Source: Phytoactinopolyspora halotolerans
Lineage (GTDB): Bacteria; Actinomycetota; Actinomycetes; Jiangellales; Jiangellaceae
Reading direction: 5' to 3'
Assembly (NCBI RefSeq): GCF_010550675.1
Contig: NZ_JAAGOA010000010.1
Coordinates: 124,001 to 188,000 of the forward strand
Length of the DNA: 64,000 nucleotides
Shown here: positions 1 to 64,000 of the stretch, piece after piece
How the letters are laid out: each line of letters begins with the position of its first letter
Position numbering within the stretch: the first letter of the stretch is position 1
The notes under the pieces: generated by a model
Databases searched by the model: none
Told to the model about the DNA's origin: nothing
What the model saw: the letters and a program-made list of their open reading frames with translations, nothing else
Position numbers and translations under genes: made by a program

Positions 1-2360
1 CGCTTGATCGCCAACGCCCGGGTGAGGCAGTCGTCGGCCGCATCCAGGTCCCCGAGGTTCTGCAGGTACACCCCCAGGTTGTTCAAGCAGTAACCGAGCA
101 GTATCGGGTCGCTGTTCTGCTCCGCCTGGCGTGCCGCGTCGGTGAGGGTGTCCACGGCCTGCCGGGTGTCCAGCCGGGCGAGAACCGTCGCCAGCTGGGC
201 GGTCGCGTGGGCCAACGCGTGCCGATCATCCGTCTCCCGGGCCGCGCGAACCGCCGAACGGATCATCGCGATCGAGTCGGTGATGTACCCGCTGTCCGCC
301 ACGGCGACGCAGTGCCCGAGCGCCAGATGCCACGTCCAGTGTTGTGGCCCCGAAGACGCGGCACGCGCGATGGCGGCCGCGATGTTGCGGTGTTCCGCCT
401 GCGACCACGACGCCGCTTCGAACGCGTCGCGAAGCACGATCTCGGGCAGGCCGTCCGGGATCGCCGGCGCGTCCAGCTTCGGGCTCTCCGGGCGAAATCG
501 GCGGCTCGCCGCTTCCTTGCCCTGGTAGTACCAGGCCATCAGCCGGTCGATCGCGGCCGATCGGGTCTCGACGGACTCTTCCGCCTCGGCACAGTGTGCG
601 GCGAAATCCCGGAGCAGATCATGGAAGCGATACCGGCCGACGGCGTGTTCCTCCACCAGATGGGCGGTCTCCAGCCGGCGCAGGTGCCCGCGAACGGCCT
701 GCGGAGATTCCCCGCTCAACGCCGACGCCGCGTCGGGGGTGAAGTCGGGACCGGGGACCAGGCCCAGCAGCCGGAACAGCCGCCGCGGGCCGTCCGGGAG
801 TCGCTGATATGACAGGTCGAACGCGGCCGCCACCGCGGACTGGTCGTCGTCCTGGATCTCCAGTGTGGTCAGCGGGGCGGCGCGCAACTCTGCCACGTAT
901 CCGGCCACCGTCCGCCGCGGCTGGTCGGCCAGTTGTGCGGCGGCGATACGGAGCGCCAACGGCAGACCGGCACAGGCGTCGATCAACGCCCGGGCCTGTT
1001 CCGGCTCCGCCGCGATACGCTCCTCCCCCAACAGGCTGACCAGCAACTCGTAGGCTTCGTCATCGGGAAGCGTCCGCAACCGCAGTGGATGTGCGCCTTC
1101 CTTGGCCACCAGCCCGAGCAATCGGTCCCGGCTGGTCACTAGGGCAAGGCAGCCCGGTGAGGCCGGCAGCAGCGGTCGCACCTGCTGAGCCGACGCGGCG
1201 TTGTCCAGCAGCACCAGGACCTTCCGCTCCGCCAGCAGCGAGCGATACTCAGCCGAGGCCGGGGACAGCTGAGTCGGAATGCTGCCCGGATCGGCACCCA
1301 GACCGCGCAGCAGGTGGGTGAGCGCTTCGATCGGCTCCAGGGCTGGAGCCGTAGCATGCCCGCGCAGGTCGATGTAGAGCTGCCCGTCGGGATAACGGTC
1401 GGCGACGGCGTGTGCGTACCGGAGCGCGACGGTCGTCTTCCCGACGCCGGCGGTACCGGTGGCCACCAGCACCGCCGCACCGTCATCCGCGCACGCACGC
1501 TCGATCTCGGCCAACTCGGTCGCACGGCCGATGAACACCCCGGACCCAGGCGGCAGCTGCCGCGGGCGGGACGGACGGTCGTCACCGGCGTCGTCCGGCG
1601 AGCCCGCACCCACACTCGGATCCGGCGACTCCGCCTGGATCCGCTCGTACAGTTCGCGCAGCTCGGCACCCGGCTCCGTGCGCAGGCTCTCCGCGAGACG
1701 CCGACGCAGCTGCCGGTAGGTCGTCAACGCACGCGCTGGTCGGCCGCTGTGCCACAACGCCCGCATCAGCTGAAACGCGAACCGCTCGCGCAGCGGATAC
1801 TCCGCGACCCGCTCGGTCAGCTCCGGCACGATCTCGCGGAACGCACCCTTCTCCAGCTCCGTCTCGTACAACTCCTCGTAGGCGGCGAGCCGCGCCTCCG
1901 TCAGACGCGCGGACTCAGGACCCACAACCTCGACCTGGTCCACGTCCGCGTACGGCTCGCCGCGCCACTGCGCCAGCCCTTCGCGATACAGCCGTACCGC
2001 GTCGTCGAGCCGCCCGGCGGCAGCCGCCTCCCGGGCCGCGGCGTGCCGTTCGGCGAAGACGCCGGCGTCCAGCTCCCCTGCCGCCACCTGCAGCAGGTAA
2101 CCGCCGGACTCACCCCGCAACCGATCCGGTGCGTCCAACACGCGACGTAACCGATGGATGTGCATCTGCAGGCTCTTGTCGGAACGGCTCGGCCAGCCGG
2201 ACGGATCCTCGCCCCACAACACCTCGCCCAGAGCATCGGCACTGACCACACGGTTCGCCCGGGCCAACAACACCGACAGCAACCGCCGCCGCTGCTCCGA
2301 TACCGGCACAGCGCCGTCGTCCCGGACTATCCGGACCGTCCCGAGCACCTCGAACCGCAC
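1..2360 (-). CDS. SARP/AfsR-family transcriptional regulator, C-terminus outside window
   Basis: A large STAND-type regulator, of which 786 residues are visible; the C-terminus runs off the left edge. In order: an OmpR-like winged helix (about 1-95), a bacterial transcriptional activation domain (BTAD, about 97-240), an NB-ARC ATPase with P-loop GTAGVGKTT near residue 300, Walker B KVLVLLDNA, GLPLA and FHDLL motifs, and the beginning of TPR-like repeats. GTG at 2360 is chosen because AAAGGGG lies just upstream and the product starts MRFEVLG, like the next gene. An ATG at 2378 is in frame but has no ribosome site. It is a tandem paralogue of the gene at 2536-5793. Family members activate secondary-metabolite or developmental genes; the target here is unknown. 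Confidence 0.93.
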   Translation of the reverse strand, partial: MRFEVLGTVRIVRDDGAVPVSEQRRRLLSVLLARANRVVSADALGEVLWGEDPSGWPSRSDKSLQMHIHRLRRVLDAPDRLRGESGGYLLQVAAGELDAGVFAERHAAAREAAAAGRLDDAVRLYREGLAQWRGEPYADVDQVEVVGPESARLTEARLAAYEELYETELEKGAFREIVPELTERVAEYPLRERFAFQLMRALWHSGRPARALTTYRQLRRRLAESLRTEPGAELRELYERIQAESPDPSVGAGSPDDAGDDRPSRPRQLPPGSGVFIGRATELAEIERACADDGAAVLVATGTAGVGKTTVALRYAHAVADRYPDGQLYIDLRGHATAPALEPIEALTHLLRGLGADPGSIPTQLSPASAEYRSLLAERKVLVLLDNAASAQQVRPLLPASPGCLALVTSRDRLLGLVAKEGAHPLRLRTLPDDEAYELLVSLLGEERIAAEPEQARALIDACAGLPLALRIAAAQLADQPRRTVAGYVAELRAAPLTTLEIQDDDQSAVAAAFDLSYQRLPDGPRRLFRLLGLVPGPDFTPDAASALSGESPQAVRGHLRRLETAHLVEEHAVGRYRFHDLLRDFAAHCAEAEESVETRSAAIDRLMAWYYQGKEAASRRFRPESPKLDAPAIPDGLPEIVLRDAFEAASWSQAEHRNIAAAIARAASSGPQHWTWHLALGHCVAVADSGYITDSIAMIRSAVRAARETDDRHALAHATAQLATVLARLDTRQAVDTLTDAARQAEQNSDPILLGYCLNNLGVYLQNLGDLDAADDCLTRALAIK

Positions 2361-2432
2361 GCCGACCCCTTTGTTCATTCGACGACGACGCCACAGCCGC
2401 CGCCATGCACATCCTGCCAGCAGAGATCGCCC

Positions 2433-2461
2433 AGTGATCGGTCAGTGACCACTCCGTGATA
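2433..2461 (-). promoter_or_regulatory. Three heptameric direct repeats, likely SARP binding site
   Basis: On the plus strand the heptads are AGTGATC (2433-2439), AGTGACC (2444-2450) and CGTGATA (2455-2461). Each pair is separated by exactly 4 bp, giving an 11-bp period. A weaker fourth heptad, AGAGATC, lies in register at 2422-2428. SARP proteins are known to bind direct heptamer repeats 11 bp apart on one DNA face. The array lies between the stop of the upstream SARP gene and the start of the 2360 gene, so it probably drives the latter. The same layout occurs at 5919-5947. Confidence 0.7.
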
Positions 2462-2535
2462 TGCGTCGAGAACGTCACGTCACCTGCCGCGGCGAGAATC
2501 CGCATCTGGTCTCCGCTGCCGAGATATACGGCAGC

Positions 2536-5500
2536 TCACCCGCCCCCGGGTTCACGTTCCGCTGCCGCGCCGGTCCCGCCGGCGCGGCGGAACTCGGCGA
2601 CCATCCTCCGCGCCCGCTCGACATGTTCGTCTGCGATCGCCGTGTCGCCGGTCTTCCGCAACGCCTCGCCGAGCGCATCCAGCGCCCGGGCTTCGGCCAG
2701 GTACTGGCCACACGCCTGATGGATCGCCAGCGCCTCCTTGGCACGATTGACGGCGTCCTCCTCCCGTCCGGCCGCAAGGTCGATCTGGGAGAGGACCACC
2801 AGTGCCGCGGCCTCCCGGGCGCGGAGCCCGCCACGGGCGAGCACATAGGCCTCGCGGGCAGCCGACTCGGCAGACGACGTGGCACCGAGCCGCAATTCGG
2901 CCCGCGCGGCACCGAGCAGGGCGCCGATGTGCGGCTGGTGCTCGCCGGTGGTGCGCGCGATGGCAACGGCTTGCTCGAACTGCTCGAAGGCGTGCCTCGG
3001 CCGGTTCGCCTGAAGCAGCGCCCGGCCCAGGGCGATCCGGGTCAGCGCCCGATAGCGCGCATCGCCGGCTTCGTCCGCTCGTGCCACCGCAACACGGGCT
3101 TGACCCAATGCCTCCTCGATCCGCCCGATATCGGTCAACACGTTGACCCGCAGGGTCTTCGCCGACAACTCGGTGCGTGCACCACCGAACGCGACGGCGT
3201 GGCGTTCAGCGCGATCGAGGACGGCGAACGTATCGCGGAGATCGCCCAGTTCGGCCCGGACCTCGGCCAGATTGACGGCGGCCCGTGCAGCCAAGCTGTC
3301 CGACTCGTTACCGATGAGCTCGATGACCTCCTCGTACATCGCGGCGGCCCGAGCGAACTGGCCGCGCAGTTCAGCCAGATATGCGAGGTTGTGCAACGTC
3401 GACTCGACCCACTTTCCGTCCTCCGCCCGCTTGACGGCGAGTGCCCGGGTCAGGTGCGTGTCCGCGGCCTCCAGATTGCCGAGATCCTGATGCACCAGAC
3501 CGAGATTGTTCAGGCTGATGCCGAGCAGAACCTGGTCGCCGGCGTTCTCGGCGTGCGTGACCGCGTCGGCGTACACCTCCGCGGCCCGGCGGATGTCGAC
3601 GTAGTGCAGTGCAGAGCCCAGTCCGGTGAGTGAGCCCGCCAGCGCCTGCGAGTCTCCCGCGGCTCTCGCCGCGTCGGCGCCCTTGCGAAAGACGGCGATG
3701 GCACCGGCGGTGTAGCCGAGGCTCGACATGACCGTGCCGTGGGCCAGCGCGAGATCCCACGCCCAGTGCAGCGGCAGCTGATCTCCGGCCGCGGCGACTG
3801 CCGCGGCGATGTTGTCGTGCTCGCCCTTCGACCAGCTGATCGCGTCCGCCTTGTCCTTGATCGCCGGCGGCGGAACGCCTTCCGGGATGTCCTGCAGTGT
3901 CTGCATCGGACGTAACGGTCGCAGAGTCGAACTGGCGGCCTCCTTGCTCAGGTAGTACCAGGTCATGAGACGCTTCAGCGCAAGCGCGCGGGTCTCAGGC
4001 GACTCCTCCGCCTGTCCTCGGGCCTGCGCGTACTCGCGGAGCAGGTCATGGAACCGGTACCGATCCGGTTGATGTTCGTCCACGAGATGTGCCGCCGCGA
4101 GCCGACGCAGGCACCTGGACGCAGCCGCCGGTTCCATCGCGCTCAGCGCAGCAACGGCGGCAACCGAGAAATCCGGACCGGGCACCGACCCGAGGAGCCG
4201 GAACATACGGCGGGCGTCATCATCGAGCCGCTGGTACGACAGGTCGAACGCGGTCGCGACGGCAGCCTGCTCGTCACCGGTGATCTCCATCTGCGCCAGC
4301 GGACTCTTCCGCAGGTCGGACACGTACTCGGCGAGCGATCGGTGTCGCTGATCAGCGAGCTGAGCCGCCACGATCCGTACCGCCAGCGGCAGGCCGGCGC
4401 ACGCCTCGACCAGATCCGTGATCCGCTCCGGCTCCGCGACCGCGCGATCCGTGCCGAGCAGCCGAACCAGTAACTCGCGCGCCTCCTCCTGCGGGAGTAG
4501 ATCGACGTTGAGCCGGAACGCACCCTCCCGGGCGACGAGTCCCAGCATCCGGTCACGGCTGGTCACCAGCGCCACGCACCCCGGTGACGCCGGCAACAAC
4601 GGGCGCACCTGACCGGCCGACTCCGCATTGTCCAGCAACACCAACACCTTGCGGTCGGCCAGCAACGACCGGTATGCCGCCGTCGCCGCCTCCGCGTCCA
4701 CCGGAATGCGACGGGGATCCGCGCCCAGCCCCAGCAGCAGCTGGGAAAGCGCGTCGATCGGCGCCAGCGCCGGCGACGGTGCGTGCCCGCGCAGATCGAC
4801 GTAGAGCTGCCCGTCCGGGTACCGGTCTACCGCGGAGCGGGCGTACTGAACAGCCAGGCTGGTCTTGCCCACCCCGGCCGGCCCGGAGGCCACGATGACG
4901 GAAGCACCGTCGGCTTGCACGCGTTCCAACTCGGCGAGCTCCGCCCGGCGCCCGACGAACACCGCGGTCACCGGCGGAAGTTGCCTCGGTGGAGGTTCGG
5001 TGCGGGCGGGCGCCGAACCTTGCTCCGCAGGGCTGTCCGCGTCGGCGGGGCGTTCCGCCGCCACCGGTGCTTCTGCCCGGATCTCTTCATACAGCCGACG
5101 GATCTCGGTGCCGGGCTCGAGGTCGAGCTTCTCCGCCAGCCGGCGGCGGAGCTGCCGGTATGTCGTCAACGCCCGGGCGTGCCGGCCGGCACGGTGCAGC
5201 GCCCGCATCAGTTGCCCGGCGAACCGTTCCCGCAGCGGGTATTCGGCCACCCGTTCGGTCAGCTCGGGCACGATCTCCCGATGTGCGCCGCGCGCAAGCT
5301 CCGCGTCGTACAGCTCCTCATATGCAGCCAGCCTGGCCTCGGTGAGGCGCACCGCCTCCGCCCCGATCCGGTCCACATCGTCGACGTCGGCGTACGGCTC
5401 ACCACGCCACAGCTCCAACGCGCCCCGGAACTCGCGGACCGCGTCGTCCAGGCGCCCCGCCGCCATCGCCTCGCGGGCCTCGCCGTGTTGTTCGCTGAAG

Positions 5501-5793
5501 AGCTCGGCATCCAGCTCGCCGGGCCCGATCCGGAGCAGATAGCCTCCCGGTTGCGCGGTCAAGCGTTCCGTATCGTCCAATGCCTTGCGGAGCCGGTGAA
5601 TGTGCATCTGCAGGCTCTTGTGCGGCCGCCCGGGCAGGTCAGCGTCCCAGAGCGCCTCCGCCAGCGTGGCCACACTCACGGCACGATTCGCACGGGCCAG
5701 CAGCACCGCGAGCAGTCTGCGGCGTTGGTCCGACACCGGAACGGGGGCGCCGTCCCGGATGAGCCGGACCGGCCCCAGCACCTCGAACTGCAC
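2536..5793 (-). CDS. SARP/AfsR-family transcriptional regulator with NB-ARC and TPR domains
   Basis: A complete 1085-residue AfsR-like activator. It has a winged helix (about 1-95, recognition region KSLQMHIHRLRK), BTAD (about 97-240), a linker rich in Pro/Ala/Glu, an NB-ARC ATPase (P-loop GPAGVGKTS near 305-313, Walker B KVLVLLDNAES, GLPLA, FHDLLREYA), and a long TPR array to the C-terminus (AGSLTGLG, ISLNNLG and LHNLAYL helices). GTG at 5793 is preceded by AAGGGG at good spacing. ATP binding and TPR-mediated sensing usually control DNA binding in this family. It is a close tandem paralogue of the gene ending at the left edge and divergent from a third SARP at 6023. No biosynthetic genes lie to the right, so its targets may lie left of the window. 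Confidence 0.95.
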   Translation of the reverse strand: MQFEVLGPVRLIRDGAPVPVSDQRRRLLAVLLARANRAVSVATLAEALWDADLPGRPHKSLQMHIHRLRKALDDTERLTAQPGGYLLRIGPGELDAELFSEQHGEAREAMAAGRLDDAVREFRGALELWRGEPYADVDDVDRIGAEAVRLTEARLAAYEELYDAELARGAHREIVPELTERVAEYPLRERFAGQLMRALHRAGRHARALTTYRQLRRRLAEKLDLEPGTEIRRLYEEIRAEAPVAAERPADADSPAEQGSAPARTEPPPRQLPPVTAVFVGRRAELAELERVQADGASVIVASGPAGVGKTSLAVQYARSAVDRYPDGQLYVDLRGHAPSPALAPIDALSQLLLGLGADPRRIPVDAEAATAAYRSLLADRKVLVLLDNAESAGQVRPLLPASPGCVALVTSRDRMLGLVAREGAFRLNVDLLPQEEARELLVRLLGTDRAVAEPERITDLVEACAGLPLAVRIVAAQLADQRHRSLAEYVSDLRKSPLAQMEITGDEQAAVATAFDLSYQRLDDDARRMFRLLGSVPGPDFSVAAVAALSAMEPAAASRCLRRLAAAHLVDEHQPDRYRFHDLLREYAQARGQAEESPETRALALKRLMTWYYLSKEAASSTLRPLRPMQTLQDIPEGVPPPAIKDKADAISWSKGEHDNIAAAVAAAGDQLPLHWAWDLALAHGTVMSSLGYTAGAIAVFRKGADAARAAGDSQALAGSLTGLGSALHYVDIRRAAEVYADAVTHAENAGDQVLLGISLNNLGLVHQDLGNLEAADTHLTRALAVKRAEDGKWVESTLHNLAYLAELRGQFARAAAMYEEVIELIGNESDSLAARAAVNLAEVRAELGDLRDTFAVLDRAERHAVAFGGARTELSAKTLRVNVLTDIGRIEEALGQARVAVARADEAGDARYRALTRIALGRALLQANRPRHAFEQFEQAVAIARTTGEHQPHIGALLGAARAELRLGATSSAESAAREAYVLARGGLRAREAAALVVLSQIDLAAGREEDAVNRAKEALAIHQACGQYLAEARALDALGEALRKTGDTAIADEHVERARRMVAEFRRAGGTGAAAEREPGGG

Positions 5794-5918
5794 ACCGTCC
5801 CCTTGTCCCGGTCACCCGTCTTCGCCGGCCGCCGTCCCTCTCCGTCGTATCGCCGCCGCCATCCTGCCAGCCTTGGCCAGTACGACCGTCGTGCCCATCC
5901 GCACGGTCACAACCAACC

Positions 5919-5947
5919 AGTGACCGATCAGTGACCACGACGTGATG
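5919..5947 (-). promoter_or_regulatory. Three heptameric direct repeats in divergent SARP promoter
   Basis: Heptads AGTGACC (5919-5925), AGTGACC (5930-5936) and CGTGATG (5941-5947) are spaced by 4 bp, an exact 11-bp period. They match the array at 2433-2461 almost base for base, and the block CATCCTGCCAG is also shared between the two promoters. The site lies between the divergent SARP genes at 5793 and 6023 and could serve either or both. No convincing -10 box could be assigned. Confidence 0.7.
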
Positions 5948-6022
5948 TCCTGTCAAGGTTGCCACGAACTTCGCAGGCGGTGAAGCCCGCGTCGCCAGGT
6001 ACGTACACAAGGGGGGTGCATG

Positions 6023-7153
6023 ATGAGGTTCGGCGTGCTGGGGCCGCTCACTGTCCACGACGACGACGGGCGTCCCATCTCTCCCACATCTTCCAAGCAG
6101 CGCGCATTGCTGGCCATACTGCTCTGCCGGAGAAACACCCGGGTGTCGACCGATGGCCTGTTGGAGATGCTGTGGGACGCCGAGCCGCCGTCGTCGGCCC
6201 GGACGAACCTGCAGAGTTACGTCCACCGGCTGCGGCGCCGCCTGGGCGAGGGCCGCATCGCCCACCAGATGGCGGGCTACGAGCTCACGGTCAAGCCGGA
6301 TGAGTCCGACGACGATGAGCTGGAACAGCTCGCGGACCACGGCCGTCAGGCGCTGGAGGCGCATGACCCGGAGAGCGCGTCCCGGCTGTTCCGGCGGGCA
6401 TTGAACCTATGGCGGGGCAATACCGCCTACGCCGACGTCGACCATTCGAGCGTGATCCATGCCGAAGCACTGCGACTGGGCGAACTCCGCCACGTGATCA
6501 TCGAGCTCAAGATCGACGCCGACCTCGATCTCGGTCGGCACGACGCCTTGATCCCGGAGCTCACGACGCTCGTCGAGACCTATCCGCTACGCCAGCGGCA
6601 TTACGGCCAGCTGATGCTGGCGCTGCACCGGGTGGGGCGGACCGCGGACGCGCTCGGCGTCTACCAGCGCGCCCGGACGGCGATGATCGACGAACTCGGC
6701 ATCGAGCCGAACGGACAGCTACGTGAACTCGAGCGCGCGATCCTCAACGGTGATCCGATGCTGGCTGCGGCACGTGCCCCGGTCGGGTCCGACCGCCGGG
6801 CCGTCCCGGCCCAGTCGCGTGCGCCGGCAACCACGCTCGGCGCCGGCCCCGCCACCGCCGGAAGCGCAGGTCCGGCGGGCAACGATGCGCCGCATGTCCG
6901 GTCCCGGCGCGAGCTCGGCCGCAACGAAGTCGGCATGGTCCTGGCACGCTTCCTCCGCTCACTCGGAGTGGACGAGCGCAAGGTTCCCGCCGACGTCGCC
7001 GCGCTGGCCGACCTCTTCGCCTCGGTGGTTCCGGGTCGCTCGGTACGCGTCCTGCTCGATGAGCCGCACGGCGCACGCCGGGCCCCGCTGCGGCCGGACG
7101 CCGAGAACACCGCCCCCAGGCCACGGCGACGTCGATCGGAGAACGCCCGGTGA
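6023..7153 (+). CDS. SARP-family regulator with a truncated NB-ARC remnant
   Basis: A 376-residue regulator with a winged helix (about 1-90) and BTAD (about 92-240), the minimal SARP core. After a Pro/Ala/Gly-rich linker, residues about 305-358 (FLRSLGVDERKVP, then GRSVRVLLDE, then APLRP) line up with the NB-ARC segment just before and including Walker B in the two neighbours (LLLGLGADPRRIP, then KVLVLLDN, then RPLLP). The P-loop that should precede it is missing, and everything after Walker B, including the TPRs, is gone. The tail is very basic. ATG 6023 is preferred over 6020 because the AAGGGGGG ribosome site is then at normal spacing and the product begins MRFGVLG like its paralogues. It is probably an AfsR-type gene that decayed to a small SARP; the DNA-binding part looks intact. 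Confidence 0.88.
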   Translation: MRFGVLGPLTVHDDDGRPISPTSSKQRALLAILLCRRNTRVSTDGLLEMLWDAEPPSSARTNLQSYVHRLRRRLGEGRIAHQMAGYELTVKPDESDDDELEQLADHGRQALEAHDPESASRLFRRALNLWRGNTAYADVDHSSVIHAEALRLGELRHVIIELKIDADLDLGRHDALIPELTTLVETYPLRQRHYGQLMLALHRVGRTADALGVYQRARTAMIDELGIEPNGQLRELERAILNGDPMLAAARAPVGSDRRAVPAQSRAPATTLGAGPATAGSAGPAGNDAPHVRSRRELGRNEVGMVLARFLRSLGVDERKVPADVAALADLFASVVPGRSVRVLLDEPHGARRAPLRPDAENTAPRPRRRRSENAR

Positions 7154-7771
7154 CGATACGGCCGGCCCCGACCTGGTCCTGCCGGCGGTGTAGCGCGGGT
7201 ATAGCGGGATCAGTCATATTCTCTGCCGTTCATCCGGGCAGCAGCCACCAGCTCGATCCCCGGAAGGACGCACGGCGAACATCTGCAGGAGACGGCAACA
7301 GTGAGACCAGCTCACCACCCACCGCGCGTGGCCGGGTTACTATGCTCCGCGGCGAACACCCCGGATGCGGAGCGGCCGGAAGCCGGCAGCTCGTCGGCGG
7401 CTTGTGGACGACTCCACGGCGGTCGACGAGGGTGAGCCCCATACCGCCGACGGGGCGCGGAAGGAGATCGGTGGCGACAACGGTGGCGATGGAGGCACCG
7501 GCGTCGGCATCGATCATGGCGATGACACGGGGGAGGACCTGCCGGACACCGGTACGTCGAGCATCCGCATCCGCCATCGCCGATCGAGGTGACGCTGAGC
7601 GCGTCCGGCCTGGGATCACCGCATGAGCGTGATCATTCATCCGGATGGCCAGCGTATGCACCACCAGTAATCAAGGCGCCGACACAGGGGCCGGGTAGAT
7701 CGGCCGGTCTCGGCCGTACACCCGTATCACGTGGCGCCACCATTTCGATTCATATCTGGAGTAGAACGAAC
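7154..7771. other. Intergenic region without a convincing gene
   Basis: About 620 bp between the short SARP gene and the lipoprotein gene. Open frames exist on both strands (for example 7365-7592 plus and 7230-7664 minus), but their predicted products are low-complexity, match no recognised family and lack good ribosome sites. A GGAG about ten bases before 7772 probably serves the lipoprotein. Nothing else could be assigned. Confidence 0.5.
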
Positions 7772-8323
7772 ATGAAGTCCACCACGTCCAACATCGCTGC
7801 TCGCACGGCCGGACGACGCCTCCGCGGCGTCGCCGGTGCGCTCGTCGGCGTCACCCTGCTGTTCACCGCGGCCGCATGTGACTCCGACGACGAGGGCGAC
7901 GACACGACGGCGTCGGAGTCGGAGAACGAGGAGTCGACCGACACCGACGCCACCGACAACGACTCGGCCGACACCGACTCCACGGATGAGGAGTCGAGCG
8001 ACACCGAGCAGGACTCTGGCGAGAGCACGGATGCCGGCGACTATTGCGGTACGGTCCAGGAGTTCGGCACCGATGTGCTGAATGACTCCACCGCGATGAC
8101 CGATCCGGAGGCCGCGAGCGGCCTTGTCGACGCCTACCGCCAGATCGCCGATGCGGCGCCGAGCGACATCGCGGCCGACTGGTCCGCCATGGCGGACGCC
8201 CTGGAGACGATCTCCGACATCGACATGTCGGATCCGGACGCCGCCGCGGAGCTCGAGGGGCTCGACGACATGATGGGGGCCGCACAGCGGATCAGCGACC
8301 ACATCATGAGCGAGTGCATGTAA
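7772..8323 (+). CDS. Acidic secreted lipoprotein of unknown function
   Basis: 183 residues. A basic N-terminus (RTAGRRLRG) is followed by a hydrophobic stretch and a lipobox-like TAAAC, so the protein is probably lipidated on Cys31 and held outside the membrane. Next comes a strongly acidic Asp/Glu/Ser/Thr linker of about 50 residues, then a folded C-terminal domain of about 95 residues that begins DYCGTVQEFG and ends SECM, suggesting one disulfide between its first and last cysteines. The frame is open further upstream to 7589, but ATG 7772 has a GGAG site and starts the signal peptide. No family was recognised. It appears monocistronic, followed by two GC-rich hairpins. Confidence 0.82.
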   Translation: MKSTTSNIAARTAGRRLRGVAGALVGVTLLFTAAACDSDDEGDDTTASESENEESTDTDATDNDSADTDSTDEESSDTEQDSGESTDAGDYCGTVQEFGTDVLNDSTAMTDPEAASGLVDAYRQIADAAPSDIAADWSAMADALETISDIDMSDPDAAAELEGLDDMMGAAQRISDHIMSECM

Positions 8324-8403
8324 GTTCCCGCCCAGGATGCGGCTGACCTGGGCGCATCCGATCACCACGTCGCCTCGGAACGTCCACCGAGGCGCGTTGG
8401 CCC

Positions 8404-8436
8404 GGAGCTCCGGCCTCCAGGGGGAGCCGGAGCTCC
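8404..8436 (+). terminator. GC-rich hairpin after the lipoprotein gene
   Basis: GGAGCTCCGGC (8404-8414) and GCCGGAGCTCC (8426-8436) form a perfect 11-bp stem with an 11-base loop, about 80 bp after the lipoprotein stop. There is no U-tract, as is usual for high-GC actinobacteria. Termination is inferred from position and stem strength. Confidence 0.5.
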
Positions 8437-8442
8437 GATCCC

Positions 8443-8489
8443 GCCCCGGGGCACCGGCGATGCCCACCTCATCGACGGCGCCCCGGGGC
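8443..8489 (+). terminator. Second GC-rich inverted repeat before fumarylacetoacetase
   Basis: The palindrome GCCCCGGGGC occurs at 8443-8452 and again at 8480-8489, so the two copies can pair with each other over 10 bp or each fold alone. It lies about 30 bp before the fumarylacetoacetase start and could terminate the upstream transcript or act in the leader. Confidence 0.35.
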
Positions 8490-8517
8490 CTTGCCGTTCT
8501 CGGATAACGTCGGCTCC

Positions 8518-9744
8518 ATGACGGAGGCGAAACGGAGCCGGCTGGAGACACCCGACGGCGCGATGTTCGACGGCTACACGCTTCCCTATGGCGTGTTCTC
8601 GACCGCACGCGAGGAACCGCGCGTGGGCGCAGCCGTCGGCGACTATGTGATCGACCTGGCGCCGCTGGCGGCCGTCGAAGGGCTCGACGGCGGCCACGTG
8701 TTCGACCGGCCGTCCCTGAACCCGTTCATGAGCCTGGGCCGGCCGGCGTGGCAGGCGGTGCGCGACTGGCTGCTGGAGCTGGTCACCGCGGGGTCACCGA
8801 GTGAGCTGCTGGAACCGCACTTGGTCCCCTTGTCCGACGTCGAGCTGCACATGCCGTTCGAGGTCGCCGACTACGTCGACTTCTACTCGAGCCGGTCGCA
8901 CGCGGAGAACGTCGGCAAGATCTTCCGGCCCGACTCGCCGTCGCTGCCGGCCGCGTGGCGACACCTGCCGATCGGATACCACGGGCGATCGGCGACGGTC
9001 GTGCCGTCCGGCTCGGAGATCGTCCGCCCGTCCGGCCTGCGCCGCAGCGGTGACGGCGTCGTGTTCGGGCCGTCGAACCGGCTGGACATCGAGGCCGAGG
9101 TGGGGTTCGTCGTCGGGACGCCGTCCGAGCGCGGACACCCGGTGCCGGTAGACGACTTCACCGAACACGTCTTCGGCGTCGTGCTGGTCAACGACTGGTC
9201 CGCCCGCGATCTGCAGGCGTTCGAATACGTACCGCTGGGACCGTTCCTGGGCAAGTCCTTCGCCACCTCGATCTCGCCGTGGGTCGTGCCCCTGGCGGCG
9301 CTGGAACATGCCCGGATCGAACCGCCCGTCCGCGATCCGGAGCCCGCTGCGTATCTGGCCGAGGCCGAGCCATGGGGGTTGGACATCCGTCTCGAGGTCG
9401 AGTGGAACGGCACGGTGGTGTCCCAGCCACCGTTCGCGGAGATGTACTGGACACCCGCGCAGCAGCTCGCGCATCTCACCGTCAACGGAGCCGCCGTACG
9501 TACCGGCGAGCTGTATGCGTCCGGAACGGTCAGTGGACCGGAGAAGGACGAACGAGGGTCGTTTCTCGAGCTGTCGTGGAACGGCAGCGAGCCGGTGGTT
9601 CTCGACAACGGTTCCCGGCGCAGCTTCCTGGAGGACGGCGATACGGTCATCATCCGCGCCACCGCCCCCGGACCCGGCGGAACCCGTCTGAAGCTGGGCG
9701 AGGTCAGCGGCAGCGTCCGCCCCGCCGGCGATTCCGGCCGCTGA
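8518..9744 (+). CDS. fahA: Fumarylacetoacetase
   Basis: 408 residues, normal for the family. The enzyme hydrolyses fumarylacetoacetate to fumarate and acetoacetate, the last step of tyrosine/homogentisate breakdown, in the cytosol. It has an N-terminal SH3-like domain and then the catalytic beta-roll. Visible family residues include DFYSSRSHAENVG (metal Asp and the catalytic His of the dyad), DIEAEVGFVVG (metal Glu pair) and VLVNDWSARD (metal Asp), followed by PLGPFLGKSFATSISPW. ATG 8518 (MTEAKR) is preferred to an upstream in-frame TTG. 4-Hydroxyphenylpyruvate dioxygenase of the same pathway is 2 kb away on the other strand. Homogentisate dioxygenase is not in the window. It is convergent with the cation efflux gene, with 6 bp between stops. 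Confidence 0.96.
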   Translation: MTEAKRSRLETPDGAMFDGYTLPYGVFSTAREEPRVGAAVGDYVIDLAPLAAVEGLDGGHVFDRPSLNPFMSLGRPAWQAVRDWLLELVTAGSPSELLEPHLVPLSDVELHMPFEVADYVDFYSSRSHAENVGKIFRPDSPSLPAAWRHLPIGYHGRSATVVPSGSEIVRPSGLRRSGDGVVFGPSNRLDIEAEVGFVVGTPSERGHPVPVDDFTEHVFGVVLVNDWSARDLQAFEYVPLGPFLGKSFATSISPWVVPLAALEHARIEPPVRDPEPAAYLAEAEPWGLDIRLEVEWNGTVVSQPPFAEMYWTPAQQLAHLTVNGAAVRTGELYASGTVSGPEKDERGSFLELSWNGSEPVVLDNGSRRSFLEDGDTVIIRATAPGPGGTRLKLGEVSGSVRPAGDSGR

Positions 9745-9750
9745 GCGATC

Positions 9751-10680
9751 TCAGTCGTGCTGAACGTACTCGTGGTCCAGGTGCCCGCGCGGCTCGATCT
9801 GGAACGTGCTGTGCTCGATGTCGAAATGGCCGGCCAGGCAACCGTGCAATCCGTCCAGGATCGACTCGGTGCCGCATTCGGCCTGGCTCATCTCGTCCAC
9901 CACCACATGTGCCGAGAGAACCGGGACGCCACTGGTGATGGTCCACGCGTGCAGGTCGTGAACGTCGACGATGCCGGGAACGTCCATCATGTGCCTGCGG
10001 ACCTCGTCCAGATCCACGCCCTTGGGGGTCGCCTCCAGCAGGACATGCACCACGTCCCGCAGTAACATCCACGCGCGCGGCAGGATCATCAACCCGATCA
10101 GGATGGACGCCACGGCATCGGCACGGACGTCACCGCCTGCCATGATCACGATCGCCGCACCCACCACGGCGACCGAACCAAGCAGGTCGCCCAGCACCTC
10201 GAGATAGGCACCGCGCACGTTCAGGCTCTGCTCCTTCCCGCGTCGCAGGATAAGCAGTGAGACCCCGTTGCCGGCCAGACCGATGAGAGCGGCGACGAGC
10301 ATGACGTCGCTCTCGACGGCTCCCGGGTCGGTCAGGCGGCGCACCCCTCCGATCAGCACCAGGATCGCGGCCACCCCGACCACGACGGCGTTCGTCATCG
10401 CAGCGAGAATCTCGGCCCGCTGCAGGCCGAACGTCCGTCGCGCGCTCGGAGGACGGGCCGCGATCAACGTGGCCAGTAGCGCCAGGGCGACCCCGGTGCC
10501 GTCGGTGAAGCTGTGCGCCGCGTCTGCCAACAGCGCCATCGAGCCGGACAACCACGCGCCGATCACCTGCGCGAGCGTGATTCCGGCGACGATGCCGAGG
10601 ACCGCCATCATCCGTCGACGGTGCGCGTAGGCGGCCGTTCCGGTCGTGTCGCCGTGGCCGTGTCCGTGCCCGAAGCCCAT
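9751..10680 (-). CDS. Cation diffusion facilitator (CDF) metal efflux protein
   Basis: 309 residues and six predicted membrane helices, with a His-rich N-terminus (GHGHGHG) and a cytoplasmic C-terminal domain. CDF proteins export Zn, Co, Cd and similar ions in exchange for protons. The helix 2 metal site is HSFTD. The equivalent helix 5 site reads YLEVLGD, with Glu where many zinc CDFs have His, which may shift metal preference. Helix 1 and 2 motifs (GSMALLADAAH) are typical. Its ATG at 10680 shares one base with the TGA of the ArsR gene (TGATG), so the two are translationally coupled. An upstream in-frame start at 10734 would lie inside the ArsR gene and was rejected. Confidence 0.94.
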   Translation of the reverse strand: MGFGHGHGHGDTTGTAAYAHRRRMMAVLGIVAGITLAQVIGAWLSGSMALLADAAHSFTDGTGVALALLATLIAARPPSARRTFGLQRAEILAAMTNAVVVGVAAILVLIGGVRRLTDPGAVESDVMLVAALIGLAGNGVSLLILRRGKEQSLNVRGAYLEVLGDLLGSVAVVGAAIVIMAGGDVRADAVASILIGLMILPRAWMLLRDVVHVLLEATPKGVDLDEVRRHMMDVPGIVDVHDLHAWTITSGVPVLSAHVVVDEMSQAECGTESILDGLHGCLAGHFDIEHSTFQIEPRGHLDHEYVQHD

Positions 10681-11123
10681 CAGTGCCTCCGCGGACGCGC
10701 CTGGGTTCCGGCGTGGCCGGAGGCGTGCAGGCACCCACGGACCGCGGCACCACAGGCCTCCGCGGACTCCGGTCGATGGTGTTCAGGACAGAGCGTGACG
10801 GCCGAGCCGCCGGCATCCAGCACATTCTCGGCAGCGGCGAGCATGCGCCACAGCTCCGGTCGGGCGAGTGCGTAGTAGGTCGACCGGCCGTGTGGATGCG
10901 CGTCGATCAGGCCGGCCGAGCGCAGGCATGCCAGGTGCCCGGACACGGTCGACTGGGCCAGTCCAAGATCACGAGTGAGGTCGACGACGCGTCGCTCACC
11001 GTCACCCAGCAGTCGGATGATGGCCAGCCGGGCCGGATCGGCCAGGCTGTGGAAGAGCATGACGGCCGCCTGATCCGTCTCACGGCTCGCGACGCCGCCG
11101 ACAACGGTTGGATTCATCGGCAT
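10680..11123 (-). CDS. ArsR/SmtB-family metal-responsive repressor
   Basis: 147 residues. A winged-helix ArsR domain (about 20-105) contains LADPARLAIIRLL, then the recognition helix region LAQSTVSGHLACLRSAGLI and the wing HGRSTYYAL. The classical ELCVCDL metal site of ArsR is absent (RRVVDLTRD instead). A C-terminal extension carries several Cys and His (CPEHH, EACG, GCLHASGH), so metal is probably sensed there. It is cotranscribed with the CDF exporter and presumably represses both until metal binds. ATG 11123 is chosen because TATCAT lies exactly six bases upstream, fitting a leaderless transcript; starts at 11117, 11141 or 11189 are possible. Confidence 0.9.
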   Translation of the reverse strand: MPMNPTVVGGVASRETDQAAVMLFHSLADPARLAIIRLLGDGERRVVDLTRDLGLAQSTVSGHLACLRSAGLIDAHPHGRSTYYALARPELWRMLAAAENVLDAGGSAVTLCPEHHRPESAEACGAAVRGCLHASGHAGTQARPRRH

Positions 11124-11180
11124 ATACCGATGATAGCGCATCTGGCCAATGTATGCTTGGCGGTCGTTTACGCTCGCCCC
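11124..11180. promoter_or_regulatory. Divergent promoter region of ArsR and SRPBCC-like genes
   Basis: Only 57 bp separate the two start codons. On the minus strand TATCAT (11135-11130) ends six bases before the ArsR ATG. On the plus strand TACGCT (11169-11174) ends six bases before GTG 11181. Both arrangements fit leaderless mRNAs. GCATAT and GTATGC form a weak imperfect repeat around the ArsR start, a possible self-operator. Confidence 0.45.
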
Positions 11181-11741
11181 GTGCCCCACGTGAAGATCAC
11201 GGGTGAGCGCGAGATCGGTGTCCGCCCGAGTGTCGTCTGGGATCGACTCGCCACCATCCTGTCCGCACAGGGCAGTTCACTACGCCCGGGCGGCGTCTTC
11301 GCACTCAAGAACCCGGCGACCGAGGTCCACGGCGGCAATCCGGATCGACTCCGCCTGGTTTCCGTTCAGAGACACCGGCAGCTGGTCCTCGAGACCACAG
11401 GCGCGGCCAACGCGGGGTGGCGGGCCCACATCGACCTGGCCTCATCCGCACGAGGAACGCTCGTCCGGCTTCGGGCTGAACTCCGTCTGCCGGGCGGTCT
11501 ACTGCTGACAGCGGCGCGGTGGATCTTCCGGCGACGCTACCGGCGAATCTGCGCCGATGCGGCAGCGTACGTCCTGTCCGAGATCGAGCTGCTGGCGACC
11601 GACGGTCACGCGCCGAAGCCGCGCAATCCGCTCCGCCATCTGCCGTTCGCCGGCGATAGGTTCGAGGCCCACAACGACGAAGCGGAGAGCCGGCCGCTGC
11701 TTCTTCACCTGTACGAGTCAGCGAAGGCTACCGAGGACTAA
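11181..11741 (+). CDS. SRPBCC-like small protein of unknown function
   Basis: 186 residues. The N-terminus (ITGEREIGVRPSVVWDRLATIL) and the alternating strand pattern that follows (RLRLVSVQRHRQLVLETT, WRAHIDLASS, GTLVRLRAELRLPG), ending in a long helix, resemble the SRPBCC/polyketide-cyclase helix-grip fold. The assignment rests on pattern only. The frame stays open upstream through the antisense of the ArsR gene, but that stretch is a shadow; GTG 11181 follows a TACGCT box. It is divergent from the ArsR-CDF pair and convergent with the dioxygenase, with two bases between stops. A role in metal response is possible but unproven. Confidence 0.6.
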   Translation: MPHVKITGEREIGVRPSVVWDRLATILSAQGSSLRPGGVFALKNPATEVHGGNPDRLRLVSVQRHRQLVLETTGAANAGWRAHIDLASSARGTLVRLRAELRLPGGLLLTAARWIFRRRYRRICADAAAYVLSEIELLATDGHAPKPRNPLRHLPFAGDRFEAHNDEAESRPLLLHLYESAKATED

Positions 11742-11743
11742 CG

Positions 11744-13077
<1,334 letters not shown>

Positions 13078-13080
13078 ATC

Positions 13081-13109
13081 TTGAGCAGACAATAGCGCTC
13101 TTCTATATA
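13081..13109 (+). promoter_or_regulatory. Likely sigma-70 promoter of the Lrp-type regulator
   Basis: TTGAGC (13081-13086) and TATATA (13104-13109) are separated by 17 bp, in an unusually AT-rich stretch. Transcription would start near 13116, leaving a leader of about 80 bases before GTG 13197. Confidence 0.5.
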
Positions 13110-13196
13110 CAATATGATCACTATCAAGAGGGCTTAGCGCCGATGGCCGCAAGGTCCCAGCCGACCGTCGCGCGCTGCGCAAGCGGAGAATGAGGT

Positions 13197-13676
13197 GTGG
13201 TCGAGGAGATGGTCGACGCGCTGGATACCCGGATCATCGAACTGTTCACTCATGAGCCCCGGATCGGCGTACTCGAAGCCTCACGCCGGCTCGGCGTTGC
13301 GCGGGCGACCGTACAGTCTCGCCTGGACAAGATGGTCTCGACGGGCGTGATCAGCTCATTCGCGCCGACGGTCGATCCACACGCGCTCGGTTACCGGGTG
13401 ACGGCCTTCGCCTCACTCGACATCCGGCAGGGGGCGCGACAGTCCGTCGCCGCGCACCTCGAACGGATCCCCGAGGTCCTCGAGGTGCACACCATCACCG
13501 GCCAAGGCGACCTGCTCTGCCGGATCGTCGCCCGGGACAACGACGACCTGCAGCGCGTCATCGACGAGCTGGTGGGCGACGCCGACATCGTGCGTACCTC
13601 CACCCTGATCGCGCTCTCGACCGTCGTGGGGCCACGCGTCCTACCTCTGCTGCACCGCGCCGAGACGGGGAGTTGA
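13197..13676 (+). CDS. Lrp/AsnC-family transcriptional regulator
   Basis: 159 residues, normal for the family. An N-terminal helix-turn-helix (about 8-60: LDTRIIELFTHEP, then VLEASRRLGVARATVQSRLDKM) is followed by an alpha-beta RAM ligand-binding domain (VTAFASLDIRQG, EVLEVHTITGQGDLLCRIVA). GTG 13197 is used, with an ATG at 13209 as alternative. Lrp-type proteins bind amino acids or related metabolites. Placement divergent to the dioxygenase suggests control of tyrosine catabolism by an aromatic amino or keto acid; this is inference. Confidence 0.93.
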   Translation: MVEEMVDALDTRIIELFTHEPRIGVLEASRRLGVARATVQSRLDKMVSTGVISSFAPTVDPHALGYRVTAFASLDIRQGARQSVAAHLERIPEVLEVHTITGQGDLLCRIVARDNDDLQRVIDELVGDADIVRTSTLIALSTVVGPRVLPLLHRAETGS

Positions 13677-13760
13677 CCAGCTGTCACCTGCAGCGTCATG
13701 CCACCGATACCATCCGTAGTGCGGACCCCACTTGCCAGGGCCCCGGGTAGTCAGGCTTAA

Positions 13761-14282
13761 ATGTGCAGAGTGTCCAAACGAGCGTCGGGCGGTACGCTTT
13801 CCGCCTTCCTGATCCTGGCTGCGATCGTCGGCTTCGCCGTCGGCGCCTACCTTGGCACCCAATCGGGCGATGACGCCGAGCCCAGCGCGGCTTCCACCGA
13901 CCCGCCAGGCACGGACACGCCAGACGGGGACTCGACCGGTGCCCCCTCCGACGGCGACGAGCAGGACGAGGACGGCGAGGACGAGCCGTCCGGAGGATCG
14001 GGTGCCAGCCTGGAACTGTCCCAGTCGACGGCGGGCGCCAACGCGACCATCGAGTACACGCTCACGCTCGATTCCGGTGAGGCCGGCGTGCTCATGCAGA
14101 TGCAGCGCAACGTCGACGGTGCGGGCTGGGAGAACTTCCCCATAGACGCCCGTGAGACCGACGACAACGGACAGATCTCCGGGAACGTTCAGTCCAGCCG
14201 CCCCGGCCAGAACGCGTTCCGAATGATCGGCGTCAACGACGACTCAATCGTCTCCAGCGAGGCCGTCGTCACCATCGAGTAG
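13761..14282 (+). CDS. Single-pass membrane-anchored protein of unknown function
   Basis: 173 residues. A basic N-terminus is followed by one membrane helix (about 14-34, LSAFLILAAIVGFAVGAYLG), an Asp/Glu/Pro/Ser-rich linker (about 37-88) and a C-terminal domain of about 80 residues with beta-sandwich-like alternation (SGASLELSQSTAGANATIEYTL interrupted by short turns, ending EAVVTIE). The C-terminal domain should lie outside the cell. Start ATG 13761 or GTG 13770; neither has a strong ribosome site. It is convergent with the TetR gene, with three bases between stops. No family was recognised. Confidence 0.7.
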   Translation: MCRVSKRASGGTLSAFLILAAIVGFAVGAYLGTQSGDDAEPSAASTDPPGTDTPDGDSTGAPSDGDEQDEDGEDEPSGGSGASLELSQSTAGANATIEYTLTLDSGEAGVLMQMQRNVDGAGWENFPIDARETDDNGQISGNVQSSRPGQNAFRMIGVNDDSIVSSEAVVTIE

Positions 14283-14285
14283 CGG

Positions 14286-14894
14286 TCACCGCGGGTGCGG
14301 TACGCCCAGCAGCTCGAACGCCGCGGCACGGAAGTGTTCCCGCGCCTGCTGCGTGGTCAGTGCCGGCTCCCCGCGTAGCCGCTGCAGAGACAGACCGTCC
14401 ACCAGGGCCACCAGTAGTGTCACGGTGCGATCCGGATCAGGCGCGACGAAGGCACCGGCGGCCGCGCCATCCGTCACCATCGCGCGCAGCATCTCGTTCC
14501 ACCGGGCGTACCGGGACCGCTGCCCGGACCGCACCTCCCGGGCCTCCTCGGCCGGGCCGATGGAGTCAAACCACAGCTGCCAATGCCGCCTGGTCTCCTC
14601 GGTGAAGACCCCCTCGATCAGCAGGTCCAGGGCGCCCAGCGGATCGCTCTCCGCGCGAACCCGCTCCTCCAGCCGTTCGTAATAGGCAGTCACGTCCTGT
14701 GCGACGGCCACGTCGACGATGTCGGCCACGGAGCGGAAGTGATACGTGACCGTGCCGACCGAGACGCCCGCGGCTCGCGCGATTCCGCGCAGCGTGATCC
14801 CCCGCAGTCCGGACTCGTGCAGCAGCGGGACGGCAGCGTCGACGATCATCTGGCGCCGCACCTCGGGCGGCTGACGACGGCGTACCTCTGCCAT
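14286..14894 (-). CDS. TetR-family transcriptional regulator
   Basis: 202 residues. The N-terminal helix-turn-helix (about 10-58) has LLHESGLRGITLRGIARAAGVS and VGTVTYHFRS; the C-terminal helical ligand domain resembles the TetR_C type found with YcdC/BetI relatives (LLVALVDGLSLQRL). ATG 14894 lies four bases after the stop of the hydrolase gene, so it is the last gene of the ABC importer operon. The frame is open further upstream inside the hydrolase gene. It probably represses this operon through the palindrome at 22429-22452; the inducer may be a transported or hydrolysed substrate. Confidence 0.93.
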   Translation of the reverse strand: MAEVRRRQPPEVRRQMIVDAAVPLLHESGLRGITLRGIARAAGVSVGTVTYHFRSVADIVDVAVAQDVTAYYERLEERVRAESDPLGALDLLIEGVFTEETRRHWQLWFDSIGPAEEAREVRSGQRSRYARWNEMLRAMVTDGAAAGAFVAPDPDRTVTLLVALVDGLSLQRLRGEPALTTQQAREHFRAAAFELLGVPHPR

Positions 14895-14898
14895 GCGG

Positions 14899-16926
14899 TC
14901 AGGCCGACGTACGCGGGATCCGGTGCCGCCATTCCCGCTTGGCCACCACACCGTCGGAGTCACTCGTCTCGAGCAGCGTCTCCACCACGAAGTCATCGTA
15001 CGTGGCAGTCATCTCCGTCACGGTATGGATGCTGGCGCGCCATTCGCCCCGTGACAGGTCGATATGCCATTCGGACGATGCGGTGGCCGAGAGCGGATCA
15101 TCCGCCCGGATCCGGTAGGTCTCGCGGGCACGCTCCGTATAGTGCAGACCGTCGGGAAAGACCCTGGTGCCGCCGTAGTTCGGGTCGACCGCGACGGTCC
15201 ACTCACCGGTGTCCACCACATGCGTCACCATCCGCTCCGGACCGTCACCGCCGGTTCCGGGGCGGTGCTCGAGCGGCGCGGCCTGTTCCGGTTCGTCGAA
15301 CACGATCCCATCGAAGGTGACGCGTTGCCCGTCCGGCGCGCCGTCCTCGCACAGCGGCAGCCTGAGCGCGCTCCCGGCCGTATCGATTCGCAGCGTCGCC
15401 TCCTCACCGTGCGGCCACACCCACGGCCAGTAGGTCGTGCTCACCGCCAGTCTGAGCCGATGTCCGGCGGGAAGCACGTAACCGGTGGCGGTGAGATCGA
15501 TCCGCACGTCCTCGACCTGGTCGGGCGGCCACGGTGTCGCGCGGTCCCGCCCGTGCCGCTTCATCAGGTTCAACACACCACGGCTGACCAGTGTGGAGGA
15601 TCCGTCCGGCGCGACGTCGCAGAGCCGGGCGACGACGTTCGCCCGCGGCACGTCGCAGGACATCCTCAACGTGATCGCGGGCCGCCCCAGGACCGGCAAC
15701 GGCTCGGCCAGCGGTGCGGAATCGAAGCAGACCGAACGACCGTCCTCGGCCCGCTGGTCAGGGGGCAGATCGCTGGGGTTGCCGAAGGGGAAGAACCGCC
15801 CGGCATCCACCCCGGTGTGCTGCGGGGTGCGGACCACCACGGTGCCGTCCGGCTCGGCCAGAGCGGACGTGCCCAATCCACTGAGCGGGATGACACGCCG
15901 GGTCGAGGGCGGCGCGTCGACGCCCACCCAGCGCCCCTCGCGCCGCGGGTAGGCGGTGGCCGGGCCGACACCGTCCTGCAGGTACACCCGCAGCAGCGGC
16001 TCGTCCATGATCCCGGTGTCGCGCCCCTTGAGCCACTGATCCCACCACCGCAACGTCTCCTGCAGGAACCCGATGGCGGGCCCGGGCGGAAGCTCGATGT
16101 CCGGATACCGGTGCGCCCACGGCCCGACGATGCCCCGGACCGGCCCCGGCAGGTTCTCCACCAACCGCAGCACGGTGTCACGGTACGGATCGGCCCAACC
16201 GCCCACCGCGAGGACAGCCGCGTCCACCGACGCATAGTCCTGACAGACGCTGCCGTGGCACCAGTACGCATCCCGCTCCTGATGCGAGAGCCAGGTGGCC
16301 AGGAATGGTTCGGCCGCGTCCAGCCGCTCCTTCCACATCTCGCGCCACCGCTCGCCCACCACCGCCGGATCCGGGGGCCGCGCGGTGAACGCCTGCATCG
16401 TGCCCGCCCAGGCCGGCATGTCGATGCCGAGGACGGCTCCGCCGATGTAGTGCACGTCGTTGTCGTAGCGGTCATCGGTGGAGCAGGCCGTGACGACCGC
16501 CTTCAGCGGCTCCGGCCGCAGCGCGGCGATCTGCAGCGAGTTGAAGCCTCCCCAGGAGATGCCGAACATGCCCACCGCACCGGTACACCAGGGTTGCTCG
16601 GCGAGCCAGTGCACGACGTCGACGCCGTCGGCCAGCTCGACCTCGGTGTACTCGTCGACCATCACCCCCTCGGAGCTGCCCGAGCCGCGCAGGTCGACGC
16701 GGACCGAGGCGTAACCGTGCCCCGCGTACCAGGGGTGCCGCTGCGCGTCCCGGACGGCGGTCCAGTCGTCCTTGCGATAGGGCAGGTACTCCAGCAGCGC
16801 GGGCACCGGATCCACCTCCGCGTCCACGGGACGCCAGATGCGTGCGTGCAGCCGGGTCCCGTCCCGGGTCGGAATCCAGACGTCATCGACGACGACGCGC
16901 CGCGGGAAGTCCGTGCGGATTCTCAT
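14899..16926 (-). CDS. CocE/NonD-family serine hydrolase (X-Pro dipeptidyl-peptidase-like)
   Basis: 675 residues. An alpha/beta-hydrolase core carries the nucleophile Ser124 in GISWGG, the acid probably in GGWADPYRD, and His in GPWAHRYPD; the C-terminal third is a jelly-roll domain typical of this family (cocaine esterase, glutaryl acylase, X-prolyl dipeptidyl aminopeptidase). There is no signal peptide, so it works in the cytosol. ATG 16926 overlaps the TGA of the ATPase gene by four bases (ATGA). In this operon it likely hydrolyses an ester, amide or peptide brought in by the importer. The last 120 residues extend beyond the usual jelly roll and end in a distinct beta-rich segment. Confidence 0.9.
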   Translation of the reverse strand: MRIRTDFPRRVVVDDVWIPTRDGTRLHARIWRPVDAEVDPVPALLEYLPYRKDDWTAVRDAQRHPWYAGHGYASVRVDLRGSGSSEGVMVDEYTEVELADGVDVVHWLAEQPWCTGAVGMFGISWGGFNSLQIAALRPEPLKAVVTACSTDDRYDNDVHYIGGAVLGIDMPAWAGTMQAFTARPPDPAVVGERWREMWKERLDAAEPFLATWLSHQERDAYWCHGSVCQDYASVDAAVLAVGGWADPYRDTVLRLVENLPGPVRGIVGPWAHRYPDIELPPGPAIGFLQETLRWWDQWLKGRDTGIMDEPLLRVYLQDGVGPATAYPRREGRWVGVDAPPSTRRVIPLSGLGTSALAEPDGTVVVRTPQHTGVDAGRFFPFGNPSDLPPDQRAEDGRSVCFDSAPLAEPLPVLGRPAITLRMSCDVPRANVVARLCDVAPDGSSTLVSRGVLNLMKRHGRDRATPWPPDQVEDVRIDLTATGYVLPAGHRLRLAVSTTYWPWVWPHGEEATLRIDTAGSALRLPLCEDGAPDGQRVTFDGIVFDEPEQAAPLEHRPGTGGDGPERMVTHVVDTGEWTVAVDPNYGGTRVFPDGLHYTERARETYRIRADDPLSATASSEWHIDLSRGEWRASIHTVTEMTATYDDFVVETLLETSDSDGVVAKREWRHRIPRTSA

Positions 16927-18764
16927 CGCTCGCTCGTCAACTCCCACTGCCGCACGCGGTGTCCGTCGCCCAGCTCCACCATCTCCGGGCCGGCGTCCCG
17001 CCAACGCCACACGACGGCCCCGGTGCTCGCACCGACACCCGGGTCTGTGGCGTCGTGACGCAGCCCCGTGAGCCGCCCGGCGCTGAGCGACTCCCGGATG
17101 TCGCCGCCGGCCTCCGGACGCACCGATGCCCGTGCGAGCTCGGGATCAGGCTCCAGCGTGGCCTCGATGAGCTCGCGGGTGTACGGGTGGTTCGGGCCGT
17201 CGAAGACGGCATCGGCAGGCCCCTCCTCGACCACGACGCCTCCGTGCATCACCAGCAGCCGGTCCGCGATCCGCTTCACCACGCCTAGATCGTGGCTGAT
17301 GAACAGGCACGCCAGGTCATGCTCACCGCGCAGCTGCTCCAGCAGATCCAGGATCGACGCCTGCACGGAGACATCCAGTGCGGTGGTGATCTCGTCAGCC
17401 ACCATCACCGCCGGCGATCCCGCCAAGGCTCGGGCGATCCCGACTCGCTGCCGTTGCCCGCCGGAGAGCTGCATCGGCAGGCGGCGCAGCAACTCCGGCT
17501 CCAGCCGCACATCCCGTGCGAGTTCGGCCTCGCGGGCGGCGAGCTCGGAACCGCGGAGCCCACGGAACAGTCTCAACGGCCGCCGCACGGCCTCCGCCAC
17601 GACCCGGCGAGGGTTGAGTGACGTGTCCGCGTTCTGGAACACGAGCTGGATACGGCGGCGGAGCTCCAACGGCCGCCTGCGGGCCGCCTGCGCGAGGTCA
17701 CCGTCGCCGGTGGCGGGCAGGTATCGCATCGAACCGTCACGCGGCCCGTGCAGCCCGGCAAGACTCCAGGCCAGCGTCGACTTGCCGCTGCCCGACTCGC
17801 CGACCAGGGCGACGACTTCGCCACGACGCAACTCGAATGAGGCGCCGCGCACCGCCAGGTCCCGCTCGCGGTGGCCGTATCCGATCCGGACGTCCTGCAC
17901 CCGCAGCAGCGATTCACCGCGCGGCGATTCACCGCGCTGGCTCTGATCGGCTCCGTTTCGGCTCACTGCTCCGCCGATACGCGGAACCGCCCCCAGCAAC
18001 TCTCGGGTGTACTCGTCACCGGGCTCCTGGAACAGCTGCTTGGCCGGTGCAGACTCCACGGCCCGGCCGGCCCGCAGCACCGTCGCATGGTCGGCGAGCG
18101 CCGCCACCACACCGAAGTCATGGCTGACCATGACCGTCGCCGTGCCGAGCCGCAGGGTGAGTTCGCGCAGCAGGCCGAGGATGGCCCGCTGCGTGATCAC
18201 GTCCAGGCCGGTCGTCGGCTCATCGAGCACCAACACCTTCGGACGGACGGCCACCGCGAGGGCGATCGCCACCCGCTGTTGCTGGCCGCCGGAGAGCTGA
18301 TGCGGGTAGCGACGGCCGATCCGGTCCGGATCCGGGAGGCTGACCTGTGCGAATGTCTCGACGGTGCGTTCCCGTGCGGCTGCCCGGTCGGCGCCGGCCG
18401 CCAGCAGGGCCTCCTCTACCTGGCGCCCCACCCGCATCGACGGGGTCAGCGCGTGCCCCGCGTTCTGCGGGACCATCGCGACGGTCGTGGAACGCAGACG
18501 GCGCAGTCCGGCACGATCCAGCCCGAACACGTCGCGCCCGCCGACGCTCACCCGGCCCGACGTCAGCCTGGCTCCGGCACGCAGATGACCGAGGAGCGTG
18601 CGGGCCACCGTCGTCTTGCCTGACCCGGATTCTCCGACCAGAGCCGTCGTGGACCCCGCCGGCACCTCGAAGCTCACCTGATCGACGACGGTGGTGTCCC
18701 CGTACGCCACGCTCAGGTCGTCCACCCGGACCAGCACGTCGTCTGCGCGCATCGACCGCTCCAT
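16923..18764 (-). CDS. Fused double ATP-binding protein of a Dpp/Opp-type importer
   Basis: About 613 residues with two complete ABC ATPase domains in one chain, equivalent to DppD plus DppF. Each has Walker A GESGSGKT/S (first at about 44-51, second near 350), a signature (LSGGQQQ, LSGGQRQ), and Walker B plus D-loop (VLVLDEPTTGLD, VMVADEITTALD). The second Walker B has Ile for Pro in the usual DEPT. The C-terminal extension of about 60 residues lacks the Cys motif of oligopeptide ATPases. Start ATG 18764 is preferred; 18752 and 18794 are in frame and possible. It follows a permease gene and overlaps the hydrolase gene by ATGA. Confidence 0.93.
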   Translation of the reverse strand: MERSMRADDVLVRVDDLSVAYGDTTVVDQVSFEVPAGSTTALVGESGSGKTTVARTLLGHLRAGARLTSGRVSVGGRDVFGLDRAGLRRLRSTTVAMVPQNAGHALTPSMRVGRQVEEALLAAGADRAAARERTVETFAQVSLPDPDRIGRRYPHQLSGGQQQRVAIALAVAVRPKVLVLDEPTTGLDVITQRAILGLLRELTLRLGTATVMVSHDFGVVAALADHATVLRAGRAVESAPAKQLFQEPGDEYTRELLGAVPRIGGAVSRNGADQSQRGESPRGESLLRVQDVRIGYGHRERDLAVRGASFELRRGEVVALVGESGSGKSTLAWSLAGLHGPRDGSMRYLPATGDGDLAQAARRRPLELRRRIQLVFQNADTSLNPRRVVAEAVRRPLRLFRGLRGSELAAREAELARDVRLEPELLRRLPMQLSGGQRQRVGIARALAGSPAVMVADEITTALDVSVQASILDLLEQLRGEHDLACLFISHDLGVVKRIADRLLVMHGGVVVEEGPADAVFDGPNHPYTRELIEATLEPDPELARASVRPEAGGDIRESLSAGRLTGLRHDATDPGVGASTGAVVWRWRDAGPEMVELGDGHRVRQWELTSER

Positions 18765-18799
18765 TTCCGTCCCGTCCTCGGCCGCCCCATGCATCCGCG

Positions 18800-19690
18800 T
18801 CACCGGCCGTCCCGCCGGAACCGGTCGATCCCCCACGCCTTCGCCAAGCCGTCAGCGGCCAGGTTCAGCCCGACGACGAAGGTCGCCAGCGCGACGATCG
18901 GGGCCAGCGTGGCCATAGGGACGACAGTGAGCGCGGTGCGGTTCTCCGCGACCATGAGGCCCCAGTCCGGAGTCGGCGGGTTGGCTCCGAAACCCAGGAA
19001 AGACAGCGAGCTGACCAGCAACGCCGCCCAGGACGCGCGCATCGCCAGCTCAACCGCGACCACGTCGGCGACATTCGGCAGCAGTTCGCGCCGCAGGATC
19101 GACCAGCGCCGCTCGCCGCGCGCCCGGGCCGCGGTGACGTACTCCAGGGGTACGACGCTCTGCGCGGCCGCCCGCACCACCCGGACCACGCCGGGCACGT
19201 AGACGATGGTGATGGCGGCGACGACCACCCAGGTACCGGTGCCGAGCGCGGTCACCACGACCAGCAGTGCCAGGATCGCCGGCACCGCCAGGACGCTGTC
19301 CACCAACCGCATGACCACGTTGTCCGCCCAGCCGCCGCGCAGCGCGACGAAGCATCCCACGACGGTGCCCAGGCCCACCGCCGCGACGGTGGACAGGGCG
19401 CAGACGACCAAGGCGAACCGGCCGCCGTGCAACACCCGGGTCAGCACGTCCCGCCCGTACTGGTCGGTGCCGGCGAGATGGTCCCAGCTGACTCCCGCGA
19501 GGGCTTCGGCCGGGACGCTCTGCGTCGGTGCGTAGGAGGTCAGCAGCGGTGCAGCGATCGCGACCAGCACGTGCAACGCGACGATCGCCAGCCCGATGGT
19601 CGCCGCGCGCGAGCTACGTATCCCGGCCCACACGGTCCGCAGCGTCCCCTGGGCCGGTGTGCCCGCAACGGTCAGCTCGCTCCCGGTCAT
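18800..19690 (-). CDS. ABC importer permease, DppC type
   Basis: 296 residues, six predicted membrane helices. It contains the family signature after helix 1 (LAGTDQYGRDVLTRVLHGGR), the EAA loop (YVTAARARGERRW, LLPNVADV) and a C-terminal SFLGFGANPPTPDWG. ATG 19690 overlaps the TGA of the previous permease by four bases and has a strong GGAGGAAGGAG site. It forms the translocation pore with the next-encoded upstream permease. Confidence 0.95.
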   Translation of the reverse strand: MTGSELTVAGTPAQGTLRTVWAGIRSSRAATIGLAIVALHVLVAIAAPLLTSYAPTQSVPAEALAGVSWDHLAGTDQYGRDVLTRVLHGGRFALVVCALSTVAAVGLGTVVGCFVALRGGWADNVVMRLVDSVLAVPAILALLVVVTALGTGTWVVVAAITIVYVPGVVRVVRAAAQSVVPLEYVTAARARGERRWSILRRELLPNVADVVAVELAMRASWAALLVSSLSFLGFGANPPTPDWGLMVAENRTALTVVPMATLAPIVALATFVVGLNLAADGLAKAWGIDRFRRDGR

Positions 19691-20646
19691 GCCGTACTCC
19701 TTCCTCCGGCGCGCAACCGCGGGTTGAGCCCCATGGCCGCCACGTCGGCCGCCAGGTTGCACAGGGCGTACACGACCGCGCTGAGCACCGCGATCGCCTG
19801 CAGAACCGGCAGATCGCGGTCGTAGACGGCGTCGATCATGAGGGTGCCGATCCCCGGGTAGTTGAAGACCGTCTCGACGACGACCACGCCGCCCACCAGC
19901 CAGGCGACGTTCAGCGCGATCACGTTCAGCGTCGGCAGCACGGCGTTCGGCAGCGCATGCCGGAGCACGACCCGCCCGGTGCCGAGCCCTCGCAGCCGTG
20001 CGGTCTGGACGTATTCACTCGCCATCACGTCGATGACGCTGGCCCGCATCATCCGCACCACATACGCCGCCAACGCGATGCTCAGCGCCAGCGCCGGCAG
20101 CCAGATCGCCGGCAGCAGCTGCCCCACCGTCGCGTCGGCGTCGTCGAGCACCACCGCGGGAAAGACCGGAATGGTCACCGAGAACAGCAGCACCAGGACG
20201 GTCGCGACGACGAACTCCGGGACGCTCATGCCGACCAGGCTCGCGCCGGAGATCAGGTGGTCCGGCCAACGGTCCCGGTACAAGCCGGCCACCACGCCGA
20301 GCACCAGGGAGAAGAGCAGTCCGCCCGCGATGGCGAGGACCGCGATCAGCAGCGTGTTCCGCAGATGCAGGGCCAGTTCGGATCCGACGGCCTCGCCCGA
20401 GGCGAGCGACGTGCCGAAGTCACCTTGAATCGCACCGCCGACCCACTCCAGATAACGCCGCCACGCCGGCTGGTCGAGGCCGAGCTGATCGCGGAGAACC
20501 TGCACCGCCTCGGGCGTCGCGTCCCTACCGAGGATCTGGGTGGCGACGTCGCCCGGCAGGGCTTGCAGAGCGACGAACACCAAGAGTGACGCCAGCACAA
20601 CGGTCAGCACCATCGCACCGAGACGGCGCGCGACGAACAGCGTCAT
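19687..20646 (-). CDS. ABC importer permease, DppB type
   Basis: 319 residues, six predicted membrane helices. The N-terminal half has the DppB features (FVALQALPGDVATQILG, then LGLDQPAWRRYLEW), and the EAA loop reads YVQTARLRGLGTGRVVLRHALPN. ATG 20646 overlaps the TGA of the binding-protein gene (ATGA). It is the partner of the DppC-type permease. Confidence 0.95.
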   Translation of the reverse strand: MTLFVARRLGAMVLTVVLASLLVFVALQALPGDVATQILGRDATPEAVQVLRDQLGLDQPAWRRYLEWVGGAIQGDFGTSLASGEAVGSELALHLRNTLLIAVLAIAGGLLFSLVLGVVAGLYRDRWPDHLISGASLVGMSVPEFVVATVLVLLFSVTIPVFPAVVLDDADATVGQLLPAIWLPALALSIALAAYVVRMMRASVIDVMASEYVQTARLRGLGTGRVVLRHALPNAVLPTLNVIALNVAWLVGGVVVVETVFNYPGIGTLMIDAVYDRDLPVLQAIAVLSAVVYALCNLAADVAAMGLNPRLRAGGRSTA

Positions 20647-22241
20647 GACCGCTCCCCTCGGTGATCGGCCAACCCGATGTTGAGGTAGTCGAACTCGAAA
20701 CCGTGCTCGTAGTAGTTGACGACGTCACGGGAGAGCCCGACCAGCCGGTCGGCGAACATCGGCGTGATGGAGCCGGAGTGATCGACGATGTAGCGCTGCG
20801 CATCCTGGTAGAGCGTCCGCCGTTTGTCGTCGTCGATCTCGCGCCGAGCGTCGTCCAGGATGGCGTCGAAGGTGTCGTCCGCCCACGCCGTCTCGTTGTA
20901 CGACGATCCGCCCCGGAAGATCTGGTTCAGCAGCTGGTCGACCGGGCGGCCGGTGTACCAGTAGGTGGCCATCAGCGGCTGCTGCATCCAGACCTGGGAG
21001 TAGTAGGAGTCGGCCGATGCGTTGCGGACGTTCACGGTGATGCCCGCGTCGGCCACGCTGTCCTTGAAGGCGAGCGTCATCGGAGTGAAGACCGGGTCGT
21101 AACTGGACGTGTACATGTCCACGGTCAGGCCGTCATAACCGGCAGCGCGCAACAGCGCCCGCGCCTGGTCCGGGTCTCTTTCCAGCGCGTGGTCCACCCA
21201 CAGCGGGTTGTCCGGCGGCACCGGATTGTCGTGCCCAAGGTCCCCCGCGCCCTGGGCCGCGACGTCGAGAACCCGTTGTGGGTCGTAGGCGAGTTTCACC
21301 GCCCGGCGCACGTCCGGATCGGTGAAGGGCTCCACGGTGGTGAGCATCGGGATCGTGTACCACTGGCCGTTGCGTACCCGAGCGATGGTGGCGTTGTCCG
21401 ACGCGTTCACCACCCGGGCGGTGACGAAGTCCAGGTTGGTCTGAGAGAGCAGATCCACCTGGTCGGCGAGGAGCGCGTTGGTCCGGGCCTGCTGGTCGGC
21501 GATGGAGAAGAAGGCGATGCTGTCCAGCGTCGGCCGGCCTTCCCAGTAGGCGTCGTTGGCGACGACCCGCCCGCGCCCGGCGGCGGTGAAGGAGTCCAGC
21601 CTGAACGGCCCGGTACCGATTCCGGCGACGCCGATGTCGTCACCGCTGCCGTCCGGAACGACGTAGCAGTTGTAGCCGGTGAACAGGCTCGGCAGTTCGG
21701 CGTTCGGCGTGGCGAGCTCGATGACCAGAGTGCGGTCGTCGGCGGCGGTGACGCCACCCGGTTCCATCAGGGGTGCGAGCACGCCCTGTTGCGGCGAGGC
21801 GAGATCCGGATCGAGCAGCCGGCGGATCGTGTAGACGGCATCGTGGGCGGTGCACGGCCGGCCGTCGTGGAAGCTCACGTCGTCGCGGATCCGGAAGGTC
21901 CAGCGCATGGCGTCCTCAGTGACGTCCCATTCCGCGGCCAGATCCGGCACGACCTGACCGTCGCGATCGATACGGGTGAGCCGGTTGTACAGGGCACCGA
22001 GGTATTCGTACGCGCAGAGCGAGCTGGCGGGGTCCAGCGTCTCAGCGTTCGAGGCGGGCGGCCGGGCGATGCGCAGTTCGCCGCCGGCCCGGGCCGACCC
22101 GGCACGCGCCTGCTCCGGAAGGGCGGTGGTCGCCGGACCTGCGGTGGAACAACCCGTCATGGCTCCGGCGGCAAGACCGATACCGGTGGCCAGCAGGCTC
22201 CGCCGGGTGATGGGAGCACCCGTCGCTGCAGGGCGTCGCAC
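20643..22241 (-). CDS. Extracellular solute-binding lipoprotein, family 5
   Basis: 532 residues. A Tat-type signal (TRRSLLATGIGLAAGAMTGC) with lipobox Cys predicts export in folded form and membrane anchoring. The mature part is an SBP_bac_5 protein (LYNRLTRIDRDG, LAAEWDVTEDAMRWTFRIRDDVSFHDG, VRRAVKLAYDP), the family that binds di- and oligopeptides, nickel and some sugars. GTG 22241 has AGGAG five bases upstream. It is the first gene of a six-gene operon (binding protein, DppB, DppC, double ATPase, hydrolase, TetR) whose first five junctions overlap or nearly touch. Confidence 0.94.
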   Translation of the reverse strand: MRRPAATGAPITRRSLLATGIGLAAGAMTGCSTAGPATTALPEQARAGSARAGGELRIARPPASNAETLDPASSLCAYEYLGALYNRLTRIDRDGQVVPDLAAEWDVTEDAMRWTFRIRDDVSFHDGRPCTAHDAVYTIRRLLDPDLASPQQGVLAPLMEPGGVTAADDRTLVIELATPNAELPSLFTGYNCYVVPDGSGDDIGVAGIGTGPFRLDSFTAAGRGRVVANDAYWEGRPTLDSIAFFSIADQQARTNALLADQVDLLSQTNLDFVTARVVNASDNATIARVRNGQWYTIPMLTTVEPFTDPDVRRAVKLAYDPQRVLDVAAQGAGDLGHDNPVPPDNPLWVDHALERDPDQARALLRAAGYDGLTVDMYTSSYDPVFTPMTLAFKDSVADAGITVNVRNASADSYYSQVWMQQPLMATYWYTGRPVDQLLNQIFRGGSSYNETAWADDTFDAILDDARREIDDDKRRTLYQDAQRYIVDHSGSITPMFADRLVGLSRDVVNYYEHGFEFDYLNIGLADHRGERS

Positions 22242-22373
22242 GCGAACTCCTGTGGGTAGGGAACACGGACACCGCGCTCGTCGCCGTCCACGACGTCGGG
22301 CTTCGTTGCCCGCGGCGACGGCTCGTCATGGCCGGAACGGCGTCATGGCCGCCGCCTCAGCGCGGTACTTCAG

Positions 22374-22395
22374 CACCCGGGTACATGCCCGGGTG
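22374..22395. promoter_or_regulatory. Inverted repeat upstream of importer operon
   Basis: CACCCGGG (22374-22381) and CCCGGGTG (22388-22395) flank six bases. It could be a second operator or a leader hairpin in the transcript toward the binding-protein gene. Confidence 0.35.
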
Positions 22396-22428
22396 ACGTA
22401 CGTCGGAATGCCGTCATTCTGGCGCGCT

Positions 22429-22452
22429 CTAATCGTTCACGCGAACGATTAG
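22429..22452. promoter_or_regulatory. 24-bp palindrome, probable TetR operator
   Basis: CTAATCGTTC (22429-22438) and GAACGATTAG (22443-22452) are perfect 10-bp arms around ACGC. Size and compact symmetry are typical of TetR-family operators. It lies about 190 bp before the binding-protein start, and the operon's last gene encodes a TetR protein. Confidence 0.6.
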
Positions 22453-22636
22453 CTCCCCGTACGTTAGCGGCCACCACTGAGACAGACAACCGAGAGCGCT
22501 ACGCCAGAGCGGCACGAACGTGCGGCAACGTGGGCGTGCGCTGCGCCTTCAGCGCCCTCCACCCACGCGCGCCGTGTTCACATGGTGAGACACGATGGGC
22601 GCACGCGAGGTGAACCGGACATACCTGAGCGAGATC

Positions 22637-22792
22637 TCAGAGCAAGACGCGCAAGCTGTCCGCCGGGCCGATGAACCGATGGTCCGCGACGCACCGCACG
22701 TCGACATGCTCCACACGTCCAGATGTGCTGGGCAGCTGCCCGCGTGTGGTGACCGTAGCCGGCAGCCCGCACTCGGGGCAGTCGAACAGCAC
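22637..22792 (-). CDS. Small zinc-ribbon-like protein (51 residues)
   Basis: 51 residues starting MLFDCPECGLPA and ending SLRVLL. It has a CPEC knuckle and a later VRC-VADHRF segment, giving a Cys-Cys...Cys-His set that could bind zinc. GTG 22792 has a clear AGGAG seven bases upstream, which supports a real gene despite its size. Similar tiny proteins with a CP-C-LPA-VT opening and an EHV-V-C-H ending are widespread in actinobacteria, with no known function (recalled family resemblance, not searched). It stands alone, between the importer operon and the molybdenum hydroxylase operon. Confidence 0.75.
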   Translation of the reverse strand: MLFDCPECGLPATVTTRGQLPSTSGRVEHVDVRCVADHRFIGPADSLRVLL

Positions 22793-23232
22793 CGTGATAC
22801 TCCTCGCGACGACGCGACACCGCGCCTTCCTTGCCGCGAGCCTGAAACCGATACGTGACGATCAATGGTGATATGACACCTTTCACCATGGTGCCGCACA
22901 CCAGGCTTGATCGCCAGTTGCGCCCTCACCGGCGGTATGCGCGCGCCGACTCAGCAGACCCCTCGGCCGGCGACGCGCCCGGGCATCTCCGTCCGCATGA
23001 GCATCGCCACCGCGCCCGGCCGTGGGTCCGAGACACAAGTTCCGAGGAAACCCTTGCGCCCACCGCTCACGTGGACTTTGCTGGTGTGCAACAAGCGCGC
23101 ATCGAGATCTGGACGCCGTCAGGTGCAACATGATCACGATCACAAGGAGGTGACGCGCGCTGCGGCGCCCGCTGATGCGCAGAAGTACGGGCCGGCATGT
23201 CGATCGGCCCCATGCGGTACGCGGGAGGGCCC
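22793..23232. other. Intergenic region upstream of the molybdenum hydroxylase operon
   Basis: About 440 bp. Holds an inverted repeat ATGGTGA/TCACCAT (22865-22871, 22883-22889), a short palindrome TGATC-AC-GATCA (23131-23142), and a perfect Shine-Dalgarno-like AAGGAGGTGA at 23144-23153 that is not followed by a usable start in frame with the next gene. No convincing gene. Confidence 0.5.
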
Positions 23233-23826
23233 ATGACCACTATCTCCATGACGGTCGACGGCGTCCGGTACGACGACGACGTCGAGCCCCGCACACTCCT
23301 CGTCCACCATCTGAGGGATCGACTCGGCAAAGTCGGCACCGTGGTGGGCTGCGACACCAGCAACTGCGGCGCCTGTACCGTCCTCATGGACGGCAAGAGC
23401 GTCAAGAGCTGCACGGTCTTCGCCGTGCAGGCGGACGGAACGGACATCACGACGGTCGAGGGTCTGGCCGCCCGCGACGGCGAGATGCACCCGGTCCAAC
23501 AGGCGTTCCACGAGACACATGCGCTGCAGTGCGGGTACTGCACACCAGGCATGATCATGTCCGCGGTGGATCTGCTCGCCGAGAACCCCGACCCCAGCGA
23601 TGCGGAGATCCGCGAAGGGCTCGAGGGCAACCTCTGCCGGTGCACCGGTTACCAGAACATCATCAAGGCCGTACGCGAGGCCGGGCAGGCGATGCAGACC
23701 GCCACGGCGGCGTCGCCCGAGCCCGCCACCTCGGACGCCGGGAACGGCGTCCCGGGGCAGCAGCCAGCGGCAACGGCACCTGGTGGCCCCGCGCACACCA
23801 CGGCTGTGGGAGAGGTGAGGACATGA
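23233..23826 (+). CDS. Molybdenum hydroxylase iron-sulfur subunit (CoxS/XdhC-like)
   Basis: 197 residues. The N-terminal plant-type [2Fe-2S] ferredoxin domain uses Cys40, Cys45, Cys48 and Cys60; the C-terminal four-helix [2Fe-2S] domain uses CGYC and CRC. A C-terminal tail of about 40 residues is rich in Ala, Pro and Gly. It passes electrons from the molybdenum centre to FAD. ATG 23233 has GGGAGG upstream; an in-frame ATG at 23197 has none. Its TGA overlaps the large-subunit ATG (ATGA). Confidence 0.96.
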
Positions 23827-26228
23827 CCGTCACCGAGGAACGCACCGGTGCGGAGGTCGGGCGCGATCGGCACCGGAAGGAAGACGCCCGGCTCATCACC
23901 GGCCGGACGATGTGGACCGAGAATCTCAGCCTTCCCGGCATGGTGCACCTGGCGATCCTGCGCAGCCCGATGGCGCACGCACGGATCACCAACCTCGACG
24001 TCAGCCCGGCGCTCCGGCTTCCTGGTGTGGTCGAGGCCTTCAGCGGCCGCGACGTCGCCGACATGCAGGGCTCCCTTCCGTGCGTATGGCCGGTCACCGA
24101 AGACATTGTGATGCCGGACTACCCGCCGCTCGCCGTCGACGAGGTCCGGCACACCGGTGAGCCGGTGGCTGTGGTCGCCGCGCGGGACCGGGCCAGCGCC
24201 CAGGATGCGCTGGAGGCGATCGAGATCGACTATGAGCCGCTGCCGGTGGTGCTCGACATGGAAGCCGCCCTGGCCGACGACGCTCCGCTCGTGCACGGCG
24301 AGAAAGGCACCAACAGGTGCTACACCTGGGTGCTCGACTCGGCCGCGGCCGGCACCGGAGACGACGTCGCCCAGGCCGAGGCGGATGCGGAGGTCGTCGT
24401 CCGGCGCCGATTCATCCAGCAACGGCTGATCCCGTCGTTCATGGAGCCGCGCAGCGTCGTCGTCGATCCGACCGGCGACCAGATCACCGTGTGGTCGGCT
24501 ACCCAAGTCCCGCACATCCTGCGGATCCTGCTCAGCATGTCCACTGGCGTCGCCGAGCACAAAATCCGCGTGATCGCGCCCGACGTCGGCGGCGGGTTCG
24601 GCGGCAAACTGCAGGTCACTCCCGAGGAGTTCATCGCCTTCGCGGCCGCCCGGCGGTTCGGCCGGCCGGTGAAATACACCGAGTCGCGGTCCGAGACGAT
24701 GCTCTCCGGCCACCACGGGCGGGACCAGATCCAGGACATCACCGTGACCGCGAGGCGGGACGGCACCGTCACCGGCATTTCGGCGAAACTGCTGGCCAAC
24801 ATGGGCGCCTATCTGGGCATCATCACGCCCGGCACACCGCTGCTCGGCGCGTTCATGTACGGCGGCATCTACAAGTTCCCCGCGTATCGGCTCGAGTGCA
24901 CGGGTGTCTTCACCAACACCACCAAGACCGACGCCTACCGCGGCGCGGGCCGGCCTGAGGCGACGTTCGCGCTGGAGCGGATCATGGACGAGCTCGCCGC
25001 CGAGCTGGATATGGAACCCATGGAGCTGCGCCGGCGCAACTGGATCACCCATGACGAGTTCCCCTTCACCACCTCAGCCGGACTGACGTATGACTCGGGC
25101 AACTACGAGGCCGCCACCGATAAGGCGATGGAGATGTTCGGCTACGACGACCTCCGTCGTGAACAGGCGGAACGGCGCGCGTCCGGTGACCGGATCCAGC
25201 TCGGCATAGGAATCTCCACCTACACGGAGATGTGCGGTATCGCACCGTCCCGCGTGCTAGGTCAGCTGCGGTACGCGGCCGGCGGATGGGAGGCCGCGTC
25301 CGTACGGATGCTCCCGACCGGCAAGGTCGAGGTCGTCACCGGAACGTCGCCGCACGGTCAGAGTCACGAGACCGCCTGGAGCCAGATCGTCGCCGACCAG
25401 CTCGGCGTTGACTTCGCCGACATCGAGGTGCTGCACGGTGACACCCGCACGTCGCACAAGGGCCTGGACACCTACGGTTCCCGTTCCCTGGCCGTGGGCG
25501 GGATCGCCTTGGTCAACGCCTGCCAGAAGGTGGTCGACAAGGCCAAGCCGATCGCCGCGCACCTGCTGGAATGCGACCCCGCGGATCTCGAGTTCGTCGA
25601 GGGGCAGTACCGGGTGAAGGGTTCGCCCGGCGCCGGCAAGACGTTGGCGGACTGTGCGCTGGCGGTTTTCACCTCGCACGACCTTCCGGACGGCGTCGAG
25701 CCGAGTCTCGACGGCGACGCCACGTTCGATCCGGAGAACTTCTCCTACCCGCACGGCACTCACCTGTGCGCCACCGAGGTCGACACCGAGACCGGCCGGG
25801 TGACGATCCGCTCCTACGTGGCCGTCGACGACGTAGGCAAGGTGGTGAATCCGACGATCGTCGAGGGTCAGGTTCACGGCGGCGTCGCACAGGGCATCGC
25901 ACAGGCCCTGTACGAGGAGGCCATCTACGACGACGACGGCAACCTCATGACCGGAACCTTCGTCGACTACACCCTTCCCAGCAGCGCCGACCTGCCCGAC
26001 TTCACCACCGACAGGACCGAGACGCCGGCGACCGGCCATCCCCTCGGCACCAAGGGCGTGGGCGAAGCGGGCACCATCGCCTCCACGCCGGCCGTGGTCA
26101 ACGCGGTGGTCGACGCTCTGCGTCACCTCGGTGTCAACGACGTGCGGATGCCGTGCACGCCGGAACGCGTATGGCAGGCGATCAGAAACGCGCAAGGCAA
26201 CGCTCAGGAAGGCGGTGACCGGCCATGA
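23823..26228 (+). CDS. Molybdenum hydroxylase large subunit, form II CoxL type
   Basis: 801 residues. The N-terminal aldehyde oxidase/xanthine dehydrogenase a/b hammerhead domain is followed by the molybdopterin-cytosine-dinucleotide-binding domains (GGGFGGK, and the C-terminal KGVGEAGTI with the catalytic Glu). The active-site loop at about 371-377 reads AYRGAGR, the form II signature. True CO dehydrogenases have AY-CSFR with the copper-binding Cys, absent here, so the substrate is probably an aldehyde, purine or other heterocycle. Overlaps by ATGA on both sides show tight coupling with the small and FAD subunits. Confidence 0.95.
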
Positions 26229-27079
26229 TCCCGGTCGCGTTCGACTACAGCCGGCCTGCCGGCGTCGACGAGGCGGTACAGACGCTGACCGACGCCGGCG
26301 AGGACGCGAAGGTACTCGCCGGCGGGCAGAGTCTGATCCCGATGCTCCGGCTCCGATTCGCCGCGCCCAGCATGCTGGTCGATCTGGGCAGCATCGGCGA
26401 GATGCACGGCGTGCGCGAAGACGGCGATGACCTGGTGATCGGCGCCATGACGACACATGATGAGGTGCTCAAGAACCCGCTCATCAGGGCACACGCGCCG
26501 CTGATCGCGCAGGCCACGGCAACGGTCGCGGACCGGCAGGTCCGGCATCTGGGCACCTTCGGCGGCTCACTCGCGCACGCCGACCCAGCCGGTGATATGC
26601 CTAGTGTCGCGACCGCATTGGACGCCACGTTCGAGATCGCCGGCCCGTCCGGGCGCCGGTCGGTCGCCGCGTCGGAGTTCTTCGTCGACTACCTGACCAG
26701 TGCGCTGGAACCCGACGAGGTTCTGGTGTCCGTGCGAGTGCCGAAACTGGCGGGCTGGGGTACCCACTACGAGAAGTTCAACCGGGTAGCGCAGGCCTGG
26801 GCGTTGGTCGGCGTCGCCGCGGCCGTCCGCCGGAACAACGGCACCATCGAGGAGGCACGCGTGGCGCTGACCAACATGGCGTCGAAGCCGGTCCGGGCAC
26901 ACGGTGTCGAGGAGGCGCTGGCCGGCGCACCGGCGACGGCGGAGTCGCTCGCCGCCGCTTGTGATCACGCGGCGGAGGGCACAGAACCGACGAGTGACGC
27001 CTCGGCGTCGGCGGATTACCGAACGCATCTGGCCACGGTGCTCACCCGCCGGGCATTGGAGTCTGCGGCGGGGATCTGA
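26225..27079 (+). CDS. Molybdenum hydroxylase FAD subunit (CoxM-like)
   Basis: 284 residues. FAD-binding motifs AGGQSLIPMLRLR (about 34-46) and TFGGSLAHADPAGD are both present, followed by the CO dehydrogenase flavoprotein C-terminal domain. It takes electrons from the iron-sulfur subunit and hands them to the respiratory chain or another acceptor. ATG 26225 overlaps the large-subunit stop (ATGA). Confidence 0.96.
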   Translation: MIPVAFDYSRPAGVDEAVQTLTDAGEDAKVLAGGQSLIPMLRLRFAAPSMLVDLGSIGEMHGVREDGDDLVIGAMTTHDEVLKNPLIRAHAPLIAQATATVADRQVRHLGTFGGSLAHADPAGDMPSVATALDATFEIAGPSGRRSVAASEFFVDYLTSALEPDEVLVSVRVPKLAGWGTHYEKFNRVAQAWALVGVAAAVRRNNGTIEEARVALTNMASKPVRAHGVEEALAGAPATAESLAAACDHAAEGTEPTSDASASADYRTHLATVLTRRALESAAGI

Positions 27080-27189
27080 ACGAACAATTCGGGACGGGAG
27101 TCGGTCGATCTTCATCGAGTTCGATCGACTCCCGATCCGTTCCGACGGCGCCGCCCAAGAGACACGGCGGGTCGAAGAGGAGGAGGATC

Positions 27190-27942
27190 ATGCAGCTTGA
27201 TCACCAGTTCACCGTCCCAGTGCCGGTCGACGTCGCATGGAAGGCGTTGCTCGACGTGCCACGCGTGGCCCCGTGCATGCCCGGTGCCTCACTCGACGAG
27301 TTCGACGGTGAGACGTTCTCCGGCTCGGTCAAGGTCAAGCTGGGTCCCGTCAACCTGCTGTACAAGGGTCAAGGTCGTTTCGCCGAGACGGATGAGAGCG
27401 CGCGCAGGGTGGTCATGGAAGCGTCCGGTAAGGAAAGCCGCGGCTCCGGAACAGCGGCGGCGACGGTGACCGCGACCATGACCCCGGAGGGCGAATCTAC
27501 CACGGTCAACGTGACAACAGACTTGAAGATCACCGGTCGTCCGGCACAGTTCGGGCGAGGGATGATCAACGACGTCGGCGGGAAGCTGCTCGGTCAGTTC
27601 GCCGATTGCCTGGCGACGACGCTGGGGGCCTCCGAGACCCCCGCAACCGGCGGAGCGACGACGGCCGGAGCATCCACGACGGCCGGCGCCGGTGGCGAGT
27701 CCACCCCCGATGGAGCGACGAATACGTCAAGCACTCGGGCAGGCGCGACCCAACCTGGCGGCGAAGAACCGCCGTCTGCCGACCAGGTCGCGGCCGAGGA
27801 AGCGAACGTCGAGGTCGAGCCGATCGATTTGCTCCAGATCACCGGGGCGCAGGCCGCCATCCGGCGTTACGGTCCGTACGCCGCGGCGGGCACACTGCTG
27901 GCCGTGCTGCTCTGGATCGTCCTCCGTCGGCGTCGGCGGTAG
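27190..27942 (+). CDS. CoxG-like SRPBCC protein with C-terminal membrane anchor
   Basis: 250 residues. Residues 1-145 form a CoxG/SRPBCC domain (VPVPVDVAWKALLDVPRVAPCMPGA, GSVKVKLGPVNLLYKG, GRPAQFGRGM). A Thr/Ala/Gly-rich linker of about 75 residues leads to a C-terminal membrane helix (YAAAGTLLAVLLWIVL) ending in RRRRR. CoxG is reported to attach carbon monoxide dehydrogenase to the membrane, so this one may recruit the S-L-M enzyme to the inner face of the membrane. ATG 27190 follows GGAGGAGGA. Gap of 110 bp from the FAD subunit. Confidence 0.93.
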   Translation: MQLDHQFTVPVPVDVAWKALLDVPRVAPCMPGASLDEFDGETFSGSVKVKLGPVNLLYKGQGRFAETDESARRVVMEASGKESRGSGTAAATVTATMTPEGESTTVNVTTDLKITGRPAQFGRGMINDVGGKLLGQFADCLATTLGASETPATGGATTAGASTTAGAGGESTPDGATNTSSTRAGATQPGGEEPPSADQVAAEEANVEVEPIDLLQITGAQAAIRRYGPYAAAGTLLAVLLWIVLRRRRR

Positions 27943-27986
27943 GCACAGCGTCGACGCTGGGCGTGTCAACGCCGTCCGAGAGCGTC

Positions 27987-29030
27987 TCACTCCGGCTCGC
28001 GGACGGCCAGGTTCGGCGCAACCACGGTCCATTCTTGGGTCTCGTCCGGTCTGAGTTCGAACCCGTCCGGGAGCAGCCACCCGTGGAACTCATGCCCACC
28101 CGCCTCCAGCCCGAATTCAAGCCCGGAATCCCAGACCAGCCCCGTCGTGGCGCATGAGTTCGCAGTCGCCCATGAGTCATGGCTCATATACACGACCACG
28201 CAGATTTCGGGCTGCCCCCTCGTTTCCTCTTGAGTGCGAAGGCCGGCCCACACCTGCACGTCTTCGGCCCGGTACACGAGGCGCGACGTCGAATCGACGA
28301 TCGAGCGAGTGATCTCTCGGCCATCCGGAAGGGTCGGCATCCGGTCCTCGGGCCGCTGCGGCTCGGCGAGCACGCTCAACACCTCGGTCGGCTCGATGTC
28401 GGGCACCCGCACCGCCAAGTTCGGCATCATGAGAGCCCACCGGTCGGCCGAGATCGCGTCCACGTCATACCCGTCCGGGATCAGCCATGCCTCGGAATTC
28501 TGCTCCCGACTCCCATCGCCTTCTGCATCGGCCAACTCGGCCGTGACGCCTTCGACGGCAAACGCGGCCGGGGGACGACACTCCTGCGCCCCGGTGCCGT
28601 GCTCGGGCATATAGAGCACCAGGCAGATGTTTCCCGCCTCGTCGAGCGCGGTCCAGTAGTCGACGTGCCGTCCCTGCGCCACCAGCCGACTCGACGACTC
28701 GACGAGCTCGTCCGCGCCCGGCGTTGACGCCTCCCCCACGTACGCGTCCGGCAACTCGTCCTGCGGCTTCTGTTCCCAGGTGAACGCTTCGAGTAGCTGC
28801 TCCGGCTTCGGATTATCGGCAGCCGCAGAGTCGGAAGGATCGTCGGGCCATACCATGCCCGCCGCGACGGCGACAGCGGCGGCGACAGTACTCACTCCGA
28901 CAGCGCCCTGGATCACGCGCCGACGTCGTGCCCGGACCCGGGCGAGCCGCAGCCCGGTGTCGAGGTCGAACACGTGTGGAGGGCTGGACCTGTCATCGGC
29001 TGCGCGAAGTCGTTCGATCACGTCGTCCAT
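27987..29030 (-). CDS. Membrane-anchored protein with internal duplication, sigma-factor partner
   Basis: 347 residues. A cytoplasmic N-terminus of about 40 residues (basic RVRARRRR) precedes one membrane helix (about 41-60); the rest is outside. The outer part has two repeats: 112-210 (SSSRLV, later NICLVLY, AWLIPDGY and MPNLAVRVP) and 247-346 (STSRLV, later EICVVVY, GWLLPDGF and APNLAVREP). Each repeat keeps two cysteines (Cys136/151, Cys277/293). The ATG shares one base with the sigma factor TGA, so the two are coupled. By position it could be the anti-sigma factor, but the short N-terminus lacks a clear zinc-binding anti-sigma domain. Confidence 0.85.
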   Translation of the reverse strand: MDDVIERLRAADDRSSPPHVFDLDTGLRLARVRARRRRVIQGAVGVSTVAAAVAVAAGMVWPDDPSDSAAADNPKPEQLLEAFTWEQKPQDELPDAYVGEASTPGADELVESSSRLVAQGRHVDYWTALDEAGNICLVLYMPEHGTGAQECRPPAAFAVEGVTAELADAEGDGSREQNSEAWLIPDGYDVDAISADRWALMMPNLAVRVPDIEPTEVLSVLAEPQRPEDRMPTLPDGREITRSIVDSTSRLVYRAEDVQVWAGLRTQEETRGQPEICVVVYMSHDSWATANSCATTGLVWDSGLEFGLEAGGHEFHGWLLPDGFELRPDETQEWTVVAPNLAVREPE

Positions 29031-29587
29031 CAGGCATCACGTTCCTTCTGCGGCTCCGACACCCCGGGTGCCGCCTGCGCGTGGTCTGTGACGTGCAGAC
29101 GGCGACGCAAGTGCGCAATGGCGTCATGAGATTGCCGCTTCACCGTGCCCGGAGCTATGCCGAGGATTTCGGCGACCTCGTCGACAGACCTATCCTCCAG
29201 AAACCGGAGCACGACGACGGCTCGCTGCTTGGGTGCGAGCCCGCTCAGGGCCTGCGCTATGTCCATGCGATCGACGGCCACTGCCACGTCGTCCGCAGCG
29301 GCGACCTCAGGCACGGCGTCGCTGATCCGCTCACGTCGCCACCAGGGTCGTCTTGTTTCACTGATGGCCACTCGGGCTACCACGGTCCTCGCATACGCGC
29401 CGGGATCGGCCGCGGTGTGAATCCTTGGCCAGCGCAGGTACATCCGTTTCAGAGCCAGCTGGACCATGTCGTCAGCGCGATGCCAATCACCGCAGATCCC
29501 GTACGCGAAGCGGCGGAGGCGGGGCAGTTCCGCCGAGGCCAGCCTGGTGAAGGAGTCCTCCAACTCCGCGCGCACGAACACCTCCAC
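29030..29587 (-). CDS. SigE-family ECF RNA polymerase sigma factor
   Basis: 185 residues, the normal length. Region 2 (LRRFAYGICGDWHRADDMVQLALKR interrupted by short linkers) and region 4 (LAPKQRAVVVLRFLEDRSVDEVAEILG, GTVKRQSHDAIAHLRR) are both present. It should redirect RNA polymerase to a small regulon in response to a signal relayed by the downstream membrane protein. The frame opens with GTG 29587, but GTG 29575 has a perfect GGAGG five bases upstream and may be the real start. Confidence 0.94.
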   Translation of the reverse strand: MEVFVRAELEDSFTRLASAELPRLRRFAYGICGDWHRADDMVQLALKRMYLRWPRIHTAADPGAYARTVVARVAISETRRPWWRRERISDAVPEVAAADDVAVAVDRMDIAQALSGLAPKQRAVVVLRFLEDRSVDEVAEILGIAPGTVKRQSHDAIAHLRRRLHVTDHAQAAPGVSEPQKERDA

Positions 29588-29715
29588 CGGCCCGGTTCTG
29601 CATTCCTACCGTGCAGACGCATGGACGATAGCCGCACGTTGTGTCCGAGCCGAGAGAATTCCGTTCCTGTCTCGGCGCGCTCACACGATAGGTACGCGCG
29701 TCCCCGCCGCGGCGG

Positions 29716-31605
29716 TCAGAAGGGTGGGGCGTCTGGGTCGGGTGGCGGGCGGTCGCTGTTGTCCGCGGTGGTGTTCCTGGCAATCGTGTGTTCACCGCCT
29801 GGGTGCTGCCGGGCGTCGGGGGCGAGGCGGGGTTGGTGGACGGTGGTGGTGTGGCCGGTGGGGCCGGTCCATTGGTGGCTGCCGTCGCCGCGGCGCGTGA
29901 TTTTCCAGCCGGCGCGGTGTTTGTGCAGGTGGCAGGCGGTGCATAGCGGTGAGCAGTTGCAGGCTGAGGTGGGCCCGTAGGGCCAGGGGATGCGGTGGTC
30001 GATCTGGCATCGGTAGGCGGGGTTGTGGCAGCCGGGCATCAGGCATTCGCGGTCGCGCAGGATCACGAAGTCGACCAGGTCTTGAGGTGGGGTGTAGCGG
30101 GTGGTGCCGTAGTCGATGGCGTGTCCGCCGGCGGGGGCGGTGCCGACCCAGCGCCAGATACCGGCGGCGGCGAGGTGGCGGGCGACGTCGGGGTCGATGG
30201 GGCCGTAGCCGTCGAGGTAAGCGGGGTGTTCGTCCAGGCCGAGCAGGGTGGTCATGGGCAGGGTGATGTTGACCAAGACGGGTCGCCGGTGTGCGCTGGC
30301 GAGTTTCACCCCATCCACGGCGCCGCATTCGGTGCAGGCGCGGGCGCCGAGGATGCCGGTGGACAGCGAGGCCCAGCCGAACGCGGCCAGCGCGTCGGCG
30401 CGGCGCTGCGCCGCGCTCCTCCCCCGGCACCCGCCCCCACCGCCGGCCCCAGCGCCAGCGCGGTCACCACCATCGTCACCGCCGCCGCCATCGCGGCCGT
30501 CGTCGCCATCGCGGCCGTCGTCGCCGTGACCTGTCTTGTTGTTGTCGCCGGGGCAGGGCTCGTCGTCGCCGGTGGGGCAGGTGCAGGTGCCGGCGTGGGC
30601 ACAGTCACGGTTCTTCTCCGCCTCCGCGGCGGCGTTGAGCACGGTCATGATCGCGGTGACCTCTTCGGCGGGCAGGTAGGCGATCAGCCAGGCCATGCCG
30701 TCCTCGCCGGGCTCGGACCACACGTTCCGGCGGGCCCGGGCCTGCCGGCGACGACGTTTCGCCCCCGCGGCGTCCAACTCGTGCAGCAACTCGTTGAGCA
30801 CCCTGGACAGCTTCACCTCGGTCCAGGCATGCACGAACGGCAACACCGCCTTCACGATCATCGCCGCCACGTCGGCGCCGGAACACTTACGCAACGCGGT
30901 GATGATCAGCCGGGCCTTCTTCATGTTCAAGCGGCCCTCGGCCAAGGCCTGATGTACCCGCGGATAGTCCTCCACCAGCGCGACCGCGAGATCGACGAGT
31001 TTCTCCGCCTGCGGCTTGGTCCACGGATACACCACACACAACGCCGCCGCGGTCACCGGCACCGGATGCAGACACCCGTACCGGCCGTTGTCATCATCCG
31101 GGCGCAGTTCCGGGCGGCGAGTCAACTCCGCCGCCGCCTCGGCCTGCTTCGCCGCCGCCCAGGCCATCACCTTCTCCCACGCCCCGACCACATCGGCAAG
31201 CTCACCCACCTCCGACCCCGCCGGCACGACCCGCTGCAACGCCAGCACCAACTCCACCCCCGGCGCGACATCAGCGAAAACCGAACCATCCGCGCCCGGC
31301 ACCGCACCCAACGGCCCACCACCGGCATCGCCGCTCGACCCGGCATGAGCATCCACGCCACCCTGCGCGTCCGGATCACCGATCCAGGCCGCCGCCGTTA
31401 CGTACGCGTCTTCGGCGAAAAGCTCCCCACCCGACGGATCCTGCGGGTCCCACAAACGTGCCCGCCGCGCACGGCCGGCCTCCCACGCGCCCTGCTCCGC
31501 TTCCACCGCGCGGACCCACTCGCCCGCATCCAGGCCAGCCCAGCCCTCCACGCCGCCGGGGACATCGTCCCCGCCGGCGTCGGCATTCAAGCTGGCCTCA
31601 CTCAT
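29716..31605 (-). CDS. DUF222 protein with C-terminal HNH endonuclease domain
   Basis: 629 residues. DUF222 helical domain (about 120-360), a Gly/Asp-rich low-complexity insert (about 370-430) and a C-terminal HNH nuclease (CLMPGC, then CQIDHRIPW, then NCSPLCTACHLHKH) with zinc-binding cysteines and the HNH histidines intact. This actinobacterial family (13E12-repeat-like) is often present in several copies per genome; its biological role is not established. ATG 31605 (MSEASL) is chosen; the frame is open to 31746 but codes for unlikely sequence. Neither start has a clear ribosome site. Confidence 0.88.
   Translation of the reverse strand: MSEASLNADAGGDDVPGGVEGWAGLDAGEWVRAVEAEQGAWEAGRARRARLWDPQDPSGGELFAEDAYVTAAAWIGDPDAQGGVDAHAGSSGDAGGGPLGAVPGADGSVFADVAPGVELVLALQRVVPAGSEVGELADVVGAWEKVMAWAAAKQAEAAAELTRRPELRPDDDNGRYGCLHPVPVTAAALCVVYPWTKPQAEKLVDLAVALVEDYPRVHQALAEGRLNMKKARLIITALRKCSGADVAAMIVKAVLPFVHAWTEVKLSRVLNELLHELDAAGAKRRRRQARARRNVWSEPGEDGMAWLIAYLPAEEVTAIMTVLNAAAEAEKNRDCAHAGTCTCPTGDDEPCPGDNNKTGHGDDGRDGDDGRDGGGGDDGGDRAGAGAGGGGGCRGRSAAQRRADALAAFGWASLSTGILGARACTECGAVDGVKLASAHRRPVLVNITLPMTTLLGLDEHPAYLDGYGPIDPDVARHLAAAGIWRWVGTAPAGGHAIDYGTTRYTPPQDLVDFVILRDRECLMPGCHNPAYRCQIDHRIPWPYGPTSACNCSPLCTACHLHKHRAGWKITRRGDGSHQWTGPTGHTTTVHQPRLAPDARQHPGGEHTIARNTTADNSDRPPPDPDAPPF
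30487..30522 (-). repeat. Two perfect 18-bp tandem repeats inside the HNH gene
   Basis: The unit GCCATCGCGGCCGTCGTC occurs at 30487-30504 and 30505-30522 on the plus strand. It encodes the repeated GDDGRD-type sequence of the low-complexity insert. In-frame length variation between strains would be tolerated. Confidence 0.8.
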
Positions 31606-31878
31606 AACGATCACGGTAGCCGAACACCAGTTCGAAATCAACGTTGGCGGACGTAACGTGACGGAATTACGCTTTAAGCCAAGAAGACAGCACGGAAAAC
31701 CGGCTATCAACGTCCGATCATCGCACTCGACAGCTGCATGCCGCACACACGCATAATCAGACCTCGACCGCAGCTTGAACGTTCCCGCATCGCCGGTGGA
31801 CGAGGCGTCTGGCCCGAACCAGTGAGCACAGGCCGATCTCGACGATGTCCGGGATGCGTGTGTCCTGATGCGCTCGCG

Positions 31879-32280
31879 TCACGGCGTCGTCGGATAGCCA
31901 CGGCGCGCCAGCGTCGACGTGACCGCTGCCGCCAACCAGATCACCGGCCCAGACATTCCGCCCACCAGGTCGACGTACCCCGGCGCCACCATGACGACGA
32001 GAAACACAACGTCGACGACACCGAGGACCAACAGGTTGAGCCAGTATCCACGCCGGCTGTTGAGCCGGTTCATCGCCAGGGCGACCGCGACCGCCTGAAC
32101 ACCTAGGACAACCGCACACGTGAAGAACATATTGCTTTCCGCGGCGGCCTCATCCATGGCGTCGCCCCAGTCGGCGTCGATGAGCATCGCGACACCCAGG
32201 CCTGCGTGCAGAATCCCCCACAGCGCGTACAGCACGGTGGCCGCAACAGCCCATGGATTGGAAGTCGGAATGTATTTCAC
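31879..32280 (-). CDS. Small four-helix membrane protein of unknown function
   Basis: About 133 residues with four predicted membrane helices (ATVLYALWGILHAGLGVAML, MFFTCAVVLGVQAVAVALA, YWLNLLVLGVVDVVFLVVMV and PVIWLAAAVTSTLA). GTG 32280 is taken as start; a TTG at 32298 is in frame. It is divergent from the MarR gene across fewer than 40 bp, so MarR may control it, a common arrangement for small membrane proteins and exporters. No family name is certain. Confidence 0.78.
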   Translation of the reverse strand: MKYIPTSNPWAVAATVLYALWGILHAGLGVAMLIDADWGDAMDEAAAESNMFFTCAVVLGVQAVAVALAMNRLNSRRGYWLNLLVLGVVDVVFLVVMVAPGYVDLVGGMSGPVIWLAAAVTSTLARRGYPTTP

Positions 32281-32318
32281 GCCGTAAAAGGTACACAACG
32301 TGGATTACGCTGTGCGCC

Positions 32319-32801
32319 ATGGCCCCTACCAATCCTCGAGCCATTGAGGCGGCGTCCCTGCTCGAGACGTTCCGTGCCCTGCACGCCTCGCATGACGCGC
32401 TGCTGGAGAAGGTCGCGCAACGATACGGAATCGGCCGGAATGACCTGCGCTGCCTCGAGATCCTCCAACGACACGGAGAGATGCGACCCCAGCAGCTCGC
32501 GGTCCTCAGCGGCCTCAGCCCGGCCGCGATCACGAAGGTGGCCGACCGGCTCATCCGGGCGGGTTTCGTCACCCGGAGTCCCAGCCCTACCGATCGTCGT
32601 GGTCAGGTCATCGGCATCTCCGACGGTCATCGTGAGCTTCGGGCCGAGATCTGGGACCGCATCCACGCTGATGCGGTAACTGTGCTTGCCTCGTTGGGTG
32701 CAGACGACGCCGGCCGTCTCGCGGACGTCCTCGAACGCCTCATTGAGGTGAACAGAAGCCACACACGCCGAGTCGGCTCAGTCGAGGATGGTCACACGTG
32801 A
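32319..32801 (+). CDS. MarR-family transcriptional regulator
   Basis: 160 residues. Winged helix-turn-helix with LRCLEILQRHGEMRPQQLA, SPAAITKVADRLIRAG and the wing motif PTDRRGQVIGIS (the DRR of MarR). ATG 32319 is chosen. It probably represses itself and the divergent membrane protein gene; CGTAA and TTACG flank the short spacer but are a weak operator candidate. Confidence 0.92.
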   Translation: MAPTNPRAIEAASLLETFRALHASHDALLEKVAQRYGIGRNDLRCLEILQRHGEMRPQQLAVLSGLSPAAITKVADRLIRAGFVTRSPSPTDRRGQVIGISDGHRELRAEIWDRIHADAVTVLASLGADDAGRLADVLERLIEVNRSHTRRVGSVEDGHT

Positions 32802-32859
32802 TACGTCGCCCGCGCCGGGCCGAACGTCACCCGACCGGATACGATCCTCCGCTGTCGGT

Positions 32860-34143
32860 TCAGCGCTCCATTGCGATCGCCCACCCAGCCGGCGGCAAAG
32901 CCACCCGATCAGCCCGAAACTCACCGTCCCCTGCGAGACAGCTCCATTCCGCCGCCGGCAATTCGAGGTCGACCGGTTGCTCATCGAGGTTGAGCGCCAC
33001 TGCCAGCCGCTGACGTCCACCGGCCACCGTGTAGGCCATGGCCGTGTTCGTCAGCGCGCAGACCGACACTCGCGCGGATACCAACCACGGGTGGCGACGG
33101 CGCAGCCCGATCAACTCTTGATGAAGCCGGTAGTAGTCCCATCCGTCCTCCGCCAGCCCCGCGGGACTGTCCGGGAACGCCGGCCGGATCGCGTCGTCCC
33201 CGCCCGCTCGCTCCTCTTTGATTCCCCGGAACGCCTGCTCATCGCCGTAGTAGATCGACGGAACGCCTCCCACGGTCAACAGCACCACCAGCGCGTGTGC
33301 CAGGCTCCGCTCGTCATCCAACCGGCTCGCCAGCCGCGTGACGTCGTGATTCCCGACGAACGTCTGCGGCACGAACGTCTCCAACATCGCGTTGTGCCGA
33401 CCCAATGTCCAGCCGAGCTCGTGCAGGTTCCGATCGTTCAACGAACTCCAGACGGCTTTCCACAACTCGTACTGGGAGATCGAGTCCAGCCCGCTCTCCT
33501 GTACGAACCCGGCATAGTCGCCATGGATGACCTCACCCACCAACCATGCGTCCGGATGCCGGTCCCGAACCCGCTCGGTCACCTGCCGCCAGAAGCTCAC
33601 CGGAACCGCATACGCCGCGTCCAGCCGCCAGCCGTCCGCGCCGCGATCCAGCCAATGCGTCATCACATCGACGACGTAGCCGGCCACGGCGGGCTCGTCG
33701 TGGTTCAACGTGACGAGATGATCGTGACCCTCGAAGGTCAGGTATCCGCCGTCCTCCCTCGTCCGGAACCACGACGCATACGCCGACCGTGCGCCATCCC
33801 TGTCGGCCTCCGCGAACGCGGGGAAGCTCCGTCCGACGTGATTGAACACCCCGTCCAGCAGAACCCGAACGCCACGCTCGTGCGCCTGCTCGATCAGTGC
33901 GAGAAGATCCTCCTCGGTCCCGAGCCTGGAATCGATCCGATAATGGTCGACGGTGTCGTAGCCGTGCGTCTCTGACGCGAACACCGGCCCCAGCGCAAGC
34001 CCGTTGCACCCGAGTTCCACGAGGTAGTCGAGCCAGTCGGACAGCTTCGCCAGCCGCGGAACGGCAGGCGCGTCCGGCGGCAGAGCCTCCCGCTCGGCTC
34101 CGGTGAATCCCAGCGGGTAGACATGCCACCAGATCGCGTGCAT
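32860..34143 (-). CDS. Glycoside hydrolase family 13 (alpha-amylase-type) enzyme
   Basis: 427 residues, a compact GH13 with no signal peptide, so it is intracellular. Conserved regions: I DGVFNH (97-102), II GWRLDAAYA with nucleophile Asp175, III GEVIHG with acid/base Glu204, IV FVGNHD with Asp267. A short beta domain closes the protein. Region II in particular suggests an alpha-glucan or oligosaccharide hydrolase; exact linkage cannot be told. ATG 34143 is preferred, with ATGs at 34164 and 34167 possible. It is divergent from dhaK and convergent with the MarR gene. Confidence 0.92.
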   Translation of the reverse strand: MHAIWWHVYPLGFTGAEREALPPDAPAVPRLAKLSDWLDYLVELGCNGLALGPVFASETHGYDTVDHYRIDSRLGTEEDLLALIEQAHERGVRVLLDGVFNHVGRSFPAFAEADRDGARSAYASWFRTREDGGYLTFEGHDHLVTLNHDEPAVAGYVVDVMTHWLDRGADGWRLDAAYAVPVSFWRQVTERVRDRHPDAWLVGEVIHGDYAGFVQESGLDSISQYELWKAVWSSLNDRNLHELGWTLGRHNAMLETFVPQTFVGNHDVTRLASRLDDERSLAHALVVLLTVGGVPSIYYGDEQAFRGIKEERAGGDDAIRPAFPDSPAGLAEDGWDYYRLHQELIGLRRRHPWLVSARVSVCALTNTAMAYTVAGGRQRLAVALNLDEQPVDLELPAAEWSCLAGDGEFRADRVALPPAGWAIAMER

Positions 34144-34317
34144 TGACCAGTCCACCCCACCCATCATGGACGCCGGACGATGTGACCGACTACCGGAACC
34201 GGAACGGCTCCACGTGGCCGGCGTTCGGGCGTAGGGTGAAGTACAGATCGGGCCGGAGCGGACTGCGCCTGTGCGACGGCCCGATGCATCCGCCGGAGCA
34301 TGAGGTTGGAGCCGCCG

Positions 34318-35307
34318 ATGAAGAAGCTGATCAACTCCCCCGACGCAGTCATCCCGGACGCACTCCGCGGCGTTGCCGCGGCCCACCCGAGTCTCCATGT
34401 CGATCTGGAGAACCGGGTGATCTCACGTGCCCAGCGCACGCCCGGCAAGGTCGGCGTGGTGTCCGGTGGTGGTTCCGGGCACGAGCCCTTGCACGGTGGT
34501 TACGTGGGATTCGGCATGCTCGACGCCGCGGCGCCCGGCGAGGTCTACACATCCCCGGTGCCCGACCAGATCCTCGCCGCCACACAGGCCGCCGACGCCG
34601 GCGCCGGGGTGCTGCACATCGTGAAGAACTACACCGGAGACGTACTGAACTTCCGGATGGCCGCCGAACTCGCCGAGGACGAGGACATTCAGGTGGTCTC
34701 CGTCGTCACCGACGACGACGTCGCCGTCGAGGATTCCACGTTCACCGCCGGGCGGCGCGGCGTCGGGGGCACGATCGTCGCCGAGAAGGTCGCCGGTGCC
34801 GCCGCCGAGGACGGCGCCGACCTGGAGACGGTGGCCCGGCTGGCCACCGAGGTCAACGAGCGTTCCCGTTCGTTCGCCATCGCGCTGCATGCCGGCACGG
34901 TCCCCGCCGCCGGCAAGCCCGGGTTCAATCTCGCCGAGAACGAGGTGGAGATCGGCGTCGGCATCCACGGTGAACCGGGCCGCGAGCGCGGTGAGTTCGC
35001 TCCGGTCAAGGAACTCGTCGGCTACGCCCTGGATGCCATCCACGCCGATCGGCCCATTTCCGGCGACGTGCTGGTCATCATGAACGGCCAGGGCGGCACC
35101 CCGCTGATCGAGCTGTACGGGGCCTTCGCCGAGGCGGTCGACTGGCTCGACGGACACGGCGCGACCGTCGCCCGCAACCTGGTCGGCAACTACATCACCA
35201 GCCTCGACCAGGCAGGTTTCTCCATCACCGTCACCTCGCTCACCGATGAACTGGTCCGGTACTGGGACGCTCCGGTCTCCACGCCCGCGTTGCGCTGGGG
35301 AGTGTGA
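34318..35307 (+). CDS. dhaK: Dihydroxyacetone kinase subunit DhaK
   Basis: 329 residues. It binds dihydroxyacetone covalently through a His hemiaminal; here His217 in GVGIHGEPG matches His218 of the E. coli protein. GGGSGHEPLHGGYVG at 50-64 is the conserved substrate loop. ATG 34318 has GGAG six bases upstream; the frame is open to 34300. It is the first gene of a dhaK-dhaL-dhaM operon that phosphorylates dihydroxyacetone to its phosphate with PTS-derived phosphate. Confidence 0.97.
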   Translation: MKKLINSPDAVIPDALRGVAAAHPSLHVDLENRVISRAQRTPGKVGVVSGGGSGHEPLHGGYVGFGMLDAAAPGEVYTSPVPDQILAATQAADAGAGVLHIVKNYTGDVLNFRMAAELAEDEDIQVVSVVTDDDVAVEDSTFTAGRRGVGGTIVAEKVAGAAAEDGADLETVARLATEVNERSRSFAIALHAGTVPAAGKPGFNLAENEVEIGVGIHGEPGRERGEFAPVKELVGYALDAIHADRPISGDVLVIMNGQGGTPLIELYGAFAEAVDWLDGHGATVARNLVGNYITSLDQAGFSITVTSLTDELVRYWDAPVSTPALRWGV

Positions 35308-35311
35308 TCGG

Positions 35312-35938
35312 ATGACGCTGGACACAGCCACCACGATCGCCTGGATCACCCGTGCCGCCGAGCTCGTCCGCGCCGACGAGTCGCGGCTCACGGCCTTGGA
35401 CGCGGCTATCGGTGACGGCGATCACGGCGCAAACCTGGCCCGCGGGCTCGCTGCCGCCGTCACCGCGATGGGCGAGAAGGAACCGGAGAGCCCTGGCAAG
35501 GCGCTCATCGCGGCGGGCCGGGGCTTGGTGGCCAAGACGGGCGGTGCCTCCGGACCGCTGTACGGGACGGGATTCCGGCGGGCCGGCAAGGAGCTGGGCG
35601 ACGGCGGCGACGTCGGCCAGGTGGGAGCGGCCCTGGAGGCCATGCTCCGCGGTATCGAAGAACTCGGCGGCGCGACCCAAGGCGACAAGACCATCATCGA
35701 TGCGCTCGCACCCGCGGTAGTCGCATTCCAGGAGGCGGCCGGCAACGGCTCCGACCTGCACGCCGCCGCCGAGGCAGCGGCGGACGCCGCCGACGCCGGC
35801 CTCGCCGCCACGGTCCCGCTGCAGGCACGGAAAGGACGCGCCAGTTATCTCGGCCCGCGTAGCGTCGGACACGAGGATCCGGGTGCGGCTTCGACGGCCC
35901 TCATCCTGCGCGCGCTGGCGGACGTGACGGCGCCATGA
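35312..35938 (+). CDS. dhaL: Dihydroxyacetone kinase ADP-binding subunit DhaL
   Basis: 208 residues, all helical. The Mg-ADP site Asp30, Asp35 and Asp37 lies in LDAAIGDGDHG; later GGASGPLYGT and SYLGPRSVGHEDPGA are family motifs. In PTS-dependent systems ADP stays bound and is re-phosphorylated by DhaM. ATG 35312 follows dhaK by four bases; its stop overlaps dhaM (ATGA). Confidence 0.97.
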   Translation: MTLDTATTIAWITRAAELVRADESRLTALDAAIGDGDHGANLARGLAAAVTAMGEKEPESPGKALIAAGRGLVAKTGGASGPLYGTGFRRAGKELGDGGDVGQVGAALEAMLRGIEELGGATQGDKTIIDALAPAVVAFQEAAGNGSDLHAAAEAAADAADAGLAATVPLQARKGRASYLGPRSVGHEDPGAASTALILRALADVTAP

Positions 35939-36348
35939 CGGTCGGCATCGTGCTGGTCTCGCATAGCGCCGCACTCGCGCGGGCGACGGCCGACGTCGCC
36001 GGTGCACTCTCCGGTCCCGACGTCTTGCTCGAGCCGGCCGGCGGCACCGACGACGGCGGCATGGGCACCAGCATCGAGCTGATCCGGTCCGCGGTCACCA
36101 AGGCCGACGCCGGCGACGGCGTGCTCATCCTGATGGACATGGGCAGCTCGGTGCTGACGGCCAAGACGCTGCAGGCAGATCTGGAGGACGCGGACCTAGA
36201 GGAGGACGGCGGCGAGCCGACGGTGCGGCTCGCCGACGCGCCGTTCGTCGAGGGCGCGGTGGCCGCGGCCGTGCTCGCCTCTACCGGTGCCGATCTGGAG
36301 GCCGTCGCCCAGAGCGCCGAACAGGCTTGGAGCATGCGCAAGCTCTAG
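35935..36348 (+). CDS. dhaM: PTS-dependent dihydroxyacetone kinase phosphotransferase subunit DhaM
   Basis: 137 residues, a single EIIA(Man)-like domain. His10 in VLVSHSA is the phosphorylated residue. Unlike the E. coli protein it lacks fused HPr and EI domains, so it must take phosphate from separate HPr. Overlap with dhaL by ATGA. Ends just before a small hairpin, convergent with the GH16 gene. Confidence 0.95.
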   Translation: MTVGIVLVSHSAALARATADVAGALSGPDVLLEPAGGTDDGGMGTSIELIRSAVTKADAGDGVLILMDMGSSVLTAKTLQADLEDADLEEDGGEPTVRLADAPFVEGAVAAAVLASTGADLEAVAQSAEQAWSMRKL

Positions 36349-36420
36349 TCGGCGCTCGGAGCGACGTCCGGCCACACATGCCAGGCCGACGCTTATGGCG
36401 CTCAGCAGGTGGTCAGCGGG

Positions 36421-36434
36421 CCGCCAGCAGGCGG
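36421..36434. terminator. Short hairpin between convergent dhaM and GH16 genes
   Basis: CCGCC (36421-36425) and GGCGG (36430-36434) with loop AGCA, between two convergent stops. Weak on its own; bidirectional termination is inferred from position. Confidence 0.35.
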
Positions 36435-36445
36435 TTAGCGGGCGG

Positions 36446-37999
36446 TCAGCAAGCGATGGAGCCGGTGAACTGGCAGGGGTCGCCCGGTGCCGTGTAGGCG
36501 ATCCTATCGATCTGCGTCGTCAGCGGCCCGTCCGGCGGCACGAACTCGCCCATCTCGGTCGTGGTCTCGCTGCCCCAGAGACTCAGGTACATCTTCGCCT
36601 CCCGAAGCGGGATCTTCGCCGGGTCGGTCACCGAGTGCACGATCTCCCCATCGAGGTAGAAGTCGAGGCGGTCGGCCGACCAGACCATCCCATAGTCATG
36701 GAATGCCTCGTCCGCGGGCGGGGACACATCCGCCGACGTCGCGACCATCGGCTGGTTGTACCGGGACGTCCGCAGCTCGACGTCGCCGGTATCGACCCCG
36801 AACAGCTTGGCGATGTCGATACCCTCGGCCGGGCCGTCGTCACCGGCTCCCACATACGTGGAGTACGACGACACGATCCCGGAGTTCCCGACCGCCTTCA
36901 TCCTGATCTCGTATGTTCCGTAACCGAGTGGCTGCCGGTGTTGGACCTCAGCGCAGGCGTAGTCCAAATCCCCAGTGGCTCGCTCGACGAAGGTCAGGTT
37001 GAGCATGCCACCGGAGGCCCGCGCCTGGTCCGCGTCCCAGATGCAGTTCTGCTGGGCGCCGTTGCGCCATCCGTCGGAGACGAACCAGCGCGACGTGTCA
37101 AGCGTGTCGAAGTCGTCGACGAACGAGTCCGTCACGGGTTCGACCGGTACGTCGCACGCGAGCGACTCGGCGAACTGGCACTCCTCGCCCGCCTTCGTAA
37201 AGGCCACGTATTCGTACTCCGTGGTGACCGGCCGGCCCGGGTACTCGAACGGCCCCATCCAGTCGGTGAGCGTGTCGGTACTCCAGATCATGGTGAAGAT
37301 GCGCTGCTCGACCGTAGGTACCTGCGCCGGGTCGGTGTACGTTCGGGCCAGCTCTCCGTTGATGTAGAACCGGACCCGATCCGGTTCCCAGATGAACGCG
37401 TAGTGCACGAACTCCTGGCTGTTGTCGACCCCGACCGGCACCGGCCCGCCGCCCGCCGCGACGCCGTTCACCCACGTGTTGAGCTCGACCTCGGTGGTGT
37501 CCTTGCCCAGCATCTCGACGTCGATCTCGTGCCACTGAGTCCCCTGGGTGGGACCGGTATAGGTGAACAGCGACTGGTTGGTGCCGCTGACCTGGTCGAC
37601 CCGCATGCTGGTCTCGTACGTACCGTAGCCGTAGGGCTGCGTGGACTGGATGACTCCACAGGAGTAGTCCTGGCCGGCGTAGGCGGTGTCGTCCAGTGTC
37701 AGCGTCAGCATGCCGTCGGCCACGGCGACGTTGTTCTCGTTGAACGTACAGTTCTGGTACGTGCCGTTACGGTACCCGTCGGCGACGTACCAGAAATCCC
37801 GGTTGAGGGGCGCGTCGAAGTCTTCGACGAAGGACGGGCCGCCGTTGGCGGCGAGCGGTGCTGTCTGCGCAACGGCCTCCGCCCGGGCATCGGTCGTGTC
37901 CGCGGTCTGCGCGTGTCCCGTGAGCGCGCCGACGGCGGGGAGGGCAAGGGCAGCGGTCATCGCCGCGATCAGGGACGTACGTCGTCGTGGTCCAGTCAT
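36446..37999 (-). CDS. Secreted tandem GH16 protein, lichenase-like (copy A)
   Basis: 517 residues with a Sec/Tat-like signal (MTGPRRRTSLIAAMTAALAL) and two GH16 domains (about 55-280 and 290-517), each ending in a GxxCQF-SxAC cap. Domain 1 has the full catalytic motif HEIDVEMLGKDTTEVELN: Glu158 nucleophile, Asp160, Glu162 acid/base. This is close to the Bacillus lichenase motif, so beta-1,3-1,4-glucan is the likely substrate. Domain 2 reads EGIDIAKLFG: Gly393 and Ala397 replace both glutamates, so it cannot be catalytic and may bind glycan. ATG 37999 has GGAAGGGAAG upstream. Last gene of module copy A, 141 bp after OppF. Confidence 0.93.
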   Translation of the reverse strand: MTGPRRRTSLIAAMTAALALPAVGALTGHAQTADTTDARAEAVAQTAPLAANGGPSFVEDFDAPLNRDFWYVADGYRNGTYQNCTFNENNVAVADGMLTLTLDDTAYAGQDYSCGVIQSTQPYGYGTYETSMRVDQVSGTNQSLFTYTGPTQGTQWHEIDVEMLGKDTTEVELNTWVNGVAAGGGPVPVGVDNSQEFVHYAFIWEPDRVRFYINGELARTYTDPAQVPTVEQRIFTMIWSTDTLTDWMGPFEYPGRPVTTEYEYVAFTKAGEECQFAESLACDVPVEPVTDSFVDDFDTLDTSRWFVSDGWRNGAQQNCIWDADQARASGGMLNLTFVERATGDLDYACAEVQHRQPLGYGTYEIRMKAVGNSGIVSSYSTYVGAGDDGPAEGIDIAKLFGVDTGDVELRTSRYNQPMVATSADVSPPADEAFHDYGMVWSADRLDFYLDGEIVHSVTDPAKIPLREAKMYLSLWGSETTTEMGEFVPPDGPLTTQIDRIAYTAPGDPCQFTGSIAC

Positions 38000-38140
38000 G
38001 CGTCTTCCCTTCCTCTGTCTGCGATCGTTGCAGGTCATCCCCGTATCGAGGCGCACTGAGCCGACGGTGAGCCGGCGCCTCGCGCTGCCGGCCTCCCTTC
38101 CTGGCTGGGTTCTTCTCCTGACACTCGGCCCCGGGTGGCG

Positions 38141-39247
38141 CTATGGCCCACCCACCTCGGAACCGACACCTGCGAGCCCCAACTCGTCACTGCGCACGCA
38201 TGCCGCCACCCGATGTCCCGATCCACTGGACGTGAGCAGCGGAGCGCGCTCGGCGACGTCGCACACACCCGGCACCGCGTACGGGCAGCGGGTGTGGAAG
38301 TAACAACCGGGCGGCGGGTTGGCCGGGTCGGGCAGGTCATCGGCGAGCCGGATCCGACGCCCCGCGCCCCGCAGCCGTGGGTCCGGCCGGGGAACCGCGG
38401 ACAACAGCGCCTCGGTGTAGGGATGCCTGGGTTGGGCGTACAGGTCGGCGGTCCCGGCGACCTCGACGATCTTGCCCAGGTACATCACCGCCACCCGGTC
38501 ACAGATGTTCTCCACCACCGACAGGTCGTGCGAGACGAACAGATACGTCAGCTTCAGCTCCTCCTGCAGATCACGGAGCAGGTTCAGGATCTGCGCCCGC
38601 ACCGAGACATCCAGCGCGGAGACCGGCTCGTCGGCGATCACCACCCGCGGCCCGAGGACCAACGCCCGGGCGATGTTGACCCGTTGCCGTTCCCCGCCGG
38701 AGAACGCGTGCGGGTACCGGTTCATGTACTTCGGCGACAGCCCCACCCGCTCGAGCATGGAGGCGACGCGGTCGTCCAGCTCCGACCCGGTGACGGTGCC
38801 GCTGGTCCGCAGTGGCTCACCGACGATCTGCCGCAACGTCATCCGCGGGTTGAGCGAAGAGAACGGGTCCTGGAAGACCACCCGGATCTGCCGCTGATAC
38901 GGTCGCAGTCGGCGAGCGTTCAGCTCCGCCAGATCGACATTCCTGCCGGCGGTGTCCCGGTAGACGATCTGACCCGCGGTCGGCTCGATCACCCGGGCGA
39001 CGCTGCGGCCCAAGGTGGTCTTCCCGCACCCGGACTCGCCGACGATGCCGAGCGTCTCGCCGGCGCGCACGCTCAGATCAATTCCGTCGACGGCGCGCAC
39101 GTGGCCGACCGTTCGGCTGAGGAACCCCTTCTTGATCGGAAAGTGAACCGTGAGGCCGCGGACGTCGAGGATCGGAGTGGCGGTTTCCTCGTCCGCGCCC
39201 GCCTCGACGCCGCTTGCGCCCGATATGTCATGGTTCATCGTCGTCAT
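38141..39247 (-). CDS. Oligosaccharide/oligopeptide ABC transporter ATPase, OppF type (copy A)
   Basis: 368 residues. Walker [11 protein letters not shown]-loop [13 protein letters not shown], signature FSGGERQR, Walker [13 protein letters not shown]. The C-terminal Opp extension has [19 protein letters not shown], the four-Cys-type motif that in some family members binds an iron-sulfur cluster. ATG 39247 overlaps the OppD stop (ATGA). It powers import together with OppD. Confidence 0.95.
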
Positions 39248-40290
39248 GCCCTTTCACCGTCGACGCGGAAATCTCCACCTACCGCCGCACCGTCGTCGTG
39301 CAGCACGCATCGCACGCTGCGGGCCTCGCCGAACACGATGTGCGGCGGGTCGGAAACGTCGCACACGCCACCGATCGCCGCATCACAACGCGGATGGAAC
39401 GGACACCCCGCAGGCCGATCCGACGGATGCGGCACATTCCCCCGGATCGTGGCCAACCGCCGCCCGGCGCCGGCACCCATCCGCGGAATCGACCCCAACA
39501 GAGCGTTGGTGTACGGGTGCTTCGGATCATGAAAGATCTCATCCACACCGCCACGCTCCACCACCGTGCCCAGATACATCACCACCACCTCATCGGCGAT
39601 CTCCGCCACCACACCCAGATCATGGGTAATGAACAACACCGACATCCCCGTCTCGGCCTGCAGGTCACGAAGCAAGTCGATGATCCGCGCCTGCGTCGTC
39701 ACATCCAGCGCCGTCGTCGGCTCATCCGCGATCAACAACGCCGGATCCGCCGCCAACGCGATCGCGATCATCACCCGCTGACACATCCCACCCGATAACT
39801 GGAACGAGTACGCATCCAACCGCTCCTCCGGCCGTGGGATGCCGACCCGGCGTAGTTGCTCGACGGCTCGATCCCGCGCCTCTTCCTTGCCCAGCGGCAG
39901 GTGCAGCCGGATAGTCTCAATCAGCTGGTCCCCGATCGTGTACATCGGTGACAGCGACGCCATCGGCTCCTGGAACACCATCGAGATCTCACCGCCCCGG
40001 ATCCGGCGCATCCGTTCACCCTTCGGATCCAAGGTGGTGAGGTCGACGGGCTCCCCGGCTCCGGGCTGCCAGGCGATCCGGCCGTCGATGATCCGGCCAG
40101 GTTCGTCGACCAGTCCGAGCACGGAACGCGCCGTCACACTCTTGCCACACCCCGACTCACCGACGACGCACACCGTCTTCCCCCGCGGAACGGTCAAGCT
40201 CACCCCGTCCACGGCACGCACCGTGCCCTCCCGGGTGAAGAAATGCGTCTTCAACCCATCGATCGCCAGCAGCGGTTCGTCGTGCGACAT
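39244..40290 (-). CDS. ABC transporter ATPase, OppD type (copy A)
   Basis: 348 residues. Walker [11 protein letters not shown]-loop [16 protein letters not shown], signature LSGGMCQR, Walker [14 protein letters not shown]-terminal Cys motif ([15 protein letters not shown]). The start ATG 40290 (MSHDEP) is supported by alignment with copy B (MPREDP); ATG 40305 overlaps the permease stop and is the alternative. A 538-bp stretch of this gene (39291-39828) is almost identical to copy B at the DNA level. Confidence 0.94.
39291..39828 (-). repeat. 538-bp near-identical tract shared with 53050-53587
   Basis: By eye, this tract differs from 53050-53587 at only two positions (an A/G and a T/C), then similarity drops sharply on both sides. 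It lies inside the OppD genes. The sharp borders point to recent gene conversion between module copies. Confidence 0.85.
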
Positions 40291-40301
40291 CCGCATCTGC
40301 C

Positions 40302-41492
40302 TCATCTCTTGTACGGATCGGCGGCGTCCCGCAGGCCGTCGCCGACGAAGTTCAGCGCCAAGACCGTGATGATCACGCACAGGCCCGGGAGCATCAGCCA
40401 CGGCGCCGTCGAGAGCACCCGCACGTTCTGCGCGTCCTGCAGCAGCACACCCCACGAGACCGCAGGCGCCTGCAGACCCAGGCCGAGGAAGCTCAGCGAC
40501 GTCTCAGCCAGGATCATCGCCGGAATCGACAGCGTCACCGACGCGATCAGATGGCTGGAGAACGACGGCAACATGTGCCGGAAGATCACCCGCGGCCGGC
40601 TGCATCCGTCGAGCAGCGCCGCCGTCACGAACTCCTCATTCCGCAACGACAGGAACCGCCCGCGCACCACCCGTGCCAGGTCGGTCCAGGCGATCACCGC
40701 CAGGATCGTCGTGATGGCGAAATAGCGCTGCATCGGCCCCCATCCCGGCGGCAGCGCAGCAGCCAGCCCCAGCCACAACGGGATGCTCGGCAGCGACATG
40801 AAGAACTCGACCAGACGCTGGATGGCCATGTCCGTTCTGCCGCCGAAGTATCCGGAGACACCGCCCAGCACGACGCCGAGGACGAACGCCATGGCGACGC
40901 CGACGAGCCCGATCGTCATCGAGACCCGGGTCCCGTGCACGATCCGGGAGAACAGGTCATGTCCGGTCCGGGTACCGCCCATCAGGTACATCGGCTCGTC
41001 CGGATCGACCGGGCCGATCAGGTGCCGATCCCACGGGATGAGCCCGAACAGCTCGTACTCCTCACCCTTCACGAACAGCCCGAGCTCGATCCGCTGCGTC
41101 TCGTCGATCTCGAATGACAGTTGCAGCGTCTCTTCGTCGACGGTTGAGGTGTAGCCGTGCACATACAGGCCCTCACCCCAGTCCACGTGAATCCGCTGCG
41201 GAGGCGCGTAGGTGTACTCGGCGTCGAACGTGCTCGTGCCGAACGGCGCGATGACGTCCGCGAAGAGCGCGATCAGGTAGACCAGCCCGGTGACGACGAG
41301 GCCGGCCATGGCCAGCTTGTGCTGCCGGAACTTCCACCACACCAGCCTCCGCTGAGACGCGCTGGACCAGCGGTCATCGCCGCGCGCCGCCGTCTCGCCG
41401 CCGGTAACGGAGTCGGTGCCGGCGTCGGTGTCGGTAGCGGGGCCAGAGTCGGTGGCGGTGGCAGCGTCGGTGCCGGCGGTCGTGTGAGCCAT
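40302..41492 (-). CDS. ABC transporter permease, DppC type with external insert (copy A)
   Basis: 396 residues. An acidic Thr/Ala/Asp-rich N-terminal tail (about 1-45) precedes helix 1 (AMAGLVVTGLVYLIALFADV). Between helix 1 and the signature (GTRTGHDLFSRIVHGTR) lies an insert of about 90 residues (RIHVDWGEGLYVHGY, FVKGEEYELFGLIPWDRHL) outside the membrane, conserved in copy B and known in a subset of Opp-type sugar importers. The EAA loop and SFLGLGLQAP follow. ATG 41492 has GGGAGG upstream. Confidence 0.93.
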   Translation of the reverse strand: MAHTTAGTDAATATDSGPATDTDAGTDSVTGGETAARGDDRWSSASQRRLVWWKFRQHKLAMAGLVVTGLVYLIALFADVIAPFGTSTFDAEYTYAPPQRIHVDWGEGLYVHGYTSTVDEETLQLSFEIDETQRIELGLFVKGEEYELFGLIPWDRHLIGPVDPDEPMYLMGGTRTGHDLFSRIVHGTRVSMTIGLVGVAMAFVLGVVLGGVSGYFGGRTDMAIQRLVEFFMSLPSIPLWLGLAAALPPGWGPMQRYFAITTILAVIAWTDLARVVRGRFLSLRNEEFVTAALLDGCSRPRVIFRHMLPSFSSHLIASVTLSIPAMILAETSLSFLGLGLQAPAVSWGVLLQDAQNVRVLSTAPWLMLPGLCVIITVLALNFVGDGLRDAADPYKR

Positions 41493-41506
41493 CGAGATGC
41501 GCCTCC

Positions 41507-42499
41507 CTACCGGTAGCCCAGCCGGACCCGAGGATCCAGCCAGGCGAGAAGAATGTCGGACAGCAACGTCCCGATCACCGTCAGCACGCTGACCACGAGG
41601 ATGATCGATCCGGCCAGATACATGTCCTGGCTCTGCAGGGCGCCCAGCAGCAGCGGTCCGGTGGTGGGCAGGTTGAGCACCGACGCCACGATCACCTCGC
41701 CGGAGATGAGCGCCGGGAGCACCCAGCCGACGGTCGAGACGAACGGGTTCATCGCCACCCGGAGCGGGTACTTGAGCACCAGCCTGCGCTCGGGCACGCC
41801 ACGTGCGCGCGCCGCCATCACGTATGGTTTGCGGACCTCGTCCAGCAGGTTCGCCCGCAGGATACGGATCAACCCCGCCGTTCCCGCGGTGCCGAGCACC
41901 ACCATCGGAATCCACAGGTGCGCCATCAGGTCACCGACCTTGGCCAGGCTCCAGGCCGCGTCCCGGAACTCCGGCGAGAAGAGACCGCCGACGCTGTACC
42001 CGAACACGGTATGCATGACGTACATCAACCCCAACGCGATCATGAAGTTCGGAATCGCGAGGCCCAGGAAGCCGAGCGTCGTGGCGATGTAGTCGCCGGC
42101 CGAGTACTGCCGCACCGCCGAGTACAGCCCGACCGGGAACGCCATGATCCAGGTGGCCAGCAACGTGGTGACCGTCAGCAGGATCGACAGCGGCAGCCGG
42201 TCGCCGATCAGGCCGGCCACGCTGGTGCCGTACTCGAACGACTGCCCGAAATCCCCGTGCAGCAGGATCCCGGAGATCCACTTCAGGTATTGCTCGTGTA
42301 GCGGCTGGCCGAGTCCGTAGCGTTCCCGCAGCCCGTCCAGCATCGCCTGGTCCACCGACTGGCCCTCGGATTCCAGGCGGCTGACCATCGTGGTCAGGTA
42401 GTCCCCGGGCGGCAGCTGGATGATGGCGAAGGCGACCAGGGAGATGGCGACGAGCGTCGGCACCATGAACAGGCACCGGCGAGCGATGAAGGTCAACAC
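41507..42499 (-). CDS. ABC transporter permease, DppB type (copy A)
   Basis: 330 residues, six predicted membrane helices (FMVPTLVAISLVAFAIIQL, LLATWIMAFPVGLYSAV and others). LPPGDYLTTM and the EAA loop YVMAARARGVPERRL are family features. GTG 42499 start, 13 bp after the binding-protein stop. It forms the pore with the DppC-type partner. Confidence 0.95.
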   Translation of the reverse strand: MLTFIARRCLFMVPTLVAISLVAFAIIQLPPGDYLTTMVSRLESEGQSVDQAMLDGLRERYGLGQPLHEQYLKWISGILLHGDFGQSFEYGTSVAGLIGDRLPLSILLTVTTLLATWIMAFPVGLYSAVRQYSAGDYIATTLGFLGLAIPNFMIALGLMYVMHTVFGYSVGGLFSPEFRDAAWSLAKVGDLMAHLWIPMVVLGTAGTAGLIRILRANLLDEVRKPYVMAARARGVPERRLVLKYPLRVAMNPFVSTVGWVLPALISGEVIVASVLNLPTTGPLLLGALQSQDMYLAGSIILVVSVLTVIGTLLSDILLAWLDPRVRLGYR

Positions 42500-42512
42500 T
42501 GCGGCACCGGCG

Positions 42513-44483
42513 TCAGTTGTCGAGGTAGAACTGCTCGGGATAGGTGGCGCCCGGATACGGGAAGCCGCCGGCGAAGTACGTCTCGTCGACCATGTTGCGG
42601 AACTCGTTCTTCACCACGCCGTATCCGGGCAGTGGGGTGCTGACGCCGATCAGATAGAACTGCTCCTTGGCGATCTGCAGTACATGCCGCATCAGCTCAT
42701 TCCGGCGTTCCGGATCGGCTTCCGCCTGCACCTGCCGGTACAGCTCCAGCTGCTCCTTGGCGGCGTCCGGTGGTTCGATCGCGCCCTCGCCACTGCCGTC
42801 CGTGTCCAGCCAGGTGCTCCAACCCGCCGCGAACCTGTTGTCCAGGCCGTCCATCGGCAGGTAGTACTGCGGCGTGCTGACCGGGTGAATCCCGCCGTCG
42901 CCGTCCCAGACGTGCGCTTCCTGGTCGCTCGCATCGAGGATCTCATAGCGGTGCTCGCTGCCTTCGCCCTGCACGGTCAGCTCGACACCGACGTCGCGCC
43001 AGTAGCCCTTGATCAGCTCCAACGCATCGATCAACTCGGTCTTCTGGTCCGACGGTGCCAGCACCCGGATGGAGACCGGTGTGCCGTCCGGGCCGAGCCG
43101 GATGCCGTCCCCGTCGGTCTCGGTCAGCCCGGCGGCGTCGAGGTGCTGGTTGGCCAGGTCGACGTCGTACGCGGTGTACTGGGTGGCGAACTCCTCGTCG
43201 TACAGTGCGCTCTCCGGCAGCGGAGCCGGCTGCGCCGGCTCGCCCTGGCGGGCGAACACCGCGTCGATGATCTCCTGCCGGTTGATCGCGTGCGACAGGC
43301 CGATACGGAAGTCCCTGTTCTGAAAGATCTCCCGCTTGACCTCGTCCTTGCAGGTGAGGTTGAGCAGGATGGTCACGGTGTTGAGCTTGTCCGGAATCAG
43401 GTTGAAGAACTCGTACCCCGCGGTCTCGCGGTCCGCGGCCAGCACCGGCTTGTTCGCCGTCGTGGTGACCACGCGGTCGATCATGTCGATCTCACCCTGC
43501 ACGGTGTTGAGCAGCAGCACCTCCTCGTCCTGCACGATGGAGTACTCCACCCCGTCCAGGTAGGGCAGCTGGTTGCCTTCCGGGTCGACCTTCCAGTAGT
43601 ACGGGTTCCGCTCGAAGGTCATACGCGTCGCCGACGAGATCGGCGTCGTCGGGACCCACGCGTGCAGTCGCGGCAGTTCGATATCGCTCCACAGTGCCGC
43701 CCCGCCGATCGCGTGCTGCAGCGCCTCCACCCAGCCGGAGAACCCGGCGTCCTTGGCGGCCTGATCCGCGTCGTCGCTGTAGTCCCGGTGGAATTTCTGC
43801 AGGTAATGCCGGGGCAGGCGGGTCAGGACATTGATCGGCTGGTTCGCGAGGGCGTCCAGGAAGAGACCATGCGGGCCGGGGAAGGTGAACGTGACCGTGG
43901 TGTCGTCCACCTTCTCCAGCGTCGCCAGTTCCCCGTCGACCATGAACAGGCTGAGCCCGTCCGGCATCACGTCCGGGTTGGCGACCAGATCGTCGTAGGC
44001 GAACAGGATGTCGTCCGCGGTGAACGGCGCACCGTCGGACCATCTCATTCCCTCGCGGAGGGTGAACGTGTACTGCGTGGCGTCGTCGCTGACTTCGAAG
44101 GACGCAGCCACGTTGGGGATCACCTCGTCCCAGGCCAGATTCCATCTGACCAAGGGTTCATAGCCGATGGCGTAGTCCAGCCGGAAGCTCTGCGCACCTA
44201 CCATGCCGTTGCGCCAGGTGCCGCCATAGGAGCCGATCTGTTCGATCGGCTCCACCACGGCCGGATCCGCCGGCAGCCGCTCGGCCACGGGCGGCAGGTC
44301 CCCGCTGTCCACCAAGGCACGCAGCGACGGCGCCTCACCGGATGCGGTACCGGCGGAGGTGTCCGGCGACGCTCCGTTGCCGTTGTCGCCACCGGACGAC
44401 GATGTGCAGGCCGGCACCATGGCGACGAGGGCAAGCGCTCCGCCCGCCCGGAGCAATCGTCGACGGTCGATCTGTGGTTCCAT
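42513..44483 (-). CDS. Extracellular solute-binding lipoprotein, family 5 (copy A)
   Basis: 656 residues. Twin-arginine signal and lipobox (RRRLLRAGGALALVAMVPAC). The mature domain is SBP_bac_5 of the subgroup with NPYYWKVDPEGNQLPYLDG, which I associate with oligosaccharide rather than peptide importers (recalled, not searched). ATG 44483 has AAGGAG six bases upstream; GTG 44486 is less well placed. Context with secreted GH16 and GH3 enzymes suggests beta-glucan oligosaccharides as ligand. Confidence 0.92.
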   Translation of the reverse strand: MEPQIDRRRLLRAGGALALVAMVPACTSSSGGDNGNGASPDTSAGTASGEAPSLRALVDSGDLPPVAERLPADPAVVEPIEQIGSYGGTWRNGMVGAQSFRLDYAIGYEPLVRWNLAWDEVIPNVAASFEVSDDATQYTFTLREGMRWSDGAPFTADDILFAYDDLVANPDVMPDGLSLFMVDGELATLEKVDDTTVTFTFPGPHGLFLDALANQPINVLTRLPRHYLQKFHRDYSDDADQAAKDAGFSGWVEALQHAIGGAALWSDIELPRLHAWVPTTPISSATRMTFERNPYYWKVDPEGNQLPYLDGVEYSIVQDEEVLLLNTVQGEIDMIDRVVTTTANKPVLAADRETAGYEFFNLIPDKLNTVTILLNLTCKDEVKREIFQNRDFRIGLSHAINRQEIIDAVFARQGEPAQPAPLPESALYDEEFATQYTAYDVDLANQHLDAAGLTETDGDGIRLGPDGTPVSIRVLAPSDQKTELIDALELIKGYWRDVGVELTVQGEGSEHRYEILDASDQEAHVWDGDGGIHPVSTPQYYLPMDGLDNRFAAGWSTWLDTDGSGEGAIEPPDAAKEQLELYRQVQAEADPERRNELMRHVLQIAKEQFYLIGVSTPLPGYGVVKNEFRNMVDETYFAGGFPYPGATYPEQFYLDN

Positions 44484-44576
44484 CACGTTCTCCTTCGAAG
44501 TGAGTCACGCCAGAGGATCTGAACTGCCTGGGCGGTGCGCCCGGTCATCGCCGTTGCGCTGAAGACCGTCGACGCG

Positions 44577-46172
44577 TCAGTAGCCGCGCACCTCCGGCCA
44601 GGAGAGCTCGACGCCGCGATCGGTCAGGGCCTGCTGGAAGGCGGCGAGGTGCGCGTCATCGGACCGGACCTGGTGCGGTGTGGCGCCATGCCGCAGGCAG
44701 TACGCGGCCAGCATGCCGGCGGCTTCGCCGACGTTCCACTCCACCGGGTGCAGCCGGTAACAGCCGTTGGTGATATGCGTGGTGCCGATGTTCTTCGCCG
44801 CCGGAAGCAGGTTGCGCATCCGCACCGGCAGCAACGCACCCAGCGGGATCTGAAACGGCAACGAACCGACGTCGATGTAATTGTCCCCACCCGTCGACGG
44901 ATGCAGATCGATCCGATACGAGCCGACACCCACCGAATCCTGGTATGGCTGGGCGCCGCGTTGTCCGCGCAGGGCAAGCGAGACGTCCTGCTCGACGACG
45001 GTGTACTCGGCCGCGATCCGCCGCGACTCGCGGACATACGGCGCCTTCGCCAGGCCGTGCGAGGTGCCGAAGACATCGCCGCGCAGCCGCAAACCCGGTA
45101 GGCCGGCACCGCCGTCGGGTGTCGGCATCTCGGTCTGCATCCAGTACAGGAAACTCCGGCTCATCCGCCGCGCACCCTCCAGGTGCGTCGCCGTCTCGTC
45201 GTCGCTGACCTCGAAGATCGGGCCCTCGAGGTAGTCGATCATCGGCCAGTTCACGATCACCAGGTCGCTGGCGAACGCACCCTCGGCGAAGTTGTCCCGG
45301 GCCAAGACCCGCCGGAACGCCCACAGGTCGCGGTCGGCGCCGAGCTTCTCGTTGTCGCCGTGCGGGAGGAAGTATCGCTGCGCCGGTTCCAGCGTTTGCG
45401 GCGACGGCGCCACCATGCTGAACATCCGATCCGGCCAGTACGGCGGCTGGTAGTCCCGCCAGAACGCGTAGTCGTCCGGTTTGTCGATGGTGTGGTCTTC
45501 GCCGGGCCGGTGGTCGACGGCGAAGCACCAGGAGACCGCCTGCATGTTCAGCGGCTGGCGCTCGGCCGGGGCGCTCGGCTCCCCGGTATCGTCCTGCGAC
45601 TCGAACCCGGTGACGTACTCGGCGCCGGTCAGCGGCAACAGCTCACCGGTCTCGGTCGCGTCGAGGATGTACGGTGCGACGACGGTGACCACACGGCCGT
45701 GCTCCTGGTCGTGCAGCGTGACACTGGTGACCGTATCCGCGTCGACGGTGGCGCTGACCGGCCGGTGCCGCAGCCGCACCTCCAGATTCCCGTGTGCCCG
45801 ACTCGGCGCGAGCATGCTCTCCAGCACGGCGAGGCCCACCCGGGGCTCGGCACAGAGCTGGCTGACCTTGCCGTTCCCGGGGTTCAAGGCCTTGCGTGCA
45901 CGCGCCTGCGGGGTCAGCGGATACCAGCGACGGTAGTAGTCCCGGATCCCATCGCGCAGCTCACGGTAGGTCGCCGTGCACCCGAACTGCTCGATCCAGG
46001 GGTGTTCATCGGACGGGACGCCTTGGGCGGTCAGCTGGCCGCCGACCCAATCGGTCTCCTCGGTCAGCACCACCGTCATGCCGTGCCGCGCCGCGGCCAA
46101 CGCGGCGGCCACCCCACCCAAGCCGCCGCCGACCACGGCGATGTCCGCCCGAATCTCGATGTCTCCGGTCAC
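44577..46172 (-). CDS. FAD-dependent oxidoreductase of FAD_oxidored type (copy A)
   Basis: 531 residues. N-terminal Rossmann dinucleotide fold VVGGGLGGVAAALAAARHG with the acidic strand end TEETDWVGGQLTAQG, then a long domain and a C-terminal half with HPSTGGDNYIDVGSLPFQIPLGALLP and NLLPAAKNIGTTHITNGCYRLHPVEWNVGEAAG, as in PF12831-type enzymes. No signal peptide, so it is cytosolic. GTG 46172 has GGAGGAG six bases upstream; the frame is open to 46223. It is the first gene of the copy A operon. Reaction unknown; it may oxidise an imported sugar or a decoration. Confidence 0.9.
   Translation of the reverse strand: MTGDIEIRADIAVVGGGLGGVAAALAAARHGMTVVLTEETDWVGGQLTAQGVPSDEHPWIEQFGCTATYRELRDGIRDYYRRWYPLTPQARARKALNPGNGKVSQLCAEPRVGLAVLESMLAPSRAHGNLEVRLRHRPVSATVDADTVTSVTLHDQEHGRVVTVVAPYILDATETGELLPLTGAEYVTGFESQDDTGEPSAPAERQPLNMQAVSWCFAVDHRPGEDHTIDKPDDYAFWRDYQPPYWPDRMFSMVAPSPQTLEPAQRYFLPHGDNEKLGADRDLWAFRRVLARDNFAEGAFASDLVIVNWPMIDYLEGPIFEVSDDETATHLEGARRMSRSFLYWMQTEMPTPDGGAGLPGLRLRGDVFGTSHGLAKAPYVRESRRIAAEYTVVEQDVSLALRGQRGAQPYQDSVGVGSYRIDLHPSTGGDNYIDVGSLPFQIPLGALLPVRMRNLLPAAKNIGTTHITNGCYRLHPVEWNVGEAAGMLAAYCLRHGATPHQVRSDDAHLAAFQQALTDRGVELSWPEVRGY
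44715..44939 (-). repeat. 225-bp near-identical tract shared with 58432-58656
   Basis: Inside the FAD oxidoreductase genes. Only three mismatches were counted by eye against 58432-58656, with lower similarity outside. Second likely conversion tract. Confidence 0.8.
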
Positions 46173-46204
46173 GCTGAGCTCCTCCAGGTACGCCACAACC
46201 AGTG

Positions 46205-46265
46205 CTTGAATACGTATGAGCAAATCTCGATGGAAAATGCGTGACTGTGCTTCTACGTATGAACG
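46205..46265 (-). promoter_or_regulatory. Pair of LacI-type operators before FAD gene A
   Basis: Two 18-bp sites centred on TACGTA, at 46205-46222 and 46248-46265, 43 bp centre to centre. Good half-sites read GTATGAGCA and GTATGAACG. The same half-site GTATGAGCA occurs before the LacI gene at 62220, so that LacI probably controls this operon. Both sites are downstream of the promoter core. Confidence 0.65.
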
Positions 46266-46267
46266 CG

Positions 46268-46297
46268 AAGTTATGACACATGACGCTGGGGTGTCAA
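46268..46297 (-). promoter_or_regulatory. Sigma-70-like promoter of module copy A
   Basis: On the minus strand, TTGACA (46297-46292), an 18-bp spacer, then TAACTT (46273-46268); ATAACT with a 17-bp spacer is equivalent. The -35 box is a perfect consensus, unusual in this GC-rich window. Confidence 0.6.
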
Positions 46298-46370
46298 TAG
46301 CGTGAAGGCCACGACCTCAGCCCTGCGCCGCAGGACGGCGGGAAAGCGGGCTGGGCGGCAGATGCGTTGG

Positions 46371-47831
46371 TTACCGATCGGACCCGGTACCGGTGGCGTG
46401 CGGCAGGCAGGCCGACACCGGTCGCCCCGGGATCAGCCGCCGGCCGTCGGTGAACCCTTCGTGCCGGCCGGACAACTCCCTCACCAGCCGTTCCCGCCAC
46501 CGCCCGAGCATCTGCGCCGACGACGGACCGCCCGCCAGATCATGTGTCTCGGCCGGATCGGTCTGAAGATCGAAGAGCTGCTCATGTCCGGATCCGGAGA
46601 ACCAGACGTACTTCGTGCGGCCGTCCGTGAGCCACTGCTGCGATTCACCGAACATGACATGCTCACCGTGCAGGTACTCCCGCCAGGGCTCCTCTACGCC
46701 GCGCGCCGGGCCGAGCAAGCTCCGCCCCTCCACGGTCGCCGGGATCTCGACACCGGCGCACTCCAGCAGCGTCGGCATGACGTCGCGGAGCTCCACCACC
46801 TCATCCCGGACCGCCCCACCGGCAAGGCCCGGTCCGGCCAGCAGGGCCGGGATCCGCGCCGAACCCTCGTACGGAAATCCCTTCCGGAACAGGTGGTGGT
46901 CACCGAGCATCTCGCCGTGGTCGGAGACGAAACAGACGTACGTGTTGTCCCGAACCCCGTGATGCTCCAGTTCCGCCAGCAGAAAGGCGATCTGCTGGTC
47001 GACGTGGGACATGTGCCCGAAGTAGCCCGCCCGGGCGCGCCGCAGCGTCCGATCGTCGACGTCGGCCACCCACGCCGACGGGTTCGCCGAGTCCGTCTGC
47101 GCCGCGAACCGATCGACCCAGTCACCCACCGGAGGCTCCGGCATCGGCAGGTCGAGGTATTGCTCGAACGCCCAGGCCGGCGGATCGTACGGCGGATGCG
47201 GAGCATTGAACGAGGCGAACAGGAAGAACGGTTTGCGCGGGTCACGGCGGCGCAGAAAGTCGGCCGCCTGCGTCGCCACAAAGTTCGTCGGGTGTGTGTG
47301 CTCCGGTTTGTCCCACGGCCGAGCGACGTAGGAGTTGCTGTCGATGCCGTGGTCGAAGTAGGTCGCATCCCGGCCGAGCTGCTGACGCAGCCACGGCAGG
47401 TAGTCGTCGACCAGGTCCGGATCCAGCCCGCGCTGGCGCGCCATCCGCACGATCCCGGTCGGACTGTGCAGGATCACGTTCTGGAATCCGAGCTGGCTTC
47501 GTTCGGGATAGACGTGCATCTTCCCGACCGCCTGCGTCTGGTAGCCGGCGCGGGTGAGCTCACCCGCGAGCGTGACCTGGTAGTTCCACGGAACGTGGTC
47601 CTGATAGCCGACCCGTCCATGCGACGCCGCCGACATCCCCGTATGCAGCGACGCCCGCGCCGGTATACACGTCGGCGACGCCGAGTACGCCCGGCTGAAC
47701 CGGACACCGCGGGAGGCGAGCTGGTCCAGGAACGGAGTCTGCACCACCGGATGCCCGGCCGCCCCGAGCGCGTCTCCGCGCCACTGGTCAGCCATGATCA
47801 GGACGATGTTGGGCGGCTCCGGCATGGACAT
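46371..47831 (-). CDS. Type I sulfatase
   Basis: 486 residues. Formylglycine motif C-x-P-x-R at 55-59 (CIPAR in PTCIPARASLHTG), metal-binding NIVLIMADQ at the start and DHGEMLGDHH later. The Cys must be converted to formylglycine by a separate enzyme. No signal peptide, so it probably desulfates imported molecules. ATG 47831 shares one base with the GH3 stop (TGATG), so it is coupled to the glycosidase. Phosphodiesterase or phosphonate hydrolase activity is possible in this superfamily. Confidence 0.92.
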   Translation of the reverse strand: MSMPEPPNIVLIMADQWRGDALGAAGHPVVQTPFLDQLASRGVRFSRAYSASPTCIPARASLHTGMSAASHGRVGYQDHVPWNYQVTLAGELTRAGYQTQAVGKMHVYPERSQLGFQNVILHSPTGIVRMARQRGLDPDLVDDYLPWLRQQLGRDATYFDHGIDSNSYVARPWDKPEHTHPTNFVATQAADFLRRRDPRKPFFLFASFNAPHPPYDPPAWAFEQYLDLPMPEPPVGDWVDRFAAQTDSANPSAWVADVDDRTLRRARAGYFGHMSHVDQQIAFLLAELEHHGVRDNTYVCFVSDHGEMLGDHHLFRKGFPYEGSARIPALLAGPGLAGGAVRDEVVELRDVMPTLLECAGVEIPATVEGRSLLGPARGVEEPWREYLHGEHVMFGESQQWLTDGRTKYVWFSGSGHEQLFDLQTDPAETHDLAGGPSSAQMLGRWRERLVRELSGRHEGFTDGRRLIPGRPVSACLPHATGTGSDR

Positions 47832-50263
47832 CACGGCACCCGTACCTCGGCGGTCAGCGGCAGATCGCCCACATGGTGACCGACGTGCACCAGGTACTGC
47901 CCCGGCTCTACCTCCCACCGGCCTTCCCAGTGCGCGAACACCCGCGGCTGGAGGTCGACCGTCGCCGTGACGGTCTGCCCCGCCTCCGCCCGGACGACGG
48001 CGAAGCCGGCCAACCAGAGCGCCGGCCGCTCGACGGAGCTGTCGGGACACGACAGATACACCTGCACGACGTGGGTGCCCGCCCGTGCGCCGGTGTTCCG
48101 CACGCGCACCTTCACCGACGGCAGGTCCACCTCCAGATCCGACATGTCCCACGATGTGTAGCCGAGGCCGAAGCCGAACGGGTAGGCGGGGATGGCTCCC
48201 GCGCGTAACCACGCCCGGTGCCCGATGTGCACACCCTCGTCGTAGCGGACCACTCCGTCCACCGGCGCGGTATCCAGAATCGGTACGTCCGCCTCCTCGG
48301 CCGGCCACGTCGTGGGCAGCCGACCGCCCGGTTCCGCCACCCCGAGCAGGACGTCGGCCAGCGCGTTCCCATACTCTTGGCCGCCGAACCAGGTGAGCAA
48401 GATCGCCGCCACCTCGTCCCGCCACGGCATCGTGACGGGCGCGCCCGCGTTGACGACGACGACCGTGCGCGGGTTCGCCGCCGCCACTGCGCGCACCAGT
48501 TCGTCCTGCCGGCCCGGCAGGGACAGGCCGGCCCGGTCGAAGCTCTCGCTCTCCACATCCGGGCTGGTCCCGACCACGACGACGGCGACGTCGGCAGCCT
48601 GAGCCGCAGCGACGGCCTCGTCGAGGTGTTCCTGAGGCGACATCGTCTCCAGGTCGAATCCGACCACCAGGCTGGCCGCGTTCTCCGGCAGGTCCCGAGC
48701 GGGCTCCAACCGGACCCGGATCTCGAGCGGATCGCCCGCGATCAACTGGACCGGCACCCCTGCCAGCGGCGGTGACACCAGCCCGCCACCGAAGACCGGA
48801 CCGTCGTGGACGAGCACCTCATCCAGCACGGCGACGCCGTCCACCTGCAGGGTCACCCGGCCGGCAGCGGCGACCGCCAGGCGTGCCGGGCCGGACTCCC
48901 GCGGTCGATATCGCATTGCCAGTTCGACGGCCGCCGCCTCGCGCAGCCGCGGCGAACCCAGGCGTGCCAGGTCGCAGTCCCGTCGCCACTCGCTATGTGT
49001 CTGTTCACCCTCGGCGTCGGTGTAGACGACGCGCACGCCGGGCTCTCCGGTCACCGGGTCGGTGAGGTCACCGGGCGGCAGCGGCACCACCGCCCGTTGC
49101 GCGACCGTTCCGAGGCACCACGTCACGTCGGTGCCGGAGAGCGCGGCCCGCAGCCCATCCAGCGGGGAGACCGTGTACTCCGGCTCCACGAGCGCGCTGC
49201 CGCCACCCTGGGTACGGGCCAGGTAGGCATTCTGGCCGATCACGGCCACCTTCCGCAGGCCGGACGCCTCCCACGGCAGCTCACCGGCGTTGCGCACCAG
49301 CACCATGCCCGCGGCCGCGGCCTCGCGAGCCAGCGCGGGACCGTCCTCGCCGGACGGTGGAGACGGAACCGCCGCCGCGATGCCGTCCAGCGCACCGACC
49401 CGGCCGGCCAACCGGAGCAGCCGACGGACCTTCTCGTCGACTGTCGCCTCCGGCACCCGGCCGGCGCGCACCGCCTCCAGGAGCTTCTCGCCCCAGGGCC
49501 CGTCCGGCCCGGGCATCACCAGGTCCAGCCGGGCCAGCGCCGCCGCGTCCGTGGTGCGCGCCGCCCACCAATCGGAAACGACGACGCCGTCGAACCCCCA
49601 CTCGCCGCACAACGGCTCGGCCAGCAGCGCATTCTCGGTCATCGTCGTGCCGTTGACCGCGTTGTAGGCGGCCATCACCATCCACGGCCGCTGGTACACC
49701 ACGGTGTCCTCGAACGCCGCCAGGTACAGCTCCCGCAGCGCACGCTCGCTGACCGCCACGTCCGCGGTGAACCGCTCGGTCTCGAAGTCGTTGGCGACAT
49801 AATGCTTCGGGCAAGCGCCGACGCCACCGTCCTGGATACCGCGCACGTACGCCGCCGCCAGCCGCGACGTGAGCAGCGGATCCTCGGAGAAGGCTTCGAA
49901 ATGCCGCCCGCCGAGCGGGCTTCGGTGCAGGTTGATGGTCGGCCCGAGGACCACGTCGGCACCGCGACGGCGGGCCTCGACCGCCAGCATCGCGCCATAC
50001 CGGCGGGCCAGGTCAGTGTCCCACGATGCCCCCAGCGACGTCGCCGACGGAAGGTTCAGCGCCGTCTCCCGGCCGTCGAAGCTCTCACCGCGGATGCCGG
50101 ACGGGCCGTCGGAGAGCACCATGCGGCGCAGGCCGATCGCGGGTTCGTCGTGCACGCCCCACATGTCGGCTCCGGTCAGCAACCGAACCTTCTGCTCCAG
50201 GGTGAGCTTCTCCACCAACAGCGTCAGCTGCGTGTCAACGGGTGTCGCAGTGTCATCGGGCAT
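47831..50263 (-). CDS. Glycoside hydrolase family 3, probable beta-glucosidase
   Basis: 810 residues. N-terminal TIM barrel with KHYVANDFETER (Lys153-His154) and nucleophile Asp231 in GVVVSDWWA, then the alpha/beta sandwich. It is interrupted by a PA14-like insert (about 400-520, GEQTHSEWRRD to LEPARDLPEN) and closed by a fibronectin III-like domain. PA14-bearing GH3 enzymes often prefer short beta-glucosides. No signal peptide, so cytosolic. ATG 50263; upstream AAGGAC is a modest ribosome site. First gene of a GH3-sulfatase pair between the duplicated modules. Confidence 0.93.
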   Translation of the reverse strand: MPDDTATPVDTQLTLLVEKLTLEQKVRLLTGADMWGVHDEPAIGLRRMVLSDGPSGIRGESFDGRETALNLPSATSLGASWDTDLARRYGAMLAVEARRRGADVVLGPTINLHRSPLGGRHFEAFSEDPLLTSRLAAAYVRGIQDGGVGACPKHYVANDFETERFTADVAVSERALRELYLAAFEDTVVYQRPWMVMAAYNAVNGTTMTENALLAEPLCGEWGFDGVVVSDWWAARTTDAAALARLDLVMPGPDGPWGEKLLEAVRAGRVPEATVDEKVRRLLRLAGRVGALDGIAAAVPSPPSGEDGPALAREAAAAGMVLVRNAGELPWEASGLRKVAVIGQNAYLARTQGGGSALVEPEYTVSPLDGLRAALSGTDVTWCLGTVAQRAVVPLPPGDLTDPVTGEPGVRVVYTDAEGEQTHSEWRRDCDLARLGSPRLREAAAVELAMRYRPRESGPARLAVAAAGRVTLQVDGVAVLDEVLVHDGPVFGGGLVSPPLAGVPVQLIAGDPLEIRVRLEPARDLPENAASLVVGFDLETMSPQEHLDEAVAAAQAADVAVVVVGTSPDVESESFDRAGLSLPGRQDELVRAVAAANPRTVVVVNAGAPVTMPWRDEVAAILLTWFGGQEYGNALADVLLGVAEPGGRLPTTWPAEEADVPILDTAPVDGVVRYDEGVHIGHRAWLRAGAIPAYPFGFGLGYTSWDMSDLEVDLPSVKVRVRNTGARAGTHVVQVYLSCPDSSVERPALWLAGFAVVRAEAGQTVTATVDLQPRVFAHWEGRWEVEPGQYLVHVGHHVGDLPLTAEVRVP

Positions 50264-50336
50264 CGTGGGACGTGTCCTTGTCTCTCGTGCTGGTCTCTTC
50301 AGATATGCAGGCGGCCGCTACAGCGGAATCGGGCCG

Positions 50337-51893
50337 CTAGCTGCAGGCGATGGAGCCGGCGAACTGGCACGCGTCGCCCGGTGCGGTGTAGGCGACCCGG
50401 TCCACCTGCATCGTCAGCGGGCCGTCCGGCGGGACGAAGTCTCCCATCTCGGGTGTGGTCTCGCTCGCCCAGATGTTGAGGAACATGTTGGTGGCCCGGT
50501 CCGGGATACGGTCGGCGTTGATGATCGACACGGACAGCTCGCCGTCGACGTAGAAGTCGAGCTGATCCGCGGTCCACACCATCCCGTAGTCGTGGAACAC
50601 CTCGTCCGACGGCGCGGACAAGTCGACGAGCGTCGGCCGCAGCGGCTGGTCGTTCCGCCAGGTGTTGACCTTGACCTGGCCGGTATTGACGCCGAGCAGC
50701 TTCGCGATATCGATCGCCTCGGACGGCTCGGACGACGTCGCGCCGACCCAGGTGAAGAACGTCGACATCACCCCGGACCCCGGCACGCCCTTCATCCTCA
50801 CCTCGTACGTGCCGTAGCCGAGTTTGCTCTTGTGCTGCACCTCCGCGCAGGCGTAGTCGCGGTCGCCGGTGGGCTGCTCCACATAGGTCAAATTCAACAC
50901 GCCGTCCGACACCGCCACCTGGTCCGCGTCCCAGGTGCAGTTCTGCCGCGCGCCGTTGTTCCAGCCGTCCGAGACGCCCCACCGGGTCGTGTCCAGCGTC
51001 TCGAACTCGTCGACGAACGACGAGGTCGGCGGCTGGACGTCGATATCGCACGCGACCGACCCGGCGAACTGACAGTCCTCGCCCGCACGGGTGAAAGCCA
51101 CATACTCGTATTCGGTGGTGATGGGGTGGCCCGGGTATTCGAACGGACCCATCCACCCGGACAGGGTGTCGGTGCCCCACAGCATGGTGAACACGAACTG
51201 GTTGTGCGTCGGGATATCCGCCGGATCCGTGAGCGTGTGCACCAGCTCGCCGTCGATGAAGTACCGGATCCGGTGCTGTTCCCACACATAGGCGAAGTCG
51301 ACCCACTGCTCGCTGCTGTCGTATCCGATGTCCACCGGCCACGGGCCCCGGTTGGAACCGTCGACGTGGGTGTTGAGCTCCACCACGGTCGGGTCCTTAC
51401 CGAGCACCTCGAAGTCGATCTCCATGTGCGGCTGCCCGTGGTAGGGACCGACGTAGGAGAACAGCGACGAATTGGTGCCGCTCGCCGCGCCGACCTTCAT
51501 CCGGGTCTCGTAGGTGCCGTAGCTGTATCGCTTGTTCGTCTGGATAGCGCCGCACGAGTAGTCGCGGTCCCCGTAGGCCGTGTCGTCCAGGGTGAGTGTC
51601 AGGATGCCGTCGGCGGTGGTGGCGTTGGCCGCGTTGAACTGGCAGTTCTGGTGACCGCCGTTGTTGTAGCCGTCGTTGACGTACCAGAAGCCCTCGTCTA
51701 TCCCTGCGTCGAAATCCTCGACGAACGACTCACCGCCCGGGTCGAGTGCGGCGCTGAGCTGAGGTTGCGCCGGTTCGGCGGCGTCGGGCTGGGCCGAGTC
51801 GGCTGGATTCGCCTGGCCGGTGACGGCCGTGAGACCGCCGAGAGTGACGGCCGCGGCGGTCGCAGTGAAGGTGATGCGTCGTCGCGTTCGCAT
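50337..51893 (-). CDS. Secreted tandem GH16 protein, lichenase-like (copy B)
   Basis: 518 residues with signal peptide (MRTRRRITFTATAAAVTLGG) and two GH16 domains collinear with copy A. Domain 1 motif MEIDFEVLGKDPTVVELN keeps Glu158, Asp160, Glu162. Domain 2 motif EAIDIAKLLG has Ala393 and Ala397 in place of both catalytic glutamates. Domain 1 differs from copy A around the cleft (for example SYVGPYHGQPHME against TYTGPTQGTQWHE), so substrate preference may differ. ATG 51893. Last gene of module copy B, 72 bp after OppF. Confidence 0.93.
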   Translation of the reverse strand: MRTRRRITFTATAAAVTLGGLTAVTGQANPADSAQPDAAEPAQPQLSAALDPGGESFVEDFDAGIDEGFWYVNDGYNNGGHQNCQFNAANATTADGILTLTLDDTAYGDRDYSCGAIQTNKRYSYGTYETRMKVGAASGTNSSLFSYVGPYHGQPHMEIDFEVLGKDPTVVELNTHVDGSNRGPWPVDIGYDSSEQWVDFAYVWEQHRIRYFIDGELVHTLTDPADIPTHNQFVFTMLWGTDTLSGWMGPFEYPGHPITTEYEYVAFTRAGEDCQFAGSVACDIDVQPPTSSFVDEFETLDTTRWGVSDGWNNGARQNCTWDADQVAVSDGVLNLTYVEQPTGDRDYACAEVQHKSKLGYGTYEVRMKGVPGSGVMSTFFTWVGATSSEPSEAIDIAKLLGVNTGQVKVNTWRNDQPLRPTLVDLSAPSDEVFHDYGMVWTADQLDFYVDGELSVSIINADRIPDRATNMFLNIWASETTPEMGDFVPPDGPLTMQVDRVAYTAPGDACQFAGSIACS

Positions 51894-51965
51894 GATGGTG
51901 TGATCCCTTCGTCGCGAGCGGTACGCGTTCAGGTGCGGTACGTATGCCTCCCTTCGCCAGGTCGT

Positions 51966-53018
51966 TCAGGCGGGTTCGGACGCCACGCCGACGAGGTCGA
52001 GTTCGCTCGTCCGCAGGCACGCGGCGTCGTGCTGGGGCCCGGTTCCGGTCAGCACCGGGCCGTGGCCGTCGATGTCGCACACACCCGGCACGGCATACGG
52101 GCAGCGGGTGTGGAAGTAACAACCGGGTGGCGGGTTGGCCGGGTCGGGCAGGTCGTCGGCGAGCCGGATCCGACGCCCCGCGCCCCGCAGCCGTGGGTCC
52201 GGCCGGGGAACCGCGGACAACAGCGCCTCGGTGTAGGGATGCCGCGGCGACGAGTAGAGCTCCGCGGTATCCGCGACCTCGACGATCTTCCCCAGGTACA
52301 TCACCGCCACCCGGTCACAGATGTTCTCCACCACCGACAGGTCGTGCGAGACGAACAGATACGTCAGCTTCAGCTCCTCCTGCAGGTCACGCAACAGGTT
52401 CAGGATCTGCGCCCGCACCGAGACATCCAGCGCGGAGACCGGCTCGTCGGCGATCACCACCCGCGGCCCCAAGATCAACGCCCGGGCGATGTTGACCCGC
52501 TGCCGCTCCCCGCCGGAGAACGCGTGCGGGTACCGGTTCATGTACTTCGGCGACAGCCCCACCCGCTCGAGCATCTCCGCGACGCGATGCTCCAGCTCGG
52601 ACCCGGACGCGATCCCGTTCGCGCGCAACGGCTCACCGACGATCTGTAGCAGCGTCATCCGCGGGTTGAGCGAAGAGAACGGGTCCTGGAAGACCACCCG
52701 GATCTGCCGCTGAAACGGCTTGAGCGCCCGCTCACCCAGCGTGGCCAGGTCCGTCACCGTGCCGTCCGGCCCGCGGTACCGGACCTCGCCGCCGGTGGGC
52801 TTGAGGATCCGGGCGATCGACCGCCCGAGCGTCGTCTTCCCGCACCCGGACTCGCCGACCAGGCCGAGCGTCTCACCGGGACGGATCGCCAGGTCCACGC
52901 CGTCGACGGCACGCACGTGCCCGACGGTGCGGCCGATGAAACCCTTCCGCACCGGGAAATGCACCGTGAGATCCCGGACCTCGATGACCGGCTCGGGTGC
53001 TGCCACCGAATCCGTCAT
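51966..53018 (-). CDS. ABC transporter ATPase, OppF type (copy B)
   Basis: 350 residues. Walker [10 protein letters not shown], signature FSGGERQR, Walker [13 protein letters not shown] and the C-terminal [19 protein letters not shown] motif, as in copy A. ATG 53018 overlaps the OppD stop by ATGA; the frame is open further upstream but the overlap and alignment fix the start. Confidence 0.95.
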
Positions 53019-54049
53019 GCTCGCACCTCCGCGGCGCTCGAACGGTGCACGTCGTCGTGCAGCACGCATCGCACGCTGCGGGCCTCGCCGAACACGATGT
53101 GCGGCGGGTCGGAGACGTCGCACACGCCACCGATCGCCGCATCACAACGCGGATGGAACGGACACCCCGCAGGCCGATCCGACGGATGCGGCACATTCCC
53201 CCGGATCGTGGCCAACCGCCGCCCGGCGCCGGCACCCATCCGCGGAATCGACCCCAACAGAGCGTTGGTGTACGGGTGCTTCGGATCATGAAAGATCTCA
53301 TCCACACCGCCACGCTCCACCACCGTGCCCAGATACATCACCACCACCTCATCGGCGATCTCCGCCACCACACCCAGATCATGGGTAATGAACAACACCG
53401 ACATCCCCGTCTCGGCCTGCAGGTCACGAAGCAAGTCGATGATCCGCGCCTGCGTCGTCACATCCAGCGCCGTCGTCGGCTCATCCGCGATCAACAACGC
53501 CGGATCCGCCGCCAACGCGATCGCGATCATCACCCGCTGACACATCCCACCCGACAACTGGAACGAGTACGCATCCAACCGCTCCTCGGCCCGCGGGATA
53601 CCGGCACGACGCAGCAGGTCGGTGGCCCGTTCACGTGCCTGTTCCTGGGTCAACGGGAGGTGCATCCGGATCGCCTCGACCAGCTGGTCACCGATCGTGT
53701 ACATCGGCGACAGCGACGCCATCGGCTCCTGGAACACCATCGAGATCTCACCGCCCCGGACCCGGCGCATCTCCTCACTTCTCGGTCCGAGCTGTGCCAG
53801 GTTCACCGGCTCCTGCCCACGGCGCCGCCACCAGATCTCGCCGGAGACGATCCGCCCCGGCTCGTCGACCAGTCCGAGTACGGAACGCGCTGTCACACTC
53901 TTGCCGCACCCCGACTCACCCACGACGCACACCGTCTTCCCCCGCGGAACGGTCAAGCTCACCCCGTCCACGGCACGCACCGTGCCCTCCCGGGTGAAGA
54001 AGTGCGTACGCAGATCGGAGATCTCCAGTAATGGATCTTCACGCGGCAT
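53015..54049 (-). CDS. ABC transporter ATPase, OppD type (copy B)
   Basis: 344 residues. Walker [10 protein letters not shown], signature LSGGMCQR, Walker [13 protein letters not shown], and the C-terminal Cys motif as in copy A. ATG 54049, 12 bp after the permease stop. The C-terminal half (53050-53587) is nearly identical at DNA level to copy A. Confidence 0.95.
53050..53587 (-). repeat. 538-bp near-identical tract shared with 39291-39828
   Basis: Partner of the tract at 39291-39828; offset 13759 bp, no gaps, two mismatches counted by eye. Confidence 0.85.
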
Positions 54050-54061
54050 GTGCTCACGCCC

Positions 54062-55204
54062 TCATCTCTTGTACGGATCGGCGGCGTCCCGCAGGCCGTC
54101 GCCGACGAAGTTCAGCGCCAGCACCGCGACGATCACCGCGACGCCCGGGAGCATCAGCCACGGCGCCGTCGAGAGCACCCGCACGTTCTGTGCGTCCTGC
54201 AGCAGCACGCCCCAGCTCACGACCGGATCCTGCAGACCGAGACCGAGGAAGCTCAGCGACGTCTCGGCCAGGATCATCGCCGGGATCGACAGCGTCACCG
54301 ACGCGATCAGATGGCTGGTGAACGACGGCAGCATGTGCCGGTAGATCACCCGTGGCCGCCCGCTGCCGTCCAGGCGCGCGGAGGTCACGAACTCCTCGTT
54401 CCGCAACGACAGGAACCGCCCGCGCACCACCCGCGCCATGTCCGTCCAGCCGATCACCGCCAGGATCACCGTGATCGCGAAATAACGCTGCATCGGTCCC
54501 CATTCGTGTGGCAGAGCCGCCGACAGCCCCATCCACAGCGGGATACCGGGAATGGACATGAAGAACTCGACGATGCGCTGGATGACCGTGTCGGTCCTGC
54601 CGCCGAAGTAGCCGGAGACACCGCCCAGGATGATCCCCAGAACCAGAGCCATCGCGACGCCCACCAGCCCGATGGTCATCGAGATACGGGTGCCGTGGAT
54701 CAGGCGAGACAGCAGGTCGTGGCCGTTGCGGTCGGCACCGAGCAGGTACATCGGCTGGCCCGGGTCTTCTGGTCCGATCAGGTGCCGATCCCACGGGATG
54801 AGCCCGAACAGCTCGTACTCCTCACCCTTGACGAACAGCCCGATCTCGATCCGCTGACTCTCGTCCACCTCGAAGGTGGGCTCGAACGTCTCCTCATCGA
54901 TGGTCGAGGTGTAGCCGTGCACATACAGGCCCTCACCCCAGTCCACGTGGATCCGCTGCGGAGGCGCGTAGGTGTATTCGGAGTTGAACGTGCTCGTGCC
55001 GAACGGCGCCAGGAACTCGGCGAACAGCGCCACGAGGTAGATGCCGAACATGAGGACGAGCCCCACCATGGCCAGCTTGTGCTGCCGGAATTTCCACCAC
55101 ACCAGCCGCCACTGCTTGGCGGTCCGCCGGCCGTTCTTCGTTCCGGTCTCCGCCCCGGCCTCGACGGACGAGGTCGTGTCGGCGTCGAGAAGCACCGTGG
55201 TCAT
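54062..55204 (-). CDS. ABC transporter permease, DppC type with external insert (copy B)
   Basis: 380 residues. Shorter N-terminal tail than copy A, then the same helix 1, external insert of about 90 residues (RIHVDWGEGLYVHGY, FVKGEEYELFGLIPWDRHL) and signature GADRNGHDLLSRLIHGTR. ATG 55204, ten bases after the DppB-type stop. Its last 59 bases are identical to copy A. Confidence 0.94.
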   Translation of the reverse strand: MTTVLLDADTTSSVEAGAETGTKNGRRTAKQWRLVWWKFRQHKLAMVGLVLMFGIYLVALFAEFLAPFGTSTFNSEYTYAPPQRIHVDWGEGLYVHGYTSTIDEETFEPTFEVDESQRIEIGLFVKGEEYELFGLIPWDRHLIGPEDPGQPMYLLGADRNGHDLLSRLIHGTRISMTIGLVGVAMALVLGIILGGVSGYFGGRTDTVIQRIVEFFMSIPGIPLWMGLSAALPHEWGPMQRYFAITVILAVIGWTDMARVVRGRFLSLRNEEFVTSARLDGSGRPRVIYRHMLPSFTSHLIASVTLSIPAMILAETSLSFLGLGLQDPVVSWGVLLQDAQNVRVLSTAPWLMLPGVAVIVAVLALNFVGDGLRDAADPYKR

Positions 55205-55214
55205 GAGTCGCCTC

Positions 55215-56156
55215 CTACCGGTAGCCCAGCCGGACCCGTGGATCCAGCCAGGCGAGAAGGATGTCGGACAGCAACGTGCCGATCACCGTCAGCACACTGA
55301 TGATCAAGATGATGGATCCGGCCAGGTACATGTCCTGGGTACGTAGCGCGCTGAAGAGCAGCGGCCCCGTCGTCGGCAGGTTCAACACCTGGGCGACGAT
55401 CACCTCGCCACCGACCAGCCCCGGGAGCACCCAGCCGATGGTCGACACGAACGGGTTCAACGCCATCCGGACCGGATACTTGACGACGAGTGCCCGCTCC
55501 GAGACGCCCCGCGCCCGCGCCGCCACGACGTACGGCTTCTTCAACTCGTCCAGCAGATTGGCGCGCAGGATCCGGATCGTTCCGGCGGTGCCCGCGGTGC
55601 CGAGCACCACGATCGCGATCCCGATCGTCAACGGCGAGATGCCGCTGGTGCTCAACCCGAAGACGCGGTACGCGATGTACATCATGGCGAGGGCGAGCAT
55701 GAAGTTCGGAATCGCGAGGCCCAGGAAGCCGATCGTCGTGGCCAGGTAGTCCCCGATCGAGTACTGCCGCACCGCGGAGTACAGCCCGATCGGGAACGCC
55801 ACCACCCAGGTGAAGATCAGCGCGAACACGGTCAGCCCGATCGACCACGGCAGCCGGTCGAGTACCAGGCTCGTCACGCTCCGGCCGAACTCGAACGACT
55901 CGCCGAAGTCGCCATGGAAGAGGATGCCGCTGATCCATTTGCCGTACTGCACATAGAACGGATCGCCCAGGGCGTACCGCTCCCGCAGGCCTTCCAGCAT
56001 GGCCGGGTCGACCTTCTCGCCTTCGGACTCCATCCGGGTCACCCAGGAGGTCAGGAAGTCGCCCGGCGGAAGCTGAATGATGGCGAACGCCACCACCGAG
56101 ATGGCGAACAAGGTCGGCACCATATAGAGACAGCGGCGCCCGATATACGTGAGCAC
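55215..56156 (-). CDS. ABC transporter permease, DppB type (copy B)
   Basis: 313 residues, six predicted helices. About 17 residues shorter than copy A, which has an insertion near YSVGGLFSPEFRDAAW absent here (SGISPLTIGIAI). EAA loop YVVAARARGVSERAL. GTG 56156 has a strong AGGAGG six bases upstream. Confidence 0.95.
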   Translation of the reverse strand: MLTYIGRRCLYMVPTLFAISVVAFAIIQLPPGDFLTSWVTRMESEGEKVDPAMLEGLRERYALGDPFYVQYGKWISGILFHGDFGESFEFGRSVTSLVLDRLPWSIGLTVFALIFTWVVAFPIGLYSAVRQYSIGDYLATTIGFLGLAIPNFMLALAMMYIAYRVFGLSTSGISPLTIGIAIVVLGTAGTAGTIRILRANLLDELKKPYVVAARARGVSERALVVKYPVRMALNPFVSTIGWVLPGLVGGEVIVAQVLNLPTTGPLLFSALRTQDMYLAGSIILIISVLTVIGTLLSDILLAWLDPRVRLGYR

Positions 56157-56228
56157 GCCACACCTCCTGTGCGTGTCAGAGCAGTGAACGTTACGGACGG
56201 ATGGGCACAGCGCGGCCGGGCCGCGTCG

Positions 56229-58214
56229 CTACGTCACGAAGTACTGCTCGGGGTGGGTCACGCCCGGGTAGGGGAATTTCGCGGCGAAGAAGGTCTGGTC
56301 GACCATGTTGCGGAAGTTGTTCTTCACCACGCCGTACGGCGGAACCGGCGTGCTGATGCCGATCAGGTAGAACTGCTCCTTGGCGATCCGCAGCACCTCA
56401 GCCATCAGCTCGTTCCGCCGATCCGGGTCTGGCTCAACCAGAACCTCCTGGTAGATCCGGAACTGTTCCTTGACCGGCTCCGGCGGTTCGATGCCGTCCT
56501 CGGTGTCGCCGTCGAGCCAGTTGGACCACTTGGACGCGAAGACGTTGTCGATGCCCCACCGCGGCAGGTAGAAACTGGGAGAGTTCACCGGGTCGAGGGC
56601 GCCGTCGCCGTCCCAGACGTGTGCCTCATGCTCGTTGGCCTGGATCAGCTCGTAGCGCAGCTCATTGGCCTCGGTCTGCATGCTCATGTCGATGCCGACC
56701 TCGCGCCAGTACCCCTTCACCAGCTCCAGGCTGTCGATCATCTCCGGCTTGCCGGAATCGGTGGCCACCAGGATCCGGAACGAGATGGGCTTGCCGTCCG
56801 GCCCCAGCCGGATGCCGTCGGCGTTCCGCTCGGTGTACCCGGCGTCGTCGAGGTGCCGGTTGGCCAGGTCGACGTCGTACTCGGTGTACTGCTTGCCCAT
56901 CTCCTCGTCGTACAGAGCACTCTCCGGAAGCGGCGCCGGCTGCCAGGGCTCCCCTTGGCGGGCGTAGACCGCTTCGATGATCTCCTGCCGGTTGATCGCG
57001 TGCGACAATCCGATCCGGAAATCCTTGTTGCCGAAGATCTCCCGTTTAACCTCGTCCTGGCAGTTCTGGTTCAGCAGGATCGTCATTGTGTTGATCTTGT
57101 CCGGCACCAGGTCGAAGAAGTCGTAGCCACCGGACTCCCGGTCGCGGGCGAGCACCGGCTTGTTCGTCGTCGTGGTCACCACCCGATCGATCATGTCGAT
57201 CTCGCCCTGCAGCGTGCTCAGCAACAGGACCTCGGCATCCTGGAAGATGCCGAAGCGGATCCCGTCGAGGTAGGGCAACTGGTTGCCGTCCGGGTCGATC
57301 TTCCAGTAATACGGGTTCCGCTCGAAGAGCATCTCGGTGGCGTCCGAGACGGGCGTGGTCGGAACCCACGCGTGCAGTCGCGGCAGCTCGATGTCGTGCC
57401 ACATCGCCCCGCCCCACAACGCATCCTGCAGCGCCTCCACCCATCCGGAGAAGTCGGCGTCCTTCGCGTTCTGCTCCGCGTCGTCGCTGTAGTCCGGGTG
57501 GAACTTCTCCAGGTAGTGGCGCGGAAGCCGGGTCGGCATATAGGCGATCTCGCCGGCGAGCTGCTCCAGGAAGAGCGCGTGCGGCGCGGCGAAGGTGAAG
57601 ACGACGGTGACGTCGTCGACCTTCTCCAGCGTGCCCATCTCGCCACCCGCGACGAACAGGCCGTAGTCACCGGGATTGACCTGGGGGTGGGTGAGCACGT
57701 CGTTGTAGGCGAACAGGATGTCGTCGGCCGTGAACGGCGCACCGTCCGACCACTTCATGCCTTCCCGGAGAATGAACGTGTAGACGGTGGCGTCGTCGTT
57801 GATCTCGACTGCCTCGGCTACGTTCGGAATCGGCTCGGTCCAGTCCAGGTTCCACCGCACGAGGTTCTCGTACGCGAGCGTGTAGATCAGCCGGCCACCG
57901 TCGGTGCCGACCATGCCGTTACGCCAGGTTCCGCCGTACTGGCCGATCTCCTCAATGGGCTGTACCACCATCGGGCTGGCCGGCAGCCGCTCGGCCAGCG
58001 GCGGAAGCTCACCGCTGTCGACCAATGCCTTGAGCCCCGGCGCCTCGCCGGTACCGCCCTCCGGCGGCGCGCTCGGGGTCGCGCCGTTGCCGCCGTCGCC
58101 GCTGCCGGAGCTGCACGCGGGAACCAGCGCCGCAAGTGTGAGCGCCCCGCCCGCGCGGAGCAGTTGTCGTCGGTTGAGCTGTAACAGGTGCCGTCGATCG
58201 ATCTGTGGGTCCAT
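56229..58214 (-). CDS. Extracellular solute-binding lipoprotein, family 5 (copy B)
   Basis: 661 residues. Twin-arginine signal (LNRRQLLRAGGALTLAALVPAC) preceded by a second RR pair, lipobox Cys, then SBP_bac_5 with NPYYWKIDPDGNQLPYLDG. ATG 58214 has AGGAG eight bases upstream; an in-frame start at 58241 is less likely. Collinear with copy A; divergence is spread along the protein, so ligand range may differ. Confidence 0.93.
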   Translation of the reverse strand: MDPQIDRRHLLQLNRRQLLRAGGALTLAALVPACSSGSGDGGNGATPSAPPEGGTGEAPGLKALVDSGELPPLAERLPASPMVVQPIEEIGQYGGTWRNGMVGTDGGRLIYTLAYENLVRWNLDWTEPIPNVAEAVEINDDATVYTFILREGMKWSDGAPFTADDILFAYNDVLTHPQVNPGDYGLFVAGGEMGTLEKVDDVTVVFTFAAPHALFLEQLAGEIAYMPTRLPRHYLEKFHPDYSDDAEQNAKDADFSGWVEALQDALWGGAMWHDIELPRLHAWVPTTPVSDATEMLFERNPYYWKIDPDGNQLPYLDGIRFGIFQDAEVLLLSTLQGEIDMIDRVVTTTTNKPVLARDRESGGYDFFDLVPDKINTMTILLNQNCQDEVKREIFGNKDFRIGLSHAINRQEIIEAVYARQGEPWQPAPLPESALYDEEMGKQYTEYDVDLANRHLDDAGYTERNADGIRLGPDGKPISFRILVATDSGKPEMIDSLELVKGYWREVGIDMSMQTEANELRYELIQANEHEAHVWDGDGALDPVNSPSFYLPRWGIDNVFASKWSNWLDGDTEDGIEPPEPVKEQFRIYQEVLVEPDPDRRNELMAEVLRIAKEQFYLIGISTPVPPYGVVKNNFRNMVDQTFFAAKFPYPGVTHPEQYFVT

Positions 58215-58293
58215 CAGACACTCTCCTTTGAGGTGCGTCATGGCCAGATGTGCATCGGGCGGCGGAACACGGTGTTCCGCCGAACAGGGCCTC

Positions 58294-59892
58294 TTAGTAG
58301 CCGTGGACGTCGGGCCAGCGCAGCTCGACGCCGTCGCGGGTCAACGTCTTCTGATACGCCCGTAGCCGGGCCTCGTCGTGCCGCACCTGCTGCGGTGTGG
58401 TGTTCTCGGCCACGCAGTGCGCCGCCAGTACGCCGGCGGCTTCGCCGACGTTCCACTCCACCGGGTGCAGCCGGTAACAGCCGTTGGTGATATGCGTGGT
58501 GCCGATGTTCTTCGCCGCCGGAAGCAGGTTGCGCATCCGCACCGGCAGCAACGCACCCAGCGGGATCTGAAACGGCAACGAACCGACGTCGATGTAGTTG
58601 TCCCCACCCGTGGACGGATGCAGATCGATCCGGTACGAGCCGACACCCACCGAATCGTCGTACGGCTTCGCCGTTCGCTCTGGCCGTAGCGCCTGCGCGA
58701 CGTCCTGCTCCACGATCGTGTACTCCGCGACGATCCGCCGCGACTCGCGGATGTATGGATACTTCGCCAGGCCGTGCGAGGTGCCGAAGACATCGCCGCG
58801 CAGCCGCAAGCCCGGTAGGCCGGTGCCGCCGTCCATCCGTGGCATCTCGGTCTGCATCCAGTACAGGAAACTCAGACTCATCCGCCGGGCGCCTTCGAGG
58901 TGGAGGGCTGCCTCGTCGTCGTCCACCTCGAACACCGGACCGGACAGGTAGTCGATCATCGGCCAGTTCACGATGACGACGTCGCTGCGGAACGCACCCG
59001 GCACGAAGTTGTCCCGGGCGATGATGCGGCGGAACTGCCAGAGATCGATGTCGCCGCCGCCGTACCGTCGGTTGAACTCCTCATCGTGATGCGGCTCGAA
59101 CGTCCGCTGAACCGGTTCCAGACTGTGCGGCTTCGGCGCTACCAGACCGAACATCGGCCCGGGCCAGTACGGCGGTTGAAACTCCCGCCAGAGGGCATAA
59201 TCGTCCGGCTTATCAATGGTGTGGTCTTCGCCCTCCAGATGGTCGACCGCGAAGCACCAGGAAACCGCCTGCATGTTCAGCGGCTGGCCCTCGGCCGGGG
59301 CGCTCGGCTCCCCGGTATCGTCCTGCGACTCGAACCCGGTGACGTATTCCGTGCCGGTCAGCGGCAACAGCTCGCCGGTCTCGGTCGCGTCCAGGACGTA
59401 GCGCGCCGTGACGGTCAACCGCTCACCCGTCTCCTCGTCCTGCACGGTGACGCTGGTGACGGTGTCGCCGTCCGTAGTGGCCGCGACCGGCCGGTGCCGC
59501 AGCCGTAGATCCAGCCGGCCGGCAGCCCGGTGCGGCGCGAGCATCGCCTCGAGCACGGCCAGCGCGACCCGTGGCTCGGCGCAGATGCGGCTCACCGCTC
59601 CACCGCCGGGGTTGAGGTGACGCGCCGCCCGGGCGGCTTCGGTGAGCGGGTAATGCCGCCGGTAATAGTCGCGGATGCCGTCCCGGAACGACCGGTAGGT
59701 CGCCGTGCAGCCGAACTGCTCGATCCAGGGATGCTCGTCCGACGGCACGCCCTGAGCGGTGATCTGGCCGCCGACCCAATCGGTCTCCTCGGTCAGCACC
59801 ACCGTCATGCCGTGCCGCGCCGCGGCCAACGCGGCGGCGACGCCACCGAGCCCGCCGCCGATGACCGCGACGTCTACGCCGATCTCCGTCAT
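58294..59892 (-). CDS. FAD-dependent oxidoreductase of FAD_oxidored type (copy B)
   Basis: 532 residues, collinear with copy A. Rossmann motif VIGGGLGGVAAALAAARHG, then TEETDWVGGQITAQG, and the conserved C-terminal half. ATG 59892 overlaps the LacI stop (ATGA), which ties the enzyme's synthesis to its regulator. Cytosolic, reaction unknown. Confidence 0.91.
   Translation of the reverse strand: MTEIGVDVAVIGGGLGGVAAALAAARHGMTVVLTEETDWVGGQITAQGVPSDEHPWIEQFGCTATYRSFRDGIRDYYRRHYPLTEAARAARHLNPGGGAVSRICAEPRVALAVLEAMLAPHRAAGRLDLRLRHRPVAATTDGDTVTSVTVQDEETGERLTVTARYVLDATETGELLPLTGTEYVTGFESQDDTGEPSAPAEGQPLNMQAVSWCFAVDHLEGEDHTIDKPDDYALWREFQPPYWPGPMFGLVAPKPHSLEPVQRTFEPHHDEEFNRRYGGGDIDLWQFRRIIARDNFVPGAFRSDVVIVNWPMIDYLSGPVFEVDDDEAALHLEGARRMSLSFLYWMQTEMPRMDGGTGLPGLRLRGDVFGTSHGLAKYPYIRESRRIVAEYTIVEQDVAQALRPERTAKPYDDSVGVGSYRIDLHPSTGGDNYIDVGSLPFQIPLGALLPVRMRNLLPAAKNIGTTHITNGCYRLHPVEWNVGEAAGVLAAHCVAENTTPQQVRHDEARLRAYQKTLTRDGVELRWPDVHGY
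58432..58656 (-). repeat. 225-bp near-identical tract shared with 44715-44939
   Basis: Partner of the tract at 44715-44939; offset 13717 bp, three mismatches counted by eye. Confidence 0.8.
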
Positions 59893-60944
59893 GCGGACCT
59901 CCCCGTCGCAGGCGCCATGGTGCTCTCTCCGGGCGGGGTGCACGGCAACAGCAAGTGGTCGTCACGGGTGGCCTGTGGGTCCTCGAGGATCTCCACCAGC
60001 ATCCGCACCGCCGCACGCCCCATCTCGTTCCGCGGGATGCCCATCGAGCTCCACGAGCGGCCCGGATGCGGCCCGTCGCTGGTGCCGCGCAAGACGACCA
60101 CCGACACGTCGTCCGGAATGGTCATGCCGCGTTCCCGGGCGAATTCGCCGAGCCGCGCCGCATAGCTCTCGTCTTCGGCCACGAAGGCGGTCATGCCGCT
60201 GGCCAGGGCATGGTCGAACCAATCCACGGAGAGGTGCTGGGCCCCCATCAGCACCGGCAACGCCGGCAGCCCGGCTGCCTGGCAGCTCGCTCGGTAGCCC
60301 TGTTCACGGTCGATGAGCGCCTCCATCCGCCCGTCCAATCCGACGTAACCGATGCGCCGATGGCCCAGGGCGATCAGCCGGTCCACGACGTCCCTCGTGG
60401 CGGTGGTGTAGTCGGCTCCGACCCAGCGGAACTCCACCCCCGGGACCTCCCGCCGGCCGACGTGGACGAAGGGATATCCCTCGTCGGCCAGCTTGGCGAT
60501 GTCCGAGCTGTCGTGGGTGAAACCGAGCAAGACGCTCCCGTCCGCCACGTTCAGCCGGTTCACGCCGTCCCGGTAGATCCGCCGCTTGCCGTTCGGTTCC
60601 TCGGTCGAGGTGAACAGCACCAGGTCATAACCGTCGAGCACAGCCTGCTCCTCGATGCCGATCAGGAACTCGTGGAAGAAGTCCCGCTGGCTGATGGGGA
60701 AGACCGACTCGAACGTGTGCACACCGAGCAGCTTGTTGCGCTTGCCACGGAGACTCCGTGCCGCCGGGTTCGCGACGTAGCCGAGGTCGCGCACGGCCTC
60801 GCGGACGCGCCGGACCGTCTCCTCCGGAATCCGGTGAGCGGTCGCCCGGCCGTTGATCACCGCCGACACCGTCCCCTGCGACACTCCGGCGCGTCTGGCG
60901 ACGTCGCTCTGGGTCGGCGCCTGCTGGCGGCTTTTGATCGCCAC
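59889..60944 (-). CDS. LacI-family regulator of module copy B
   Basis: 351 residues. N-terminal LacI helix-turn-helix (TQSDVARRAGVSQGTVSAVING), hinge helix (AARSLRGKRNKLLGV) and periplasmic-binding-like sugar-sensing domain (VFPISQRDFFHEFLIGIEEQ onward). GTG 60944 has AGGAG six bases upstream. It is the first gene of its operon and overlaps the FAD gene. Recognition residues differ from the second LacI (SQGTVSAV against SQSAVSRV), matching different upstream operators. Confidence 0.95.
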   Translation of the reverse strand: MAIKSRQQAPTQSDVARRAGVSQGTVSAVINGRATAHRIPEETVRRVREAVRDLGYVANPAARSLRGKRNKLLGVHTFESVFPISQRDFFHEFLIGIEEQAVLDGYDLVLFTSTEEPNGKRRIYRDGVNRLNVADGSVLLGFTHDSSDIAKLADEGYPFVHVGRREVPGVEFRWVGADYTTATRDVVDRLIALGHRRIGYVGLDGRMEALIDREQGYRASCQAAGLPALPVLMGAQHLSVDWFDHALASGMTAFVAEDESYAARLGEFARERGMTIPDDVSVVVLRGTSDGPHPGRSWSSMGIPRNEMGRAAVRMLVEILEDPQATRDDHLLLPCTPPGESTMAPATGRSA

Positions 60945-60956
60945 TCCACTCTCCTC

Positions 60957-61019
60957 TGCTATTTCGTAATAGCAACGTATTAGCAGGAATAACGCTTTAT
61001 TTGCTATTTCGTTGCAGCG
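60957..61019 (-). promoter_or_regulatory. Pair of LacI-type operators before LacI gene of copy B
   Basis: A perfect site, TGCTATT-TCGT-AATAGCA (60957-60974), and a second site whose left half TGCTATTTC is identical (61002-61019); 45 bp centre to centre. A further half-site GTATTAGCA lies between. Likely autoregulation by the LacI at 59889-60944; TAATAC between the sites could be the -10 box. Confidence 0.65.
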
Positions 61020-61164
61020 ACTTTAGAGAGACTTCCTCGCCGAGTCAAGGGTGAACGGTGGATTTCCCTGACGTGACAGTCCAGGACACCCGGAACCAGA
61101 GCGAGGCCCAGACCCACACCCAGACGCGGGCGTGTCCGCCGTCGACTCTCGGCCCACCATGCGG

Positions 61165-62220
61165 TTACCGGCGCTCGCGGGCCGCCGCGACCGTTGCTCC
61201 CTCCACGATCGAACACGGGACGACGACGCTGGCGCCCTGCCCCTCCGGATCGTCGACCAGTTCCACCAGCGCATCGATCGCCATCCGGCCGATCTCCTTG
61301 CGTGGTATGTGCAGCGCATGCCAGCGCTGACGGGCCTCCGGGCCGACCGCCTCGAGCACCACCACGGAAACGTCGTCGGGCACCCTGAGCTCGCGGGCGT
61401 CGAGCCCGGCCAGCAGCATCTCCGCGAGCGGCTCACTCTCCGCGACCACCGCCGTCACCGGCCCCGCGGCGAGCTCGTCCAACCACGAGGCGAGAAGGCT
61501 CGTCTTGTCTTCGGAGAGCGCCGACCCGGCGCTCGACCTATCCTCCAGCCCGAGCTTCCGCACGGCGTCGACATATCCGCGCCGCCGGTCCTCGTACGCC
61601 TCCATACCCAGCGTGCCGTGCAGGTACGTCAGGTGGCGGTGCCCGTGCCGGGCCAGCATCTCGACGATGTCGCCGGTGACGCCGAAGTAATCCGGAACGA
61701 TGCACGGGATCTCCGCGCCCGGCACTTCGCGGCGGCCGATGTGCACGAACGGATACCCCTCGTCCCAGAGCCGGGCCAGGTCGTTCTTATCCGTCAACGC
61801 ACCGAGCAGCACGCTGCCGTCCGCCAGATTCAGCCGGTTGACCCCGTCGCGATAGACGCGTCGACGGCCGTCCGAGGTGCCGGTCGAGGTGAACAGGACC
61901 AGGTCATAACCCAGCTCCTCGGCCCGTTCCTCGATTCCCAGCAGGAACTCGAAGTAGAAGCTCTCTCGGGCGTGCGGGAACACCGGCTCGAACGTGTGGA
62001 CGCCGAGCAGCTTGTTGCGCTTCTTGCGCAGGCTCCGCGCCGACGGATTGGGGACGTACCCGAGTTCCTTTACGGCCTGCAGAATCCGGCGCCGGGTCTC
62101 CTCCGGGATGCGCGCCGATTCCGCGTCCGACGCGATGACCCGGGACACCGCCGACTGGGACACGCCGGCCAGCCGCGCCACGTCCGCCTGGCGCGGCGCG
62201 CGTTCCCGACGTCTTGCCAT
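61165..62220 (-). CDS. Second LacI-family regulator, probable controller of module copy A
   Basis: 351 residues, collinear with the copy B LacI. Helix-turn-helix RQADVARLAGVSQSAVSRVIAS, hinge SARSLRKKRNKLLGV, sugar-sensing domain beginning HTFEPVFPHARESFYFEFL. ATG 62220 with an AGGTAGG site. It stands alone, 220 bp upstream of the other LacI gene, and its promoter shares operators with FAD gene A. Confidence 0.95.
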   Translation of the reverse strand: MARRRERAPRQADVARLAGVSQSAVSRVIASDAESARIPEETRRRILQAVKELGYVPNPSARSLRKKRNKLLGVHTFEPVFPHARESFYFEFLLGIEERAEELGYDLVLFTSTGTSDGRRRVYRDGVNRLNLADGSVLLGALTDKNDLARLWDEGYPFVHIGRREVPGAEIPCIVPDYFGVTGDIVEMLARHGHRHLTYLHGTLGMEAYEDRRRGYVDAVRKLGLEDRSSAGSALSEDKTSLLASWLDELAAGPVTAVVAESEPLAEMLLAGLDARELRVPDDVSVVVLEAVGPEARQRWHALHIPRKEIGRMAIDALVELVDDPEGQGASVVVPCSIVEGATVAAARERR

Positions 62221-62267
62221 CCGGCCTACCTATCCCCGCCAGTGCCGCCCGACCATGACACCCCGGC

Positions 62268-62329
62268 ACGGCATACGTATGAGCACACGGAGAGGATAAC
62301 ATCCATCCGTCCGCTAGTACGTACGAGCG
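62268..62329 (-). promoter_or_regulatory. Pair of LacI-type operators before second LacI gene
   Basis: Two TACGTA-centred sites: 62268-62285 with half-site GTATGAGCA, and 62312-62329 (CGCTAGTAC then GTACGAGCG), a near-perfect palindrome. Centre distance 44 bp, as at module copy A. Likely autoregulation. Confidence 0.65.
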
Positions 62330-62429
62330 CACCTGAGACATCCTGCCGACCTAGGACGCCCGTGCCCCGACCGACGACCTGCGCGCCCGCCGACCTCGTC
62401 CGTCTGTGCGGGCGGTTGCGCACGCGCGG

Positions 62430-62696
62430 TCAGCTGTCGTCGTCGCCACCTGGGCGCATCTTCTCCCATTTCTTCTTGCACTCCGGGCAGACCGGGTACT
62501 TCTCAGGGTCTCGGCTCGGCACCCACACCTTGCCGCACAGCGCGATCACCGGCGTACCGTTGATCATGGCATCGGTCAGTTTGTGCTTCGGCACGTAGTG
62601 GGAGAACCGATCGCGTTCGCCGTCACCATCACCAGGTTGGGTTCCGGTATCCGGTCGCTCGATGGTCTCGGTGCCCGGGCTGAACTGCGTAGTCAC
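62430..62696 (-). CDS. DUF3039 protein
   Basis: 88 residues. C-terminal two-thirds match the DUF3039 pattern (FSHYVPKHKLTDAMINGTP, then ALCGKVWVPSRDPEKYPVCPECKKKW), with three cysteines that could hold zinc. Function unknown; widespread in actinobacteria. GTG 62696 preferred (product begins MTTQFSP, GGGG upstream); the frame is open to 62768. Divergent from the MFS gene. Confidence 0.85.
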   Translation of the reverse strand: MTTQFSPGTETIERPDTGTQPGDGDGERDRFSHYVPKHKLTDAMINGTPVIALCGKVWVPSRDPEKYPVCPECKKKWEKMRPGGDDDS

Positions 62697-62758
62697 AATC
62701 CCCAGTCTACGGATCGAGACAACTGCTGATCGACTGGAGTTGAGGACATGAGTGTCTC

Positions 62759-62764
62759 TACTAT
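62759..62764 (+). promoter_or_regulatory. Likely -10 box of a leaderless MFS transcript
   Basis: TACTAT ends six bases before ATG 62771, placing the transcription start on the A of the start codon. TGGAGT (62735-62740) 18 bp upstream is a weak -35. Confidence 0.45.
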
Positions 62765-62770
62765 TCACTC

Positions 62771-64000
62771 ATGACACGGACGTCCGGACAGCCCATGAGT
62801 CCGGGCATCCTCAGTCCGGCACACCGGTCGCTCACCGTCGGCATCGTCGCCACCATCGCGTTCATCGCGTTCGAGGCGATGGCGGTCGCGACGGCGATGC
62901 CCACGGCGGTTCCCGAGTTGGACGGCGTCAAGTACTACGCTTTCGCGTTCTCCGGGTTCTTCACCACCAGTCTGCTCGGCATGGTCGTCTCCGGTGAGCT
63001 ATGCGATCGCCGCGGACCGTTGCTGCCCAGCGTGGTCGGGGGCGTGACGTTCAGCGTCGGGCTGATCATCGCGGGGACCGCCCAGTCGATGTGGCCGTTC
63101 GTCGCGGGCCGTGCCGCCCAGGGACTCGGCGGAGGCCTCGTGATCGTCGCACTCTACGTGGTGGTCGGACGCTCGTACGACGAGTCGCTGCGCCCGCGGA
63201 TCTTCGCCGCCATCTCCGCGGCCTGGGTGGTGCCCTCGATCGTCGGACCCCTCATCTCCGGGCTGCTCAGCGACCACGCATCATGGCGCTGGGTGTTCCT
63301 CGGCCTGGCGCCGTTCGTGGTGATCCCGATGGTGCTGATCCTGCCCTCGGTGCGGGCCGTAGACGGACCGCCACCGTCCGGACCGGTGGTGCGGCGCCGG
63401 CGGATGCCGCTGGCCGTCGCCACCGCCACCGGCATGGGGCTGCTGCAGTACGCCGGCAGCCGGGCGGATCTCGCCGCGGTCGGATTCTGCGTGATCGCGG
63501 CCGCATTGCTGGTGCCGAGTGTCCCCAGGCTGCTGCCACCGGGCACGTTGCGGATCCGCCGCGGCCTGCCGACCGTCGTGCTCATGCGGGGCATCCTCGC
63601 CGGCGCCTTCTTCGGCGCGGAGGCGTTCCTGCCGCTTATGCTCGTCGCCGAGCGCGGGCTGTCGTCCACCCTCGCCGGGCTTTCGCTCACCGGAGGGGCG
63701 CTGGGATGGGCGGCCGGCTCGTGGTATCAGGGCCGTCCGCGCACGGTCATCCCGCGGCACATGCTCGTGCAGGCAGGAAGCGCCGTCGTCGCCACCGCCG
63801 TGGCGCTGCTCATGCTAGTGCTGCTCCCGGCGGTCCCAGCGATCGTCGCGGCGGTGATCTGGAGCTTCGGAGCGATCGGCATGGGGATGGCGATGTCCAG
63901 CATCAGCGTCCTGCTGTTCGAACTCTCCCCGGTCGAGGAGCATGGGTCCAACTCGGCGGCGATGCAGCTGTCCGACGCTCTCTTCTCCATCGCCTTCGTC
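62771..64000 (+). CDS. Major facilitator superfamily transporter, C-terminus outside window
   Basis: 410 residues visible; the gene runs off the right edge. Multiple membrane helices, with GELCDRRGPLLPSVVGG after helix 2 and the loop motif GRAAQGLGGGLVIVALYVVVGR, typical of the DHA2-like drug-efflux group. Helices continue to the window end (SSISVLLFELSPVEEHG). ATG 62771 follows a -10 box by six bases. Substrate unknown. Confidence 0.92.
   Translation, partial: MTRTSGQPMSPGILSPAHRSLTVGIVATIAFIAFEAMAVATAMPTAVPELDGVKYYAFAFSGFFTTSLLGMVVSGELCDRRGPLLPSVVGGVTFSVGLIIAGTAQSMWPFVAGRAAQGLGGGLVIVALYVVVGRSYDESLRPRIFAAISAAWVVPSIVGPLISGLLSDHASWRWVFLGLAPFVVIPMVLILPSVRAVDGPPPSGPVVRRRRMPLAVATATGMGLLQYAGSRADLAAVGFCVIAAALLVPSVPRLLPPGTLRIRRGLPTVVLMRGILAGAFFGAEAFLPLMLVAERGLSSTLAGLSLTGGALGWAAGSWYQGRPRTVIPRHMLVQAGSAVVATAVALLMLVLLPAVPAIVAAVIWSFGAIGMGMAMSSISVLLFELSPVEEHGSNSAAMQLSDALFSIAFV

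Follow-up and report, generated by a model that had tools for sequence, protein, structure and literature searches.

Heptad arrays with an 11-bp pitch as putative SARP operators before two large regulator genes of Phytoactinopolyspora halotolerans

SARPs are reported to be known chiefly as antibiotic-cluster switches in Streptomyces (PMC10972967). In a 64,000-nt stretch of the Phytoactinopolyspora halotolerans genome (hereafter, the window), three SARP genes are neighbors, and short repeats precede the two large ones. Which protein reads these repeats, in which direction, and for which genes? The original prediction, made from the letters alone, held that triplets of heptads with an exact 11-bp period at two promoters have the format of SARP sites, and suggested that the three SARPs may regulate themselves or one another.

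Results

Gene A (1086 aa in total), a large SARP, occupies positions 1..2378 of the minus strand and runs on to window coordinate -882; its start codon is ATG 2378, or GTG 2360 if B is taken as the model, and a domain scan of its first 792 aa found Trans_reg_C, BTAD, and NB-ARC. Gene B (2536..5793, minus strand, 1085 aa), 55% identical to A, carries Trans_reg_C, BTAD, NB-ARC, and TPR, that is, the full set of SARP domain, NB-ARC, and TPR of an AfsR-type large SARP. Gene C (6020..7153, plus strand, 377 aa) is a small SARP with Trans_reg_C and BTAD, and its 72% identical orthologue in the sister species G002 has an array in the equivalent position. Proteins with a SARP domain (Trans_reg_C plus BTAD) are thus encoded beside the arrays.

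The predicted triplets were found letter for letter on the plus strand at both sites. Site 1 (2433-2461) is AGTGATC ggtc AGTGACC actc CGTGATA and site 2 (5919-5947), inside the divergent B/C region, is AGTGACC gatc AGTGACC acga CGTGATG, each with a pitch of exactly 11, so that both consist of heptads in direct repeat as in a SARP operator. On the minus strand, site 1 reads TATCACG-N4-GGTCACT-N4-GATCACT toward gene A and site 2 reads CATCACG-N4-GGTCACT-N4-GGTCACT toward gene B. The count of three heptads holds for each site, but site 1 has a fourth (2422-2428, minus strand), GATCTCT read toward A (AGAGATC on the plus strand), with GGTTTCT at the equivalent position in G002. Before gene B, a degenerate fourth repeat, GGTTGTG (5908-5914, minus strand), is in register and weak. 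No convincing -10 hexamer was found at the canonical distance of about 8 bp from the 3' repeat; a tentative candidate -10 of gene A, CAGGAT (2411-2416, minus strand), identical in G002, lies 5 nt past heptad four and 16 nt past heptad three.

Such arrays were not frequent genome-wide. Exact GTGA triples at pitch 11 occurred twice in the window and five times in the 7.30-Mb genome, against none in the reversed control; six simulated genomes built on the dinucleotides of the window gave 0, 0, 2, 0, 1, and 2, on average 0.83. The fuller pattern AGTGAYC-N4-AGTGAYC-N4-MGTGA was confined in the source genome, G000, to sites 1 and 2; across 22 family genomes it occurred four times in two genomes, namely at both sites in G000 and twice in G002. 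These four arrays also accounted for the five matches with no or one mismatch among the 70 to GGTCACT-N4-GGTCACT (up to two mismatches) in the two genomes. The other three of the five exact GTGA triples, which lie within predicted ORFs or at their margins, were set aside; in a heptad scan, two of them scored below sites 1 and 2 and the third fell under the threshold.

Looser searches did not single out the 11-bp pitch. GTGA triples with up to two mismatches were about as many in the window as expected by chance (7 vs 6.5). Among matrix matches of at least 15 bits in 1.795 Mb of the genome, pitch 11 accounted for 12, compared with 10 for pitch 9 and 15 for pitch 12. A class-wide search for three RTCAC at pitch 11 matched 102 of 393 genomes (four matches in G000 and three in G002); this pattern was too degenerate to be informative and was discarded. 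In a blind test for any self-similarity at pitch 11, based on 500 shuffles (smallest possible p 0.002), site 1 gave p 0.002 and site 2 was marginal (p 0.056-0.058); in the region of site 2, pitch 10 equaled the score of pitch 11 and pitch 13 exceeded it.

In G002, an array separates the C orthologue from an A-type start that was read by hand. Comparison with this genome showed that the site 1 array is better conserved than its flank (24/29 vs 10/30 identical, p 0.0002); at site 2 the array was 27/29 and the flank 23/30 identical, a difference that was not significant. Sites 1 and 2 have the common leader CATCCTGCCAGC with the gene order swapped, and they appear, judging from this alignment, to have arisen by copying of a single ancestral promoter. 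The similarity of the two sites, which the original prediction noted, is real, and it would reflect descent from a single duplicated promoter rather than two independent finds. That a recent promoter duplication accounts for the similarity of the sites without any function is very improbable: the seemingly common ancestry agrees with it, whereas the better conservation of the array than of the flank at site 1, and the separate arrays before an extensin-like gene in two genera described below, speak against it.

The orientation bears on the possibility that the operator serves the small SARP, with the plus-strand AGTGACC being functional and C activated by way of the array or binding to it. The array ends 72-73 bp before C in both species, and the C-side flank (5948-5977, plus strand), a possible promoter of gene C, is 23/30 identical between G000 and G002. 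Site 1, however, keeps its array where C is absent and only 10/30 of the C-side flank is identical, and those preceding the extensin-like gene (or its operon) of G002 and Kribbella read GGTCACT or GCTTTCT in the direction of the gene, although a second array in G000 reads the opposite way. We consider an operator serving C unlikely; the functional direction is most likely that of the minus strand (GGTCACT), toward A and B.

The genome search at pitch 11 yielded an additional candidate target outside the window. In G002, a perfect GGTCACT triplet precedes the gene of a secreted extensin-like protein, and the G000 orthologue has GGTTTCT-N4-GGTTTCC at the aligned position. A second G000 array, 189 bp before the extensin-like start and reading away from that gene, scored 21.5 bits with a matrix that had not been trained on it; in the blind period test the G000 extensin promoter was not significant (p 0.15). 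This gene is the best extra target outside the window, and its regulation is predicted from these arrays. The protein has conserved HG.GRAFD and HIH.D, which we take to resemble M15-type zinc motifs. Three such proteins scored 20.4-23.0 bits (E 1e-4 to 6e-4) against Extensin-like_C (PF06904), below its gathering score of 25.4; a sequence search of the PDB gave no relative at E <= 1, and single-sequence structure prediction had a mean pLDDT of 34.

An extensin-like gene was also found in 3 of 38 Kribbella genomes, and in all three a GCTTTCT-type array with pitch 11 lies upstream of it or its operon. In two of them the gene directly precedes an A/B-clade SARP, and in the third it lies one gene after two tandem A/B-clade SARPs (support for the clade, 100/100). 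In Kribbella G399, a regular expression fixed before the array was known gave a single match in 26 kb searched on both strands. The K. albertanoniae array was the single exact match in 9.7 Mb; one mismatch added 21 matches, against 8 in the reversed control. Within the clade, the Kribbella SARPs group with those of G005, G006, and contig 19 of G000, not with A and B (100/99). Because of this grouping, it may be the contig-19 paralogue that regulates the G000 extensin-like gene. No such array was found before the same-clade SARPs of G005, G006, and G000 contig 19, and neither G005 nor G006 had an extensin-like match.

Elsewhere, the blind period test brought out no convincing 11-bp repeat, with p 0.42 before the first Kribbella SARP, 0.99 directly before the A/B homologue of K. 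albertanoniae, and 0.57, 0.92, 0.86, and 0.06 for the SARP homologues of G005, G006, G000 (C64), and G003 (C40), respectively. The value of 0.034 at the contig-19 paralogue came from an unrelated GC-rich repeat and was rejected.

Separately, the same test picked out CTTTCC-type pairs at G002:C3 (p 0.008) and G004:C4 (p 0.014).

Discussion

SARP-domain genes adjoin the arrays, and to that extent the designation as a SARP site stands; the same layout is found in PHO boxes, and hence the binder cannot be told from the format by itself. PHO boxes of Streptomyces are described as 11-nt direct repeat units of 7+4 layout with a partly similar core (PMC4415409, PMC6283541), so that PhoP might bind the arrays and the genes be phosphate-responsive. 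The core GTTCACC matches GGTCACT at 5/7 bases, PHO boxes are reported to vary considerably, and AfsR and PhoP are reported to compete for overlapping sites at afsS. Against this, the heptads here are GGTCACT or GCTTTCT in a SARP gene context, and those of the G000 extensin promoter and the three tabulated Kribbella arrays agree with GTTCACC at only 2-4/7; pitch and gene context persist despite the heptad change, and arrays accompany SARP genes. The Kribbella heptads, as far as sequence comparison goes, argue against PhoP. A scan of 1.795 Mb of unannotated sequence, roughly one quarter of the genome, gave GTTCACC pairs with up to two mismatches and no exact pair, and no phosphate gene was identified there. 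We regard the PHO box explanation as improbable, slightly more so than an operator serving C.

Among known SARP systems, AfsR at the afs box of the Streptomyces coelicolor afsS promoter is close in architecture: like B, it is a large SARP that adds NB-ARC-type and TPR domains to the SARP domain, and its winged-helix SARP domains are reported to read direct repeats of the same 11-bp pitch (PMC10936776). According to the same source, AfsR R92 contacts T at repeat position 3. The recognition-helix core QMHIHRLR, which includes the R92 equivalent, is identical in A and B, and T occupies position 3 in 28/28 tabulated heptads (two weak repeats excluded). Differences from AfsR are also evident: the heptad here is GGTCACT and the afs box repeat is given as CGTT(T/C)ATCG; there are three to four repeats here and two in the afs box; T88, reported as highly conserved (PMC10936776), is M in A, B, and the contig-19 paralogue and V in Kribbella; and B scored only 489 bits and C 190 bits against the AfsR equivalog model (NCBIfam NF053617), whose cut-off is 1430 bits. 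PimR of Streptomyces natalensis is described as having three CGGCAAG heptads, set 4 bp apart, in the region between two regulatory genes, as here, with a different heptad; it reportedly targets pimM and is not autoregulated, whereas the present arrays precede the SARP genes themselves (PMC3367932).

We favor, with a probability of about 0.78, the reading of each array as a tandem operator for SARPs, through which A and B would activate themselves and each other. SARP-domain protomers of A and/or B would sit side by side on one face of the DNA, one per 11-bp repeat, close to the -35 region in the promoters of A and B, and would recruit RNA polymerase, as extrapolated from AfsR; activation rather than repression is presumed. 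The extensin-like protein elsewhere in the genome would be driven by the same type of operator. Of the auto- or cross-regulation originally proposed for three SARPs, the part concerning A and B is thus retained, inferred from the arrays before both genes and the identical QMHIHRLR, while C may or may not take part. Since similar arrays in relatives precede the same type of regulator or the extensin-like protein, the locus looks like a putative SARP control switch of the ordinary kind, whose short list of targets is identified in part.

A further reading, conceivable though somewhat doubtful, is that of a SARP regulon outside antibiotic biosynthesis, in which autoregulated large SARPs control a compact regulon whose target is one secreted, cell-wall-peptidase-like protein, and in which all repeats were rewritten together between lineages (GGTCACT vs GGTTTCT or GCTTTCT) with the 11-bp frame kept. 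The rewriting possibly followed a change at the AfsR-T88 equivalent, or a swap between A/B and the contig-19 paralogue.

Heptads at pitch 11 alone cannot tell SARP sites and PHO boxes apart, and caution is warranted on this point. The arrays described here would make a small SARP circuit open to experiment in two actinobacterial lineages besides Streptomyces, with matched variants of operator and regulator, and such a circuit would be suited to learning how SARP residues read the heptad.

Heptad arrays before the SARP genes

The original prediction placed SARP heptad triplets at an exact 11-bp period before both large SARP genes, and positions and pitch were confirmed letter by letter at site 1 (2433-2461, before gene A) and site 2 (5919-5947, before gene B, in the region between B and the divergent small SARP gene C). 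Gene B (2536-5793, - strand) encodes Trans_reg_C, BTAD, NB-ARC, and TPR domains, and gene C (6020-7153, + strand) Trans_reg_C and BTAD. Gene A (- strand, start at 2378 or 2360) extends beyond the window and encodes a protein of 1086 aa with Trans_reg_C, BTAD, and NB-ARC within the first 792 aa. The SARP part of B matched the AfsR structures 8hvr, 8k60, and 8jke, whereas B scored 489 bits against AfsR, below the NCBIfam cut-off of 1430, and by this cut-off is not an AfsR orthologue. No obvious antibiotic cluster was seen by eye among the ORFs of window 1-16000 and of the fetched locus L023 (9000-19500). The SARP trio is bordered on each side by a small lipoprotein-like gene (window 7589-8323, +; L023 18026-19066, +); the two are related, with 32% identity over 125 aa, and their relatives lie in the same neighbourhood of a sister species of the same family (L059 3960-4574; L058 about 5976-8451).

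The exact pattern GTGA-N7-GTGA-N7-GTGA had two matches in the window and five in the whole 7.30-Mb genome; the reversed control had 0, and six genomes simulated with the dinucleotide frequencies of the window had 0, 0, 2, 0, 1, and 2. Allowing up to two mismatches gave 7 matches in the window, which was chance level (6.5 expected). The genome search that had been proposed found the fuller pattern AGTGAYC-N4-AGTGAYC-N4-MGTGA at sites 1 and 2 only, not at high frequency; the sister species had two matches and the other 20 family genomes none. GGTCACT-type two-repeat matches with up to two mismatches were not in excess over the reversed control (33 against 37; 37 against 41 in the sister species). 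In a blind shuffle test for self-similarity at pitch 11, site 2 was marginal (p 0.056-0.058), and there pitch 10 tied and pitch 13 scored higher. A matrix scan of 1.795 Mb of the genome gave six matches of at least 17 bits at pitch 11, five of which overlap the training set, and likewise six at pitch 12; all six at pitch 11 lie before A, B, or an extensin-like gene outside the window. At 21 bits, four matches were found at pitch 11 against 0-1 at six other pitches. In 0.61 Mb of fetched loci, the counts at 18 bits or more, training sites included, were 14 at pitch 11 and 0, 0, 1, and 0 at pitches 9, 10, 12, and 13.

Toward A, site 1 reads TATCACG, GGTCACT, GATCACT, and GATCTCT, and its counterpart in the sister species CATCACG, GGTCACT, GGTCACT, and GGTTTCT, all at pitch 11; in both, GCTGGCAGGATGTG follows the fourth repeat. 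Before B, the corresponding repeat (GGTTGTG) is weak. CAGGAT is a tentative -10 of A, separated from the fourth heptad by 5 nt and from the third by 16; for published SARP sites, a distance of 8 bp between the 3' repeat and the -10 is described (PMC10936776). There is precedent both for SARP operators with three heptads and for a SARP, PieR, that binds upstream of the gene encoding it (PMC10972967).

History of the two sites

In the sister species, the array occupies the same place beside the C orthologue (72%), whose divergent neighbour was read by hand as an A-type protein start. Contig 11 of that genome starts inside the A orthologue (78%) and continues with the B orthologue (65%), with no array between them. 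The N-terminal part of this B orthologue, as far as about residue 140, lies in a different frame from the remainder (L058 about 3094-3124), pointing to a frameshift or to an error in the assembly. Because a contig break lies at the join, we infer the gene order C-array-A-B there, against C-array-B-array-A in P. halotolerans. Sites 1 and 2 most plausibly derive from a single promoter that was copied. Compared with the sister species, site 1 kept 24/29 positions of the array, whereas its C-side flank kept 10/30 (p 0.0002, Fisher test); at site 2, which is still beside C, the difference was not significant (27/29 and 23/30, p 0.15).

A second putative target

The other array of the sister species consists of three perfect GGTCACT heptads and ends 109 bp upstream of the gene for a secreted protein that weakly resembles Extensin-like_C and has no NCBIfam match. 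The far side of this promoter is incomplete because a 45-N run (L060 about 8100-8145) adjoins the array. The P. halotolerans orthologue (84%) has GGTTTCT-N4-GGTTTCC in the aligned position. A further array there, GCTTGCT-GGTCTCT-GGTAACT, is found on the other strand, 189 bp before the start, and points away from the gene; a matrix trained without this array gave it 21.5 bits, the fourth-best score in 1.795 Mb. The region was not significant in the blind period test (p 0.15). The two opposite-oriented arrays lie at L101 6321-6349 (+) and 6243-6260 (-), and a stretch resembling them, but at pitch 10, is present in the sister species at L060 8210.

The extensin-like protein was found in 2 of the 22 family genomes, these two species, the only further match being a P. 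halotolerans paralogue (33%). Five genomes in a class sample of 393 had a match at E <= 1e-10. Apart from these two species, the matches were 33-39% identical in three genomes, and the 9.6-14 kb fetched at each of the three loci contained no A/B/C-like SARP. In a literature search on such proteins together with SARP or AfsR, none of the papers among the matches listed used the term 'extensin-like'.

Kribbella albertanoniae encodes the same protein (61%), directly followed by an A/B-like SARP (48%) and preceded by the array GCTTTCT-N4-GCTTTCT-N4-CGTTTCG. All aligned extensin-like proteins have a twin arginine close to their start, and that of K. albertanoniae scores above the Tat-signal cut-off of NCBIfam. 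GSTTTCY-N4-GSTTTCY has one exact match in that whole genome, before this gene, and 21 more with one mismatch (reversed control 8). The protein occurred in 3 of 38 Kribbella genomes, and the SARP and array were sought in two of them, G399 and G424, after this search had found it there. In G424 it is followed by a SARP, with CATTTCT, GCTTTCC, and GATTTCC at -103 and CCTTTCT, CCTTTCC, and GCTTGCC at -168. The order in G399 is two tandem SARPs, the array GCTTTCT, GCTTTCT, GCTTGCA, a PQQ-repeat gene, and the extensin-like protein; this array was the sole match in 26 kb, both strands, to a regular expression fixed before it was seen. The arrays of K. albertanoniae (p 0.004) and G424 (p 0.007, the upstream triple alone) were spotted by eye and period-tested afterwards.

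Regulators and candidate binder of the arrays

In a tree leaving out the sister-species proteins, A, B, a P. halotolerans paralogue on contig 19, the homologues of two other family genomes (G005 and G006), and four Kribbella proteins formed one clade (100/100). A and B were sisters (100/98); the Kribbella SARPs grouped with the contig-19, G005, and G006 proteins, not with A/B (100/99), and were nearest to the contig-19 paralogue with weak support (80/87). Such an array was not found before the same-clade SARPs of G005, G006, and contig 19, and G005 and G006 had no extensin-like match. Elsewhere in P. halotolerans, two TAG codons lie in frame within a large SARP homologue (G000:C9:128231-131098), which may be a pseudogene or reflect an error in the assembly. 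Another family of large SARPs (G002:C3 in the sister species, G000:C64 in P. halotolerans) is preceded, at a distance of about 0.2 kb, by separate pitch-11 repeats of the CTTTC type (L067 6670, +; L064 upstream of 9319, -).

The helix core is QMHIHRLR in A and B, QVHVHRLR in Kribbella, and QSYVHRLR in C. AfsR R92, described as contacting T at repeat position 3 (PMC10936776), corresponds to R in 12/12 rows of the alignment with AfsR, and all 28 tabulated heptads, two weak repeats left out, carry T at that position. AfsR T88, which reads position 5, is called highly conserved in the same source, whereas its place here is taken by M, V, or S, and by I in the G006 homologue. At position 5, GGTCACT has A and GCTTTCT has T; a tie between this base and the T88-equivalent change is no more than suggestive, since neither the contig-19 protein nor the T-type extensin array of P. 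halotolerans follows a simple rule.

PHO boxes of Streptomyces are likewise described as 11-nt repeats with the core GTTCACC and considerable variation (PMC4415409, PMC6283541), and AfsR and PhoP compete at afsS (PMC10972967). That the arrays are PHO boxes bound by PhoP appears improbable to us: GGTCACT shares 5/7 bases with this core, but the heptads of K. albertanoniae and G399 share 2-3/7, those of the G424 array nearer to the gene 2-4/7, and those of the P. halotolerans extensin-like gene 3-4/7, and the heptad changes while pitch and gene context persist. As judged from these sequences, such persistence with a changing heptad would fit better with a SARP than with PhoP as the binder.
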